The notes beneath the pieces are model-generated. The model was not told where the DNA came from. It was given only the letters and a program-made list of their open reading frames with translations, and ran no database searches. Shown piece by piece: positions 1 to 64,000 of a stretch of 64,000 nucleotides of DNA. Position 1 is the first letter of the stretch; every line of letters begins with the position of its first letter. The position numbers were made by a program, and so were the translations under genes. Where the stretch lies: assembly GCA_018820765.1 (NCBI GenBank), contig JAHJNN010000005.1, forward strand, positions 62,001 through 126,000, in the 5' to 3' direction. The DNA is from Gammaproteobacteria bacterium. Lineage in GTDB: Bacteria > Pseudomonadota > Gammaproteobacteria > Burkholderiales > Thiobacillaceae.

Positions 1-950
1 TAGCCGTGACTGTCGAAGCCGGTGACACAGGCGATTTCCTGCACGCGGCGTGCATGGCCGCGTCCGGAGAGGTAGACGATGACGTTGACCGCTTCCGCGA
101 TCAGCGCACGCGGTGGCGTCACCGCGACTTCGAGAATCAGCTGTTCCAGCCGCAGCAGCGCGCCCGCGGCGGAACCGGCATGGACGGTGGCGATGCCGCC
201 TGGATGGCCGGTGCCCCATGCCTTGAGCAGGTCCAGCGCTTCGGCGCCGCGCACTTCACCGACGACGATGCGGTCCGGGCGCAGCCGCAGCGTCGAGCGC
301 ACCAGCTCGGTCATGGTCACGACACCCGCGCGGGTGCGCAGCGGGACGTGATCGCGTGCCGTGCATTGCAGCTCCACCGTGTCCTCCAGCACGATCACGC
401 GGTCACCGATGGCGGCGATCTCGTCGAGCAGGGCGTTCGCCAGCGTGGTCTTGCCGGTGCTGGTGCCGCCTGCGATCAGGATGTTCTGGCGTTCGCGCAC
501 CGCGTTGCGCAGGAATGCAGTCTGAATGTCTGTCAGGACGCCGTCGGCCACGTAGGCGTCAAGCCGGATCAGGCCGACTGCGCGCTTGCGCATCGCGAAG
601 ACCGGCCCCGGCGTCACCGGCGGCAGCGCACCCTCGAAACGTTCGCCGGTCTCCGGCAGCTCGGCGGACAGCAGCGGCTTGCCCGCATGCACCTCGGCGC
701 ACACATGCGCCGCGACCAGGCGGATGATGCGTTCGCCATCGGTGGGGGTGAGGCGGATACCCAGCGGTTCGCGGCCGCTGCCCAGCCGATCCACCCACAG
801 CAGACCGTCCGGGTTCAGCATGACCTCCACCACGTCGGGGTCGTCCAGGGCACTGGCGATGTCCGGCCCCATGGCCGTGCGCAGCATGCGCACGCGACGC
901 TCCTGCGCCAGCGAGACCGACACGTCATGATCACGCAGTACGCAGCTCAT
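1..950 (-). CDS. trbB: Conjugal transfer ATPase TrbB (VirB11-like), partial, runs off the left edge
   Basis: Manual minus-strand translation from ATG at 950 (MSCVLRDHDVSVSLAQERRVRMLRTAMGPDIASALDDPDVVEVMLNPDG...) with Walker A GGTSTGKTT and GEVRGAEALDLLKAWGTGHPGG; follows traG. Confidence 0.9.
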   Translation of the reverse strand, partial: MSCVLRDHDVSVSLAQERRVRMLRTAMGPDIASALDDPDVVEVMLNPDGLLWVDRLGSGREPLGIRLTPTDGERIIRLVAAHVCAEVHAGKPLLSAELPETGERFEGALPPVTPGPVFAMRKRAVGLIRLDAYVADGVLTDIQTAFLRNAVRERQNILIAGGTSTGKTTLANALLDEIAAIGDRVIVLEDTVELQCTARDHVPLRTRAGVVTMTELVRSTLRLRPDRIVVGEVRGAEALDLLKAWGTGHPGGIATVHAGSAAGALLRLEQLILEVAVTPPRALIAEAVNVIVYLSGRGHARRVQEIACVTGFDSHG

Positions 951-1435
951 GACGGGACTGCTCCTGATTCGTCGTCAGAGGGCGCTTCGCTCGGGTTGGT
1001 TTTGTCGTGGGTGAAGAGCTGGCTCTGATCGGGCTGGATTTCCTCGACCACATCCTTGACCAGGCTGCGTCCGCGCAGCAGGTGCCGGCCGAGCTGTTCG
1101 ATGAACTGCTCGAAGCGCGCACGGCCCTGGGCGCGTGCCGCTTCCTGATGCGCTTCCGGTACCGGCGTGCTGACGGTGAGGAAGTAGCGTACATACAGCG
1201 CCAGCGTCTCGATCAGGATGTTCTGGTCGCGCTCCAGCTTGTCGAACTGGCGCGACAAGCGATCCAGCCGTTTGGCGATGGCTGCTTCGCGCTGGTCGCC
1301 GAAATCCGGCGACAGAAACGAGGCCAGCGCGGCGGCGACGATCGAGGACTTGGACAAGCCCTTCATGGTCGCCAGCTCGTCGAGCCGCCTGGCGTGCTCG
1401 GGTTCGATGAAGAGGTTCAGGCGGGTGCGGCTCAT
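947..1435 (-). CDS. Ribbon-helix-helix (CopG-like) protein of the conjugation module
   Basis: N-terminus MSRTRLNLFIEPEHARRLDELATMKGLSKSSIVAAAL is RHH-like; overlaps both traG and trbB. Confidence 0.75.
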   Translation of the reverse strand: MSRTRLNLFIEPEHARRLDELATMKGLSKSSIVAAALASFLSPDFGDQREAAIAKRLDRLSRQFDKLERDQNILIETLALYVRYFLTVSTPVPEAHQEAARAQGRARFEQFIEQLGRHLLRGRSLVKDVVEEIQPDQSQLFTHDKTNPSEAPSDDESGAVPS

Positions 1436-3429
1436 AGCGCGATCCCGTCATCAGGGTCGAGCGCCGCCAGCCGCGCCGTACGTTGCAGGCTCGGATCGAG
1501 CTGGGCGGGCAAGGGCAGCGGCAGGTCGTCGTCATCGAGGAGACTCAGATCGTCTGCCGCGTGTTCGGGCACCGATGTGACCGAAACTTCGGCCAGTTCC
1601 GGCTGCTGCTGGTGACCGCCGTCGTCGTTGGCCTCACCGTGTGCGGGGAAGACCACACCAGAAATCGGTGCAGCGGGGAGGGCCCGTCCGCTCCAGTCGT
1701 CGGGCCGTGGCGCCGGACCATCGGCATAGTGACCCTGCACAAGTTGGGGTGGCGCCTGGATGCGCGTCTTGAAATTCGCATCGAGGTAGTAGCGAATTTT
1801 CTGGGCCTTGATCGGTGGATGGCCGGACACCATCACCACCTCGTCATCGGGAGGCAACTGCATGACCTCGCCAGGCGTGAGCAGCGGCCGTGCGGTTTCC
1901 TGCCGCGACACCATCAGGTGACCGAGCCACGGTGCCAGTCGGTGGCCCGCGTAGTTGCGCTGTGCGCGCAGTTCGGTGGCGGTGCCCAAGGCTTCCGATA
2001 TGCGCTTGGCGGTGCGTTCGTCGTTGGTGGCGAACGTGATGCGCACATGGCAGTTGTCGAGGATGGAATGGTTCTGGCCGTAGGCCTTGTCGATCTGGTT
2101 GAGCGACTGTGCGATCAGGAAGGCACGCAACCCGTAGCCCGCCATGAAGGCCAGCGCCGACTCGAAGAAATCCAGCCGACCCAGAGCCGGAAACTCGTCC
2201 AGCATCAGCAGCAGCTTGTGGCGGCGCGCGATGCCGTCGCTGCCGTCGAGAGATTCGGTGAGGCGCCGTCCGATCTGGTTGAGGATCAGGCGGATCAGCG
2301 GCTTGGTGCGGCTGATGTCGGACGGCGGCACCACCAGGTAAAGCGATACCGGATGAGCGGCATCGATCAGGTCGGCGATACGCCAGTCGCAGCGCGACGT
2401 CACTTCAGCCACCGTGGGATCGCGGTACAGGCCGAGGAAACTCATCGCGGTGGACAGCACACCCGAGCGCTCGTTGTCACTCTTGTTGAGCACTTCGCGT
2501 GCGGCAGACGCGACAACCGGGTGCGGTGCATCGCCGAGATGGTGCGTCGTCATCATCCGGTGCAACGTGACCTCGAACGGGCAGGCCGGATCGGACAGGA
2601 AGTTGGCGACGCCGCGCAATGTTTTATCGTCGGCGGCGTAGAGCACATGCAGGATCGCGCCGACCAACAGGGCGTGGGAAGTCTTTTCCCAATGGTTGCG
2701 CCGCTCCAGCGCGCCTTCGGGATCGACCAGGATGTCGGCGATGTTCTGCACGTCGCGTACTTCGTGCATGCCACGCCGCACTTCAAGCAGCGGGTTGTAG
2801 GCAGCCGAGCGCGCATCGGTCGGGTTGAACAGCAGACAGTGCGAGAAGCGCGAGCGCCAGCCGGCGGTCAAGTTCCAGTTCTCGCCCTTGATGTCGTGGA
2901 TGACGGCGGAGCCGGGCCAGGAGAGCAGGGTAGGGATGACCAGACCGACACCCTTGCCGGATCGGGTGGGCGCGAAGGCCATCACATGCTCGGGGCCTTC
3001 GTGGCGCAGGTAGTCTCCGTCCTTGCGGCCGAGGAACACGCCAGACGAGCCAGTCAGCCCGGAACGTCGGATTTCAGCGGGCAGAGCCCAGCGTGCCGAA
3101 CCGTAGGTCGTGACCAGCCTGGACTGCCGTGCGCGCCACACCGACATCACAATGGCGACAAGGGCACCGGCGAAGCCGCTGCATGCCGCGATGGCACCGC
3201 CGCGCAGGAAGATGTTGGGCGCATAGGCATCGAAGAAGTACCACCACTCGAACAGCTTCCACGGGTGATAGACGGGCATACCGAGCAGGTCGAACCACGG
3301 CATGCCGAGTCGCATCTGGTATCCCAGTGCAGCCGCCGTCCACTGGGTGGCACTCCATAGCCCCAGTAATACGATGGTAAACACCATCATGATCTGGCCA
3401 GTCAGCACGCCGGTCGGCACCATGCCCAC
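1432..3429 (-). CDS. traG: Type IV coupling protein TraG/VirD4
   Basis: N-terminal membrane segments, Walker A FAPTRSGKGVGLVIPTLLSWPGS, Walker B LLLMLDEFPALGRL, AFLIAQSLNQI. Confidence 0.95.
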   Translation of the reverse strand: MGMVPTGVLTGQIMMVFTIVLLGLWSATQWTAAALGYQMRLGMPWFDLLGMPVYHPWKLFEWWYFFDAYAPNIFLRGGAIAACSGFAGALVAIVMSVWRARQSRLVTTYGSARWALPAEIRRSGLTGSSGVFLGRKDGDYLRHEGPEHVMAFAPTRSGKGVGLVIPTLLSWPGSAVIHDIKGENWNLTAGWRSRFSHCLLFNPTDARSAAYNPLLEVRRGMHEVRDVQNIADILVDPEGALERRNHWEKTSHALLVGAILHVLYAADDKTLRGVANFLSDPACPFEVTLHRMMTTHHLGDAPHPVVASAAREVLNKSDNERSGVLSTAMSFLGLYRDPTVAEVTSRCDWRIADLIDAAHPVSLYLVVPPSDISRTKPLIRLILNQIGRRLTESLDGSDGIARRHKLLLMLDEFPALGRLDFFESALAFMAGYGLRAFLIAQSLNQIDKAYGQNHSILDNCHVRITFATNDERTAKRISEALGTATELRAQRNYAGHRLAPWLGHLMVSRQETARPLLTPGEVMQLPPDDEVVMVSGHPPIKAQKIRYYLDANFKTRIQAPPQLVQGHYADGPAPRPDDWSGRALPAAPISGVVFPAHGEANDDGGHQQQPELAEVSVTSVPEHAADDLSLLDDDDLPLPLPAQLDPSLQRTARLAALDPDDGIAL

Positions 3430-4189
3430 CCCCTCCTGTGGATTACTCGATCCAGTCCCTCGACGTGCCGTCGGTGCGGCACCCGCGAATCAGGATCGGC
3501 CTGTTGTCAAGGTTCGGGCGGCGCCGATCCAGCACCGCTTTTGACATCACAAGTTTGAGAGCACCGCGCACAGGAGAAAACCTGCTCCGGCGAAAATCAG
3601 CCAAGAGGGGAGTGCAGCGATGATTGTTGCTGTCACGGTCAGTGACGCTCGTCCGTCGGCTCGAACGGACGACTTGCAACCAAGCGCGGCTATAAGGCGG
3701 GACTTCACCTTTGACGCGGCCTTTGATTGAGATTTCGCCCGGGCCGTGCGCCAGCGGTTTCCCCTCCGATTGTTTGATTGGGAGGGTAAGTAAATGGCGT
3801 GACGGTCATGTGCACAATTGTTTATCGCTGCATGACCCGAACGGCCCTTGAACTAAAGTTGTATTGACAGGTTTTAGTTTGGCGAAACTGTCAGGTTCAC
3901 GTGGCTTGGCACGCTAATTCAGTTTCCTGAGGTGGCTTTCTGGAGCATTGGCTCACTTAACCGTCACTACTTGCTATGAGGGGCCATTGGCAGGGCAGAA
4001 AATCTCAACGAATGAACGTCTGCCCTTGCTAGAAGCTGACGCTTACCACTGACGCTTCAGGTATTTCCTCCTTGGGCTCAGCCGAAGGTCAAGAAGAACT
4101 GCGCGTACAGTGGCAGTAGGACTTATTGCCGCCAAAAATCGCGCATCAGGCCTGCATCGCGGCTGTCGCCGAGTGCAAATTATGGACGG

Positions 4190-5554
4190 GTGCGCTCACC
4201 CTCGTGCAAAACCATCTGGTGGACAGGCGATAGCTTGTTCAAAGGGACATTTATTGGGCATAATGTCCACTGTTTGTCCCGGCGACTGGAGAATGTAGTG
4301 GGGAACCCGTCCGAGATATTGGATCTACTTGCCGACCTGCGTAAGCGCATGACCCAAAAAGAAATTGCCAATCTGCTTCAGGTCGATTCCAAAACGGTTT
4401 CACGCTGGGTGACGGGCAAGGTGCAACCACCGGCCATTGTTGGATTGGCGCTTGCGGAAATTCTTCGACGCCCGGAATTGTCATCCCATCAGCCTCATGG
4501 AGATGGGGCCGATTTCACCTTCATAGACCTCTTCGCCGGGATCGGCGGGATCCGGCTGGGCTTTCAGCGCCAAGGCGGACGGTGTGTCTTCACCAGCGAA
4601 TGGAATGCTTGGTCGCAGAAGACCTACGCCGCGAATTTTGGAGACGACCATCCGATCAATGGCGACATTACCCAGATCGACGCTAAGGACGTGCCCGATC
4701 ACGATATCCTCTTGGCGGGCTTCCCCTGCCAGCCATTCAGCATCGCTGGGGTTTCAAAGAAGAACTCCCTAGGCCGCGCCCACGGTTTCGCTTGTGAGAC
4801 GCAGGGGACACTTTTCTTTGATGTGGCACGCATCATCAGTGAGAAAAACCCCAAGGCCTTCCTGCTTGAAAACGTCAAGAACCTAGTTTCCCACGACAAG
4901 GGGCGCACGTTCGACGTCATCATGCGCACACTCCGCGATGAACTGGGATATAAGGTTGAGGCACGCGTTATTGACGCCCGGCGCTTTGTTCCTCAACACC
5001 GTGAGCGGATCGTCATCGTTGGTTTCCGCGAGGACACCGGGTTCTCGTTTGATGATCTTAACTTGCCGGACGAAGGGCCCAAACTATCCTCAATCCTTCA
5101 CCCGGAGGATGGCAGCGAAGCGCCCGAGGAGCCATTCACGACCGGCCAAAAGGCAAAGGTTTCGGAGAAATACATCCTTACGGACAATTTGTGGGCGTAT
5201 CTCAAGGGTTACGCCGCCAAGCACAAGGCTGCCGGCAACGGATTCGGATTCGGACTAGTAACACCTGACATGGTTTCTCGCACCTTGTCTGCACGCTATT
5301 ACAAGGATGGTTCAGAAATCCTGGTGTCGAGAGGAAAAAACAGAAATCCGAGACGACTTACGCCACGAGAGTGCGCCCGGCTGATGGGATTCCCGGCGGA
5401 CTGGAAGATCCCTGTTTCTGACATGCAAGCCTACAAGCAGTTTGGTAATGCTGTGGCCGTTCCAGTGTTCCAGGCGGTAGCTGCAATGATGAAGCCGCAT
5501 GTTCTCGCGCTGGCCGAACAAGAGGCCGGTACGCCAAGGCTTTTCGCCGCCTGA
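4190..5554 (+). CDS. DNA (cytosine-5) methyltransferase, Dcm/M.EcoRII-like, with N-terminal HTH (true start may be downstream, e.g. GTG near 4299)
   Basis: [111 protein letters not shown]; strongly resembles Dcm/M.EcoRII (CCWGG family) rather than a generic C5 MTase. Confidence 0.93.
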
Positions 5555-6102
5555 TGACTGACATTGTCAGCCCGGCCGTTCGCAGCAGGATGATGTCGGG
5601 CATCCGGAGCAAAAATACCGGCCCGGAAATCTCAGTTCGAAAGGCACTGCATCGAAAGGGACTCCGCTACAGGCTTCATGCTAGGGATCTACCCGGCAAA
5701 CCTGACATCACACTGCCGCGTCATCGTGCAGTAGTGTTTGTACATGGATGCTTCTGGCATGGCCACGACTGTGCCTTGTTCAGACTGCCAGCGACCCGGA
5801 CAGACTTCTGGAAAGAAAAGATCGAGCGCAACCAAGCCAATGACCGAAAGGCGGTTGATTCACTTTTGGCTGCTGGCTGGCGCGTTGCGATCGTATGGGA
5901 GTGCGCATTACACGGCAAGGATTTTCCGGACAACCTTGCTTCCGAGTTGTCAGACTGGATAACACATCACCAGGGTGCCGATAGGCTTGAGATTCGGGGT
6001 TACCATCGCACCATGTCAACAACAGATTCATCGACGGTGCTGCTGCCAAAGAACGAAAATGCAGCCAGGAAAAAACAAGACGACACTCGTGCCAGCAGAT
6101 AA
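5554..6102 (+). CDS. vsr: Very short patch repair endonuclease (Vsr)
   Basis: VRSRMMSGIRSKNTGPEISVRKALHRKGLRYRLHARDLPGKPDI...VVFVHGCFWHGHDC; start codon overlaps the MTase stop. Confidence 0.95.
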   Translation: MTDIVSPAVRSRMMSGIRSKNTGPEISVRKALHRKGLRYRLHARDLPGKPDITLPRHRAVVFVHGCFWHGHDCALFRLPATRTDFWKEKIERNQANDRKAVDSLLAAGWRVAIVWECALHGKDFPDNLASELSDWITHHQGADRLEIRGYHRTMSTTDSSTVLLPKNENAARKKQDDTRASR

Positions 6103-8002
6103 CCAAGCTCGCTGGACCGTGGATTCCAGCCTCAATCGTATTGTGCTTGTCACGGGGTCCGGTCAGATCGAACCCGTTGCCTTGGATATTTGGGATGCAG
6201 AATTCGGCGCAATAACAAATGTTGCGGGCTATAGGGTTGTTCGTCCGTCAGAAGACTTGCCCTTAATAGAGTTTTCCAGGTTTCCGCTGGAATTGTCACT
6301 GACAGCCCGAGGATCCATGGTCTCCGGGCTGAATGTGGCGCTAACGGGAAAATCGGGGAAATCGACAATAGACATTCCGAATCCAGCGCCGGCCCAAGTT
6401 CTCTCGGATGGATGCTGGACCCTGATTGAGTGCGAGACCATAGACGAACTGGAGCAGGTCTTATCTGCAAAAGGCATTGCTATTCCAGGGAAGATAAATA
6501 TCGGCCAGCTGATCTGGCTGCGGGGCAATAGTGATCTGCCGGTCCCGTTTGAAGACCGAACAGATGCACTCGAAGCATCAGTGGAAGGTCTTCCCCGGAT
6601 CGATGACCTAGGACTTCGACCAGGGACTCAGCTATATCCGTATCAGGAGTCAGGGGTGGCGTTTCTTGCGTCAGTTGCCCGAGAATCCATCGGGTGTGTC
6701 CTCGCCGATGAAATGGGGCTTGGCAAGACTTTGCAGGTGATCGCCCTGCTGTCGATAGAAACCACCGCAGGAAGAAGCCCCAGCCTTATCGTCTGCCCGG
6801 CAACACTCCTTGAAAACTGGCGCCGCGAGATTGTGGCATTTGCTCCCCAGCTCAAGACACTGCTTCACTCGGGTCCTAACCGGCCGGGTAGGCCTTCTGC
6901 ATTCTCGTCGTTCGATGTGGTGGTTACGTCATACGAGACAGCGGTCCGCGACGAACCACTGCTTTCCTCGGCAGAATGGAATGTCGTAGCCCTTGATGAA
7001 GCGCAAAACATCAAGAATCCCGATGCCCAGCGAACCCTTGCGGTCAAGGCATTGCCAAGAAGAGTATCCCTTGCCGTGACAGGCACTCCTGTCGAGAATC
7101 GACTTACCGACCTCTGGTCAATTTCTGATTTTGCGCTACCGCGACTCTTGGGTTCGAGACGCGATTTCGAATCTTCTTATGACGATACCCATGAAGACGC
7201 GGCGAAACTCGCTCCGGTTGTCGCACCGATCCTTCTCCGAAGGCGCGTAGCGGAAGTCGCCACAGATCTCCCCCCGCGTATTGATGTACCCCAAGCTGTG
7301 GCCATGACGCGCGGCATGGCAAAGCTCTACGAGGACATCCGGCAGCAGATAGCTGATTCCCACGGGAAAAGCGCGACCCTCGTTGCCTTGGGAAAGCTGC
7401 GGCAGTTCTGTTCCCACCCGATTCTTCTGGACATCTCTTGGGATGACCCGGCAGCGGGCATGCCGAAGTATCAGCGGCTCGTTGAAATCCTGGACGAGAT
7501 TTTCTCCCGGGGACAGAAGGCTCTTGTCTTCTCCGGTTTCACCGGGATGGCCGACATCCTGATGAAGGACATTCCTGAACGCTTTCCGTCGTGTTTTGCC
7601 GGTTTTATCGACGGGCGCGTGAGGGTAGAGGAACGCCAACCTTTGGTTGATCGTTTTACCGCGCACAGGGGGTATGGCTTTCTGGCACTCAATCCGAGGG
7701 CCGCAGGTGTCGGGCTCAATATCACTGCGGCAAATCATGTGATCCATTACAACCCGGAATGGAATCCGGCGTTGGAGGACCAAGCTTCTGCGAGAGCCCA
7801 CCGGAGGAGGCAGACCCTCCCGGTAACGATTCACCATCTCTATTTCGTTGATACGGTGGAAGAGGTGGTAATCGATCGCCTGAACCTGAAGCGGCAAATT
7901 GCCGGGGGCGCAGTGGTCGGCCACAATGGAGCCAGTGATGCTGCTGACATCGCAAGGGCATTGCAGATATCGCCATTCGCAAACGGGGACATGCTCGAAT
8001 GA
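6059..8002 (+). CDS. SWI2/SNF2-family helicase/ATPase
   Basis: LADEMGLGKTLQVIALL, VVALDEAQNIKNPDAQRT, SLAVTGTPVENRLTDLWSI, LNPRAAGVGLNITAANHVIHYNPEWNPALEDQASARAHR; start MQPGKNKTT at 6059 overlaps vsr. Confidence 0.92.
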   Translation: MQPGKNKTTLVPADNQARWTVDSSLNRIVLVTGSGQIEPVALDIWDAEFGAITNVAGYRVVRPSEDLPLIEFSRFPLELSLTARGSMVSGLNVALTGKSGKSTIDIPNPAPAQVLSDGCWTLIECETIDELEQVLSAKGIAIPGKINIGQLIWLRGNSDLPVPFEDRTDALEASVEGLPRIDDLGLRPGTQLYPYQESGVAFLASVARESIGCVLADEMGLGKTLQVIALLSIETTAGRSPSLIVCPATLLENWRREIVAFAPQLKTLLHSGPNRPGRPSAFSSFDVVVTSYETAVRDEPLLSSAEWNVVALDEAQNIKNPDAQRTLAVKALPRRVSLAVTGTPVENRLTDLWSISDFALPRLLGSRRDFESSYDDTHEDAAKLAPVVAPILLRRRVAEVATDLPPRIDVPQAVAMTRGMAKLYEDIRQQIADSHGKSATLVALGKLRQFCSHPILLDISWDDPAAGMPKYQRLVEILDEIFSRGQKALVFSGFTGMADILMKDIPERFPSCFAGFIDGRVRVEERQPLVDRFTAHRGYGFLALNPRAAGVGLNITAANHVIHYNPEWNPALEDQASARAHRRRQTLPVTIHHLYFVDTVEEVVIDRLNLKRQIAGGAVVGHNGASDAADIARALQISPFANGDMLE

Positions 8003-8424
8003 CCATCCTGAAGAAAATAACTAAGACACTTAGCGCCAACGACACCGGAGAAACTGGCGGACATCAGGCCGGAATCCTGATACCCAAGACGCCTGGCATC
8101 CTTTCGTTTTTTCCAGAACTCGATGCCTCAATCAAAAACCCCCGCATATCGTTATATTTCTTCGAAGAGGACGGTGTTACCAAATGGCCGTTCGAGTTCA
8201 TCTATTACAACGGAAAGTTTTTCGGGGGCACACGAAATGAATTTCGGCTGACCTGGATGACCCAGTATCTTCGTGCCAAGAATGCGAAGACCGGGGACAA
8301 GATTGAGATGCTGCTGGACAGCGATGGCCGTCGCCATATCGTCCTGAAGCGGGAGCAGGAGGTTGTTGAGGACGACGGGGTTATCAAACTCCGGGGGGGA
8401 TGGAAAGTCATCGAATTGAAGTGA
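7999..8424 (+). CDS. Stand-alone EcoRII N-terminal-like (B3-type pseudobarrel) DNA recognition domain
   Basis: KTLSANDTGETGGHQAGILIP and FIYYNGKFFGGTRNEFRLT resemble the EcoRII N-terminal domain motifs (SANDTGATGGHQVG, YYNSRHFGKTRNEKRIT, recalled from memory); no EcoRII-C nuclease domain in this 141-aa protein. Confidence 0.82.
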   Translation: MTILKKITKTLSANDTGETGGHQAGILIPKTPGILSFFPELDASIKNPRISLYFFEEDGVTKWPFEFIYYNGKFFGGTRNEFRLTWMTQYLRAKNAKTGDKIEMLLDSDGRRHIVLKREQEVVEDDGVIKLRGGWKVIELK

Positions 8425-8431
8425 GAAAAAT

Positions 8432-10036
8432 ATGAGCGATAACGATAGATTCATTGAATGTCTGCCAGATCCTGAGCGGGTCACAGAGGGCCTGCGGGAC
8501 ACAGGCTATGAATTCGACACGGCAATAGCCGACATCATCGACAACAGCATCGCTGCCGAAGCTGATGTTGTCGATGTGCATATAAACATGGACCCTAGGG
8601 GTAATGTGATTGTCGGCATCGTCGATGACGGCCGGGGCATGGATCGGGGCGGACTTATCAACGCCCTCCGGTATGGATCGAAGAAACGCGATGACCCAGC
8701 CAGTCTTGGAAAATTCGGATTGGGTCTGAAAACCGCCTCAACCGCCTTCTGCCGTCGGCTAACCCTCGTTTCCCGCTGCATAGATGGTGCAGAGCCCCTG
8801 AAGGCGATCTGGGATCTTGATGCCGTAGCCGAGCACGGATGGCGCATAGAGATCATTCCTGCGCACAAGCACGAGATCGAGCTCTTGGACAAAACGGCCA
8901 AGGGTGGCTCGGGAACCCTCATGCTCTGGGAAAAAATTGACCGCCTCCTAGGGGAATACAAGGCTCAAGGTGGAGCGCCGGCCAAGAAGGCGTTACGCAA
9001 ATACACCGATAGCCTTGGACAGCATCTGTCCATGGTGTATCAGCGATTCCTTGATGCAAATGACAACCGGGCACGAACAGTTGTTATAAATCTGCAAGGG
9101 GCAAAGGTGCAGCCGTGGGATCCGTTCTGCTTGTCGGAAACCAAGGAACCCATCGCATTCAAGGAACTTGCAATCGAACTTGCCGAGGGTGTCGAGACCA
9201 AGTTTCTCGTCAGGGCATTTGTGCTCCCGCGTAAAGAAGACTTCAGCGACCAAGATGCAGCCAAGGGTGCTCTCATCAGCAATGACATGCAGGGGATATT
9301 TGTCTATCGAGAAAACAGGCTGATCCATGGCCCCGACTGGTTGGACATGTATCGAAAGGAGCCACACTTCAGTACATGCCGCGTGGAACTTTCGTTCAAC
9401 CACACACTGGATGAAGCGTTCCAGGTAGATATCAAAAAATCCAGGATTCTCCTGGCCAACGAGATTTACGACTGGTTACGCGACAAGTTCCTTCCTGGTC
9501 CTCGACGCGAGGCAGAATTGCGATACCGAAAGGGACAGAATACCGCTGCGACAGGAGTTGGCGCCCTGTTGCACAACTCGTCCAACAATGCAATCCACGG
9601 AAAGGCTGATGCGCTGAAGACCGCGAATCTTGAGGAATACAATGCCCAGACCGGGGAAGCCACCATCAGAAACAAGGGTGGACAGACAAAGCTCAAGATC
9701 AAGCTGGTCGAACCGGACAATCCGGGGCAAGTTCATGTACAGACCGTCGCAGATATCATCAACGGGCTGCTTTTCGAGCCTGCCTATATTTCAGGTAACC
9801 AAGGGGTGCAGATCAACACCAGCCACCCTTACTATCACAAGGTCTATCTGCCCAACCGCGATTCCCGAGTCACCATCCAAGGGCTTGATTCGCTGTTGTG
9901 GGCACTTTGCGCAGCTGAGTTGGGCTGCATCAGTAACGACACGAAACGCAAGTTTGAGGAGATGCGTTTTGAGGTCTCACGTCTGTTGCGACAGTTGGTC
10001 GAGGATATGCCTGACGCCCCTGAAGATCCACAATGA
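8432..10036 (+). CDS. GHKL (HATPase_c) protein, MORC/MutL-like ATPase of restriction-type operons
   Basis: N-box FDTAIADIIDNSIAA, GIVDDGRGMDRGGL, G-box LGKFGLGLKTASTAFCRRL. Confidence 0.85.
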   Translation: MSDNDRFIECLPDPERVTEGLRDTGYEFDTAIADIIDNSIAAEADVVDVHINMDPRGNVIVGIVDDGRGMDRGGLINALRYGSKKRDDPASLGKFGLGLKTASTAFCRRLTLVSRCIDGAEPLKAIWDLDAVAEHGWRIEIIPAHKHEIELLDKTAKGGSGTLMLWEKIDRLLGEYKAQGGAPAKKALRKYTDSLGQHLSMVYQRFLDANDNRARTVVINLQGAKVQPWDPFCLSETKEPIAFKELAIELAEGVETKFLVRAFVLPRKEDFSDQDAAKGALISNDMQGIFVYRENRLIHGPDWLDMYRKEPHFSTCRVELSFNHTLDEAFQVDIKKSRILLANEIYDWLRDKFLPGPRREAELRYRKGQNTAATGVGALLHNSSNNAIHGKADALKTANLEEYNAQTGEATIRNKGGQTKLKIKLVEPDNPGQVHVQTVADIINGLLFEPAYISGNQGVQINTSHPYYHKVYLPNRDSRVTIQGLDSLLWALCAAELGCISNDTKRKFEEMRFEVSRLLRQLVEDMPDAPEDPQ

Positions 10037-10854
10037 TCGATACCACACTGCTTCTCGAACGTCTTGGCGCGCGCTTCGGACATGATCTATCAGTCGAGCC
10101 TGAGGGTGACATTGGGCATGTTGCCATAAGGGTTCCTGGCCTCCCGCCTCCGGACGGATTCCGTCTCATCCTTTCGTCTGGATGGAGATCAATGGAAGCA
10201 GTGTTTTCTCCCGATCCATTCGCCTCAAGGTTGATGAAAACCTTGTGCTCGGATGATCCTCAACGCAGAAAAGAGTTTGCTGCCTTGGCAAGTACTTTTG
10301 GCGCTGTGGGGGTGACAAGTTCAGTACGTGTTGATGAGAAATCTGTAGATCCCAATTCGTTGCCTGAGGGTCCATGGTCGAAAGTTGAAATCTCTTGTAT
10401 CAGGCTAACTGACAAATCCGACGAACAAGGCGATGCCGAGAGGGTTGCCTCAGCCTCTCTTGCGCTTGTTCTTGCCCTTCTCCCTGTCGAGCGTGAATCT
10501 GTAGAAATTAGTCCATTAGCGCAGGGGTTGCCCGAGGGGGCGCTCGTTCGCCTTGCCGTAAATCGTTACGAGCGGAGTCCCTCAAACCGAGCCGCTGCGA
10601 TCGCGGTGCATGGTGCTTATTGTCATGCATGCGGTTTTGATTTTTCAGCCTTCTATGGAATGCTGGGCGATGGATTTATCGAAGTTCATCACCGGGTCCC
10701 AGTGTCCTCCCTTGGAGAAGGATATGTGATTGATCCCTCACAGGACTTGGTTCCACTTTGCGCAAATTGTCATCAAATGGTTCATCGTGAAGATCCTCCG
10801 ATTTCGCCTGAAGATCTTCGGGGCCTTCTTGTCACGCGCGGAGTCATTCGTTGA
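10033..10854 (+). CDS. HNH endonuclease (McrA-like C-terminus)
   Basis: C-terminal CHACGFDF...FIEVHHRVPVSSLGEG...DLVPLCANCHQMVHRE; ATGA overlap with upstream GHKL gene. Confidence 0.85.
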   Translation: MIDTTLLLERLGARFGHDLSVEPEGDIGHVAIRVPGLPPPDGFRLILSSGWRSMEAVFSPDPFASRLMKTLCSDDPQRRKEFAALASTFGAVGVTSSVRVDEKSVDPNSLPEGPWSKVEISCIRLTDKSDEQGDAERVASASLALVLALLPVERESVEISPLAQGLPEGALVRLAVNRYERSPSNRAAAIAVHGAYCHACGFDFSAFYGMLGDGFIEVHHRVPVSSLGEGYVIDPSQDLVPLCANCHQMVHREDPPISPEDLRGLLVTRGVIR

Positions 10855-10926
10855 ACTAGATACGTATTGAGTCTGATTGGCGCAATTCAATTAAGGGATA
10901 GATAAACTGCTGTTTACCTATAGCAT

Positions 10927-11144
10927 GATTCTGTTGAAAAACTCGAATTTCCGATGCTCCGAATTTATGCCAGAAACCATGCCGATTTGGAATCCTGTTC
11001 AATAGGCATGCATAGATTCGTTTAGGTGATCTTGGTTAAGTTTGAGAGCAATTTCCGTGGTCCCAAGTATCCATGACCGACGCACGGTCCATAAAGCCTT
11101 AGAACTTTTTCTGCTCTACCAAAAAAGAATTTTTCAACAGAATC
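10927..11144. mobile_element. MITE-like element: 15-bp perfect terminal inverted repeats and flanking 4-bp direct repeat GCAT
   Basis: GATTCTGTTGAAAAA (10927-10941) and TTTTTCAACAGAATC (11130-11144); gcat at 10923-10926 and 11145-11148; no ORF inside. Confidence 0.75.
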
Positions 11145-11453
11145 GCATACAAGCTGACGTTCAACTGTTCGGCGCTGCCGCCATCAGCAACCGGCCATAT
11201 TGCTGATGTAGCGCGGATGGTTTTTCACGGCAGCGAAGGCTTGCCGTCATCGCGATAGGTTCGTCTCTCTGGCTTGTGGAACCAAAACCACGTGGACGAG
11301 GATTGCGATCAGCCGTTTCTGAGTGACCTGTAAAACCCGGTCGGCAAATAAGACTGTCCCGATCGATTATTTGGACTGGATGCCCAGCCGGACGCTACCG
11401 CATGGAGGCAGTGCCCGACTCGCTTACCATTGATATCGGAAGCGGATATTTCC

Positions 11454-11741
11454 TTACTTCTTTTTGGTGCCGTTTACCGCAGCTTTCAGGGTCGCGCCCG
11501 CCTTGAATGCTGGGACCTTGGCAGCTTTGATCTTTAGCGCTTCACCCGTCTTGGGGTTGCGGCCGGTGCGTGCGGCGCGTTTGCGTACTTCAAATGTCCC
11601 AAAACCAACCAGCGAGAGGGAGTCGCCCTTTTTCAGGGTGCCCGAGATGATGTCTATCAGTGCGCCGACGTTACGCTCAGCATCCGCCTTGGTGGATTCG
11701 GTCTTGGCGGCCAGCGCCTCGATGAGTTCTTTTCTGTTCAT
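11454..11741 (-). CDS. HU-family DNA-binding protein
   Basis: [71 protein letters not shown]. Confidence 0.95.
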
Positions 11742-11928
11742 GTTTAAAGCTCTCCTTGGGAGTGTTTGTAAAAATCCGGTACGGATTATTGTTAAAACGT
11801 AGTCTGCTTGCAATGCCCAGTTTCTGCGTATGCATTCATTGGCAACGCGAACGTCGCAGCCAGCCGCATGGGGTGGCTGCACCTGCTTTGCTGGAAACTG
11901 CAACCACCTTTTTCGTACTAGCCTATGC

Positions 11929-13872
11929 TTACCGTCCACGCTGCCGTTCCAACCCCCACGTAACCGATGACCCCCGCACGATGGCCGATACCTGCTGCCC
12001 CAGCCGCTGTTCCACCACCGGCCTCCACGGCACTAGGCTGAAACCCATGCCGTCGTCCAGCATCGCGAAGCGACCGCTGGCGAGCTGGACTGAGCGGCGG
12101 TAGATGCCGTTTGCGCGCTCGCCTTCGCGCAGCGGGCGATGGAGTAGCCCGGTCTGATGCTGGATCACTTTGCCCACCTCGGCCAATTCCCGGTCGCGCA
12201 AGGTGGCTAACAGGTTGCGCGCTAAAACCACGCGCGCGCCACGCCGTTCGGCCAGGCCCTGCTCGACGAGGAAATTCATCCGGTCCTGCAACGCACCATG
12301 CACCTGCGCACCGAAGCCCTGTGGCGACAGATTCCTGGCACCCCCCACCATTTGATGATCCAGCCATGTTGCGCCCTGGGCGCGCACTTGCTGTTCGATC
12401 GGCAGGTGCGAACGCAAATCGATGATGCCCTCTGCGGCCCGCTGCGCATCGTGCGCTTGAGCACGTGACAGGAAGTCAGGCGGTATGCGCCAAACGCCAT
12501 CGACCATGCGCTCCACGATCCCGGAGCGGCGCAGCGCTTCGAGCCGGCGCACATGGGCATCGACCCCGGCTTGTGGGTCTGCGGTTCCTTCCTGTCGAAG
12601 CTGCACAAGATGGTCAGCACTGCGGTAAAGACCGTCGCGCACGATGCCCGCGATGTTGCGATCGACTGATCGTTCTCGTCCGGCAGATTTCGTTTCCACG
12701 ATGCCACCCACCGGCAGTGCTGCCAGGTCGGCGCCGACCGGCAGACGAACATAGTGTGCGCGGCCATCGATACCATCAACCACCAGATAGCCCCGGTCAT
12801 TGAGCTCGTCGGCCAGCCCTTTGGCGGCGATGCGGCCGATAACGGGTCTTGTTGGCTCTGTTTCCAGTACACACTCCCTCTGCTGTCCCTGCATGGCCTT
12901 GTGCATCGTGCGCAGGATGTCGCCGCGCTCTCCCATGGCGGTCAATGTCTGTTGCATGTTCGGGGATAGCCGCCAGTGGTTCGCGTCGATGCGTTCGGCC
13001 AGTTCCATCGCTTCCAGCCGCTGCAGTCGGGCACGAAGGAGGGTCTGGCGCTGTCGGTCGTTGGGTTGCCGGGTCAGGTCCACCCTGTCCAGCCTGGCGT
13101 GCTGCAACAGCGCCCGGTCCAGACTCGTCAGCCGATCCTGTTCAACTTCCCGCAGTAGTCCCTGCCGGATATCCAGTTCGCTGCGTGGCCCCAAGCATTC
13201 GGTCGCCAGTTCGCTGGCGCGCGTGCGCATGCCGTGCGCCATGTAGTCCGGCGCGATCACCAGGTCCTGACCATTGGCTGCGCGCCCGCGCAGCACGATG
13301 TGCATATGCGGGTTGTCCGTATCCCAGTGATCGACGGCCACCCAGTCCAGCCGGGTTTCCAGGTCGGTGGCCATGCGTCGCATGAGCTCGCGCGTGTAAG
13401 CGCGCAGGTCTTCGAGCTCTCCGGCATCCTCCACCGAGACGATGAAACGGAACTGGTGGCGGTCGCCCTTGCCGCGTTCCTCGAAGGCCTTGAGGTCGGC
13501 CGTGTCGGTCTCGGGGCCGTAGGCTTGCCCTTGCCCTCCATCACGCGTCACGCCATCGCGCTCGATGTAGCGCAGGTGCGTGGACACGGAATGGGCGCCA
13601 GCCTTCTTCAGCACCACATAGCGGGACTTGATGACCACGCGACGCGCGTCGGCTCCAAGCCTGCTGCCCGCCAACCCGGCGGCCACGCGGCCGCGTCCGA
13701 AGGACGATGCGGGACGTGCACCACGCCCCCAAGAAGCCTTCGGACCCGCCTTCGAGACCTGCTTAAGGACCTGCGAGACAAAGCGCTGTGTGCGCTGACC
13801 GCTTTGCAATCCATCCGGGCGTTTAGGCGCCCCCGGCTTGATGCGCAAACGCTCATCGTCACGCGTGGCCAT
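11929..13872 (-). CDS. Conjugative relaxase (DUF3363/VirD2-like)
   Basis: [65 protein letters not shown]; likely start [19 protein letters not shown] at 13872. Confidence 0.88.
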
Positions 13873-14384
13873 GACACACGCTCCATCGTAGTCTGGCAAC
13901 CCGCGTCGAAGACGGCACGCGGGAAACCTTGAAGCCGTCCGGCTCGGCATCCAGTGACGGCACGCCGGCAACAGGCCGCCGTGCCACGCCCAACCCACGT
14001 GCAGACTGACCTTGCGGCCGGGCGCGTGCTGGCCCTTTTATCTTGCCTAGCTGATTCGGGTGGTGATTGCAATCACCCTCTTCATCGCGCCGCTTTCGTC
14101 TGTACCGATGGTGTGCACCTCGATGACCAAGTGAACAGTCATTTCCAACGTCTGTGGCCAGGCGGTTCATGCGTAGCTCCGTGCTCAACGCAAAGGGTCG
14201 GCACATGCTCGGATCAGATTTGATTGGAACGGCGCAAGCACTACGCGCGTGCTCTTGAAACGACATCTCGTTCGACATCGTTTCCACACCGGCAAGATAG
14301 CGCGCTCGTTCCAATCCACGACTCCACTCAAGACACATTCGTTCTTCCTCGACTGTCACCCAACGGGGTGCTGATTGACGCCGT

Positions 14385-15437
14385 TTAAGGCGACGTGATC
14401 GCCGGTGCCGAGGGTTTGTCCTCGCTCCAGCGAAACTCGGTACCATCAATCCACATACGGTGCAGGATCACCGCGAGCTTGCGCGACACGGCGATGGTGG
14501 CCTTCTTGATCCCGCTGCGCTTCATGATGCGCAGGCCCCAGGTCCGTAATGCGCACGTTTTACGGCAACGTCGCAGCAACGAGCCCGCCGCATCGTATAG
14601 CGCCTGGCGTACCTCGCGGTCACCACACTTGGAGATGCGTCCGGTGTAGTCCACCTCGCCAGACTGGTAGCGTCGCGGCGTCATCCCAAAGTGCGCCCCG
14701 ACCGTGCGCGAGCGCTTAAAGCGCTGCGGATCATCAACCCCGGTGCGGAATGACAGTGCGGCAATGGGGCCCACACCAGGAACCGTCATCAGGCGTCGAC
14801 AGACTGGGTCGGCCAACGTCGCTTTGACGACCAGCCGATGCATCCGCTGGTGTTCCACCAGCAATGTCCCGCGAACCGCCAGGAGGCCCCGCATCAGTTC
14901 CTGAATGAGGGCATCGGCCTTCTCCGACAGCGTCATGACGCGAGCGGCAAAGCGTCCCCGGCTGATACTGCCGACCTTCAGACCGAAGGCGCGCAGGGTG
15001 CCGCGGATCTCGTTCTCAACGTCGATCAATTTATGCACGACCATCTTTCGGCAACCCAATAACATGCGCAACTGCTGCGCTTCCTGACTCTTGACGTGGA
15101 CTACCTTGAACCAGCCCAGGCGCATCAGATGCGCAATGCCACGGGCGTCATTGCGGTCAGTCTTGTTACGCATCGTCGCGAGCGACACATGCGTGTGCCA
15201 CGCTTCGATCATGACGGCCTCAAAACCGCGGGCGGCGAGTTCCGCTTGCAGCCAGCCGCCCAGCGAGCTCGCTTCCACACCAACGTGGCGCAGCGCGGCC
15301 ATGTACGGCTGCAGCGCGGTCGCGATGGCATCTGGCTCGCTCAACACCTTACGTTCCAAAAGTACGTTGCCTTCGGCATCCACGACGCAGACGGCCGTTT
15401 CCTTCAAGGACACATCTAAACCCGCATAAATGTTCAT
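14385..15437 (-). mobile_element. IS110-family transposase
   Basis: MNIYAGLDVSLKETAVCVVD (DEDD-type N-terminus), MTVPGVGPIAALSFRTGVDDPQRFKRSRTVGAHFGMTPRRYQSG. Confidence 0.93.
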
Positions 15438-15695
15438 GATTTAGTCCCTCCTAAAGGGTAGTGAGTGGTCGGAATACTTTGCCACTGCCGGGGTACGCAC
15501 TCAAACAATGCGGCGCTGTGTGCGTAATGGCGAGCCCGAAACAGTCCGAGCCCTCCGTCTTTTCCGATCGCTGGCGCGACCGGCTCCGACGGGCGGACTG
15601 CGATCGTCTGCACGGGTGAAGCACCGCAACCGCAGGCTGTGTGGCAAGCGACGTGCAGTGGGACTGCACGAGAACTAGCAAACACCGCTGCACGT

Positions 15696-16220
15696 TCATG
15701 GCGTGCCCCACGTCCATAGCGGCTGCGCGCTGCCGATCACGGCGGAGACAGCAACGGGACCGAAGTAGCGGCTGTCAAACGACGCTGGATTCGTCGCACT
15801 GAGCAGGAACAGCTCGCCATCATGAAGCCGCCGACATTGCTGCCAGGCCGACAGTGGACGGCCACGGGCATCGACTCTGTGGACGCCAGCGACTGCCACG
15901 CCGTCGATGCGAACGATGTGTTTCTCGATGCAAACCTGCTGCGGTGACATCGCGCCAATGCGCTTGAGCAGCGGGATGTGCAGAGGCAGGTAGCCGCGTT
16001 GCGCAGCCAGCGTAGCGGCGTCTGCCGGAAGGCTGGCGAGCACAATGCTGTCGACGTGCAGCGAGTGGGGTGGGCCGATGCGGTACCAGCCAGGTGGCAC
16101 GCTGTCGCTGGGGTTGTAGACGATGCGCGCAACCGGTGTATGAACCGACGACCAGGCGAGTGCAGCGATGCCGAGGACGGTGAACAATACGACACCCCAG
16201 CGGTAGAGGTGGGTGTTCAT
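15696..16220 (-). CDS. traF: Conjugal transfer S26-type peptidase TraF
   Basis: NPSDSVPPGWYRIGPP, RIGAMSPQQVCIEKHIVRIDG, LSATNPASFDSRYFGPV. Confidence 0.88.
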   Translation of the reverse strand: MNTHLYRWGVVLFTVLGIAALAWSSVHTPVARIVYNPSDSVPPGWYRIGPPHSLHVDSIVLASLPADAATLAAQRGYLPLHIPLLKRIGAMSPQQVCIEKHIVRIDGVAVAGVHRVDARGRPLSAWQQCRRLHDGELFLLSATNPASFDSRYFGPVAVSAVIGSAQPLWTWGTP

Positions 16221-16750
16221 CGCAACACCTCGCCCGCGAGGTAAGCCGCATGCCGTTCGACAGAGTAGGGCGGCAATGGCAGGCGCGCAGACAGCCGGTT
16301 GCCCAGCGTCCGCCAGTACGCAGGCGACACCGCTGCCGGATCGATGCCGAGCGCTTCAATGGCGTCGATTTGCGGCAACACCGACTGCACCTGCCGTTCA
16401 CCTTCGGCGCACAGCAGCAGGCGGGCACCCGGCTGGATGCCCGCGATGCGTTGCACCGCATCGAGCGGCGTGCACGCCTGCAGCACCATGAGCTGCCAGC
16501 GTGTCGTGCCATAGTCGTTGGACTCCCAGCGCACGCGGCAGAACACAGCCGCCGGTGTGAAGATCGCGCAGCGCCGCCAGCGATCCAGCCGCAGTTCACG
16601 CAGCGGATGACCGAAGCGCAGGTAGACGCTGATCCGCTGCTCGACGAACGCCAGTGATACACGCGTCAGCGGCGTGTCGTTCGTGACGATGGAAAGCACG
16701 GGATGGGGTAGGGGTGGCGCATCGTTTACCGCCTGCAGTAGTGCGTTCAT
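16217..16750 (-). CDS. DUF2840-like ICE protein
   Basis: LRFGHPLRELRLDRWRRCAIFTPAAVFCRVRWESNDYGTTRWQLMVLQA; position between traF and parA. Confidence 0.7.
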   Translation of the reverse strand: MNALLQAVNDAPPLPHPVLSIVTNDTPLTRVSLAFVEQRISVYLRFGHPLRELRLDRWRRCAIFTPAAVFCRVRWESNDYGTTRWQLMVLQACTPLDAVQRIAGIQPGARLLLCAEGERQVQSVLPQIDAIEALGIDPAAVSPAYWRTLGNRLSARLPLPPYSVERHAAYLAGEVLR

Positions 16751-16992
16751 GGCTGCTTCTCCGGGAATTCATGTTCCAGTAGCGCGCGCAGCATCTCGGC
16801 GACCGTGAGGCCGCGTGTGAAGGCTGCAATCTTGATGCGGGCGCGCAGCGCCGGCGTCACGTCGAGGGTCAGCCGGGCGGTGTAGAGATCGGTCTTGCCG
16901 ATGTCTGCACCCTCACCCTGGCGCACCCAAGCGTCCGCGTGCGGGTTGGCAGGCGGACGCGATCCAATCGCAATGCGTTTGCCGTTCTTCAT
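16747..16992 (-). CDS. Small RHH-like protein associated with ParA
   Basis: TARLTLDVTPALRARIKIAAFTRGLTVAEMLRALLEHEF. Confidence 0.65.
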   Translation of the reverse strand: MKNGKRIAIGSRPPANPHADAWVRQGEGADIGKTDLYTARLTLDVTPALRARIKIAAFTRGLTVAEMLRALLEHEFPEKQP

Positions 16993-17002
16993 CGCGCCAT
17001 CC

Positions 17003-17644
17003 TCAACACTGTGCAATCCTCAGCACTTCAGTGGCGAGCGCCGCGATCTCGCGTGCAGCCATGCTGTCCACGTCGAGTTCGCGCGCGAGCTGACCCCTGG
17101 CCACGCTGTCAGCAAACACGATGCGCTGCCGAACTTCCGAGCGCAGCGAGGGCAATGGTTGATCGGCGAGAGCACTGCGTGCCTCGCGTCCGATCACCGT
17201 GGTGCTGACGCGCCGGTTGATGACGAAGGCCGCGCGCAGTGCGGGCCGGAACACCTGTGCTTCGCGAATCAATGACACCATCTCGGCGCTGGCCCAGACG
17301 TCGTAGGGGCTGGGTTGCACGGGAATCAGAACGAGGTCGGCTGCCAGCAGCGCTGAGCGCGCGAGGGAGGCGATCCGGGGTGGACCATCGATCACGATGT
17401 GATCGCAGCGCCTGGCAAATTCTGGAGCTTCCTGATGCAGGTTTTCTCTTGCCAGGCCGACAGCACCGAACAGCCTGGGCAAGCCGTTCTGGCTACGCCG
17501 TTGCGTCCAGTCCAGCGCTGACCCCTGAGGATCGGCATCGACCAGGAGCACCGAGCTGCCCTGCATGGCCAGTTCACCTGCGATGTGCGTGGCGAGGGTG
17601 GTCTTGCCGACTCCGCCTTTCTGGTTGAGCAGCGCGATGATCAT
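17003..17644 (-). CDS. parA: ParA-family ATPase
   Basis: MIIALLNQKGGVGKTTLATHIAGELAMQGSSVLLVDADPQGSALDW. Confidence 0.95.
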   Translation of the reverse strand: MIIALLNQKGGVGKTTLATHIAGELAMQGSSVLLVDADPQGSALDWTQRRSQNGLPRLFGAVGLARENLHQEAPEFARRCDHIVIDGPPRIASLARSALLAADLVLIPVQPSPYDVWASAEMVSLIREAQVFRPALRAAFVINRRVSTTVIGREARSALADQPLPSLRSEVRQRIVFADSVARGQLARELDVDSMAAREIAALATEVLRIAQC

Positions 17645-17780
17645 GCTGTGCTGCGTGCCGCCTGCCGGTTTATCCACAGCGTACGGGCTTTTCTTATTGT
17701 TAGTTTTATAGATTTTAAGTTAGATTCTAAGTTAAGGGGCGCCGAGATCCGCATGGATAAAGGCTTGGCGACCCGTCCGT

Positions 17781-17843
17781 ACTCCTGATAGCACGATAGT
17801 GCCACTCCTGATAGCACGAGGATTCCTACTCCTGATAGCACGA
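17781..17843. repeat. Three iteron-like direct repeats ACTCCTGATAGCACGA
   Basis: Copies at 17781-17796, 17804-17819, 17828-17843, spaced 23 and 24 bp, between repA and parA. Confidence 0.85.
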
Positions 17844-17849
17844 GTGAAT

Positions 17850-18731
17850 TCACATCTTTTCCACAGGCACCATACCGGCACCAAAGCTGCCGCCGGGACG
17901 CAGTGGTGCCGTGGACGGCACGGCGTGGAAGCTCAATATTTCTGGCCCATGCCTTGGTCGCAGGATGGCGAGCGTGTAACCGGGCAAGGACTGTCGCGCC
18001 ACGATGCAGCGCAGGTCGTGGGCGAAGTCGCTGAAGCGCGCCAGGCTGCCGGACTTGCGGTGCAGCTGCGGGAAGTCGAAGCGCCAGCCGTCGTGCTGCC
18101 AGCCGCCGTGCTTGCGCACCAGACGGTACAGCCAGCGCTCGATGCCGCCGGTCAGGCGGAAGTAGTTGGCGTCGATGGTCAGCACCAGGCTCTCTTCGAA
18201 TACCCCGGAATAGAACCAGTCCGGCAGGATCAGCTCGATGCCCAGCGGCCGGCCCTGGCCGTCCGCGCGTTCCTTCCACTCGTTGATCCACGAGAAGCGG
18301 TGCAGGCGCCGCGCATTCGCCTGCCGGATCGAGGTGGCTACGCTGGTGGACTGCAAGCGGTCCAGCGCCGCCTTGAGGCGCTGGTAATCGCGCAGTGACG
18401 TGCCACGGCCGATAAAGCGCAGGATCTCGTAGGGTGCGGCCGCCATCAGCCGCGACGAGCGAATCCCCGCATCGCGTGCCTCGACGATCTGGCTGGCGGC
18501 CCAGATCAGGATGTCGGCATCCCAGATGGTCGCCAGGCCATGCTCGGCGGTACCTTCGACCCGCACCGTCGCGCTCCTGCTGCAGAAATCGATCGGCACC
18601 GTGCGCTTGCTCTTGGCCAGCGAGAAGAACGGGTAGGCCATCAAGTCCTGCGCGTCGCGCACCGGCAGTTCGCCCGGGAGGGCGTGGAACAGTTCGAGCT
18701 GCTCGCGCTGCGGGTCGTGCCCGGTGACCAT
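17850..18731 (-). CDS. repA: Replication initiator protein RepA
   Basis: AYPFFSLAKSKRTVPIDF, HGLATIWDADILIWAASQIVEARDAG, YEILRFIGRGTSLRDYQRLKAALDRLQSTSVATSIR. Confidence 0.88.
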   Translation of the reverse strand: MVTGHDPQREQLELFHALPGELPVRDAQDLMAYPFFSLAKSKRTVPIDFCSRSATVRVEGTAEHGLATIWDADILIWAASQIVEARDAGIRSSRLMAAAPYEILRFIGRGTSLRDYQRLKAALDRLQSTSVATSIRQANARRLHRFSWINEWKERADGQGRPLGIELILPDWFYSGVFEESLVLTIDANYFRLTGGIERWLYRLVRKHGGWQHDGWRFDFPQLHRKSGSLARFSDFAHDLRCIVARQSLPGYTLAILRPRHGPEILSFHAVPSTAPLRPGGSFGAGMVPVEKM

Positions 18732-18753
18732 TGAATGCAGTGTCCATCGCCGA

Positions 18754-19056
18754 TCAGCGCACGCCGGGACGGCGCGCGCTGTACTCGGGGTCGGACGTCA
18801 TCTCGAAGCTGCGTGCATCGGCCCAGGCTTCGAGGTCGGCGATGGCATACATCACGCGCCGGCCGAATTTGCGAAAGCGCGGCCCGCCGCCGATGACGCG
18901 CTGTTTCTCCAGCGTGCGCGGCGACAGCCGCAGGAACGCGGCGGCTTCGCTGTTAGTCAGGTAGCGCGCAGACTGCGTGGTCTGGGCAGGCTGCTGGGTG
19001 GCAGCGGGTAGGGGATATGGGCGTAACGGTGCGGGTCGCATGGCAAGGGCCTCCAT
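18754..19056 (-). CDS. AlpA/excisionase-type helix-turn-helix protein
   Basis: ARYLTNSEAAAFLRLSPRTLEKQRVIGGGPRFRKFGRRVMYAIADLEAWADAR. Confidence 0.85.
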   Translation of the reverse strand: MEALAMRPAPLRPYPLPAATQQPAQTTQSARYLTNSEAAAFLRLSPRTLEKQRVIGGGPRFRKFGRRVMYAIADLEAWADARSFEMTSDPEYSARRPGVR

Positions 19057-19148
19057 CGGTCAGGATCGCCGACGAAGCAATCGCCGCCGGATGGAAGCAG
19101 TTTCGGGAAAGCCAGGCGTGCTGTGCAGGGACGTTTTGCGACACCGTT

Positions 19149-19922
19149 CTAACGTCCCGGTGTGGTGCTGCCGGGTCGCAGCAGGTGACAGTAGGCGCCA
19201 CCCATGAGCGTCTGACCGCGTCGGATGAGGCGGCGAACCTGGGCGCGCAGATCGCTGTCGTCATACCAGCGTTCGGCGACGGTGCTGATGCCGAACAACA
19301 CTTCGGCCACGTCGCGCTGCGACGCGCCGGCCAGCGTGCCGTCGAGCGCCTGCAGGGTGCGCATGTGGAGCATGGCCGTGCGGCCAGGTCGGTCCATGGC
19401 GATCGCGCTGAGTTGCGCGCTGGCGACATCGAGCATCGCCAGATCGGCTTCGATCGCGCGCCAGCGCTCGCGAAGCTGGTAGCCGGCACGGACGGCATAG
19501 GCGTAAGCCATGCCGTCTTCCAGTGCGGGCGATATCGCCATGCGCAGCTTGCGGTCGACGAGATGGGTGGTCAGTACCAGGCGCTTGCCGTCGTGCATCA
19601 GTTGCTTGCGCCCGGGGATGCGCCAGAGCTGGAACAGCAGCGCATCATCAGTGGGATCGGCATCCGGATAGACCTGGACGACCGAGGAGGGGTCAGGGAA
19701 CCAGTCGGGGTGCGCGTCGCGTGCATCGCGCGCAGGGTCTTCCAGCAGGCGCAAGCCCCAGCGCTGCGCGTCGTGTTGCGGACAGAGCCGGTGGTGTCGC
19801 CAGGCGAGCCGGTATTCCGGGTTACGCCGCAGGTATTCCCATGCAAGCGCGGGGCCGTCCAGATGCAGCACGTACAGGTAGGCAGCGCTGGGATGCCAGT
19901 GAACGGCGCTCGACTCTGCCAT
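19149..19922 (-). CDS. DUF2285 (DUF6499-like N-terminus) ICE protein
   Basis: LAWEYLRRNPEYRLAWR...CPQHDAQRWGLRLLEDPARDARDAHPDWFPDP. Confidence 0.75.
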   Translation of the reverse strand: MAESSAVHWHPSAAYLYVLHLDGPALAWEYLRRNPEYRLAWRHHRLCPQHDAQRWGLRLLEDPARDARDAHPDWFPDPSSVVQVYPDADPTDDALLFQLWRIPGRKQLMHDGKRLVLTTHLVDRKLRMAISPALEDGMAYAYAVRAGYQLRERWRAIEADLAMLDVASAQLSAIAMDRPGRTAMLHMRTLQALDGTLAGASQRDVAEVLFGISTVAERWYDDSDLRAQVRRLIRRGQTLMGGAYCHLLRPGSTTPGR

Positions 19923-20221
19923 GGCGATACCTCCTCTCGGCTAGAAGGAAGTCAATCGCAATGAGGGACACGGCCGAAGCCCCATCATCGACCTGCGTCG
20001 GCAAAGCTGTTGCCATGGCTGTGGATAAGCCTGGCACTCTGCAGCAGTCAATAAGGTGGCCTAACAATAGGCCGTGCATTCGCATTATTTGGATAGCGTA
20101 GCACAGCTGTTTTACCTATTAGTGTCAGTACAAGAAAGTCTGGATCCGGCGCCAGGAAGTCGTAATGTGAACCGTTGCGGCATCGAACGGAGTGACCCAG
20201 CAGCGGCTAGCAAGGGATCGA

Positions 20222-20569
20222 TCAATCGTTGATTGATCCGTCAGCCTCAGCCATCCGGACATACTCGGATAGACGGTGCTTGGGCGTGAAATGCAGATCA
20301 CGTACAACGGCCAGGTTCCGCGGCCCGCGAATGCCTTCCAGGACGGACAAGCGCACGTGGCCGAGTTGCGGCGTGCCCATGCCGAGGTCGATCAGGCCGA
20401 AGGCAGTGTCACCGTCGTCGGGATCGAGTTCGGTCAACAACCAGGTCGCGTGCGCGTCCAGGGTGAACAGCTTGACGACCGGCAACGGGTCGCACTGCTC
20501 GCCGCACGCAGCGGCAGCCCCGTTTTCCAGCAACTGGACGCGCTGGGCGTCGGTGATGAGGGGTTTCAT
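20222..20569 (-). CDS. DUF2958 protein, copy 1
   Basis: LPVVKLFTLDAHATWLLTELDPDDGDTAFGLIDLGMGTPQLGHVRLSVLEGIRGPRNLAVVRDLHF. Confidence 0.85.
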   Translation of the reverse strand: MKPLITDAQRVQLLENGAAAACGEQCDPLPVVKLFTLDAHATWLLTELDPDDGDTAFGLIDLGMGTPQLGHVRLSVLEGIRGPRNLAVVRDLHFTPKHRLSEYVRMAEADGSIND

Positions 20570-20869
20570 GGTCGCTGTTCGGAAACGGTCACGATCGGCA
20601 CCGTGCCGGTATTGTGCAAACGTGCTGATGCGCCAAAGCGAGTCTGTGCATGTGCACTTTTGCGCCAAATCGCCAAAGCGGATTTCACCGAATCCGTGGA
20701 GGGTCGAATCGACGAATACGTAAGTACGGAAGCCATGATTTCAGTAAAAGCGGTTTTCAGCATAGACACACCCGACGCAAGTTTACGCAGGGAATGCTAC
20801 AAATGAACACTATAGATTGTAGTCCTATAGAGTTCTATCGGATGTCATCGTCGTTTTACACGAAACGAC

Positions 20870-21160
20870 TTGATGTCACCGAAGAATACATTCCCTGCGG
20901 CGCTCAAGACAGTCAGAAAAGCCCGTGGCCTCAGCCAGGAAGCGTTCTCGGACGTGTCGAGCCGCACCTACATGAGTTCGCTTGAACGTGGCCTGAAAAG
21001 CCCGACCCTGAGCAAGGTCGCCGAACTGTGCGAGGTCATGGACGTGCATCCACTCACCTTGCTGACGCTGGCCTATGGCGGCGACAGCAAGGGCGTGGGC
21101 GAAGTCATCGAGCGCGTGCGGCGCGAGCTGGCCGCTATCCAGGCCCGGAAGGGCAAATAG
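20870..21160 (+). CDS. XRE-family HTH regulator
   Basis: LKTVRKARGLSQEAFSDVSSRTYMSSLERGLKSPTLSKVAELCEVMDVHPLTLL. Confidence 0.88.
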   Translation: MMSPKNTFPAALKTVRKARGLSQEAFSDVSSRTYMSSLERGLKSPTLSKVAELCEVMDVHPLTLLTLAYGGDSKGVGEVIERVRRELAAIQARKGK

Positions 21161-21202
21161 GCCAGAAATGGGCGCTGCCCAGCGGCAGCGCCCGCATGAC
21201 GG

Positions 21203-21547
21203 CTACGTCATGATGCGCCCCGCCAGCCGTGCTTCGCGCGCATAGGCACTGATCGCCTTCGTCGCAATGAAGTGCAGGTCCCGCTCGACTGGAAGGCCAA
21301 ATCGGCCACGCACCGATTGCAGCTCGGCCAGGCTCACATAGCCCAGTTCCGGAAATCCCTGTCCCAAATCGCACAGCCCGAATGCATGGTCGTGGTCATG
21401 CGGATCGATCTCGGTGAGCAGCCAGGTCGCAGCCGCGTCAGCCATGAACAATTTGACCACGGGTGGTGGGTCGAAATCGTCGTTGTCGAGGGACTGCCGG
21501 CCGTTGACCAGCAACTGCGCGCGCAGTGTTTCGGTGATGAGGTTCAT
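21203..21547 (-). CDS. DUF2958 protein, copy 2
   Basis: PPVVKLFMADAAATWLLTEIDPHDHDHAFGLCDLGQGFPELGYVSLAELQSVRGRFGLPVERDLHF; paralogous to 20222-20569. Confidence 0.85.
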   Translation of the reverse strand: MNLITETLRAQLLVNGRQSLDNDDFDPPPVVKLFMADAAATWLLTEIDPHDHDHAFGLCDLGQGFPELGYVSLAELQSVRGRFGLPVERDLHFIATKAISAYAREARLAGRIMT

Positions 21548-22115
21548 GATCGCAACTCCTTGAATGGACGCTCCCGATTGGAGCGCTGCGATCCGGGCAC
21601 ACGCGCAAAGCGCGGCCGTCATACCCCCAACTCGGTTGGTGCGGGCAGGGGGTTGACGGGCGTGCGGCGTGCGCCAAGCTGCGCTGCTATCCAGTCGGTG
21701 ATGCGGCCCTGCCTTGCAGGCGTAGTGTAGTCATGAGGTGCCGGAACGCTGCAGTAAACAGCGGCCTATGCACCAGGGCAGATTCGATGGCACGAGACGT
21801 CTTGCAGACAGATCAGGTTCAGCCTGTTCGGCGATTTGAGAGGGGTGCCAAGCACAGCGCGGCGGGGATGTTCAACGTTATAGACCCGTTTCTGCCGTTG
21901 GTGTCAGCGAACCCAATGACTGTCTTGTGACTCCGAGCAGACGGATACTGTGATCGATTGAGGGACGGTTGTTCGGCCATTGCCGCCTGTGGCGTTGACC
22001 CCGTTCAATGGCCGGTGTCCCGCAGGTAGCCGACGTTGAAGCGACAGGCTGTTTGAACGGCCGCGTTTGTCAGTGGCGAGGGACAGCACCCGACCTTTCT
22101 CAATGGAGCGCTGGG

Positions 22116-22550
22116 TTATGCATGGTGCATGATGAGACTACTGGGGGTTTCGCCTTCAACATTGAAGCCATGCCTTTCATAGAATACCTTTGCCACTTCA
22201 TTGATTCTGAAAACTTCCAGTCCTACGTTCTTAGATTGCTTGCCAGCCAATGCGATAACAGAAGCAAGAAGGTTTGTCCCAATCCCGTTCCGCTGGTGGT
22301 GAGGATGAACAACGATCATCCTTATGAATATTTGAGTGTCTTGATTTTCGATGTGGGAATACCCGGCTAGCTCGTGCTCTTGGAATGCCAGCGTAATTCC
22401 TTGGGGATCAAAATGGGTAGAAAAATCGGTGCGTTGCCACTGCTCATCCCAGCCCCAGATTTCAGAAATAAAACTACGCATCACCAGGCGATACAGATGA
22501 TAGATCGCGTCTCTATCTGATTCTTCAGCTTTTCGGTAAGCGTAAGTCAT
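22116..22550 (-). CDS. GNAT N-acetyltransferase (gene cassette-like)
   Basis: YRKAEESDRDAIYHLY...IRMIVVHPHHQRNGIGTNLLASVIALAGKQSKNVGLEVFRINEVAKVFYERHGF; stop codon lies inside a GCATAAC box. Confidence 0.88.
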   Translation of the reverse strand: MTYAYRKAEESDRDAIYHLYRLVMRSFISEIWGWDEQWQRTDFSTHFDPQGITLAFQEHELAGYSHIENQDTQIFIRMIVVHPHHQRNGIGTNLLASVIALAGKQSKNVGLEVFRINEVAKVFYERHGFNVEGETPSSLIMHHA

Positions 22551-22595
22551 AGCAATGACAAGCGCAGCTTGCGGGCGGTCCGGTTGACCGAGAGG

Positions 22596-23147
22596 TTATG
22601 CGTCATGAAAATCGCTTGGCAGACGATACAGGCAATGCCGTCGAAGCGAACTCCCTTCGGGTAGTTGCGGATGCTCGAAGGTGCCAGACTCGCGCATACC
22701 GAGCCGTTCCATGACTGCACGAGACCTGTGGTTTCCGACGGCGGCGAAGGACACGATTTCCCTTAGGCCGAGTGATTGGAAACCGACATGAATTGCTCCC
22801 CTTGCGGCTTCCGATGCCAACCCCTTCCCCCAGTGCTCATAGGCAAGACGCCAACCGATCTCGACACACGGCGAAAATGGGAGTTGGGCGGACGGTGTGT
22901 GGAGGCCGACAAACCCAATAAACCTGCCATTAGTCTTCAATTCGGCCGCCCAGAATCCCCATCCGCGCTCATGGATGAGCGACTCGCAGCGATCAGCCAT
23001 CGCGTCACTCTCGGCACGCGTGAGCGTAGATGGAAAGAACTCCATGACTCTTGGGTCTGAGTTGAGGGCAGCGAAAGGATCACGGTCGGAAACTTGCCAC
23101 TGCCGCAAGCGGAGGCGCTCAGTCTCGAATTCGATCAGTTCAGCCAT
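22596..23147 (-). CDS. RimJ/RimL-type GNAT acetyltransferase (gene cassette-like)
   Basis: IEFETERLRLRQWQVSDRDPFAALNSDPRVMEFFPSTLTRAE...EIGWRLAYEHWGKGLASEAARGAIHVGFQSLGLREIVSFAAVGNHRSRAVMERLGM; stop codon inside GCATAAC. Confidence 0.92.
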   Translation of the reverse strand: MAELIEFETERLRLRQWQVSDRDPFAALNSDPRVMEFFPSTLTRAESDAMADRCESLIHERGWGFWAAELKTNGRFIGFVGLHTPSAQLPFSPCVEIGWRLAYEHWGKGLASEAARGAIHVGFQSLGLREIVSFAAVGNHRSRAVMERLGMRESGTFEHPQLPEGSSLRRHCLYRLPSDFHDA

Positions 23148-23173
23148 TTGCTACAAGTCGGGCGATGGGTGAC

Positions 23174-23240
23174 GCATAACGTCTGAAGTCACCGGCCTGC
23201 GCGGCTTTTTGCGCATGTCCGGTGGAATGATGGGTTGGGC
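23174..23240 (-). other. Integron attC-like site
   Basis: Minus strand GCCCAACCCATCATTCCACCGGACATGCGCAAAAAGCCGCGCAGGCCGGTGACTTCAGACGTTATGC: RYYYAAC start, near-GTTRRRY end, imperfect stem, just after the stop of the upstream gene. Confidence 0.75.
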
Positions 23241-23249
23241 CTCGCGAAA

Positions 23250-24200
23250 TCAGACGATGCATTGGTTGTTTCGGAGCCAAGTTTCAAACTGAGCCGTAAC
23301 CGCCGGAGTCGGAAGATCCAATTTCCGCACAAGCCGCTTGATTCGTTCACGACATAAATTCGGGTTGGCAGATACCTGAACGGCAGGGCCTCCGTGACAC
23401 GCCCTCCAGCGCTGCAAGAAAGCGTGCTCAGCCCCTGGGGACTTGGAGAACTCGGCATCAAGCGTTGATACAAGGCGAAGGACAATATCCCCGAAGCCGA
23501 CGACACCGCGAAGGCTGATTTTGATCGGACTGCCCGCCGTATGCCCATTGATAACCGGAACTTCCTTGAGTCCAATTTGGGCGGGCGTAAGCTGGTTATA
23601 TGCGGCTTCTGCCGAAACAAATTGAGTCGATGTGCTACCACCGGCGTGGACGAGCGAGTTTCTCGCCTCTTTGAAATAGCGGTAGCAGACCAAGAGTTGC
23701 TCGATATGCAGCGGCGAGTTTTTTTTGTTCTTGGCGATAGCAGGATAGATCGACCCAGACATGGTCGGCGAACCACCTTGCACTATCGAATTCACAGCAT
23801 GGCGGAGACCCTTTGAAGGGGCGCCATTTGTAAATGTTGTTGGAAATTGCAGATGTTTCGATAGCGATGCGGCAGCACCGAGTTCATTGAGCGTGCCTTC
23901 GCACCAAGCTTCATATAGGGAGCAAAACTCGAACAGTAGAAAGCGAGCAAACTCCTGCTGTTGATCTTCCCAAGAAGAGTCAATGCAAGAACGGCGCAAA
24001 TTGGCACCTCGAATACCGCTTCCAGCAACAAAGCGTCCAGCCAATTCACTCTCCGTCGCAGCAGGAGACGCGGAGACATAGCCGGCTACTTGCCACCGGA
24101 GATTCCAGATTGCTGTGGCAGTGGGCCATACGAAATCAAATACCTCGGTCAATCGACGGGCAACTTGTTTCGATGTGAGTAGAAGTAGCTTTTCTTGCAT
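23250..24200 (-). CDS. Hypothetical protein with HEPN-like RNxxxH motif, gene cassette
   Basis: YFKEARNSLVHAGG (R-x4-H); flanked by GTTGGGC (24219-24225, minus) and the attC-like site. Confidence 0.6.
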   Translation of the reverse strand: MQEKLLLLTSKQVARRLTEVFDFVWPTATAIWNLRWQVAGYVSASPAATESELAGRFVAGSGIRGANLRRSCIDSSWEDQQQEFARFLLFEFCSLYEAWCEGTLNELGAAASLSKHLQFPTTFTNGAPSKGLRHAVNSIVQGGSPTMSGSIYPAIAKNKKNSPLHIEQLLVCYRYFKEARNSLVHAGGSTSTQFVSAEAAYNQLTPAQIGLKEVPVINGHTAGSPIKISLRGVVGFGDIVLRLVSTLDAEFSKSPGAEHAFLQRWRACHGGPAVQVSANPNLCRERIKRLVRKLDLPTPAVTAQFETWLRNNQCIV

Positions 24201-24228
24201 ATGCGCTCAGCCTAAGAGGCCCAACAGT

Positions 24229-24258
24229 TAACATACGGACGCAGGGGTCCGTATGTTA
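24229..24258. repeat. 12-bp perfect inverted repeat TAACATACGGAC-N6-GTCCGTATGTTA
   Basis: Arms 24229-24240 and 24247-24258, between the cassette boundary and the ImmA/IrrE gene stop. Confidence 0.85.
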
Positions 24259-24351
24259 CTAGCGAGGAGGCATGCCTAAAGGCCCCCCTATTCTGTTGTT
24301 TTTGCACGATTTCCTCCCTGCTCGGCCCGTATATTGCTGTATGAAAAGACG

Positions 24352-25113
24352 TTAAGTCACGGCGATCACGCTAAGCACAACACCATCTGCGAGCTTCACG
24401 GACTGGGAGCGCACCTTCAGCTCCTGCCCTTGCCTGCCGGAAATCCATCGTGAGGCGGCCTCTTGGCGAAGCGTCGTCTTACCGGCCTTGTCGGCGGCAT
24501 AGAGAAGCTCGAAGGCTTCCGTCTCGTAGTTGAGCTCCGCGGCAAGCCTCATATATTCGGGCCATCCGGGGCTCAGCGCGAACCACTGCCGCCCCTGCAG
24601 CCCATGGCAGACGATCGCGGCGGCTTTTCCCGTCCCCTTGACCAGCTTGAGCGCCGTGGTCGTGAGCCCGGCCCTGAAAGCCATTCGGATCTTGTCGGCC
24701 GAATCCAAGGTTATTGGCATCCCCGCCGCGATGGGGTCAAACAGATACGAGGGCAGGATCAGCTGAGAAGCGAAGCCGTTCGCGATGGCTTCCGCGCTCT
24801 TGGCTGCGTCGTTTTGGGGCGATATGTCCTCCTTGGCGCAGATGAATCCCCCCTTCCCATGCCGCTCCACCCAATGCCCGAGCTCATGGGCGATGGAGAA
24901 GCGCTGCCGAGTCGCCTTGTGGTCCTCGTTGACCGTGATGATCGCGGAGACCCCATTCCCGACGATGCGGGCCTCGCTCCCATCGATCTTCCGGTAGCGA
25001 ACCTTCGCACCGAGCTCAAAGGCGATCGCCTCCAGATCGATCTGCTTCGGGCTATCTATCCCGAAGCTCTTGAGGATCAGTTCGCCTTTTGAAAGCGCTC
25101 GATGATCAGTCAT
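24352..25113 (-). CDS. ImmA/IrrE-family metallopeptidase
   Basis: RQRFSIAHELGHWVERHGKGGFICAKED...AEAIANGFASQLILPSYLF. Confidence 0.92.
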   Translation of the reverse strand: MTDHRALSKGELILKSFGIDSPKQIDLEAIAFELGAKVRYRKIDGSEARIVGNGVSAIITVNEDHKATRQRFSIAHELGHWVERHGKGGFICAKEDISPQNDAAKSAEAIANGFASQLILPSYLFDPIAAGMPITLDSADKIRMAFRAGLTTTALKLVKGTGKAAAIVCHGLQGRQWFALSPGWPEYMRLAAELNYETEAFELLYAADKAGKTTLRQEAASRWISGRQGQELKVRSQSVKLADGVVLSVIAVT

Positions 25114-25537
25114 CCTTCCTCGAGTCCCCGATCAGACCGCTTTCCACCATGTCATCCCAAAGGCTTTCCCAGTCGGCATCCGACATCGTTTCTCCTTTGC
25201 GGAACGCCAGCGACAGCCCATTAGAGGCTCCGCCACGGATCAGAGCTTGGATCTGGCGCTTGATCTCCTCAAGCGCGGGCCTTGCCTTGGCAACCGGGGA
25301 TTCCCGGAGAGAGGCGTCATAGCCTCGGCGAGCTGCTGCCAGCTTCTCGCGCTTGGCTTGGTTGATCTTCGCCAATGCGGAGGACCGCAACTCGGAAGCT
25401 TTTGTGGCGGGATCGATACCGTCCTCGATCGCCTCCTTGAGCAGATCCTCGTCGCTCATCGCCAGTAGGTCCTCGGAAATTAGCCGCTCGAGGGCAGCCA
25501 TTTGGGCTCCCGCCCCCATTCCTTTCGCCTCTTTCAT
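25106..25537 (-). CDS. Conserved-looking protein of unknown function in the sigma/ImmA operon
   Basis: Overlaps both neighbouring genes; no recognised motif. Confidence 0.6.
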   Translation of the reverse strand: MKEAKGMGAGAQMAALERLISEDLLAMSDEDLLKEAIEDGIDPATKASELRSSALAKINQAKREKLAAARRGYDASLRESPVAKARPALEEIKRQIQALIRGGASNGLSLAFRKGETMSDADWESLWDDMVESGLIGDSRKDD

Positions 25538-26187
25538 GATTTTCTCCCGCCAGGGAACAGCCGCTCGCGCTCTCGGCGCAGCCGTTTCCTCGCCGTCTCG
25601 TATTGTGTCTTGGTCATCTCGCCCATGGCTTGGATATCGCTCGCCCCCAGCCCATCCTCAAGCCCCATAAGAATCCATCCGACCTCTTGGTCGTCCTTGA
25701 GCCGCCCCTCGATCTTGGCGAGGTCCTTTTCGGCCATGGCGCGAGCCTCTTGCGTCAGGAGGGCATCCAGGGGCGTTTCTCCGTCCTCGCTGAGAATATC
25801 GAGGGCCTCTTCCGGTGGGTCGTCGCCGCTATCCACCAAGTCTCCGGCGAGAGCCACCTTCGGCTGCCGCTTGAGGGTGCGCAGGTTATTGGCGACGCTT
25901 TTCATCGCCGAATCCATCCAAGGCACGAAGGCCATCCCGATGTTCCAAGTCCTCCTGCCGGCGATCATCCGCTCGATAGTTTCGTTGATGAGTTCATCCG
26001 GATCCTCAAAGCGGGTTCCCCACAGGTGGCCCCAGGCCATCTTGCGAAGCCGGATCCACTCGATATCGCTCAAGCCGACGATGGCCTGCTCGATTTGCTC
26101 CAGCGTCGCCGGAGCTCCGTAGTTGCTTTCCAACGCGAATCCTCCTGTCGTTATTTCTAAGGCGGGGAGTTCCGCATGCCCGGACAT
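25534..26187 (-). CDS. Divergent sigma-70/ECF-like factor
   Basis: Region-2-like DPDELINETIERMIAGRRTWNIGMAFVPWMDSAMKSVANNLRTLKRQ and region-4-like GLGASDIQAMGEMTKTQYETARKRLRRERERLF; likely start at 26187. Confidence 0.65.
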   Translation of the reverse strand: MSGHAELPALEITTGGFALESNYGAPATLEQIEQAIVGLSDIEWIRLRKMAWGHLWGTRFEDPDELINETIERMIAGRRTWNIGMAFVPWMDSAMKSVANNLRTLKRQPKVALAGDLVDSGDDPPEEALDILSEDGETPLDALLTQEARAMAEKDLAKIEGRLKDDQEVGWILMGLEDGLGASDIQAMGEMTKTQYETARKRLRRERERLFPGGRKS

Positions 26188-26201
26188 AAATTTCTTGTCC
26201 G
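26181..26201. promoter_or_regulatory. Operator-like inverted repeat CGGACA-N9-TGTCCG in the divergent promoter region
   Basis: cggacataaatttcttgtccg overlapping the probable sigma gene start and ~65 bp upstream of the DUF2188 gene. Confidence 0.5.
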
Positions 26202-26266
26202 GATTTCTGGAGGGCAGCGCCTTAGGTAATGAGCGTGCATTGCTCGTTTTCACAGGAGTATAAAAG

Positions 26267-26494
26267 ATGGCAACCAAGCGTAATCAGCATGTAGTCCCTA
26301 GCGGCAAGGATTGGGCGGTGACGGGGGCGGGATCCAGCAGGGCGACCGAGATCCTCCCCACAAAGAGTCAGGCCGTCGGGCGGGCTCGGGAAATCAGCCG
26401 CAACCAAGGCACCGAGCTCATCGTTCACGGGCGTGACGGCAAGATTCAGAGCCGCGACAGCCACGGGCACGACTCTTTCCCGCCGAAAGGCTGA
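26267..26494 (+). CDS. DUF2188 protein
   Basis: QHVVPSGKDWAVTGAGSSRATEILPTKSQAVGRAREISRNQGTELIVHGRDGKIQSRDSHGHDSFPPKG. Confidence 0.88.
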   Translation: MATKRNQHVVPSGKDWAVTGAGSSRATEILPTKSQAVGRAREISRNQGTELIVHGRDGKIQSRDSHGHDSFPPKG

Positions 26495-26516
26495 ACATTT
26501 AAAGGAGGCCAGCATC

Positions 26517-26762
26517 ATGAGTACTGAAAAATCCAACCGGCCCGAACTCTTCATTGACAACGAGCGTTACGACTGGGATGAGGACACCATCACCGGCAGG
26601 CAGATTCGTGTTCTTGCGTCGCTCCCGGATGATGTCCAAATATTTCACAAGGTTCCCGGCCATCCTGACCAAGAAATCAAGGACGATACAGTCGTTGATC
26701 TGACCAAGCAGAAGGGACCAGACCGGTTCTGGACGCAACCGGTCGGCTCGCAGGCGGGGTGA
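26517..26762 (+). CDS. Multiubiquitin-type ubiquitin-like protein, single domain
   Basis: ELFIDNERYDWDEDTITGRQIRVLASLPDDVQIFHKVPGHPDQEIKDDTVVDLTKQKGPDRFWTQPVGSQAG; ends in Gly; next to E2/E1/JAB genes. Confidence 0.82.
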   Translation: MSTEKSNRPELFIDNERYDWDEDTITGRQIRVLASLPDDVQIFHKVPGHPDQEIKDDTVVDLTKQKGPDRFWTQPVGSQAG

Positions 26763-26768
26763 TCCGAT

Positions 26769-27176
26769 ATGCTGCTGCTCCTTGACACCGACTACGCGGA
26801 AATCCTGGAACGCGGCCTCGACTACGTCGAAGATGAAGCGCAGCGCTTTCTGGTGCTGCGTAACTTTCTTCTGCCCGAAGGTCTCTACCACGAGAAGACC
26901 TGTGACGTTCTTGTAATCATCCCGCAGAACTATAACCAAGGTGGTATCGATATGTTCTGGACGTTTCCCCACCTGACGCGCAATGATGGCAAGCCCATCC
27001 CTGCGATGAACCGGCCCGGCGGCGGCGACAACAGAACCTTTGACGGCAAGGAGTTCTGCCGCTGGTCGCGGCACTGGAATCATGCGCCAGTCATATGGAA
27101 GCCCGGCAAGGACAATGTCGTCACGATCCTGGGCCGCATTGTGTGGGCTCTCGGTAATCCGGACGCCAAGAAATGA
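26769..27176 (+). CDS. Prokaryotic E2-like protein (family E type)
   Basis: FLLPEGLYHEKTCDVLVIIPQNYNQGGIDMFWTFPHLTRNDGKPIPAMN...FDGKEFCRWSRHW. Confidence 0.82.
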   Translation: MLLLLDTDYAEILERGLDYVEDEAQRFLVLRNFLLPEGLYHEKTCDVLVIIPQNYNQGGIDMFWTFPHLTRNDGKPIPAMNRPGGGDNRTFDGKEFCRWSRHWNHAPVIWKPGKDNVVTILGRIVWALGNPDAKK

Positions 27177-28621
27177 CTGGGGCAAGAATCACATTGCTTG
27201 GCTCGCAACATGACGCCGTCACCATCTACCTAGAATCTCACCCTGAAAATCATGAAAGGGCTGCGGTGGTGCTATTCCGCCGCTTGCACGTTCATGTCCC
27301 GGGACTGCCAGATTCCGACCGCTATATCGCCCATGATGTGATTCAGTTTGAGGATGCATGGGTGACCGAGAGCTCACCAGAGATAGTCGCTTTCGAACTT
27401 GCCCCACTGCGCGAACTGTTCCAACGCTGCGAGGAGGAGGGGCTCGTCTTTGGCTTCATTCACAACCACCCCGCAGGCCCGGCGCAGTTCTCAGATATGG
27501 ACGAAGAGAACGAGCGGACATTGATCAAGGCGCTACGTAACCGCAATGGCCACGACATCACTTTTGTTGCGATGCTGTGGGCGGACGGGCAATGGCTGGC
27601 CAGGACGCGTAAAGGTGGGTGCCCGGAAATCGCGGTGCCAGTTCGGCACACGCTTGTACTTGGCGAGCGGATCACGCTTTACGGGTACAAGGAAAGCAGC
27701 GACGAACACACTGAGGTCCAGGCGCGTCAGGCTGCTGCGTTCGGAAAACCTTTCGTCGATATGCTTCAGTCGTTGCGCATTGGCGTTGCCGGAAACGGCG
27801 GCACCGGAAGCCCATTTGCAACGCTGGGCGCGCGCGGGGGAATCGGCGAGCTCGTGTTGCTCGATAAAGATCCGCTCGCTGCGAGCAATCTCAACCGCGT
27901 TAGGGGCCTCATGAAGGCAGATGTCGGTTTCGTCAAATCGGACACACTCAAGAACTTCATCGAAGGCATTGGGCTATCGGTCAAGGTTGCGTCCATAGCC
28001 TCAGATGTCGATACGGATCCGGTCGCCGTCGATGCGCTCGCTAGTTGCGATGTCATTGTTGGCTGCACCGACGATTTTGCAGGCCGTGAACTAATGAACG
28101 CTGCGCTTTATGCCTATGCGCAACCACTCATAGATATCGGGCTAGGCGGCAAGGTTGATGACGGGCTCGATGGTCACCCCTATCTTCGTTATCACTACGG
28201 ACGCATCAGCACGATCCTGCCCGAGCACGGCCAGTGCCTTTTTTGTCAGGGCGTGATCAAGGACATCTGGATTCAGGCACAGCTTGCACGCCGCGAAAAT
28301 CCGGATATCACCGCTGAAGAACTAAAAGACCGTTACCTCGAAGACGGTGGCACAGACGCGCCAGGCGTCGGGCCCTTCACCAGTGCTTCGGCCGATTTTG
28401 CCGTTGCAACGCTGTTTGACCTGATCAAGCCGTTTCGACGTTTTCCGCCGGAGGTGCGACGCGACATGTTCTTCGTGGATTTCGTGAAGATGGAGATCCA
28501 CAGCCACGAAACGGTGGGCAACCCTGACTGCTCGTATTGTCGTGCACACGAATTCCTTTTACTGAAGGAATCATGCAGACTCAATCGACCATTTTTAGGA
28601 AAGCGCGATGACTTTTGTTAG
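27173..28621 (+). CDS. JAB/JAMM peptidase fused to an E1/ThiF-like adenylation domain
   Basis: JAMM: FGFIHNHPAGPAQFSDMDEEN; E1: GVAGNGGTGSPFATLGARGGIGELVLLDKDPLAASNLNR...CDVIVGCTDD; zinc CLFC and CSYC. Confidence 0.92.
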   Translation: MTGARITLLGSQHDAVTIYLESHPENHERAAVVLFRRLHVHVPGLPDSDRYIAHDVIQFEDAWVTESSPEIVAFELAPLRELFQRCEEEGLVFGFIHNHPAGPAQFSDMDEENERTLIKALRNRNGHDITFVAMLWADGQWLARTRKGGCPEIAVPVRHTLVLGERITLYGYKESSDEHTEVQARQAAAFGKPFVDMLQSLRIGVAGNGGTGSPFATLGARGGIGELVLLDKDPLAASNLNRVRGLMKADVGFVKSDTLKNFIEGIGLSVKVASIASDVDTDPVAVDALASCDVIVGCTDDFAGRELMNAALYAYAQPLIDIGLGGKVDDGLDGHPYLRYHYGRISTILPEHGQCLFCQGVIKDIWIQAQLARRENPDITAEELKDRYLEDGGTDAPGVGPFTSASADFAVATLFDLIKPFRRFPPEVRRDMFFVDFVKMEIHSHETVGNPDCSYCRAHEFLLLKESCRLNRPFLGKRDDFC

Positions 28622-29036
28622 CCGGGTCGTAGCATGGATTAGGGAGCTCTTTACCCCGCATCCAGTTCCCGGTCAGGCACCGGAGCATGCCCCACAACTC
28701 GCGGCACCAGTTCATTTTTCCTCAGTCTTTATTGTCGGTAAGCCCCCGCATAATGACGAAATCGCGGCCGAATCTTTTTACTGCGTCATGATTGCAGACA
28801 ATCCTAAATGGGCCTTGTTTAAATGCCCTTGTCGGTGTGGTGACGTAGTTACACTCTCGCTTCAACAAGTACACCGCCCTCATTGGCGCTTAACGAGCAC
28901 ACTCACCGGTCGCCCAACCTTATACCCGTCGATATGGCGGGACAAGGGCTGCCTTAGTCATTTCTGGCTACGCGACGGTCGCGTGTTTTGGTGCGCAGAT
29001 ACTGGAAAACACCCCGACCTACGAACGTCTTATTGA
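28608..29036 (+). CDS. DUF6527-like protein
   Basis: WALFKCPCRCGDVVTLSLQQVHRPHWRLTSTLTGRPTLYPSIWRDKGCLSHFWLRDGRVFWC; overlaps the E1 gene end. Confidence 0.8.
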   Translation: MTFVSRVVAWIRELFTPHPVPGQAPEHAPQLAAPVHFSSVFIVGKPPHNDEIAAESFYCVMIADNPKWALFKCPCRCGDVVTLSLQQVHRPHWRLTSTLTGRPTLYPSIWRDKGCLSHFWLRDGRVFWCADTGKHPDLRTSY

Positions 29037-29453
29037 GCGTTACCAGGCTTGGGATATAAGAGACCTGGGCGATCCGGGAATTGTTCCAACAGGCACTTGC
29101 GAAATACACCCTCGAAACCCATGAGATGGATGATCACTCTTAATCTTTTCGCAAGCGCATTGCACAAAGAGGCGGGAGGGACAGATGACTCTCAGGACTC
29201 AATGGCTGCTGTGAGTCGGTAGCACGCGATATTGTTCCAGGCCGAGTGGCTGGTAACCGAAGTACTGCAGACTGAGTTTGTCTTGATGCTCACAGTCGGC
29301 TTTGGCCGATGGGCGGACGTAGTCCGCATCGACTCGAATGGCAGATACCAGGGACGGACCGGCCGCTCAATAGCGCCAGTGTAGCGTTTCACGACCATCT
29401 CTTCGGCCGAAATATGCCCAACACCAAACTGGCCCGTTGCCAGCTAGCTTCTT

Positions 29454-29927
29454 TTACGGGTCACCATAGTATCTCTTGTATGCTTCACGCCAATCGTTAA
29501 CCAGCATGACGCGGGCTGTTTTCAGCGTAATGTTTCCGGCACACATTTCCTTGTGCAGACGGTTCTCCAACTTGTCTTTCAGGACCGCATTCCACGGGCT
29601 TGTGCCGTAAGCTTGCGGCCACAGATTGATGACTTCGTCAGCGCCGCCAAGCTCTCGGCTGATGAGGTGGTCAATTTCGCAGTGCCTCTTTCCTGCTGGG
29701 ACACACTTTGGATCGTCATTGCCCGTATATCCGTAAAGAGCGAAAGCCTGTTTCTTCATCGCCACAGTCACGTGCCGCTCGTCTTTGCCCCATTTTATCG
29801 AGCAGATTTTTGCCTTTGATAAACCAACGCGATAAGAGCCAGGAGTGATGTGCAGGTCGGGGGTGTCATCAGCCCAAGTCCAACCTGCAATCATCAGGCC
29901 CAGAACCAGAAATGCCGCTCTTCGCAT
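29454..29927 (-). CDS. Probable secreted HNH-like nuclease
   Basis: Signal peptide MRRAAFLVLGLMIAGWTWA; CEIDHLISRELGGADEVINLWPQ. Confidence 0.65.
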   Translation of the reverse strand: MRRAAFLVLGLMIAGWTWADDTPDLHITPGSYRVGLSKAKICSIKWGKDERHVTVAMKKQAFALYGYTGNDDPKCVPAGKRHCEIDHLISRELGGADEVINLWPQAYGTSPWNAVLKDKLENRLHKEMCAGNITLKTARVMLVNDWREAYKRYYGDP

Positions 29928-30133
29928 ATTTACTCCCTATACAGGTTACTCAGGGCAATCGACCGATGATCTCCGTGCGAGCCAAACCAAAGCCAGGATT
30001 CCCGAACCGAGATGAACGAACTGTGTAGTACAGGCTTGTGCGTTTACTGTGGCTGATGACCGGACGGTCGCGGCGATCCCCCTGACGGTCTCTCTTCTCG
30101 GCCGATAAGCGACTGTCAGACAACGCTTCCGAC

Positions 30134-30478
30134 CTAGCGGGTTCGGGCGCCTTTCACAAACTCGAGCGAGGTCTGAAACAGCTCGAGATCCTTCTCGTAC
30201 TCAGCCGCCTTAGCGCGGTCAATCTGTACCCATTCCCTCGTGCTAGCCATACCGCCGGGCTGAAACGGGACGACGTCGCCCCTTGAGAACTGCAGTTCGG
30301 TTGCGGTGGCGGCGGGCAGGCGTAGCCCGACGCCGCCACCGCTGATGCAGGCAAACATCTTGTCACTGACGAAGTAGGCATCAAGGCCGCTGATTTTTCT
30401 TGCACTGACGCCAGGGAGCTTGAGAAGCAGGGCGTCGATCAATGCCTTGCGGCTGGATTCGGGTGTATCCGTATTCAA
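30134..30478 (-). CDS. Small TfoX/DUF1801-like protein
   Basis: LPGVSARKISGLDAYFVSDKMFACISGGGVGLRLPAATATEL. Confidence 0.5.
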   Translation of the reverse strand: MNTDTPESSRKALIDALLLKLPGVSARKISGLDAYFVSDKMFACISGGGVGLRLPAATATELQFSRGDVVPFQPGGMASTREWVQIDRAKAAEYEKDLELFQTSLEFVKGARTR

Positions 30479-30708
30479 GGAGGTTTCGCCGGGGTTGTCA
30501 TGAACAGAGTCATTGAATCATAAAGACAAGGTCCATGTGGTTAATCCTGGAAGTCGGAGCGCGCTCCAAGTCAGGCGCATGCATGCAAACAATCAGGTTT
30601 GCACTGCCGACAAGTCGAAACCGGAAGGCTACAGCCCTGACGACGGAAGCTCGTATGACTTCCCGCAGAAAACGCCCCGCCGCATAGGCGGGGCGCCGAG
30701 GGCGATGA

Positions 30709-31014
30709 TCAATCGCCCTTGCTGCGCGACCAGATCAGGTTGTGCACGCCATCCTCGCCCTCGACCAGACGGGCGTAGATGGTCGCCGGGAACGACGGAT
30801 CATCCAGGGTTGCCGACAGGTAAGGCCGTTCCGCCTTGCTGACTTTCTTCCACGCCGCGCCGATCTCGAAATTGCCGGCGACGATGCGGTAGTTGGGAGC
30901 GTTCTCGCTCTCCCCGGAGTTCGGGACGAATTTGACCTTGACGTTGAGCGTCAGGGTGCGAACCGTGCCGATGAAGCTGTCGTTCTGTGCGGTGAAGGTG
31001 CCAATGTTTGCCAT
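30709..31014 (-). CDS. DUF736 protein
   Basis: MANIGTFTAQNDSFIGTVRTLTLNVKVKFVP...APNYRIVAGNFEIGAAWKK. Confidence 0.9.
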   Translation of the reverse strand: MANIGTFTAQNDSFIGTVRTLTLNVKVKFVPNSGESENAPNYRIVAGNFEIGAAWKKVSKAERPYLSATLDDPSFPATIYARLVEGEDGVHNLIWSRSKGD

Positions 31015-31847
31015 GGTGAATCTCCTTTTGGTGGTGCAAGGTCGCGCCCATCGCGGCCTTGTCGGTGATCCGAAGGGCGAGGGTCGGGCGGGCTGCATCG
31101 CGCAGCGGCCGCAACAGCGTGGAGGACCGGGAGGAACAAGAAATTTGTTTCGCGAGGAAGGCACGCAGTGCCGGGGAAATTTGTTGGGCTGGACGGTTGC
31201 AGCCATGAAGCCCGAGGCGCAGCCGCTGCCTCGCCAGGATTCACGACAAGCCAAGGCCGCCGTTGGGTGCGACTCCATCCGAAAGGCAGCATGGCTCTGG
31301 CATCTCCGCACAGAGCTTTTCTGGCACCCGTCCTTTCGCAGTCAAGGTCAGTCCGAATCACCCAGGATGAACGCCCCTTGTGCATTGATGCAGGTTTGAT
31401 CGTTCGTAGCGTGGCTGCGGAAGGGCAGGGTGGACGGCCTGTCGGTGGCTGTCGTCGTTCGTGGCGAACTGCCCGCCAGCGTCGGGGACGGCGCGCAAAC
31501 GCACAACCGGCGCAGCAAGGTGTGTCGTACTCGCCGCCCAGCCTTCGGCTGGGCTCGCATCAAGGGAGCGATGGGTCGTTGGCTGTTAAAACGCGCGCGG
31601 CAAGTGTGCCGCGCGCGACGCGCCAAAAATAGTCCCTGCGGGCAACTTGACGGGCTTTCCGCTTACCTGCCCGAATCAGCGACCGGGGGTCTTCCTGTGC
31701 TTCCGGCTCCACCGCGCGCTGCATCAACGGCAGCCCGCCGGTGCCCACCGCCAGCCGTTCCGCTGGTCAGCGCTTTCTTTCTAGGTTGGGTCAGGCGTGC
31801 TGCATACTCGGACGCAACCAAATGAGGGGGCAAAGCCCCCTCGCATG

Positions 31848-32675
31848 TCAGTTCTTGAGCCGCTTCATCTCTTCGGCCAGTATCCACAGCGCCCGGTTGA
31901 CCTTGACGTTCTGGTCTATGCCCTGGATGGCGCGGGTGCGGTTCCTGCGTCCGTTGGGCATGCGTGCGGTCAGTCCACCCTGCACCAGATTTTCCTGTAC
32001 GCGGTTGAACGTGCTCCACAGGTCGGGCCGGTCGTCGTCCCGGCGTCGAGGCCGCAGCAATTGTGTTTCCGTGATGGGCGCAGGCTCGACCGGGTCATCG
32101 TATTTCAGCGACAACGCGGCGCGGGCAAATGCCTCCGATTCGCCGTGCTTGAGCGTGATGGCGGCCATATCTTCCCGACGTTCCCGCACCAGATCGAACC
32201 CGTCCAGTACATCGTAGGCCCCTTCGATCACCTGGCCGATCACGTCGCCCTTGTGCGGGATGCGCAGGTCGGCCACGGTGTCGCCGCACACCAACCCATT
32301 GCTGCACACGAAACGGAACATTCCCGCCAGCATCTGATAGCTGCTGGTGCCGTCGTGCGAGTTCAGCAGAATGATTTCGTTGGCCTCCGCACCGTTGATC
32401 TGCGCTGCGTGGCGCAATCGCAGCATATGCTTGGTGTGTTCGCGCTTGCCGCTATCGCGTACGCGCGTCTGGCAAACCATGAATGGCTGGAAGCCTTCCT
32501 TTCGCAGGGCACCCAACACCTCTCCGGTCGGGATGTAGGTGTAGCGGTCGGATCGGCTCTGGTGCTTTTCCTCCGCAAAGATGGAAGGGGCCACGCTGCG
32601 AATCTGATCATCCGATAACGGATGGTCGGCGCGCAAGATGGGTGTAGCGTTGGCGAAACGGGAACTGAGTTGCAT
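31848..32675 (-). CDS. DUF932 protein
   Basis: YTYIPTGEVLGALRKEGFQPFMVCQTRVRD...HDGTSSYQMLAGMFRFVCSNGLVCGDTVADLRIPHKGD. Confidence 0.9.
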   Translation of the reverse strand: MQLSSRFANATPILRADHPLSDDQIRSVAPSIFAEEKHQSRSDRYTYIPTGEVLGALRKEGFQPFMVCQTRVRDSGKREHTKHMLRLRHAAQINGAEANEIILLNSHDGTSSYQMLAGMFRFVCSNGLVCGDTVADLRIPHKGDVIGQVIEGAYDVLDGFDLVRERREDMAAITLKHGESEAFARAALSLKYDDPVEPAPITETQLLRPRRRDDDRPDLWSTFNRVQENLVQGGLTARMPNGRRNRTRAIQGIDQNVKVNRALWILAEEMKRLKN

Positions 32676-33245
32676 GGTATTTCTCCAGTGGTTACAAGCT
32701 GTGGTTTCAAAGCTGACCGGATTCCAAGATTCGGAGCCCGGTGTTGGCTTCGGTGGGTTCGGCGCAGTGACCTGGGCTGGTCGCCGTTGCCGCCGTCTTT
32801 CCTGAGTTCATCGCCCGCGAACAACGGGGTCAGCGAGGGACTGGCTGTCAAGGAAGAAAGCGCAGGGGGGTGCGGCCCGCAGCCGCAGGCGAGGACACGG
32901 CCCTGCGCGCCTTGACGGACAGGCACCGCTGGCTACGGTCGCGGGATCAGTGATGAAGGAGAGGGGAAGACGGATGACCGGCCTGCGGCCAGATGAGCGA
33001 TGTACCCACGCCGCGCGGCGAGCGCTGCTGCGTGCCGCAGGCACGCCTGCTTAAGGTGAACACAGCGCGTAGCGCGCAACCGGCACTGAGTGCTGGCCGA
33101 TCAGGCGCCGCCTGTTCGGCGGTGTTGTGGGGCGCCAAGCCTGCGCGGCGGGGTGGGCGTCAGCCGCCCCCTGGAGGCAAGCGCAGCGCGCAGCGTCTTC
33201 TCGAAACCCGGGACACAGCAAAAAAGGGGGCGATGCCCCCTCGGG

Positions 33246-33752
33246 CTACAGCAGCCCGCGTTCAGCAAAACTCATGATGGCGCTACCGGCGACGATCAGG
33301 TGATCCAGCACCCGCACGTCCACCAGCGCCAGCGCCGACTTCAGCGTTTGCGTCAGCATCTCGTCGGCCCGCGATGGCTCGGCTGTACCTGATGGGTGGT
33401 TATGCACCAGCAGCAGCGCAGCGCTGTTCCTGGCCAACGCCTCCTTGACCACCTCGCGCGGATACACCGATGTCTGGCTCACCGTGCCGCGAAACATCTC
33501 GACGTAGTCGATGACCCGGTTCTGTGCGTCCAGATGGATGACGGCGAACACCTCGTGCTCCAGCGCCCCCAGCTTGACCCGCAGGAAGTCGCGCACCACC
33601 TGCGGCGAGGTCAGCGCTTCGCAGCCGCGCATCTGTCCTGCGAGCACACGCCGCGCAGCCTGCAACACCTCGTCGGCATTGGCCGGACGGTAGTCGCCCG
33701 CGACATCGCGAACGAGAAGGGAAGAATCGAGAGAAAGAGAAAGTTGCGACAT
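33246..33752 (-). CDS. radC: RadC-family (JAB) protein
   Basis: FAVIHLDAQNRVIDYVEMFRGTVSQTSVYPREVVKEALARNSAALLLVHNHPSGTAEPSRADEMLT. Confidence 0.95.
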   Translation of the reverse strand: MSQLSLSLDSSLLVRDVAGDYRPANADEVLQAARRVLAGQMRGCEALTSPQVVRDFLRVKLGALEHEVFAVIHLDAQNRVIDYVEMFRGTVSQTSVYPREVVKEALARNSAALLLVHNHPSGTAEPSRADEMLTQTLKSALALVDVRVLDHLIVAGSAIMSFAERGLL

Positions 33753-34145
33753 GATCGTGCTCCAGTCCGAATCGGGCGGAATTGCCCGGAACCGGAGGAA
33801 CACGGCGCAGCGCAGCAGTCAGGGGTCGCAGACGGCCGCGAGGACGCAAGCGATCAACCAAAGGGCAGGGCGCGCAGCCCTTGACGGCGAGAACGGCGTG
33901 GTACGTTGAAGGGAACAGCAAGGCCGCCTCACATACACACCACTGCCTCAACGGCAAGCAGCGCGCGCAGGCCCAAAGGGCCGGAGGCGTCAGGAATCAA
34001 AGCCGAATGGCCGCGACTCGGAACGAGGCGCGGGGCGCCGCCCGCGAGCCCGACGGCGGGACGCCGGAACGCCGGAACGCCCGGAATCAGCCGACAAGAT
34101 TCACGGTAAATATTGGCGTCTTGTCGAAATATCGATACGGACAAA

Positions 34146-34958
34146 CTAGAACGGTAAATCGTCACCGGGTGCCGTGATCGTTTTCGATGTAGTCGCGTGT
34201 TTCGTTCTGGCTTCGATTGATTTGATGAAGCGGATCGAGCTGGCAACATGGTTGAAGATGAGCAGGCTTTCCTCGTAGTTGAGGATCGGGTTGTCATGCG
34301 CCAGGCTTTTGTTGTTGCGAACGTCACTGAAGGCTTCGAGCACCGAGATGCTGGACTTCAGGATGCGCTCGGTCATCAACGATTCAAGGTGACCCGCATC
34401 GCGTAGGCGCTTCACATACTCGCCGAAGATGCTGTGCAAAGCTTTGTCGCGGTTGACTTCAACTCCACGCTGTTCGCACAGCGTGCGCACGTATTTGATG
34501 ACGAACGTATGCAGCCGATCCAGAGCGGCTTCGGGCAGGTTTTTTTTGATGGCTTCGCGCACGTGTTGAGCAACCGTTTCGAAATCGCGTTCGTCGACCG
34601 TGGCGGTCAGCGCGTCCAGCTCGGCGACGGGCGTGTCGCGCATCATGCGGCTGGCGATCTTCCGGCAATCGTCGGTCAATCCCGGTTCGTCACCCAAACA
34701 GTTCTCGGCTTGACCGTACAAGATCAACGCCTGGATGACTTTGCCGACCAGATGGTTGCCTTCGACGGTCCAGAATCCGCGTAGCCGATTGGCCTTGGAG
34801 GTGCCACGCTCGCGGTAGACTGCGGCATCGATGTCACGGCGCGTGTGCTCCTCAAAGAATTCGCTGAATGTGCGATCCGAGAAATCGAGCACGTAGCCGC
34901 TGCCCATGCGGAGCAGTCGTTCCAGTTTGCGGCGTTCTATCGAAGACAAATCGGCCAT
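34146..34958 (-). CDS. Abortive infection C-terminal (Abi_C-like, HEPN-fold) protein
   Basis: C-terminal VEVNRDKALHSIFGEYVKRLRDAGHLESLMTERILKSSISVLEAFSDVRNNKSLAHDN. Confidence 0.72.
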   Translation of the reverse strand: MADLSSIERRKLERLLRMGSGYVLDFSDRTFSEFFEEHTRRDIDAAVYRERGTSKANRLRGFWTVEGNHLVGKVIQALILYGQAENCLGDEPGLTDDCRKIASRMMRDTPVAELDALTATVDERDFETVAQHVREAIKKNLPEAALDRLHTFVIKYVRTLCEQRGVEVNRDKALHSIFGEYVKRLRDAGHLESLMTERILKSSISVLEAFSDVRNNKSLAHDNPILNYEESLLIFNHVASSIRFIKSIEARTKHATTSKTITAPGDDLPF

Positions 34959-35008
34959 GGGGTTATAGGGTGTTGTGCGCAGCGAAAGCGGCGTCTCTTA
35001 ATCGAACT

Positions 35009-36031
35009 TCATTGAGCCGGTTGCTTTGCATTGGCTTTCTGCTGGATCGCCTGGCATCGCTCCATCAGCGCTTCGAATGGCTCGGCGTTATCGAGGAACA
35101 AGCCGTCATCGATCATGTGTTGATAGTCGGCGGCCAATTTGGCCAACGCGCCGTCATCTGGCACGAGCTGGAGCTCCCCTGCGACCGCTGCGTGATAATC
35201 GATGACATCGCCATGCGTGTTCTTTTCTGCAAAGAACACGCTCTTGTGTTCGGCAACTGCGCGGGCGAGGGCTTTGTCCGCGATGGCTGCGTCGGCGAAG
35301 CCGGCGGCATCCAGTCTCGTCACGTCGTGCCAATGACGCGCGAAGCGGTCACCACCCCGGAACTCGCCTTGCGCACAGAAAACGTGAATCGCCGTAGCCT
35401 TTTCCCAGAAGGTGCGCTCGGCGCGCATGACCTGCGGTGTTGCGGCGGGAAACTCCACCCCCTGCAGATACGCGGCCGCATCGCAGAGGATCGCGCGTGG
35501 TTCGCTGGGCTCGCCAGTCGAGCGGGCGCCGAACTCCAACATGACGGCGGGCGCGACATAGCCGGTGCCGGTGACCAGCGGCGCGTAGTCGATGAACACT
35601 TTGTCGCCCTCGGCCCGCACGGTTGCCGGTAGACCGTTTTGCGCAAGGTCCTGCATGAGACGTGGCACGATCTCAGCGCCGACCCAGTCCGACAGGCGCG
35701 CACGAATCTCTTTGCTCCACTTCTTCTCCTGGCTTTTGCTGGCCGGCAGTGGCGCATTCGCATCGCCCACCAGATCGCTGGCGATGGCACGAATGTCGTA
35801 AGTCAGGTCCACGTCTTCGGAGAAGCGCCGGATGACACCGTAGGCCTTCGACAAGGATGTGCCGCCCTTGAATACCAAGTGTTCAGCGTAGGGGCCGGCA
35901 AAGAGGTGCCGCAGCGACCAGACTACCCAGATGTCTTTTTCCAGCAGATGGGGCAGGAGGCCCGATGTGTTGGCTGCCAAGTCGAGCGCCTCCAAGCGTT
36001 CGGCGGTGGAAAGCTGGAAGAACTCAGCCAT
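35009..36031 (-). CDS. AbiEii-type nucleotidyltransferase toxin
   Basis: LLEKDIWVVWSLRHLF...LVFKGGTSLSKAYGVIRRFSEDVDLTYD. Confidence 0.92.
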   Translation of the reverse strand: MAEFFQLSTAERLEALDLAANTSGLLPHLLEKDIWVVWSLRHLFAGPYAEHLVFKGGTSLSKAYGVIRRFSEDVDLTYDIRAIASDLVGDANAPLPASKSQEKKWSKEIRARLSDWVGAEIVPRLMQDLAQNGLPATVRAEGDKVFIDYAPLVTGTGYVAPAVMLEFGARSTGEPSEPRAILCDAAAYLQGVEFPAATPQVMRAERTFWEKATAIHVFCAQGEFRGGDRFARHWHDVTRLDAAGFADAAIADKALARAVAEHKSVFFAEKNTHGDVIDYHAAVAGELQLVPDDGALAKLAADYQHMIDDGLFLDNAEPFEALMERCQAIQQKANAKQPAQ

Positions 36032-36620
36032 GGGTCACCAGGGCGCTGATCTCTTGAGCCATCCAGGTCGGCAGGCGCGCTCGCGCCGACGCGACTTCTT
36101 TCAACTCAGCCGGCGGCAGCTTGGTGCGTAGCTTCCGGATCGCTTCCCCGGCTTTTTCCGGGCCCAGCCAAGCCAGTGCCCGCACTATTTCGCCGGCGGC
36201 CCGTCCCGGGAAGATCAGTTGCCAGACCGGCGCGTGCCGAAACTCGACCATCTGCGCGCCCAATTTCAAGCGGCGACTGGGGCCGGACGTGAGATAAACC
36301 GCCCGCATCGGCACCTGTGTGGTAAGGCCCAGGGCGTTGGCAGCGGCGGCGCCGTGAGACACGATGGTTTCCCCACGCTGGTTCGCCAGGCCCTCGACCA
36401 TCTTGACGGCCGACGGCGCACGGGTGCCAAAGCGGCTCTCGACGGGCAGGACATAGATACCGCGGCCAGCGCGCAACAGGGCGCCGCGCTGCACCAAGCG
36501 GGATAAGACTTGGTCTACGGCTGCGCGACTGCCCAGGTGCAAGAGTTCTTTGGCGACCAAAGGGGTGCCCTCCGGCAATCTGGCGGCGTGCTCCAGAACT
36601 TGTTTGGCGAGAGTCTGCAT
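36024..36620 (-). CDS. AbiEi/DUF6088-type antitoxin
   Basis: wHTH-like VDQVLSRLVQRGALLRAGRGIYVLPVESRFG; overlaps and precedes the AbiEii gene. Confidence 0.85.
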   Translation of the reverse strand: MQTLAKQVLEHAARLPEGTPLVAKELLHLGSRAAVDQVLSRLVQRGALLRAGRGIYVLPVESRFGTRAPSAVKMVEGLANQRGETIVSHGAAAANALGLTTQVPMRAVYLTSGPSRRLKLGAQMVEFRHAPVWQLIFPGRAAGEIVRALAWLGPEKAGEAIRKLRTKLPPAELKEVASARARLPTWMAQEISALVTHG

Positions 36621-36732
36621 GGGTGATATCTCCTAACTGTTAGAATTATGAGGCTACTTCTGACACTCTGCAAGTACCAAGTACCTTAAGGCTCGCGCGG
36701 GGCTGGGTCGACCAAGCGGTATTACGGCCTCG

Positions 36733-37407
36733 ATGTTGGCGAAAAAGATTGACGAATCTAAAAAATTGCACAAAAATGCAGTTGACGAATTTAAAAAGGT
36801 GCACAAAATGACTCTGCCGCCGCCCGCCAGCTTCAATCCCGAGCTTTCCTCTGATCGCCTGCAGACCGTGTCTCAATGGTTGCTGGATGAGCTTTATGCG
36901 ACCGAAGACGATCTGTCCCGTCCGACCGATAACGGCTATACCCGAGGTTGCACAACCTTCGGGCGACAGAGAAACAGGATCATTGCGGAAGTGCTATCGG
37001 CAAGGCACGCGTGGCTCGGCTTGCCGAATAGCAACAACGACCTGGTTTTCACCATTGGCGGGGTGCCTTGCCGGTTCAGTAATGACGATCCGTCGAACCC
37101 GTCGAAAGACGCGGTCCTGACAGTCAATCGCTACCAGATGGACTTCCTGGAATTCGCAACCGGTAGCGAGCCCGCCCGCTTCTGCTTCATCATCGATCGA
37201 GGCCATGACGGCGCTGCGGAACCTCGGGTCGAGTTTCTCGGCTTTACGCCCAACGGCGTGATCGCCTGCCGTTGGGTGTCGAATGCTGTGCGTGTCTTGC
37301 GAGTGGAAGGTCAGCAGACCTTGCCGCAACCCGTCGACGTGGCGAAGCCCCAGGTGGCGCCGAAGCGGCGCGACGAAGGTGATGCCGCCTCCGAAGCAGT
37401 GCGATGA
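36733..37407 (+). CDS. Unknown protein coupled to XRE-ImmA protein
   Basis: ATGA overlap with the downstream gene; no recognised domain. Confidence 0.55.
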   Translation: MLAKKIDESKKLHKNAVDEFKKVHKMTLPPPASFNPELSSDRLQTVSQWLLDELYATEDDLSRPTDNGYTRGCTTFGRQRNRIIAEVLSARHAWLGLPNSNNDLVFTIGGVPCRFSNDDPSNPSKDAVLTVNRYQMDFLEFATGSEPARFCFIIDRGHDGAAEPRVEFLGFTPNGVIACRWVSNAVRVLRVEGQQTLPQPVDVAKPQVAPKRRDEGDAASEAVR

Positions 37408-38525
37408 GCGACTTCGTTGGAACCAACCTTCGGCTCATCCGCCTCTTCCACGACCTGTCGCTCACGGAGTTGGGGGAGCGGGTCGGGGTGTCGAAGCAGT
37501 TCCTCAGTCGTGTGGAAACCGGTGCCGAATCAGTTGCCGCTCCGCTTGAGAATTCGCTTGCCGAAGAACTGGATGTCCTGCCGGAGTTTTTCTATCACCT
37601 CGACCCGAATCCGATTGCCGATGAGCAGTGCCACTTTCGCCGGCAATTGACGACCAAGGTGGTGTTGCGCCAGGTCGCGCGCGCCAGAGGCGAAATGCTC
37701 AAGCGCTTGGTGGGCGTGCTGGATGAGCACGTCGAACTGCCGCACTACCAAGTGGGCGAGGCCGATCCGGGGTCTCCCGAGACTATCGAGCGTGCCGCCG
37801 AAAAATTCCGCTCGCTCTTTGGTCTCGGTCTGGGTCCGCTGAGCAATGTAACGCGCATTGCGGAGAATGCCGGCGCCGTGGTGATGAAGGTGCACGGCTT
37901 GGCACCCGAAATCGATGCGGTGTCGTTTGCCACAAAGCGGCCACTGATCGCGCTGAACAGTTCGGGGCGTTCGGCATGCCGCGAGCGCTTTGGCATCGCC
38001 CACGAATTGGGGCACTTTTCGTTGCATATCGGAATTTTGACTGGAGATCGGATGACCGAGACACAGGCAAATCGGTTTGCCAGTGCACTTCTGATGCCGC
38101 GAAGTACGTTTACTAGTGAATGCCGCCTGGCGGTTCGCGGAACACGCCTCAACTGGCCGGTTCTATCCGAGCTTAAGGTGCGTTGGGGCGTGTCCAAGGC
38201 TGCAATTATCTTTCGTGGTCGGCAGCTTGGGGTATTTTCGGATGACCAGGCGAGGGCAGGATACATCGGACTCAAACGCCATGGCGAAGCCGTGCAAGAA
38301 TCGGAAGACCATCTGATCGCGAATGAGGAGCCTGAGGTCATCGCCGAGAGCTTGAAAGTGATGAAGGAACATTTCGGCGTACCTCAGTCTGCTGTCGCGC
38401 GCGAAATGTGTGTGCAGCCAGATCTGTTGCAGAATCTGCTGGTATCGCCCCGCGCAGAGAGCGTGGACAATGTGGTGAATCTCCTGACTGTAGGTCGATT
38501 GGCGCGCGATATCAGGCCAGCATGA
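37404..38525 (+). CDS. XRE HTH plus ImmA/IrrE metallopeptidase fusion
   Basis: LRLIRLFHDLSLTELGERVGVSKQFLSRVETG; RFGIAHELGHFSLH...TETQANRFASALLMP. Confidence 0.92.
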   Translation: MSDFVGTNLRLIRLFHDLSLTELGERVGVSKQFLSRVETGAESVAAPLENSLAEELDVLPEFFYHLDPNPIADEQCHFRRQLTTKVVLRQVARARGEMLKRLVGVLDEHVELPHYQVGEADPGSPETIERAAEKFRSLFGLGLGPLSNVTRIAENAGAVVMKVHGLAPEIDAVSFATKRPLIALNSSGRSACRERFGIAHELGHFSLHIGILTGDRMTETQANRFASALLMPRSTFTSECRLAVRGTRLNWPVLSELKVRWGVSKAAIIFRGRQLGVFSDDQARAGYIGLKRHGEAVQESEDHLIANEEPEVIAESLKVMKEHFGVPQSAVAREMCVQPDLLQNLLVSPRAESVDNVVNLLTVGRLARDIRPA

Positions 38526-38629
38526 GCGGTCTAGCTGCTAGCTACAGGAACTACGCTACCCCCAGCTACAAAATTGCCGAGCCGCGGAGCTAGCTAATAT
38601 GCTTGATTCATCGACCGAGGAGATGAAGG

Positions 38630-39679
38630 ATGTTTGAGGAGATGTTGAGAGTTGCCCGTCAGCTAGACGGGATGAAGGTCTCCGTTTCCGTTGGCGGGGA
38701 AACTGATCAGGATGGATATATCGATCGACAGTGCCCTGCCACCGACTGCGAGTTTTCTTTCAAGGTCCACGCGGGTGATTGGCGGGACAAGGTAAGTGAC
38801 GATGGTGTCCATTGCGCGTTTTGCGGGCATACAGCCGACAGCCAGCAGTGGTTCACACACGAGCAGGTTGAGCACGCAAAGAAAGAAACCTTGGACAAGG
38901 TCAAGGGCATGCTCGGCCAGGCTATGCGAACCGATGCGCAACGCTTGAACCAATCCCAGCGCCGCAATAGCTTTCTGAAGATCACCATGAACGTGTCGAG
39001 CCAGCCTCGGGAGATCCTGTTGCCTGCGGAGGCAACCGATCCCATGCGTCTGAAGATCACGTGTTCGGTTTGCGGGTGCCGGTATGCCGTGATTGGATCG
39101 GCCTTCTTTTGCCCGGCGTGTGGACACAACGACGCCGAACAAGTGTTCCGCCAATCCATAACCGCGATTCGTTCAACCCTGGACGCATTGCCTCTCGTAC
39201 GACAAGGCATCGCCGATGCCGATACCGCCGAAAACACGGTTCGGCTGCTGATCGAAAGCGGGTTGCAGAACGCTATCACGGCATTCCAGCGTTTCGCGGA
39301 AGCGCTCTATCTGCAACACCCTGCAGCGCCCAAAGCGCGCCGCAACGTCTTTCAGAACCTTGCTGAAGGGGGCGCACTGTGGGTGATGGCCTGCGACCAC
39401 GGTTATGACAAGCATCTTTCGGATTCGGAGCTTGCTAGCCTCAGTCGCTACTTCCAGCAGCGCCATCTGTTGGCACACAAAGAAGGTTTGGTGGATGACG
39501 ACTATGTTGCGAAAAGCGGGGATACAACCTACTGCTCCGGTCAGCGAGTCGTCGTGCGGGAGGCCGCCGTTCGGGAGTGCGTGCAATTGATCGAGACGCT
39601 CGCAGTCGGCATGAAGCGTGATGTGGGGCGGGGCGGCGAGCCACTGCGCCCGATCTCCGGCGCAGAGAAGAAGGTCTGA
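38630..39679 (+). CDS. Zinc-ribbon protein with HEPN-like C-terminus
   Basis: CPATDCEF/CAFCGH and CSVCGC/CPACGH; RYFQQRHLLAHKEGLVDDDYV (R-x4-H). Confidence 0.6.
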   Translation: MFEEMLRVARQLDGMKVSVSVGGETDQDGYIDRQCPATDCEFSFKVHAGDWRDKVSDDGVHCAFCGHTADSQQWFTHEQVEHAKKETLDKVKGMLGQAMRTDAQRLNQSQRRNSFLKITMNVSSQPREILLPAEATDPMRLKITCSVCGCRYAVIGSAFFCPACGHNDAEQVFRQSITAIRSTLDALPLVRQGIADADTAENTVRLLIESGLQNAITAFQRFAEALYLQHPAAPKARRNVFQNLAEGGALWVMACDHGYDKHLSDSELASLSRYFQQRHLLAHKEGLVDDDYVAKSGDTTYCSGQRVVVREAAVRECVQLIETLAVGMKRDVGRGGEPLRPISGAEKKV

Positions 39680-39693
39680 TCAATCAAGCAGGA

Positions 39694-41541
39694 ATGCCCA
39701 TGCGACTCAGCAGAATCGTCATCAAGAACTTCCGTAATTTCAAGTTACTGGATGTCCGCCTGGGCGAGCATGCCGTTGTGCTCGGCGAAAACAAGGTTGG
39801 CAAAACCAATCTACTGTTCGCGCTTCGACTCATTCTTGACCCGACGCTCCCAGACTCACTGCGCAAGCTCCGGCTGGATGATTTCTGGGATGGGCTACCG
39901 CGACCGCTCAAAGCCGAAGACGTTATTGAAGTCTCGGTTGAATTTCGCGATTTCGAACGGAACGAGAATCTCTTGGCGGTGTTAGCCGACCATCTCGTGA
40001 AGCCGGACCCGATGGTGGCGAGACTTACGTACCGGTATCAGCCAGTACCGGGACTTGAAAGCTCCCCACGCAGCGAAGCAGATTACGAGTTTATTCTGTT
40101 CGGTGGGGATCGGCCTGATAATGCCGTCGGTTACGATCTGCGGCGTTGGATGCCGCTGGATCTGTTTCCGGCGTTGCGTGATGCCGAGTCGGATCTTGCC
40201 CGCTGGTCTCGGTCTCCGTTGCGGCCTTTGCTGGACCGTGCCGCCAAGACGGTGGATGCAAAAGCGCTGAACACGATTGCCGGTGAGGTTCACAAAACCA
40301 CTTCCAAGATTGCGGCGCTGCCGGAACTCGCGGCGGTCGTTAATGAAGTCAATACCCAACTCACCACCATGGTGGGTGAGAAGCATGCCGTCGAAACGGC
40401 ACTGGGATTCGCCCCGACGGAGCCAGACCGGTTGCTGCGAGCGCTGCAAATGATGATAGACGGCGGCAAGCGCGGCGTGGCTGAGGCAAGCCTCGGGTCC
40501 GCCAATGTACTTTACCTGGCACTGAAGCATCTAGAGCATCAATACCTCGTGGAAGAAGGGGAGCGCCAGCACACGTTTTTGGCGATTGAGGAACCAGAAG
40601 CCCATCTACATCCGCATCTGCAGCGGCTCATTTACCGGAACTACCTGCAAACACGTGACGAAGCCGAAGCTGATCCCGAGCCACGCAGCATTCTGCTCAC
40701 CACGCATTCCCCGAACGTGGCCAGCGTGGCGCCGCTTGCCAATGTCGTCGTACTGCGCCGTATTGCCAATGAAGGACACACCATTGGTCGCTCTTTGAAA
40801 GGCATCAAACTGAGCGATGAAGAGCGTGAGGACTTGGAACGCTACATCGACGTAACGCGCGGCGAGCTATTTTTCTCCAAGGGAGTCATCCTGGTTGAAG
40901 GCGATGCGGAGAAGTTCCTGCTGCCTACGCTTGCCAAGCTGTACGACAAGAGCTTGGATTTCGATGCGATGGGCGTCTCCATTTGCTCCATTGCCGGCAC
41001 CAACTTCGCTCCGTATATCCAGTTGCTGGGTCCAAAAGGGCTGGACATTCCGTTTGTCGTGCTGACGGATTTTGATCCGAAGGATGAAGAGGTGAGTCAG
41101 GAGGACGCTGATCCGGACGGCGAGGGTGTGACGGATAGCTATGGAGAAAATCGTGTTGTCAATCAAATCATGTGCCATCTACTGGATGGTGACGTGTGGA
41201 AAGAGAGTAGCTATGCGCAAGTGCTGAAGCTCGCCCCGAAGCACGGTGTATTTCTGAATGAGTTTACGTTTGAGATTGATGTCTTCAAGACGGGCGCAGA
41301 GGACGAGTTCTTAAAAGCCATCAAGACACTCACCGGCAACAAGAAAATGCACGCTCGGTTCGCGGCCTTGTCAGATGATCCGAATTCACTTGATCCGGGA
41401 CAGCTCCTAAAAGACATCGACTCCATCGGCAAGGGACGTGTGGCCCAGCGCCTGGCATCAGTTTTGATTGACGAGGATGTCGATGTTTGCCCGCCGTACA
41501 TCGAAGCGGCGTTGGATTACTTGAAGGCAAAGCTGGAATGA
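39694..41541 (+). CDS. gajA: OLD-family ATPase/TOPRIM nuclease, GajA-like
   Basis: MRLSRIVIKNFRNFKLLDV, Walker A VLGENKVGKTNLLFAL, Walker B FLAIEEPEAHLHPHLQRL, TOPRIM VILVEGDAEKFLLP and VVLTDFDPKD. Confidence 0.85.
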   Translation: MPMRLSRIVIKNFRNFKLLDVRLGEHAVVLGENKVGKTNLLFALRLILDPTLPDSLRKLRLDDFWDGLPRPLKAEDVIEVSVEFRDFERNENLLAVLADHLVKPDPMVARLTYRYQPVPGLESSPRSEADYEFILFGGDRPDNAVGYDLRRWMPLDLFPALRDAESDLARWSRSPLRPLLDRAAKTVDAKALNTIAGEVHKTTSKIAALPELAAVVNEVNTQLTTMVGEKHAVETALGFAPTEPDRLLRALQMMIDGGKRGVAEASLGSANVLYLALKHLEHQYLVEEGERQHTFLAIEEPEAHLHPHLQRLIYRNYLQTRDEAEADPEPRSILLTTHSPNVASVAPLANVVVLRRIANEGHTIGRSLKGIKLSDEEREDLERYIDVTRGELFFSKGVILVEGDAEKFLLPTLAKLYDKSLDFDAMGVSICSIAGTNFAPYIQLLGPKGLDIPFVVLTDFDPKDEEVSQEDADPDGEGVTDSYGENRVVNQIMCHLLDGDVWKESSYAQVLKLAPKHGVFLNEFTFEIDVFKTGAEDEFLKAIKTLTGNKKMHARFAALSDDPNSLDPGQLLKDIDSIGKGRVAQRLASVLIDEDVDVCPPYIEAALDYLKAKLE

Positions 41542-43301
41542 CATCCATTGCGCCCCTCTATCTCAAAGCGGCGGAAGATCTGCGTAGGAACGAGGATCAA
41601 TGGCGCGCTTATGCATCGGACGGAAATTGCGTGATCCTGGCCGGACCCGGCAGCGGTAAGACCAAGACGATCACCATCAAGATCGCTCGGCTTCTTGCTG
41701 AGGATGTGCACCGTCCCCGCCGGCTGGCATGCATTACCTATAGCAACTCCTGTGTCGGGGAGTTGCGGTCCAGGATGAATGGGCTCGGCGTTGACGACGG
41801 CGATCGCCTCTTGCTCTCCACCGTACATTCCTTCTGCCTGACTGAACTGGCGTTGCCCTACGCGGCCTTGGCCGGCATTGCCGTTCCCAATCCTCTGGTG
41901 GTGGCATCGCCTGTGCAGGCGAGACAGCTTTTCGCCGAAGCCTACCGGCAGCAGCTTGGAGGCAATGCGCCCAACTGGTTTCGCATGGCTTGTGAAAAGT
42001 TACGGCGAACTATTCCGGATAAGGCCGGTGCCGAATGGCGTGCGTGGTCCGCGCGAGAAACAAGGGTGGTCGAAGCCTATGAAGCCCTTCTCCTCAAGAA
42101 CGGTTTGATCGACTTTGACGGGCTGGTTCTTGCGGGACTACAACTCGTCGAGAACCACGAATGGGTACGACGCGCCATTCAGGCCAAATACCCGGTGATC
42201 GTTATCGACGAATACCAGGATCTGGGGCTCCCGCTGCACCGCATCGTGCTGGCGCTGCTGAAGGCGGGGGTCCGTGTGATTGCCGTCGGGGACCCGGATC
42301 AGTCCATCTACGGTTTCACAGGAGCAAAGCCCAGCCTGTTGCGAGCATTGGGCGGTCTTCCGGAGGTTGATTCGATCAGGCTCAAGCTGAATTACCGATG
42401 CGCCGACCGTATCATCGCCGCGTCCAAGGCGCTTCTGCCTGATCCGCCAGAGTTTCGCTCTCACGATGGACGAGCGGGTGAAATCCACATTCACTGCCTG
42501 GAGCGCAATGTCCGTCAGCAGGCTGACTATGTGCTCAGTACCATCGTGCCGGCTCTGCTTGCTGCGAATCCGTCATGGAAGCCGGGAGACATCGCTCTGC
42601 TTTACCGCACGATGAACGAAGGTACACCAATCGCGCAGGCGGCCGATGCGCTCGATTTGCGCTATTTCCGGCTTGACAATGGGTCTCCCATCAAGCGCAC
42701 GCGTTTGACGGAATGGCTGACTGACGCGGCAAAATGGTGCTCCGGTGGGTGGCAGACGGGTACGGTGCGATTGTCCCAATTGCTCAAATCCTGGCGACTG
42801 ATGCGTCGATCACTCACTCGCGAGTCTGAAGTGCTTGCCGCCCGCAAGCGATTGATCGCTGCCTTATTCGCTCTCCGCGACGCTGCTAGTCCTCTGCATC
42901 AATGGCTGTCCGTGCTGCGTAGCGAGGTTTTGGAAGAGGCGTTCAGGGAGGAGCCTGGGCTGGCGGACGAGAAGGACAACCTTGACGACCTGTTGACGGC
43001 ATCCGTAGCGGGCGGTGCGTTACAGGCATTCACGGTCGAGATTTTTGGGAATCAGGGGAAGAGTCCGGATCAGATCAACCTGATGACACTGCACAGCTCG
43101 AAAGGGCTGGAGTTCCAGGCGGTAATCATGGTGGGTCTGGAAAATGGCGTTTTTCCCAGCGGTTACGACCGGACCGACGAGCAACTGGAAGAGGCGGCTC
43201 GGCTCTTCTATGTTGGAGTGACACGAGCAAGAACGCAGATTCATTTGACCTATGAGTCTGATGAATCGCCCCTTATCACGTCAATCCGGCGGGCGGCGTA
43301 G
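41538..43301 (+). CDS. gajB: UvrD/Rep-like helicase, GajB-like
   Basis: VILAGPGSGKTKTITIKIARLL, VIVIDEYQDLGLPLHRIVLALLKAGVRVIAVGDPDQSIYGFTGA, LMTLHSSKGLEFQAV, LFYVGVTRAR; ATGA overlap with gajA-like gene. Confidence 0.85.
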   Translation: MTSIAPLYLKAAEDLRRNEDQWRAYASDGNCVILAGPGSGKTKTITIKIARLLAEDVHRPRRLACITYSNSCVGELRSRMNGLGVDDGDRLLLSTVHSFCLTELALPYAALAGIAVPNPLVVASPVQARQLFAEAYRQQLGGNAPNWFRMACEKLRRTIPDKAGAEWRAWSARETRVVEAYEALLLKNGLIDFDGLVLAGLQLVENHEWVRRAIQAKYPVIVIDEYQDLGLPLHRIVLALLKAGVRVIAVGDPDQSIYGFTGAKPSLLRALGGLPEVDSIRLKLNYRCADRIIAASKALLPDPPEFRSHDGRAGEIHIHCLERNVRQQADYVLSTIVPALLAANPSWKPGDIALLYRTMNEGTPIAQAADALDLRYFRLDNGSPIKRTRLTEWLTDAAKWCSGGWQTGTVRLSQLLKSWRLMRRSLTRESEVLAARKRLIAALFALRDAASPLHQWLSVLRSEVLEEAFREEPGLADEKDNLDDLLTASVAGGALQAFTVEIFGNQGKSPDQINLMTLHSSKGLEFQAVIMVGLENGVFPSGYDRTDEQLEEAARLFYVGVTRARTQIHLTYESDESPLITSIRRAA

Positions 43302-43588
43302 TTGAACGGAAAAGCGACACCAGATGTACACGAGTACGCCAACATACGCCTAAGTGTGCCCCAGTTTCCCAGGCAAATTCGTGGGGCAAATTTGGGGCAA
43401 TCTGAGCGCCAAACCATGCCTATCAATGCCAATTGGGCCTCTGGCTGCGGCAGTCAGGGCTTTAGATAAGTTGTTGTTATTGAACTGAAAAACAGGTCAG
43501 TTCCGAAAACTTGGATCAGTGTCCCAACACAATCGGCGTGTGGGCAGTGGGCTCCTTGGCGATCGACATGGCGGGACGGGCGTCGGGA

Positions 43589-44395
43589 TCAGACCTTCAG
43601 TTCGGGCGGCAGGTGGGGGGCGATGACCTGCAGCATCTGGCCGAAGATTTTCGGGCTGGCGGCGACGATGTTGCCGGATTCCAGGAAGCCTTCGTCGCCC
43701 ATGAAGTTGCCGACCAAGGCGCCAGACTCCTGCGCGATCAGGCTGCCGGCGGCGAGATCCCAGGGCTTCAGGTGCATTTCCCAGAAGCCGTCGTAGCGGC
43801 CGCAGGCCACGTAGCACAGGTCGAGCGCAGCGGAGCCGGGGCGGCGCAGGCCGGAGGTGGCGTGCATCATGTCGCGGAACATGTTGATGTAGGCCTCGGC
43901 GAAGCTGAAATCGCGAAAGGGGAAGCCGGTGCCGATCAGGCATTCGGACAGCTTTGCGCGCTTGCTGGCGCGGATGCGGCGGTCGTTGAGCATGGCGCCA
44001 CGGCCGCGGCTGGCGGTGAAGAGTTCGTTGCGCGCGGGGTCGAACACCACGGCCTGGGTGATCTGGCCCTTGTGTTTCAGCGCGATGGAGATCGAATACT
44101 GCTGCAGGCCGTGCAGGAAGTTGGTGGTGCCGTCGAGCGGATCGATGATCCACTGGTAGTCTTCGCCGTTTTTGGCGTCGGCCGAGCCGGACTCCTCTGC
44201 TAAAATCCCGTGGTTTGGATAGGCGTCGAGCAGGGTTTCGATGATGGCGCGCTCGGCCATCTGGTCGACTTCGCTGACGTAATCGCGATCCTGCTTGCTC
44301 CGCACGGTGAGCTGGTCGAGGTCGAGCGAGGCGCGATTGATGATCGCCCCGGCTTTGCGAGCGGCTTTCACCGCCGTATTGAGCATGGGATGCAT
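43589..44395 (-). CDS. suhB: Inositol-1-monophosphatase family protein
   Basis: [23 protein letters not shown]...[27 protein letters not shown]. Confidence 0.95.
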
Positions 44396-44453
44396 GGTGT
44401 CTGGCTACGGATTCAAAGAACGAGCCGCTATTTTACTTGATGATGTTTACTTG

Positions 44454-45209
44454 ATGACGCCAGCCGACCCGAAACTTCTCGCCAATATTCGCATCGTGCT
44501 GACGCGCACCAGCCACCCCGGCAACATCGGTGCGGCGGCGCGGGCGATGAAGACGATGGGGCTGAGCCAGCTTTATCTGGTGGAACCGGCCGTTTTCCCC
44601 AACAGCCAGGCCGACGCCATGGCTGCCGGCTCGACCGATCTGCTGGCGCAGGCGCGGGTGTGCAGCACGCTGGCCGAGGCGCTGGGCGATACCGCGCTGG
44701 CGCTGGGCGTGTCGGCGCGCCGGCGCGACATTGTGTCGGAGGTGCTGACCCCGCCCGAGGCGTCGATCCGCTTGCTGACCGAGGCGCAGACGGGTCCGGT
44801 GGCGCTGGTGTTCGGCAACGAGACCAGCGGGCTGTCGAACGAGGAGCTGAGCCTGTGCCAGGGGCTGGTGACGATTGCCGCCAATCCCGACTACAGCTCG
44901 CTCAATCTGGCCGCGGCGGTGCAGGTGCTGAGTTACGAAATCCGTCAGGCCTGGCTCGGGCATGCGGGCTGGCCGCAGCCGGAGATGGATGCGGCGACAG
45001 GCGACGAGGTGGAGCGGTTCTACGGCCACCTGGAAACCGCGCTGGCCGAGCTGGAATTTCTCAATCCCGGTTCGCCCGGCAAGCTGATGCTGAAGCTGCG
45101 GCGGCTGTTCGCGCGCACCCGGCTGGCCAAGGAAGACGTGAACATCCTGCGCGGCATCCTGACCGCCGCGCAGGAAGCGAAGCAGGGTCGGAACCACGAC
45201 GCCGATTAG
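44454..45209 (+). CDS. trmJ: tRNA (cytidine/uridine-2'-O-)-methyltransferase TrmJ
   Basis: IRIVLTRTSHPGNIGAAARAMKTMGLSQLYLVEP, LVFGNETSGLSNEEL. Confidence 0.95.
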   Translation: MTPADPKLLANIRIVLTRTSHPGNIGAAARAMKTMGLSQLYLVEPAVFPNSQADAMAAGSTDLLAQARVCSTLAEALGDTALALGVSARRRDIVSEVLTPPEASIRLLTEAQTGPVALVFGNETSGLSNEELSLCQGLVTIAANPDYSSLNLAAAVQVLSYEIRQAWLGHAGWPQPEMDAATGDEVERFYGHLETALAELEFLNPGSPGKLMLKLRRLFARTRLAKEDVNILRGILTAAQEAKQGRNHDAD

Positions 45210-45230
45210 TTGACTCAATTACTGGGAAAT
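45205..45230 (+). promoter_or_regulatory. IscR type-1-like site upstream of cysE
   Basis: ATTAGTTGACTCAATTACTGGGAAAT, same core as the two sites upstream of iscR. Confidence 0.6.
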
Positions 45231-45245
45231 AGCATCCTCAAGCGC

Positions 45246-46004
45246 ATGAAACTGCTCAGCCAACTCAAGGAAGACATCGCCGTCGTGTTCGACCGCGACC
45301 CGGCGGCACGCACCACCTTCGAGGTTGTCACCACCTATCCCGGCTTTCACGCCATGGTCATCCATCGCCTGGCGCACACGCTGTGGCGCATGGAATGGAA
45401 GTGGCTGGCGCGCTTTACCTCGCACCTCGGCCGCTGGCTCACCGGCATCGAAATCCACCCCGGCGCCACCATCGGCCGCCGCGTGTTCATCGACCATGGC
45501 ATGGGCGTGGTGGTGGGCGAAACCGCCGAGATCGGCGACGACTGCACCCTGTATCACGGCGTGACGCTGGGCGGCACCTCGTGGAACAAGGGCAAGCGCC
45601 ATCCGACGCTGATGCCGGGCGTGGTGGTGGGGGCGGGCGCCAAGATTCTCGGCCCGATCACCATCGGCGCGGGCGCGCGCGTCGGCTCCAATGCCGTGGT
45701 GGTGAAGGACGTCCCGGACAACGCCACGGCGGTGGGCATTCCCGCCCGTATCCTGGACAGCGCAGCGGAAAAACAGCGCAACCAACAGGCGGAAAAACTC
45801 GGCTTCTCGGCCTATGCCATTTCGGCCGACATGAACGATCCGGTGGTCAAGGCCATCCACGGCTTGATCGACCATTCGGCCCACATCGACCACCGGCTGG
45901 ATATGATTCTGGCGCAGTTGCAGAAGCTGGGTGCCGAACTGCCGGCGGGGCAGGATAAGCCGGACGATTTCGATCCGAACTATCTGAACAAAATAGTTGA
46001 CTAA
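45246..46004 (+). CDS. cysE: Serine O-acetyltransferase
   Basis: [53 protein letters not shown]. Confidence 0.96.
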
Positions 46005-46045
46005 ATTACTAAGGTAAGGAATAGTTGACTGAAATGCTCGGGAAT
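45992..46045 (+). promoter_or_regulatory. Two tandem IscR type-1-like sites upstream of iscR
   Basis: AATAGTTGACTAAATTACTAAGGTAA (45992-46017) and AATAGTTGACTGAAATGCTCGGGAAT (46020-46045). Confidence 0.75.
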
Positions 46046-46080
46046 TTTATAGTTCGGGCGAAATTTCGGGAGAACACGTC

Positions 46081-46542
46081 ATGAGATTGACCACCAAAGG
46101 CCGCTTCGCCGTCACTGCCATGCTGGATCTGGCCCTGCGCGGCGGCAAAAATCCAGTCACGCTGGCCGGCATCAGCGAGCGTCAGGACATTTCCCTGTCC
46201 TATCTGGAGCAACTGTTCAGCCGCCTGCGCCGGCACGAACTGGTCGAAAGCGTGCGCGGCCCCGGCGGCGGCTATTACCTCGCCCGGCCGCTTGCAGAAG
46301 TCAGCGTGGCCGATATCATCCGCGCGGTCGACGAACCCATCGATGCGACCCAGTGCGGCGGCAAGGAAAATTGCCACGACGAGCATCGCTGTCTGACGCA
46401 CGACTTGTGGACGGGGCTCAACGCCCATATCTACGATTATCTGGCCAACGTGACGCTGGCCACGCTGGTGGCCAAGCAGGACGAGTGCAAGGAAAAGGTC
46501 ATGCAGGACCGCCGCGCATCGAAGATGACGCTGGTTGCTTGA
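46081..46542 (+). CDS. iscR: Fe-S cluster regulator IscR
   Basis: [19 protein letters not shown]...[19 protein letters not shown]. Confidence 0.97.
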
Positions 46543-46564
46543 ACGATTCAAACAGGGCAATACG

Positions 46565-47773
46565 ATGAAACCACTGTATTTCGATTACTCCGCCACTACC
46601 CCCGTCGACCCCCGTGTGGCGGCCAAGATGATTCCCTATCTGACCGAGGAATTCGGGAATCCGGCATCGCGCTCGCACCCCTACGGCTGGACGGCCGACA
46701 AGGCGGTTGAAGAGGCGCGTGCCCAGGTGGCAGCACTGGTCGGTGCCGACCCCAAGGAAATCGTGTTCACCTCCGGCGCGACCGAATCGAACAACCTCGC
46801 CATCAAGGGCGCGGGCCATTTTTACGCCGGCACCAAGGGCAAGCACATCATCACCGTGCGCACCGAGCACAAGGCCGTGCTCGATACCGTGCGCGAGATG
46901 GAGCGCCAGGGCTTCGAGGCGACTTACCTGAACGTGAAGGAAAACGGCCTGCTCGATCTGGACGTGCTGCGCGCTGCGATCCGCCCGGACACCGTGCTGG
47001 TCTCGGTGATGGCGGTCAACAACGAGATCGGCGTGATCCAGGACATCGACGCCATCGGCAAGATCTGCCGCGAGAAGGGCGTGATTTTCCACGTCGACGC
47101 GGCGCAGGCCACCGGCAAGATGCCGATCGATCTCGCCAAACTGCCGGTCGACCTGATGTCGTTCTCGGCACACAAAACCTACGGCCCCAAGGGCATCGGC
47201 GCGCTGTACGTGCGCCGCAAGCCGCGCGTCCGTCTGGAAGCGCAGATGCATGGCGGCGGCCACGAGCGTGGCATGCGTTCGGGCACGCTCGCCACGCACC
47301 AGATCGTCGGCATGGGCGAAGCTTTCCGCATCGCCCGTGAAGAAATGGCCACCGAGAACGAGCGCATCCGCATGCTGCGCGACCGCCTCTACAACGGTCT
47401 CAAGGACATCGAGGAAGTGCATCTGAACGGCGACATGGATCAGCGCGTGCCGCACAACCTCAACGTCAGCTTCAACTTCGTCGAAGGCGAATCGCTGATC
47501 ATGGCGATCAAGGAACTGGCGGTGTCGTCCGGTTCCGCCTGCACCTCGGCCAGCCTCGAGCCGTCCTACGTGCTGCGTGCACTGGGCCGCAGCGACGAAC
47601 TGGCGCACAGCTCGATCCGTTTCTCGATCGGCCGCTTCACCACCGAGGAAGAAGTCGATTACGCCATCAAGCTCCTGCACGAGAAGATCGGCAAGCTGCG
47701 CGAGCTTTCCCCGCTGTGGGAAATGTTCAAGGAAGGCGTCGACCTGAATTCCGTGCAGTGGGCGGCACACTGA
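46565..47773 (+). CDS. iscS: Cysteine desulfurase IscS
   Basis: [19 protein letters not shown]...[19 protein letters not shown]...[21 protein letters not shown]. Confidence 0.98.
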
Positions 47774-47779
47774 TTTTTT

Positions 47780-47876
47780 GAGGGGCCAGGATTCGGGATT
47801 CAGGGGTCAGGGAATGTGCGGCCAAAGGCCGCGCCGATAAACAAGGCGCGCAGCACCCCCCTGAATCCTGACCCCT
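47780..47876. repeat. Imperfect palindromic repeat between iscS and iscU (copy 1)
   Basis: ggattcaggggtcaggg ... ccctgaatcctgacccct arms around gcggccaaaggccgc. Confidence 0.75.
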
Positions 47877-47897
47877 AGCGACTGAAAGGAGCACCAA

Positions 47898-48284
47898 ATG
47901 TCTTACAGCGATAAAGTACTCGATCATTACGAAAACCCCCGCAACGTCGGTTCCTTCACCAAGGATGACGAAGGCGTCGGCACCGGCATGGTCGGCGCGC
48001 CCGCCTGCGGCGACGTGATGAAGCTGCAGATCAAGGTCGGCGCCGATGGCCGCATCGAAGATGCCAAGTTCAAGACCTACGGCTGCGGCTCGGCGATTGC
48101 CTCGTCCTCGCTGGTGACCGAATGGGTCAAGGGCAAGACCCTCGACCAGGCGATGGAGATCAAGAACACGGCGATTGCCGAAGAGCTGGCGCTGCCGCCG
48201 GTGAAGATCCACTGCTCGATCCTCGCCGAAGACGCGATCAAGGCCGCGGTCGCCGATTACAAGCAGAAAAAAGGTCTGGAGTAA
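47898..48284 (+). CDS. iscU: Fe-S scaffold IscU
   Basis: MSYSDKVLDHYENPRNVGSF...VGAPACGDVMKLQIKV. Confidence 0.98.
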   Translation: MSYSDKVLDHYENPRNVGSFTKDDEGVGTGMVGAPACGDVMKLQIKVGADGRIEDAKFKTYGCGSAIASSSLVTEWVKGKTLDQAMEIKNTAIAEELALPPVKIHCSILAEDAIKAAVADYKQKKGLE

Positions 48285-48287
48285 GCC

Positions 48288-48611
48288 ATGGCGGTAACCC
48301 TGTCCGAGCGCGCAGCGCAACACGTCACCAGCTACCTTGCCAAACGCGGCAAGGGCGTCGGCATCCGTCTCGGCGTTCGTACCACCGGCTGCTCCGGCAT
48401 GGCCTACAAGCTGGAGTTCGCCGATGACGTGCCGGAAGGCGACGAGGTCTTCACCAGCCACGGCGTGACCGTCTTCGTCGACCCGAAAAGCCTGGCCTAC
48501 CTCGACGGCACCGAACTCGATTACGCCCGCGAGGGCCTCAACGAAGGCTTCAAGTTCAACAACCCGAATGTGAAGAACGAGTGCGGTTGCGGCGAGTCGT
48601 TTAACGTTTAA
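48288..48611 (+). CDS. iscA: A-type Fe-S carrier IscA
   Basis: [22 protein letters not shown]...[11 protein letters not shown]. Confidence 0.97.
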
Positions 48612-48728
48612 GGGGTCAGGGGTCGGGATTCAGGGGTCAGGGCTTTTGTGCGGCCTTTGGCCGCGTTTTGAAAGAACAACGCGCAGCACAAAGCCCCCTG
48701 AATCCTGCCCCCTGAATCCTGACCCCTG
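48611..48728. repeat. Imperfect palindromic repeat between iscA and hscB (copy 2)
   Basis: ggattcaggggtcaggg...gcggcctttggccgc...ccctgaatcctgacccct; related to 47780-47876. Confidence 0.75.
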
Positions 48729-48731
48729 ACA

Positions 48732-49259
48732 ATGGATTTCACTCAAACCCACTTCGAACTGTTCGGCCTGCCGCAAACCTATGCGCTGGACCGCAATCAA
48801 CTCGACGCCGCCTATCGCGAACTGCAGAACACGGTGCATCCGGACCGCTTCGCCGCGCAGCCGGAAGCCGAACAGCGGGTGGCCATGCAGTGGGCGACGC
48901 AGGTGAACGAGGCCTACCAGACACTCAAGCACCCGGTGAGCCGCGGCGTCTATTTGCTGAAGCTGCAGGGCATCGACGCGCTCGACGCCAGCAACACGAA
49001 AATGGCGCCGGCCTTCCTGATGCAGCAGATGGAATGGCGCGAGGCCATCGACGAGGCGCGCGCCGGCAAGCGCGTGGAGGCACTGGACGACTTGACCGAC
49101 GACCTGCGCGCTGCGCATCGCCGCATTGAGGCACAGCTCGCCGAACTGATCGATGCGGCAAAGGATTACGAAGGCGCGCGAGAAGCCGTTCGCCAGCTGC
49201 GATTCATGGACAAACTCATCGCCGAAGTGGGCGACGTCTACGAAGAACTGGAAGGTTAA
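48732..49259 (+). CDS. hscB: Co-chaperone HscB
   Basis: [35 protein letters not shown]. Confidence 0.95.
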
Positions 49260-49260
49260 G

Positions 49261-51138
<1,878 letters not shown>

Positions 51139-51145
51139 TCGAATC

Positions 51146-51919
51146 ATGCTGAACGACGAATTCATCGAATCCCTGCGGGTCAAGCTCGAAGCGCACCCGA
51201 TCTACGCGGCGGTGCAGACGCTCGACGATCTGCGCGTGTTCATGCAGCACCACGTCTATTCGGTGTGGGACTTCATGTCGCTGATCAAGTACCTGCAGCA
51301 TGAAGTGGCGCCCGCGCGCTGGCCGTGGACGCCGGCAGGCGACGCCTCGGTGCAGCGCTTCATCAACGAACTCGTGCTGGAAGAGGAAACCGACATCGCG
51401 CTGCCGGGGCAGGACGGGTTTACCAGCCACTACATGCTGTATCTCGCCGCCATGCGCGAGGTCGGCGCCGACGCCGACACGCCCGCGCGCTTCGTGCAGC
51501 TGGTGGGCGAGCAGGGGATCGATGCCGCCCTCGCCTCGGGCCTGGCGCCAGCGCCGTCCGTCACCTTCACCCGCAGCACCTTCGATTTCATCGCCAGCGG
51601 CAAGCCCCATGCAGTCGCTGCCGCGCTGGCGCTGGGGCGCGAGCACGTCATACCGTCGATGTTCCGCGCCTTCCTGGCGCGCATGGCGGTGACCGAAGCG
51701 CAGGCGCCCAGCTTCCACTACTATCTCAACCGCCACGTCCACCTGGACGAGGATTTCCATGCGCCGCTGTCGCTGCGCCTGCTCGCCGCCCTGTGCGGCG
51801 GCGACGCCGGCAAGTGGCGTGAGGCCGAAGCTGCGGCGGAAGCCGCGGTCAACGCCCGGTTACAATTCTGGGACGGTGTGCTCGAAGCCTTGCCCAGCCA
51901 ACACGTCCAGGCCGCCTGA
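51146..51919 (+). CDS. DUF3050 (heme oxygenase-fold-like) protein
   Basis: LEAHPIYAAVQTLDDLRVFMQHHVYSVWDFMSLIKYLQ...FHYYLNRHVHLDEDFHAPLSLRLLAALC. Confidence 0.85.
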   Translation: MLNDEFIESLRVKLEAHPIYAAVQTLDDLRVFMQHHVYSVWDFMSLIKYLQHEVAPARWPWTPAGDASVQRFINELVLEEETDIALPGQDGFTSHYMLYLAAMREVGADADTPARFVQLVGEQGIDAALASGLAPAPSVTFTRSTFDFIASGKPHAVAAALALGREHVIPSMFRAFLARMAVTEAQAPSFHYYLNRHVHLDEDFHAPLSLRLLAALCGGDAGKWREAEAAAEAAVNARLQFWDGVLEALPSQHVQAA

Positions 51920-51940
51920 CTGACTGAACCCACTTAACCC

Positions 51941-52279
51941 ATGCCCCAACTCATCGTACTGCCTCACGTCGAACTCTGCCCCGAAGGCGCCGTCATCGAA
52001 GCCAAGCCGGGCGACACTATTTGCGACACCCTGCTTGCCAACGGCGTCGAGATCGAGCACGCCTGCGAAAAATCCTGCGCCTGCACCACCTGCCACGTCA
52101 TCGTGCGCGAAGGCTTCAATTCGCTGGCAGCGTCCACCGAAGAAGAGGATGATCTGCTCGACAAGGCCTGGGGCTTGGAACCGCAGTCGCGGTTGTCGTG
52201 CCAGGCGCGCGTCAACAGTGCCGACCTGGTGATCGAAATCCCCAAGTACACCATCAACATGGTCAAGGAAGGTCATTGA
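51941..52279 (+). CDS. fdx: ISC [2Fe-2S] ferredoxin
   Basis: MPQLIVLPHVELCPEGAVIEAKPGDTICDTLLANGVEIEHACEKSCACTTCHVIV. Confidence 0.97.
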   Translation: MPQLIVLPHVELCPEGAVIEAKPGDTICDTLLANGVEIEHACEKSCACTTCHVIVREGFNSLAASTEEEDDLLDKAWGLEPQSRLSCQARVNSADLVIEIPKYTINMVKEGH

Positions 52280-52280
52280 A

Positions 52281-52475
52281 ATGAAGTGGACGGATTCCCT
52301 CGATATCGCCATCGAACTCTCCGAAGCGCACCCCGAAATCGATCCGCGCACCATCCGCTTCACCGACCTGCACCGCTGGGTGATGGAGCTGCCCGACTTC
52401 GAGGACGACCCCGAGCATTCCGGCGAGAAGATTCTCGAAGCGATCCAGATGGCGTGGATCGACGAAGTCAGCTGA
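52281..52475 (+). CDS. iscX: IscX
   Basis: MKWTDSLDIAIELSEAHPEIDPRTIRFTDLHRWVMELPDFEDDP. Confidence 0.96.
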   Translation: MKWTDSLDIAIELSEAHPEIDPRTIRFTDLHRWVMELPDFEDDPEHSGEKILEAIQMAWIDEVS

Positions 52476-52555
52476 GCGAGTCTTCTGCATTGCGGCTTTA
52501 AGTCGCCAATCCCCTTGCTCCCCCGTGCTAGACTCCTCCAAAATTCGAGACGAGC

Positions 52556-53464
52556 ATGGCCGAGGAGTCTGATCTTTCCCGTACCGAGCCGGCGAGTCCG
52601 CGGCGCCTGCAAGAAGCGCGCAGCGCGGGCGATGTGCCGCGTTCAGCCGAACTCACCGCGTGGGTGGTGTTGCTGTCGGCGCTGGGCGTGCTGGTCTGGC
52701 AGGCGCCGAGTCTGCTGCATGCCTTGCAGGCCCTGACCGAGGCGGCGTTCGTTCACGCGGCGCAGCCGCTTTCCCCGGTTTTTCTTGAAGCCGCGCAATC
52801 CGCGCTGTGGGCGGTGCTGCCTGTGCTGGTCGCCATTTTCGTCGCCGCGCTGGTGGCGCCGATGCTGCTCTCCGGCTGGGTCTTCGCGCCCCAGGCGACC
52901 CAGGCCGATCTGACACGCGCCAATCCTTTCAAGCCCCTTGCCCGGCTGTTTTCGGCCGATGCTTTGTTCGACGGCACGCTGGCGCTGCTCAAGCTGGTGC
53001 TCGTCGCCGCTGCGCTTGGGTGGACGCTGGCCGGCGGCTGGCCGGCGCTGCAAAACCAGAGTGGCAGCGCGGCGCTGGGCCAGACGGCAAGCTGGATCGG
53101 ACGCGGCGTGCAGGCGCTGGTACTGGCGCTGGCGTTGGCGGCGGCGCTGGACGCGGGCTGGCGCTGGTGGCGCTACCTGCGCCGTCATGCGATGACCTGG
53201 CAGGAACTGCTTGCCGAGGCGCGCGAAGCCGAGGGCAGCCCGGAAATGCGCGCGCAGCTGCGCAGCCGTCAGCAACAGGCAGGGCAGGAGGGGGCGCCTG
53301 ATCGTGGTGCCGGGGCTGATGCGATGTCCCCCCCCTCTGATGGAACACCTAGCCACTCGACTAAGCCCGCAAACGGGCAAGTCGCTGGTTATCCCCAACC
53401 CTCCCCCTCGAGGAGGGAGGGAGCGAACGCTGGGCCCAAGGCGATTGACGAGGTGATCGGATGA
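52556..53464 (+). pseudogene. flhB: flhB lacking the autocleaving cytoplasmic domain (truncated; repeat-encoded C-terminus)
   Basis: FlhB-like N-terminus and linker (EGSPEMRAQLRSRQQQ) but no NPTH/NPEH motif; tail [25 protein letters not shown] is repeat-encoded. Confidence 0.8.
53331..53450. repeat. ~119-bp interspersed repeat, copy A (in flhB)
   Basis: ccccctctgatggaacacctagccactcgactaagcccgcaaacgggcaagtcgctggttatccccaaccctccccc...; near-identical to 63239-63357. Confidence 0.92.
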
Positions 53465-55536
53465 GTGCGCAGGGCGTGATGGTGATGGGCATGCCGCTGA
53501 ACCGGCTGGCGGTGCCGGTACTGGTGTTGCTGATCCTGGCGATGATGGTGCTGCCGCTGCCCACCTTCATGCTCGATGTGCTGTTCACGCTCAATATCGC
53601 GCTGGCGATGATCGTGATGCTGGTGAGTCTGAATTCACGGCGTCCGCTGGATTTCTCGGTGTTCCCTACCGTTCTGCTGCTGACCACGCTGCTGCGCCTG
53701 TCGCTCAATGTGGCGTCCACCCGTATCATCCTGATGCAGGGGCATACCGGGGCGGACGCGGCGGGCAAGGTGATCGAGTCCTTCGGCAATTTCCTGGTCG
53801 GCGGCAACTACGTCGTCGGCTTCGTGGTGTTCCTGATCCTGGTCATCATCAACTTCATCGTCATCACCAAGGGTGCCGGACGCATTGCCGAGGTGGCGGC
53901 GCGCTTCACCCTGGATTCGATGCCGGGCAAACAGCTGGCGGTGGATGCCGACCTCAACGCCGGCTTCATCAACGAAGGCGAAGCGCGTGCACGCCGCCAC
54001 GAGATCGGCCGCGAAGCGGACTTTTACGGTGCGATGGACGGCGCGTCCAAATTCGTGCGCGGCGACGCCATCGCCGGCATCATCATCCTGATGGTGAACC
54101 TGGTCGGCGGCATTCTGGTCGGGCTGTTCCAGCACAATCTGGGGCTGGGCGAGGCGCTCGGCCGCTACGCTCTTTTGACGGTGGGCGACGGCCTGGTGAC
54201 GCAGATACCGGCGCTGATCATTTCGACGGCGGCGGGCATCGTGGTCAGCCGCGCCTCCAGCGAGCAGGACCTGTCGCGCGAGTTTTCCACCCAGATATTC
54301 GGCCGGCCGCAGACGCTGTATGTAGCCGCGGCCGTGCTGGGGTCGCTGGGCGTGATTCCGGGCACGCCGCATCTGGCCTTCCTGACCATTGCCGTGGTGC
54401 TGGGGGGACTCGGGTTCTGGCTGATGCGCCGCCAGGGCGCGCTGCCCGGAATCGAACCGCTGGCGCTGATCGAGGAAGAGCCGACGACGATCGACGTCAC
54501 CTGGGACGACATCCCGCCGGTCGACGTGCTGGCGCTCGAGGTCGGCTATCGCCTGATCCCGCTGGTCGACCGCAACCAGGGCGGCGCCGCGCTGGCGAAG
54601 ATCACCGAGGCGCGCCGCCGTTTCGCCACCGACATGGGGCTGGTGGTGCCGCTCATCCGCGTGCGCGACAACCTCGATCTCAAGCCCAACACCTATCGCA
54701 TCACCCTCAAGGGCGTCGACGTGGCACATGGCGAACTGCCCAGCGGCCAGGTGCTGGCGGTGGACATGGGCGACGTGCTGGGGCGCCTCGACGGCGCGCC
54801 GGGCGTGGACCCGCTGACCGGACTGCCGGGAATCTGGATCGAGACGGGACGCGAGGAAGAGGCCGAGCTGCGCGGCTTCGTCGTGCTGACCACGCCCGAG
54901 CTGATCGCGCGCCAGGTCGAGGCCGTGTTCCGCCAGCACGCGCCGGAACTGCTGGGACGCACCGAGGTGCAGCAGCTGCTCGACACCCTGGCGCGCAGCC
55001 ACCCGGGCCTGGTCGAGGACGTGACGCCGCGCCACTTGCCGCTGACCAGCGTGCAGGCGGTATTGCAGCAGCTGATCGCGGAAAACATCTCGATCCGCGA
55101 CAGTCGCACCCTGTTCGAAACGCTCGCCGCGCGCGCGCCGAAAAGCCAGGCGATCGACGACCTGGTGGAAACCGTGCGCGCCGCGCTCGGGCGCAGCATC
55201 GTCGACCGCCTGTTCGAGGGCAGCAATACGCTGCACGTGATCGGACTTGCCGCGGCCACCGAAACCCGCCTGCTGAACGAAATGGGTGACGAGGGCGAAG
55301 CCCTGTTGTCGCCCGCCACGCTGGATGCCCTGAACGACGCCGCCGAGCATGCGCTGGCCGAGCACGAAGGCGCCGGCCATCCGCCGGTGCTGCTGACCTC
55401 GCCCGGCCTGCGCGCCATGCTGTCGCGGCTGTTGCGGCGCAACCTGCCGCGGCTTGCGGTGATTGCCTACGCCGAGGTGCCTGCCGATAAAATGGTGCAG
55501 GTGGACACTGAACTGACGATTGAGGAGGGCGCATGA
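53461..55536 (+). CDS. flhA: Flagellar export protein FlhA
   Basis: VLLILAMMVLPLPTFMLDVLFTLNIALAMIVMLVSLNSRRPLDFSVFPTVLLLTTLLRLSLNVASTRIIL. Confidence 0.97.
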   Translation: MSAQGVMVMGMPLNRLAVPVLVLLILAMMVLPLPTFMLDVLFTLNIALAMIVMLVSLNSRRPLDFSVFPTVLLLTTLLRLSLNVASTRIILMQGHTGADAAGKVIESFGNFLVGGNYVVGFVVFLILVIINFIVITKGAGRIAEVAARFTLDSMPGKQLAVDADLNAGFINEGEARARRHEIGREADFYGAMDGASKFVRGDAIAGIIILMVNLVGGILVGLFQHNLGLGEALGRYALLTVGDGLVTQIPALIISTAAGIVVSRASSEQDLSREFSTQIFGRPQTLYVAAAVLGSLGVIPGTPHLAFLTIAVVLGGLGFWLMRRQGALPGIEPLALIEEEPTTIDVTWDDIPPVDVLALEVGYRLIPLVDRNQGGAALAKITEARRRFATDMGLVVPLIRVRDNLDLKPNTYRITLKGVDVAHGELPSGQVLAVDMGDVLGRLDGAPGVDPLTGLPGIWIETGREEEAELRGFVVLTTPELIARQVEAVFRQHAPELLGRTEVQQLLDTLARSHPGLVEDVTPRHLPLTSVQAVLQQLIAENISIRDSRTLFETLAARAPKSQAIDDLVETVRAALGRSIVDRLFEGSNTLHVIGLAAATETRLLNEMGDEGEALLSPATLDALNDAAEHALAEHEGAGHPPVLLTSPGLRAMLSRLLRRNLPRLAVIAYAEVPADKMVQVDTELTIEEGA

Positions 55537-56669
55537 GCGTGCGGGTATTCGTCGCGGCGAACGCGCGCGAAGGTCTGGCGCGCGTTCGCCGCGAACTCGG
55601 CGACGACGCCGTGGTGCTGTCCACGCGGCCGCACCCGCAGGGCGTCGAACTGCTGGCCAGTGCCTATGGCGAACTCGCGGTGCCGGCCATCAGCGAGACG
55701 CCCGACACCGCAGGCAGCTCGCGCATCCTGAACGAACTGGCGCGCCTGCGCGGCATGCTGCAAAACCAGCTCGCCGGCTTTGCCTGGGGCGCGGGACGGC
55801 GGCGCGATCCGGTGCGGGTGGCGCTGATGCAGACCCTGTTCGCCGCCGGCTTCGGCAGTGCGCTCGCCCGCACCCTGGCCGCGCGCCTGCCGCGCGGGCT
55901 TGACACCGAGGCCACCCAGCACTGGCTGCGCCAGGTGCTGATCCGCAACCTGCCGCTGCAGGGGCGCGACGCCGACCTGCTGGCGCGCGGCGGCCGCTAC
56001 GCGCTGGTCGGTTCCACCGGCTCGGGCAAGACCACCACGCTCGCCAAGCTCGCCGCGCGCGGGGTGGATGCGCATGGCGCCGGCGCGGTGGCGCTGGTGG
56101 CGGCCGATGCCTACCGCATCGGCGCGGCGGCGCAGTTGACGGTGTATGCCGATCTGCTGGGGGTGTCGCTGCATGTGGCCGAAGACCTGGACAAGCTGGC
56201 CCAGCTGTTGCCGCACCTCGCGGCCAAAAAACTGGTGCTGATCGACACCGCCGGCTTTGCGCCGAACGACCCGCGCACCCGCGAGGGACAGGCGCTCGAC
56301 GCGCTCGGCGTGCGCCGTCTCGCGGTGATTTCCGCCGCCCAGCAGGGCGCGGCGATCGAGCAGGCGATGACGCGTTTCGGCCAGGGCGCGGCCGCGTGCA
56401 TCCTGACCAAGCTCGACGAAACCCCGCAGCCGGGCGCGGCGCTCGACAGCCTGATCCGCCACCGCCTGCCGCTGGCCTATATCAGCGGCGGCCAGCGGGT
56501 GCCTGAAGACCTGCACGCGCCCAACGCCACCTATCTCATCGACCGTGCGTTGAAGGGCGGCCAGCTCGACACGCCGTATGCACTGGAGGCCGAGGACTGG
56601 CCGCTGTTTGCCGGCGTCGAAGCCGAACGTGCGGAGCGCCGCACCCAAAAGGGCACAAGTGTCGGCTGA
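55533..56669 (+). CDS. flhF: Flagellar SRP-like GTPase FlhF
   Basis: MSVRVFVAANAREGLARVRRELGDDAVVLSTR, LVGSTGSGKTTTLAKLAAR, LIDTAGFAPNDPR. Confidence 0.95.
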   Translation: MSVRVFVAANAREGLARVRRELGDDAVVLSTRPHPQGVELLASAYGELAVPAISETPDTAGSSRILNELARLRGMLQNQLAGFAWGAGRRRDPVRVALMQTLFAAGFGSALARTLAARLPRGLDTEATQHWLRQVLIRNLPLQGRDADLLARGGRYALVGSTGSGKTTTLAKLAARGVDAHGAGAVALVAADAYRIGAAAQLTVYADLLGVSLHVAEDLDKLAQLLPHLAAKKLVLIDTAGFAPNDPRTREGQALDALGVRRLAVISAAQQGAAIEQAMTRFGQGAAACILTKLDETPQPGAALDSLIRHRLPLAYISGGQRVPEDLHAPNATYLIDRALKGGQLDTPYALEAEDWPLFAGVEAERAERRTQKGTSVG

Positions 56670-57345
56670 CCAGGCCGCCGGATTGCGGCGGCGCAGCGCC
56701 CTGCAGCCGTTGCGCTGCATCCACGGATTTTTCCATTCCCCCCAATCGACGACCCGGCTCGCGCAGGCGCTGCATCGGCACGGCTGGACGTCGCTCTTGG
56801 TCGACCCCCGCGGGCGGCTGTTTGCGAATGCCCCCACGCAGAGCCTGTTCGACTGGCGCCAGCAACTGGCGCGTCAGCAGTTGCATACGCAGGCACTGCC
56901 CAGCGGCGACGGCTGGCATGCCCCCGGCCTGACGGCGAACGAACCCGGGCTGAAGGCGATCGCCCAACGCTACGATTGCCTGCTGTTCGACGCCAGCCCG
57001 GATGCGCCAGACTGGCTGCCGTTGCCGGACATGGATCAAACCCTCGTTCTGGAAGTGCGCGCGGGGCAGGTATCGATGCAGCAGGCGTATGCCCTGCTCA
57101 AGACCCTGTGCCACCTGCAAAGCCGCGCCGATATTGGCTTGCTGGGCGATGCCGCCGCCTGCGACCGGCTGCTGGCAGCGTGCAGGCAGTACCTCGAGCC
57201 GGCGTTCGTCCAGGCGGTTCACAGCGTCGCGCGTGAGGATGATGCATTTGCTGCGCTTGCCGTTAGAATGGCGGACGAGGGTGCGCGCCCGACGGCGCGT
57301 CATAACAGGAACAACTGGAACATGGCCTTGAAACATGGCGGGTAA
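56659..57345 (+). CDS. FlhG-like protein lacking a recognisable Walker A motif
   Basis: GTG start overlapping flhF; N-terminus SADQAAGLRRR matches FlhG DQAxGLRR, but CIHGFFHSPQSTTRLAQALHRHGWTSLLVDPRGR occupies the P-loop position. Confidence 0.65.
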   Translation: MSADQAAGLRRRSALQPLRCIHGFFHSPQSTTRLAQALHRHGWTSLLVDPRGRLFANAPTQSLFDWRQQLARQQLHTQALPSGDGWHAPGLTANEPGLKAIAQRYDCLLFDASPDAPDWLPLPDMDQTLVLEVRAGQVSMQQAYALLKTLCHLQSRADIGLLGDAAACDRLLAACRQYLEPAFVQAVHSVAREDDAFAALAVRMADEGARPTARHNRNNWNMALKHGG

Positions 57346-58045
57346 AGCCTCGTCGCAAGACGAACAAGTCGTCAAATATGCGCCGCTGGTCAAGCGCATT
57401 GCGTATCACATGATGGCGCGCCTGCCCGCCAGCGTCGAGGTGGACGACCTCATCCAGGTCGGGCTGATCGGCCTGATGGACGCAGTCGGACGTTTCGACG
57501 GCACCCAGGGCGCGCAGTTCGAATCCTATGCCACCCAGCGCATCCGCGGCGCCATGCTCGACGAGCTGCGCGAGGCCGACTGGCTGCCGCGTCATGTGCG
57601 GCAGAAATCGCGCCAGATCGAATCCGCCATCCACCGGCTGGAGCAGCGCAACGGCAAGTCGCCGTCCGAGCAGGAAATCTCGGCCGAGCTGGGCATGCCG
57701 ATCGATCAGTACCAGTCCATGCTGGGCGACGTGAAATGTTCCCAGCTGCTGTATTACGAGGATTTCTCCGACGAGGACAGCGCCAGTTTTCTGGAGCGCT
57801 ACCTGGTCGACGGCAGCAACGACCCGCTCTCGGTGCTGGAAGACGAGGGTTTCCGCGCCAGCCTGATCGCCGCGATCCATCATCTGCCCGAGCGCGAGCG
57901 CAGCATGATGGGCATGTACTACGAGCAGGACATGAACCTGAAGGAAATCGGCGCGGTGCTGGGCGTATCCGAATCGCGCGTGTGCCAGCTGCATTCGCAG
58001 GCGGTGGCCCGCTTGCGCACCCAGCTCAAGATCTGGAAAAACTGA
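57335..58045 (+). CDS. fliA: Flagellar sigma-28 factor FliA
   Basis: YAPLVKRIAYHMMARLPASVEVDDLIQVGLIGLMDAVGRFD...QRIRGAMLDELREADWLPRHVRQKSRQ. Confidence 0.96.
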   Translation: MAGKASSQDEQVVKYAPLVKRIAYHMMARLPASVEVDDLIQVGLIGLMDAVGRFDGTQGAQFESYATQRIRGAMLDELREADWLPRHVRQKSRQIESAIHRLEQRNGKSPSEQEISAELGMPIDQYQSMLGDVKCSQLLYYEDFSDEDSASFLERYLVDGSNDPLSVLEDEGFRASLIAAIHHLPERERSMMGMYYEQDMNLKEIGAVLGVSESRVCQLHSQAVARLRTQLKIWKN

Positions 58046-58122
58046 CGGCAACCGCCTCATGCGGCGCGGAACGTAAATAAATCCGCGATAATGACGGCTT
58101 GTTTATCGTCCGTATCGCCCTC

Positions 58123-59415
<1,293 letters not shown>

Positions 59416-59433
59416 CCCACACTGAACCGTGCC

Positions 59434-59814
59434 GTGAAACCGCTCGCGCGCCCCGTTTACCTCAATCTGTTTCGCATCCATCTGCCGCTGGCCGGCTGGG
59501 TGTCGATCCTGCACCGAGTGTCGGGCGCAGTGCTGTTTGCGGCGCTGCCGCTGGGGGTGTGGGCCTTGTCGATATCGCTGGCCGACGAGGCCGGATTCAG
59601 GCGCATGGCGGATGCGCTCGCGCACCCGCTGGCCCACTTGGTTCTGCTCGGAGGGGTGTGGGCGTTTGCGCATCATTTCTTCGCCGGCCTGCGGCATCTG
59701 GCGCTGGATGTTCACTGGGGCCTGGAGCTGAAGCAGGCGCGGCAGAGCAGTCTTGCCGTCATGCTCGCCAGCGGGCTGGTCACCCTGCTTGCCGCCTGGA
59801 GATTATTCGCATGA
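59434..59814 (+). CDS. sdhC: Succinate dehydrogenase cytochrome b556 subunit
   Basis: [30 protein letters not shown]...[17 protein letters not shown]. Confidence 0.93.
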
Positions 59815-60167
59815 AGTCCGCCACCGGCTCGCATACCGGAACCGGCAGCTGGCTGGTACAGCGTGCGACTGCGCTGGTGCTGGCGCTGGCGCTGCCCGGT
59901 TTGCTGATTTACGTCCTGAACGCGCTGCCCGCCGATTTCGCCGGCTGGCAGGCGCTGTTCGCGCCGCTGTGGCTGCGCGTGTCGATGCTGCTGACCGCCG
60001 TGGCACTGGCGCTGCACGCCTGGGTGGGGATGCGCGACATCTTCATGGACTACGTCCGTCCCACGGGCCTACGGCTGGCGCTCTATCTGGCGGTGATCGT
60101 CACCCTGGCGGGCAGCGTGGCGTGGCTCGCTGCGATTTTGTTTGGCACAGCGTGGAGCGCCGCATGA
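59811..60167 (+). CDS. sdhD: Succinate dehydrogenase membrane anchor
   Basis: [22 protein letters not shown]...[21 protein letters not shown]. Confidence 0.93.
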
Positions 60168-61933
60168 ACACGCGCCGCTTCGACGCCCTCATCATCGGCG
60201 GCGGCGGCGCGGGGCTGCGCGCAGCGCTGCAACTGGCGCGCTCCGACTACAAGGTCGCGGTGGTGTCGAAAGTCTTTCCCACGCGTTCGCACACCGTGTC
60301 GGCGCAGGGCGGCATCACCGCCGCGCTCGCCAACGTCGACGACGACCGCTGGGAATGGCACATGTACGACACGGTCAAGGGCGGCGACTGGCTGGGCGAC
60401 CAGGACGCGATCGAGTTCATGTGCCGCGAGGCGGCCAGTGCGGTGTATGAACTCGAACACATGGGACTGCCATTCTCGCGGCTGGATAACGGCAAGATCT
60501 ACCAGCGGCCGTTCGGCGGCCAGTCCAAAAATTTCGGCGGCGAGCAGGCCACCCGCACCTGCGCCGCCGCCGACCGCACCGGCCATGCGCTCCTGCACAC
60601 GCTGTACCAGCAGAACATCGCTCACCGCACGCAGTTCTTCGACGAATACTTCGCGCTCGACCTGCTGCGCGACGCCGACGGTTATTGCCTCGGCGTCACC
60701 GCCATGAGCATCGAGACCGGTGAGCCGCTCTTGATCGAGGCGCGCGCGACGCTGCTCGCCACCGGCGGGGCAGGGCGCGTGTTCGGCAACAGCAGCAACG
60801 CCATGATCAACACCGGCGACGGCCTCGGCATGGTGCTGCGCGCGGGGCTGCCGCTGCAGGACATGGAGTTCTGGCAGTTCCATCCCACCGGCATTGCCGG
60901 CGTCGGCTGCCTCATCACCGAAGGCGCGCGTGGCGAGGGCGGCTATCTTCTGAACAAGCACGGCGAGCGCTTCATGGAGCGCTACGCGCCGCACACGAAG
61001 GATCTGGCCGGGCGCGACGTGGTGGCGCGCGCCATCGCCCTCGAAATCGCCGCGGGCCGCGGCTGCGGAGCTGCCTCCAATCAAGGCGGCGGCGATTACG
61101 TCGACCTCAAGCTCGACCATCTGGGCGAGAAGCTCATCGCCGAGAAGCTGCCCGGCATCCGCGATCTGGCGATCCGCTTCGCCGGCGTCGATCCGGTCGA
61201 AAAACCCATCCCGGTCGCGCCCACCGCGCACTACATGATGGGCGGCATCCCCACCAACCTGCACGGCCAGGTCGTCGCGCCTGCACGCTTCGGCCCCGAG
61301 GAGCCGATGCCCGGGCTGTATGCCGTCGGCGAATGCGCCTGCGTGTCGGTGCACGGCGCCAACCGGCTGGGCGGCAACTCGCTGCTCGATCTGATCGTAT
61401 TCGGCCGGGCCGCCGGCCTGCACATGCTCGAGTACCTGCGCGATAGCCCCTATCCGCGACCCTTGCCCGACAACGCAGCCGAGGCCAGCTTGGCGCGCTT
61501 GCAGCGCTGGGATCAACCCGGCAGCGAACGTGTGGCAGCCATTACCGACGACCTGCGGCGCATGATGCAGACGCATGCCGGTGTGTTCCGTACCGACGCG
61601 GTATTGCGCGAGGGGCTGGAAAAGCTGGACGTATTGGAAGATCGCCTGGCGCACGCCGGGCTGCAGGACACCAGCCGCGTCTTCAACACCGCGCGCATCG
61701 AGGCGCTGGAACTGGAGAACCTGATCGGCGTGGCGCGCGCGACGCTGGTGTCGGCGCTGAATCGCACTGAAAGCCGCGGCGCGCACTCGCGGGAGGATTT
61801 TCCTGAGCGCGACGATGAACACTGGCTGAAGCACACCCTGTATTCGCGCGAGGGGGATCAGGTGGATGCCAAGCCGGTGCGGTTGAAACCGCTGACAGTG
61901 GAGTCGATACGGCCGAAGGAGAGGGTGTATTGA
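60164..61933 (+). CDS. sdhA: Succinate dehydrogenase flavoprotein
   Basis: [49 protein letters not shown]. Confidence 0.98.
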
Positions 61934-61968
61934 TGGGAGCCCAGTCTTTTGATTTTGTTGTGGGGGTG

Positions 61969-62512
61969 CATGGGCTTCGCTTTTCGCCTTTGGGCGAGTC
62001 ACTTTCTTTTGCTTCGCCAAAAGAAAGTAACCAAAGAAAAGGCGACCCCACATCGCTGCCCTTCGGGTTCCCGATTTGGCGCGCACGGGCGGGCGCTCCA
62101 CCAACTCGCCCTGGCACGGGGCACAAAACGCCCCGTGCTGCGGAGCTCGGACACGGTTCCGCTCTAGTCCCACCCGCACACGCCAAATCGGCAGCGCTGA
62201 AGGGGAACAACCCCCGGTACCGTCCACGCGTAATACCAGGCCATCGCTCAGCACTGGCGCCTGCTTGGGAGCCCCTTGTGTGTCGCCGAGAAGCGCAGCC
62301 GCCCGAGGAAAAAAGGGGCTGGGTGTCCGAGCTCCACAGCAGGGCACGTTTTGTGTGCCCTGCCAGGGCGAGTTCCAGCCCCGCCTCGGGTGGCGAACAT
62401 CGCAGGGGAGCCGAAGGCCGACACACTTGGGGTGGCTTTTTCTTTGGTTACTTTCTTTTGGCCACGCAAAAGAAAGTGACTCGCCCTCAGGCGAAAAGCG
62501 AAGCCGCCGCAA
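61969..62512. repeat. Large inverted-repeat element (~180-bp arms) between sdhA and sdhB
   Basis: Left arm ttcgcttttcgcctttgggcgagtcactttcttttgc...caaaagaaagtaaccaaagaaaa is the reverse complement of the right arm ttctttggttactttcttttggcc...gcaaaagaaagtgactcgccctcaggcgaaaagcgaa. Confidence 0.88.
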
Positions 62513-62534
62513 TCACCGCGGACTGCGAGCAACC

Positions 62535-63230
62535 ATGAAATTCCGCCTCTACCGCTACTCCCCCGAATCCAGCGAAAAGCCCACCATGCAGGATGTCGAG
62601 CTCGACATCGAGCCCGCCGGCAAGATGCTGCTCGACGCGCTGCTGGCGATCAAGGCGCAGGACGAGACGCTCTCGCTGCGCCGTTCCTGCCGCGAGGGCG
62701 TGTGCGGCTCCGACGCGGTGAACGTCAACGGCAAGAACCGGCTGGCGTGCATCACGCCGCTGTCCGAACTGAAAGAACCCATCGAGGTGCGGCCGCTGCC
62801 GGGGCTGCCGGTGATCCGCGACCTGATTGTGGACATGGAGCCGTTCTACAAGCAGTACCGCTCGATCAAGCCGTGGCTGATCAACGACGAGCCGGAGCCC
62901 GAAGTCGAGCGCCTGCAAAGCCCGGAGGACCGCGCGCTGCTCGACGGCGCCTACGAGTGCATCCTGTGCGCCTGCTGCACCACCGCGTGTCCGTCGTTCT
63001 GGTGGAATCCGGAGACTTTCGTCGGCCCCGCGGGCCTCTTGCAGGCCTACCGCTTCATCGCCGATTCACGCGACGAGGCGACGGCAGCGCGGCTCGACAA
63101 TCTGGAAGATCCGTATCGGCTGTATCGCTGCCGCGGCATCATGAATTGCGTGGACGTGTGCCCCAAGGATTTGAACCCGACGTCGGCGATCGGGCGCATC
63201 CGGTCGCTGCTGGTGAAGCGCCGTGTCTGA
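62535..63230 (+). CDS. sdhB: Succinate dehydrogenase iron-sulfur subunit
   Basis: MKFRLYRYSPESSEKPTMQDVELDI...SCREGVCGSDAVNVNGKNRLACI. Confidence 0.98.
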   Translation: MKFRLYRYSPESSEKPTMQDVELDIEPAGKMLLDALLAIKAQDETLSLRRSCREGVCGSDAVNVNGKNRLACITPLSELKEPIEVRPLPGLPVIRDLIVDMEPFYKQYRSIKPWLINDEPEPEVERLQSPEDRALLDGAYECILCACCTTACPSFWWNPETFVGPAGLLQAYRFIADSRDEATAARLDNLEDPYRLYRCRGIMNCVDVCPKDLNPTSAIGRIRSLLVKRRV

Positions 63231-63600
63231 CGGCTTCGCCCCCTCTGATGGAACCTCTAGCCATTCGACTAAGCCCGCAAGCGGGCAAGTCGCTGGTTAT
63301 CCCCAACCCTCCCCCGCAAGCGGGGGAGGGAGCAAACGTGATGCCCAAGGCGACTTGATCGGCTGGCGCTGCCGCCGCGGATTGCTCGAACTCGACCTCT
63401 GGCTGGGTGGCTTTTGGGCTGCGCACCGCGCTACACTTCAATCTCACGAGACAGCCGCGCTTGCGCGGCTGCTCGACCTGTCGGACATGGAAATCGTCGA
63501 CAGGCTGCACGGCCGGCTGCCCGCGGGCGATGCCGACCTTGCAGCGCTTGTTCAACGTCTGCAGCATTATCGGTCTGCGCACATTTTGGAATCACAATGA
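63223..63600 (+). CDS. sdhE: SdhE (FAD assembly factor) with repeat-derived N-terminal extension
   Basis: Core [21 protein letters not shown]...[16 protein letters not shown] start overlaps sdhB stop. Confidence 0.8.
63239..63357. repeat. ~119-bp interspersed repeat, copy B (start of sdhE)
   Basis: ccccctctgatggaacctctagccattcgactaagcccgcaagcgggcaagtcgctggttatccccaaccctcccccgcaagcgggggaggg... Confidence 0.92.
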
Positions 63601-64000
63601 AAAAAACCGTCACCCTCACGTTCAGCGACGGCAGCCCTTCGATTGAACTGCCGATCGAACAGGGCACCTATGGCAAGCCGGTGATCGACATCCGTGCGCT
63701 TGGCGCGCACGGCTATTTCACCCATGACCCCGGCTTCACGGCGACGTCCAGCTGCACCTCGGCGATCACCTACATCGACGGCGACGAAGGCCTGCTGTAT
63801 TACCGCGGCTACCCGATCGAGGAACTGGCCTACAAATCGGATTACATGGAGGTCTGCTACCTGCTGCTGCACGGGGAGTTGCCGACGGCCGAACAGAAGC
63901 AGGCGTTCGAGACCTCGATCCGCCACCACACCCTGCTGCACGACCAGATGGAAAACGTGTTCCGCGGCTTTCGCCGCAGCGCGCACCCGATGGCTGTGAT
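63597..64000 (+). CDS. gltA: Citrate synthase, partial
   Basis: [82 protein letters not shown] overlap with sdhE; continues past the window. Confidence 0.97.

Follow-up and report, generated by a model that had tools for sequence, protein, structure and literature searches.

Five compact genes lie on the plus strand of the window, the 64,000-nucleotide stretch of DNA analyzed here, in the order DUF2188, Ubl, E2, JAMM-E1, and DUF6527 (Table 1). The last three overlap or abut, with overlaps at E2/JAMM-E1 and JAMM-E1/DUF6527. The original prediction had described these five genes, with a single-domain Ubl ending in Gly, an E2-like protein, and one polypeptide carrying both a JAMM and an E1/ThiF domain with two CxxC pairs. 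Our analysis agreed: the Ubl has one PF14452 domain and ends in ...GSQAG, the E2 matches PF14462, and the JAMM and CxxC residues of the fusion are invariant among distant relatives. The prediction was silent on three minus-strand genes (24352-26133), which are part of the same unit, and on a pair of promoter motifs between the two operons. The genome consists of 18 contigs and has one copy of the window E2; the JAMM-E1 is 99% identical to one in a Thiobacillus denitrificans genome, so that Thiobacillus is the probable source of the window.

Table 1. Genes and predicted promoters of the divergent unit (window positions).
Feature	Position	Strand	Details
CapP-type ImmA/IrrE (M78) metalloprotease	24352..25113	-	253 aa; HELGH; PADLOC capP 1.6e-47; Pfam Peptidase_M78 1e-13
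H', all-helical, without HTH	25106..25537	-	143 aa; gene overlaps both neighbors
ECF-type sigma factor	25534..26133	-	199 aa; TTG start, AGGAGG upstream
Predicted sigma-dependent promoter of sigma-H'-CapP operon	26157..26186	-	TGTCCGG-N16-GCCTTAG
Predicted sigma-dependent promoter of Bub operon	26196..26225	+	TGTCCGG-N16-GCCTTAG
DUF2188 protein	26267..26494	+	75 aa; PF09954 3e-22; PADLOC candidate PDC-S16 5e-34
Ubl (BubA-like)	26517..26762	+	81 aa; single Multi_ubiq domain PF14452 2e-9
E2-like protein (BubB-like)	26769..27176	+	135 aa; PF14462 Prok-E2_E 1e-33
JAMM-E1 fusion (BubCD-like)	27173..28621	+	482 aa; PF00899 ThiF 3e-29; PF14464 weak on its own
DUF6527	28608..29036	+	142 aa; PF20137 1e-22

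In a search of PDB chains, the best match of the JAMM-E1 was Citrobacter BubCD (1e-19) and that of the E2 was Citrobacter BubB (1e-7); the relatives of the Ubl were the multi-ubiquitin chains 9d59 and 9cd2 and, weakly, 9ea8 BubA. Since the E2 and the JAMM-E1 both have Bub proteins as their best solved relatives, the core of the window operon is, judged by sequence, a Bub operon, a kind already published. According to PMC13373217, the definition of Bub operons goes back to Gong et al. 2025 and Ye et al. 2026; PMC13373217 counts 544 such operons, of which 219 have CapW or CapH+CapP, and states that Bub operons are not known to protect against phage. The proposal of a Ubl-E2-E1-JAMM conjugation operon is strongly supported. 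The fusion of JAMM to E1, which the prediction had named as a feature of this variant, does not make it a new one: it is a known Bub trait, because the same fusion has been solved as Citrobacter BubCD (9ea4, 9ea5, and 9eav). We collected relatives in an 80-locus genome survey plus plasmids, which gave about 90 related loci. Two Bub subtypes were present: the E1 of the Citrobacter type has no cysteine pairs, and that of the window type has two CxxC pairs, both conserved. DUF6527 lies downstream in both subtypes.

The divergent cassette and its paired promoter motifs

The three minus-strand genes overlap one another and are divergent from the Bub operon. We aligned the family of the sigma-like protein from 14 loci and found that it matched sigma-H at 4e-7, and also SigH, RpoE, and SigW, over regions 2 to 4. 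Its significant PDB matches were to ECF-type sigma factors only. Pfam Sigma70_r2 was detected in 5 of the 14 members, with a best value of 2e-7, and NCBI annotates one cassette member as a sigma-70 factor. The window protein on its own falls below the Pfam thresholds, and its regions 2 and 4 are assigned at the level of the family. The conserved second gene of the cassette encodes H', a small acidic protein, for which AlphaFold2 gave an all-alpha model of modest quality (pLDDT 76, pTM 0.35). A fold search of the PDB with this model returned no match and no convincing HTH, and no recognizable anti-sigma domain was seen in H'. We propose that H' is a CapP substrate and, from gene order and overlap, an anti-sigma factor.

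The two sites between the operons are the only perfect matches to TGTCCGG-N16-GCCTTAG in the 3.44-Mb genome. The sigma gene starts about 24 bases past its predicted -10, with the AGGAGG in between. Across the cassette loci, the intergenic regions contain YGTC(C/G)(G/A) on both strands, and about 18 bases after the hexamer comes a -10 that differs between lineages (GCATA, CCTTA, and TCCTT, among others). When site pairs picked by eye in 17 loci were compared, bases +24 to +26 after the start of the hexamer were identical between the divergent sites in all 17 (10 of 10 independent lineages), the spacer positions were near background, and the gap between the divergent hexamers ranged from 6 to 179 bp. 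A palindromic operator between the operons had been our first suspicion; it was ruled out by this variable half-site gap together with the second element at a fixed distance. Thus, the sites are best read as two promoters of one sigma factor.

A strict automatic test was added to the selection by eye. Of the 16 cassette Bub loci, 8 had the promoter pair by this test (seven, plus L036, added upon re-examination of a region that had been cut short), and of the 70 Bub loci under other regulators, none did; the Fisher P value of 2e-7 for this contrast is optimistic because related loci are not independent. The same test found the pair in five of six non-Bub cassette loci and in 0.25% of shuffles. 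The lineage of L033, L034, L037, and L038 has the cassette, and there the paired motif was absent (4338-5100) and no alternative promoter pair was found; the diverged sigma factor of these loci may read another promoter. Outside this lineage, the arrangement has, by sequence, the form predicted for an autoregulated ECF sigma factor with its cognate bipartite promoter.

It is also conceivable that the Bub core is correctly identified and that the cassette is an ordinary CapH+CapP repressor, with H' or the sigma-like protein being a diverged DNA-binding repressor and the motif pair its operator. No other regulator is as common in Bub loci as CapH+CapP (33), and PADLOC capH does match H' weakly (2e-4), but a CapH-HTH profile search matched no H' open reading frame, the H' model resembles no HTH convincingly, and the sigma-like family significantly matches ECF-type sigma factors alone. 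In addition, a half-site gap that varies so widely, combined with a fixed spacing from hexamer to -10, is unlike a dimer operator. We consider this explanation unlikely, and we favor an ECF sigma factor acting at two promoters.

Partner genes, distribution, and genomic setting

Among the surveyed Bub loci, the regulators were HTH-CapH+CapP in 33, the sigma-H'-CapP cassette in the place of CapH+CapP in 16, a large CapP-domain protein in 13, CapK+CapS in 3, and CapW in 2. CapH+CapP, CapK+CapS, and CapW are DNA-damage switches (PMC13373217). Three close relatives of the window operon (L022, L024, and L028) have CapK+CapS or a CapW-like HTH-WYL regulator instead; thus, regulators swap freely on one Bub lineage. 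In 13 loci, a protein of about 1140 aa is encoded upstream of Bub on the same strand (L058:1505-4930, L093:1199-4888, L114:1753-5163, and similar). The three that were scanned contain M78 (CapP-like), UvrD helicase, and PD-(D/E)XK nuclease domains, and this protein may be a form of the CapP switch that senses DNA ends.

The cassette also occurs without Bub. In Cereibacter sphaeroides, its divergent neighbor is a CBASS operon (SMODS + SAVED), and in Bradyrhizobium it is a DUF3892 gene; in Polaromonas, Rhodoferax, Sagittula, and a Rhodobacteraceae plasmid, the cassette is divergent from DUF2188 genes. It is rare: a search of 386 genomes from a different class of the phylum found H' in two. In four loci (L101, L102, L104, and L108), the cassette faces nothing but DUF2188 and small proteins (about 92 aa), and these are candidate minimal defense or stress modules.

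Both DUF6527 and DUF2188 had been put forward as partners in the conjugation pathway. This holds for DUF6527, which 82 of the 86 surveyed loci encode; the other four were short or cut, and two of them regained the gene on extension. DUF6527 is therefore a core gene of the whole branch. Its alignment has conserved C and H residues, and its model is a confident all-beta fold (pLDDT 88), for which a fold search of the PDB gave no match; no paper on DUF6527 was found in the literature searched. It would be a core accessory protein, perhaps handling the substrate or the Ubl. DUF2188, in contrast, is encoded ahead of the Ubl in 8 of the 21 loci with a single Ubl and is present in 1 of the 65 others, where it is downstream (Fisher P = 3e-5, with the same dependence among related loci), and in comparisons with PDB chains it gave chance matches only. 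Because it also lies beside the sigma-H'-CapP cassette in loci with no Ubl, the description of co-regulated partner suits it better than that of a conjugation component.

The surroundings of the operon are rich in defense genes. A defense island occupies 4190-10851 and 35012-43298 of the window, with cytosine methylase, Vsr, and MzaB-like genes at 4 to 11 kb, AbiEii at 35 to 36 kb, and RmrA (XRE-M78) and Gabija (GajA and GajB) at 37 to 43 kb, as well as a type IV restriction-like gene and PDC-M14A. This setting favors an immune role, and anti-phage action of the window operon is plausible. Near the operon are a DUF932 gene (Pfam; 31851-32675) and a RadC-like JAMM open reading frame (33246-33803), whose motif was seen by eye in the translation; genes of these two kinds are common on plasmids and integrative elements. 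A first viral scan found no relative of the operon, and a viral profile scan returned two fragments, one with the cassette. A phage origin was set aside, given no match in the phage collection.

Predicted conjugation chemistry

We used the locus survey to ask which residues are kept. The JAMM set E28/H97/H99/S107/D110 and the ThiF-type ATP-site residues of the E1 were invariant or nearly so, and the zinc pairs of the E1 (C355/C358 and C453/C456) were invariant among distant relatives. Such invariance of the JAMM set and the CxxC pairs is not due to chance. In the E2, R98-W-S100-R-H102 (RWSRH) was kept in essentially all of 92 aligned sequences, and this alignment has no conserved cysteine column. 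An invariant Ser without a conserved Cys fits serine-based transfer of the Ubl. We infer a serine mechanism from this conservation and from the serine-linked Ubl intermediates that were reportedly described by Ye et al. 2026.

A conserved Gly is found at or near the C terminus of the Ubl across relatives; after it come between 0 and about 9 residues or, in fusions, the E2, as would be expected of precursor Ubls. Many relatives have 1 to 9 residues or an entire E2 beyond the Gly, and there JAMM processing would be needed; the window Ubl ends in ...SQAG and is already mature. Several loci (L010, L014, L045, L056, L061, and others) encode Ubl-Ubl-E2 as a single reading frame in which the E2 is preceded by the conserved Gly; this implies internal cleavage by JAMM. 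In the window, the JAMM part of the JAMM-E1 would reverse conjugation and, in relatives that need it, trim precursor Ubls. The E1 part would adenylate the C-terminal Gly of the Ubl with ATP, and the acyl group would then be handed to Ser100, which is invariant in the E2, and finally to target proteins.

A Bub system using classical cysteine thioester chemistry would place the intermediate at C97 of the E2, which lies three residues ahead of S100 and is common to most close relatives. Other close relatives have S, L, or F at this position, however, and the wider family has Q, while S100 is invariant, and so we regard the cysteine route as very improbable compared with transfer through Ser100. 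That the operon is instead a biosynthetic sulfur-carrier pathway (ThiS/MoaD-like), as the similarity of the E1 part to ThiF and MoeB might suggest, is scarcely credible and was ruled out: the E2 and JAMM domain are kept in all complete loci, the Ubl is sometimes fused to the E2, biosynthetic partners are absent, and the nearest solved proteins are Bub conjugation proteins.

A proposed switch and its comparison with known systems

The conjugation pathway had been called self-contained. This is wrong, because the operon and the three-gene switch share a divergent promoter region. We propose that H' would hold the ECF sigma factor inactive and that CapP, probably activated by DNA damage or ssDNA like its CapH-cleaving relatives, would cleave H'. 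The freed sigma factor would then act at the two matching divergent promoters and transcribe both the DUF2188-Bub operon and its own. Cleavage of H' is suggested by analogy with CapH+CapP loci, in which CapP is activated by ssDNA and cleaves CapH (PMC13373217). The gene content, the invariant residues, the sigma family, the conservation of the cassette, and the promoter pair were all observed; what we infer is sigma-H' binding, cleavage of H' by CapP, a DNA-damage signal, and an immune role.

We give a probability of roughly 0.6 to the explanation as a whole, namely a Bub operon with E2 transfer through Ser100 that is switched by the divergent sigma-H'-CapP cassette. We also think the odds somewhat better than even that the cassette is a portable immune switch, in which DNA-damage-activated CapP destroys an anti-sigma factor and the ECF sigma factor transcribes itself and the adjacent defense operon (Bub, CBASS, or DUF2188) from twin promoters. 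The known DNA-damage switches of defense operons lift a repressor, and a sigma version would amount to positive control. If true, the response would be stronger and would amplify itself, and new defense genes could be sought by a simple promoter signature. Given that the cassette is found next to Bub, to CBASS, and to DUF2188 on its own, DUF2188 and the ~92-aa protein that accompanies it are suggested to be defense or stress effectors. The Bub survey itself offers clean residues to mutate and, in DUF6527, a near-universal partner without a solved structural relative.

The closest known relative of the core is Citrobacter BubA/BubB/BubCD (PDB 9ea4, 9ea5, 9eae, and 9eav), which has a Ubl, a Ser-type E2, and a JAMM-E1 fusion in the same order as in the window; DUF6527 is likewise downstream in the Citrobacter-type locus L114. 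The window differs in having one Ubl domain rather than several, two CxxC zinc pairs that the Citrobacter-type E1 lacks, and a leading DUF2188 gene. Bil (BilABCD) antiphage operons also comprise Ubl, E2, E1, and JAMM parts, and the window Ubl weakly matches a chain labeled BilA (8u38). However, Bil has separate E1 and JAMM genes and a Cys-type E2, whereas in the window JAMM and E1 are fused, the E2 family has no conserved cysteine, and the E2 and E1 match Bub chains and not Bil chains. For these reasons we do not place the operon in Bil.

The sigma-H'-CapP module was not described in the largely open-access literature searched. The Bub core is known, and the sigma cassette seems to be a form of the CapP switch that is new to the literature. 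It shares with CapH+CapP a CapP-type M78 protease, matching the PADLOC capP profile (Table 1), that is divergent from a defense operon. In place of an adjoining HTH repressor CapH, it has an ECF sigma factor and the HTH-less H', and activation is proposed where CapH+CapP acts by derepression. The same logic, by which alone we liken the two, is found in the Calp system of type III CRISPR (CalpL protease, CalpT anti-sigma factor, and CalpS sigma factor), where a signal-activated protease cuts the anti-sigma factor and frees the sigma factor (PMC12751052). CalpL is a cA4-sensing SAVED-Lon protease, whereas the window encodes an ImmA/IrrE protease that would respond to a different signal.
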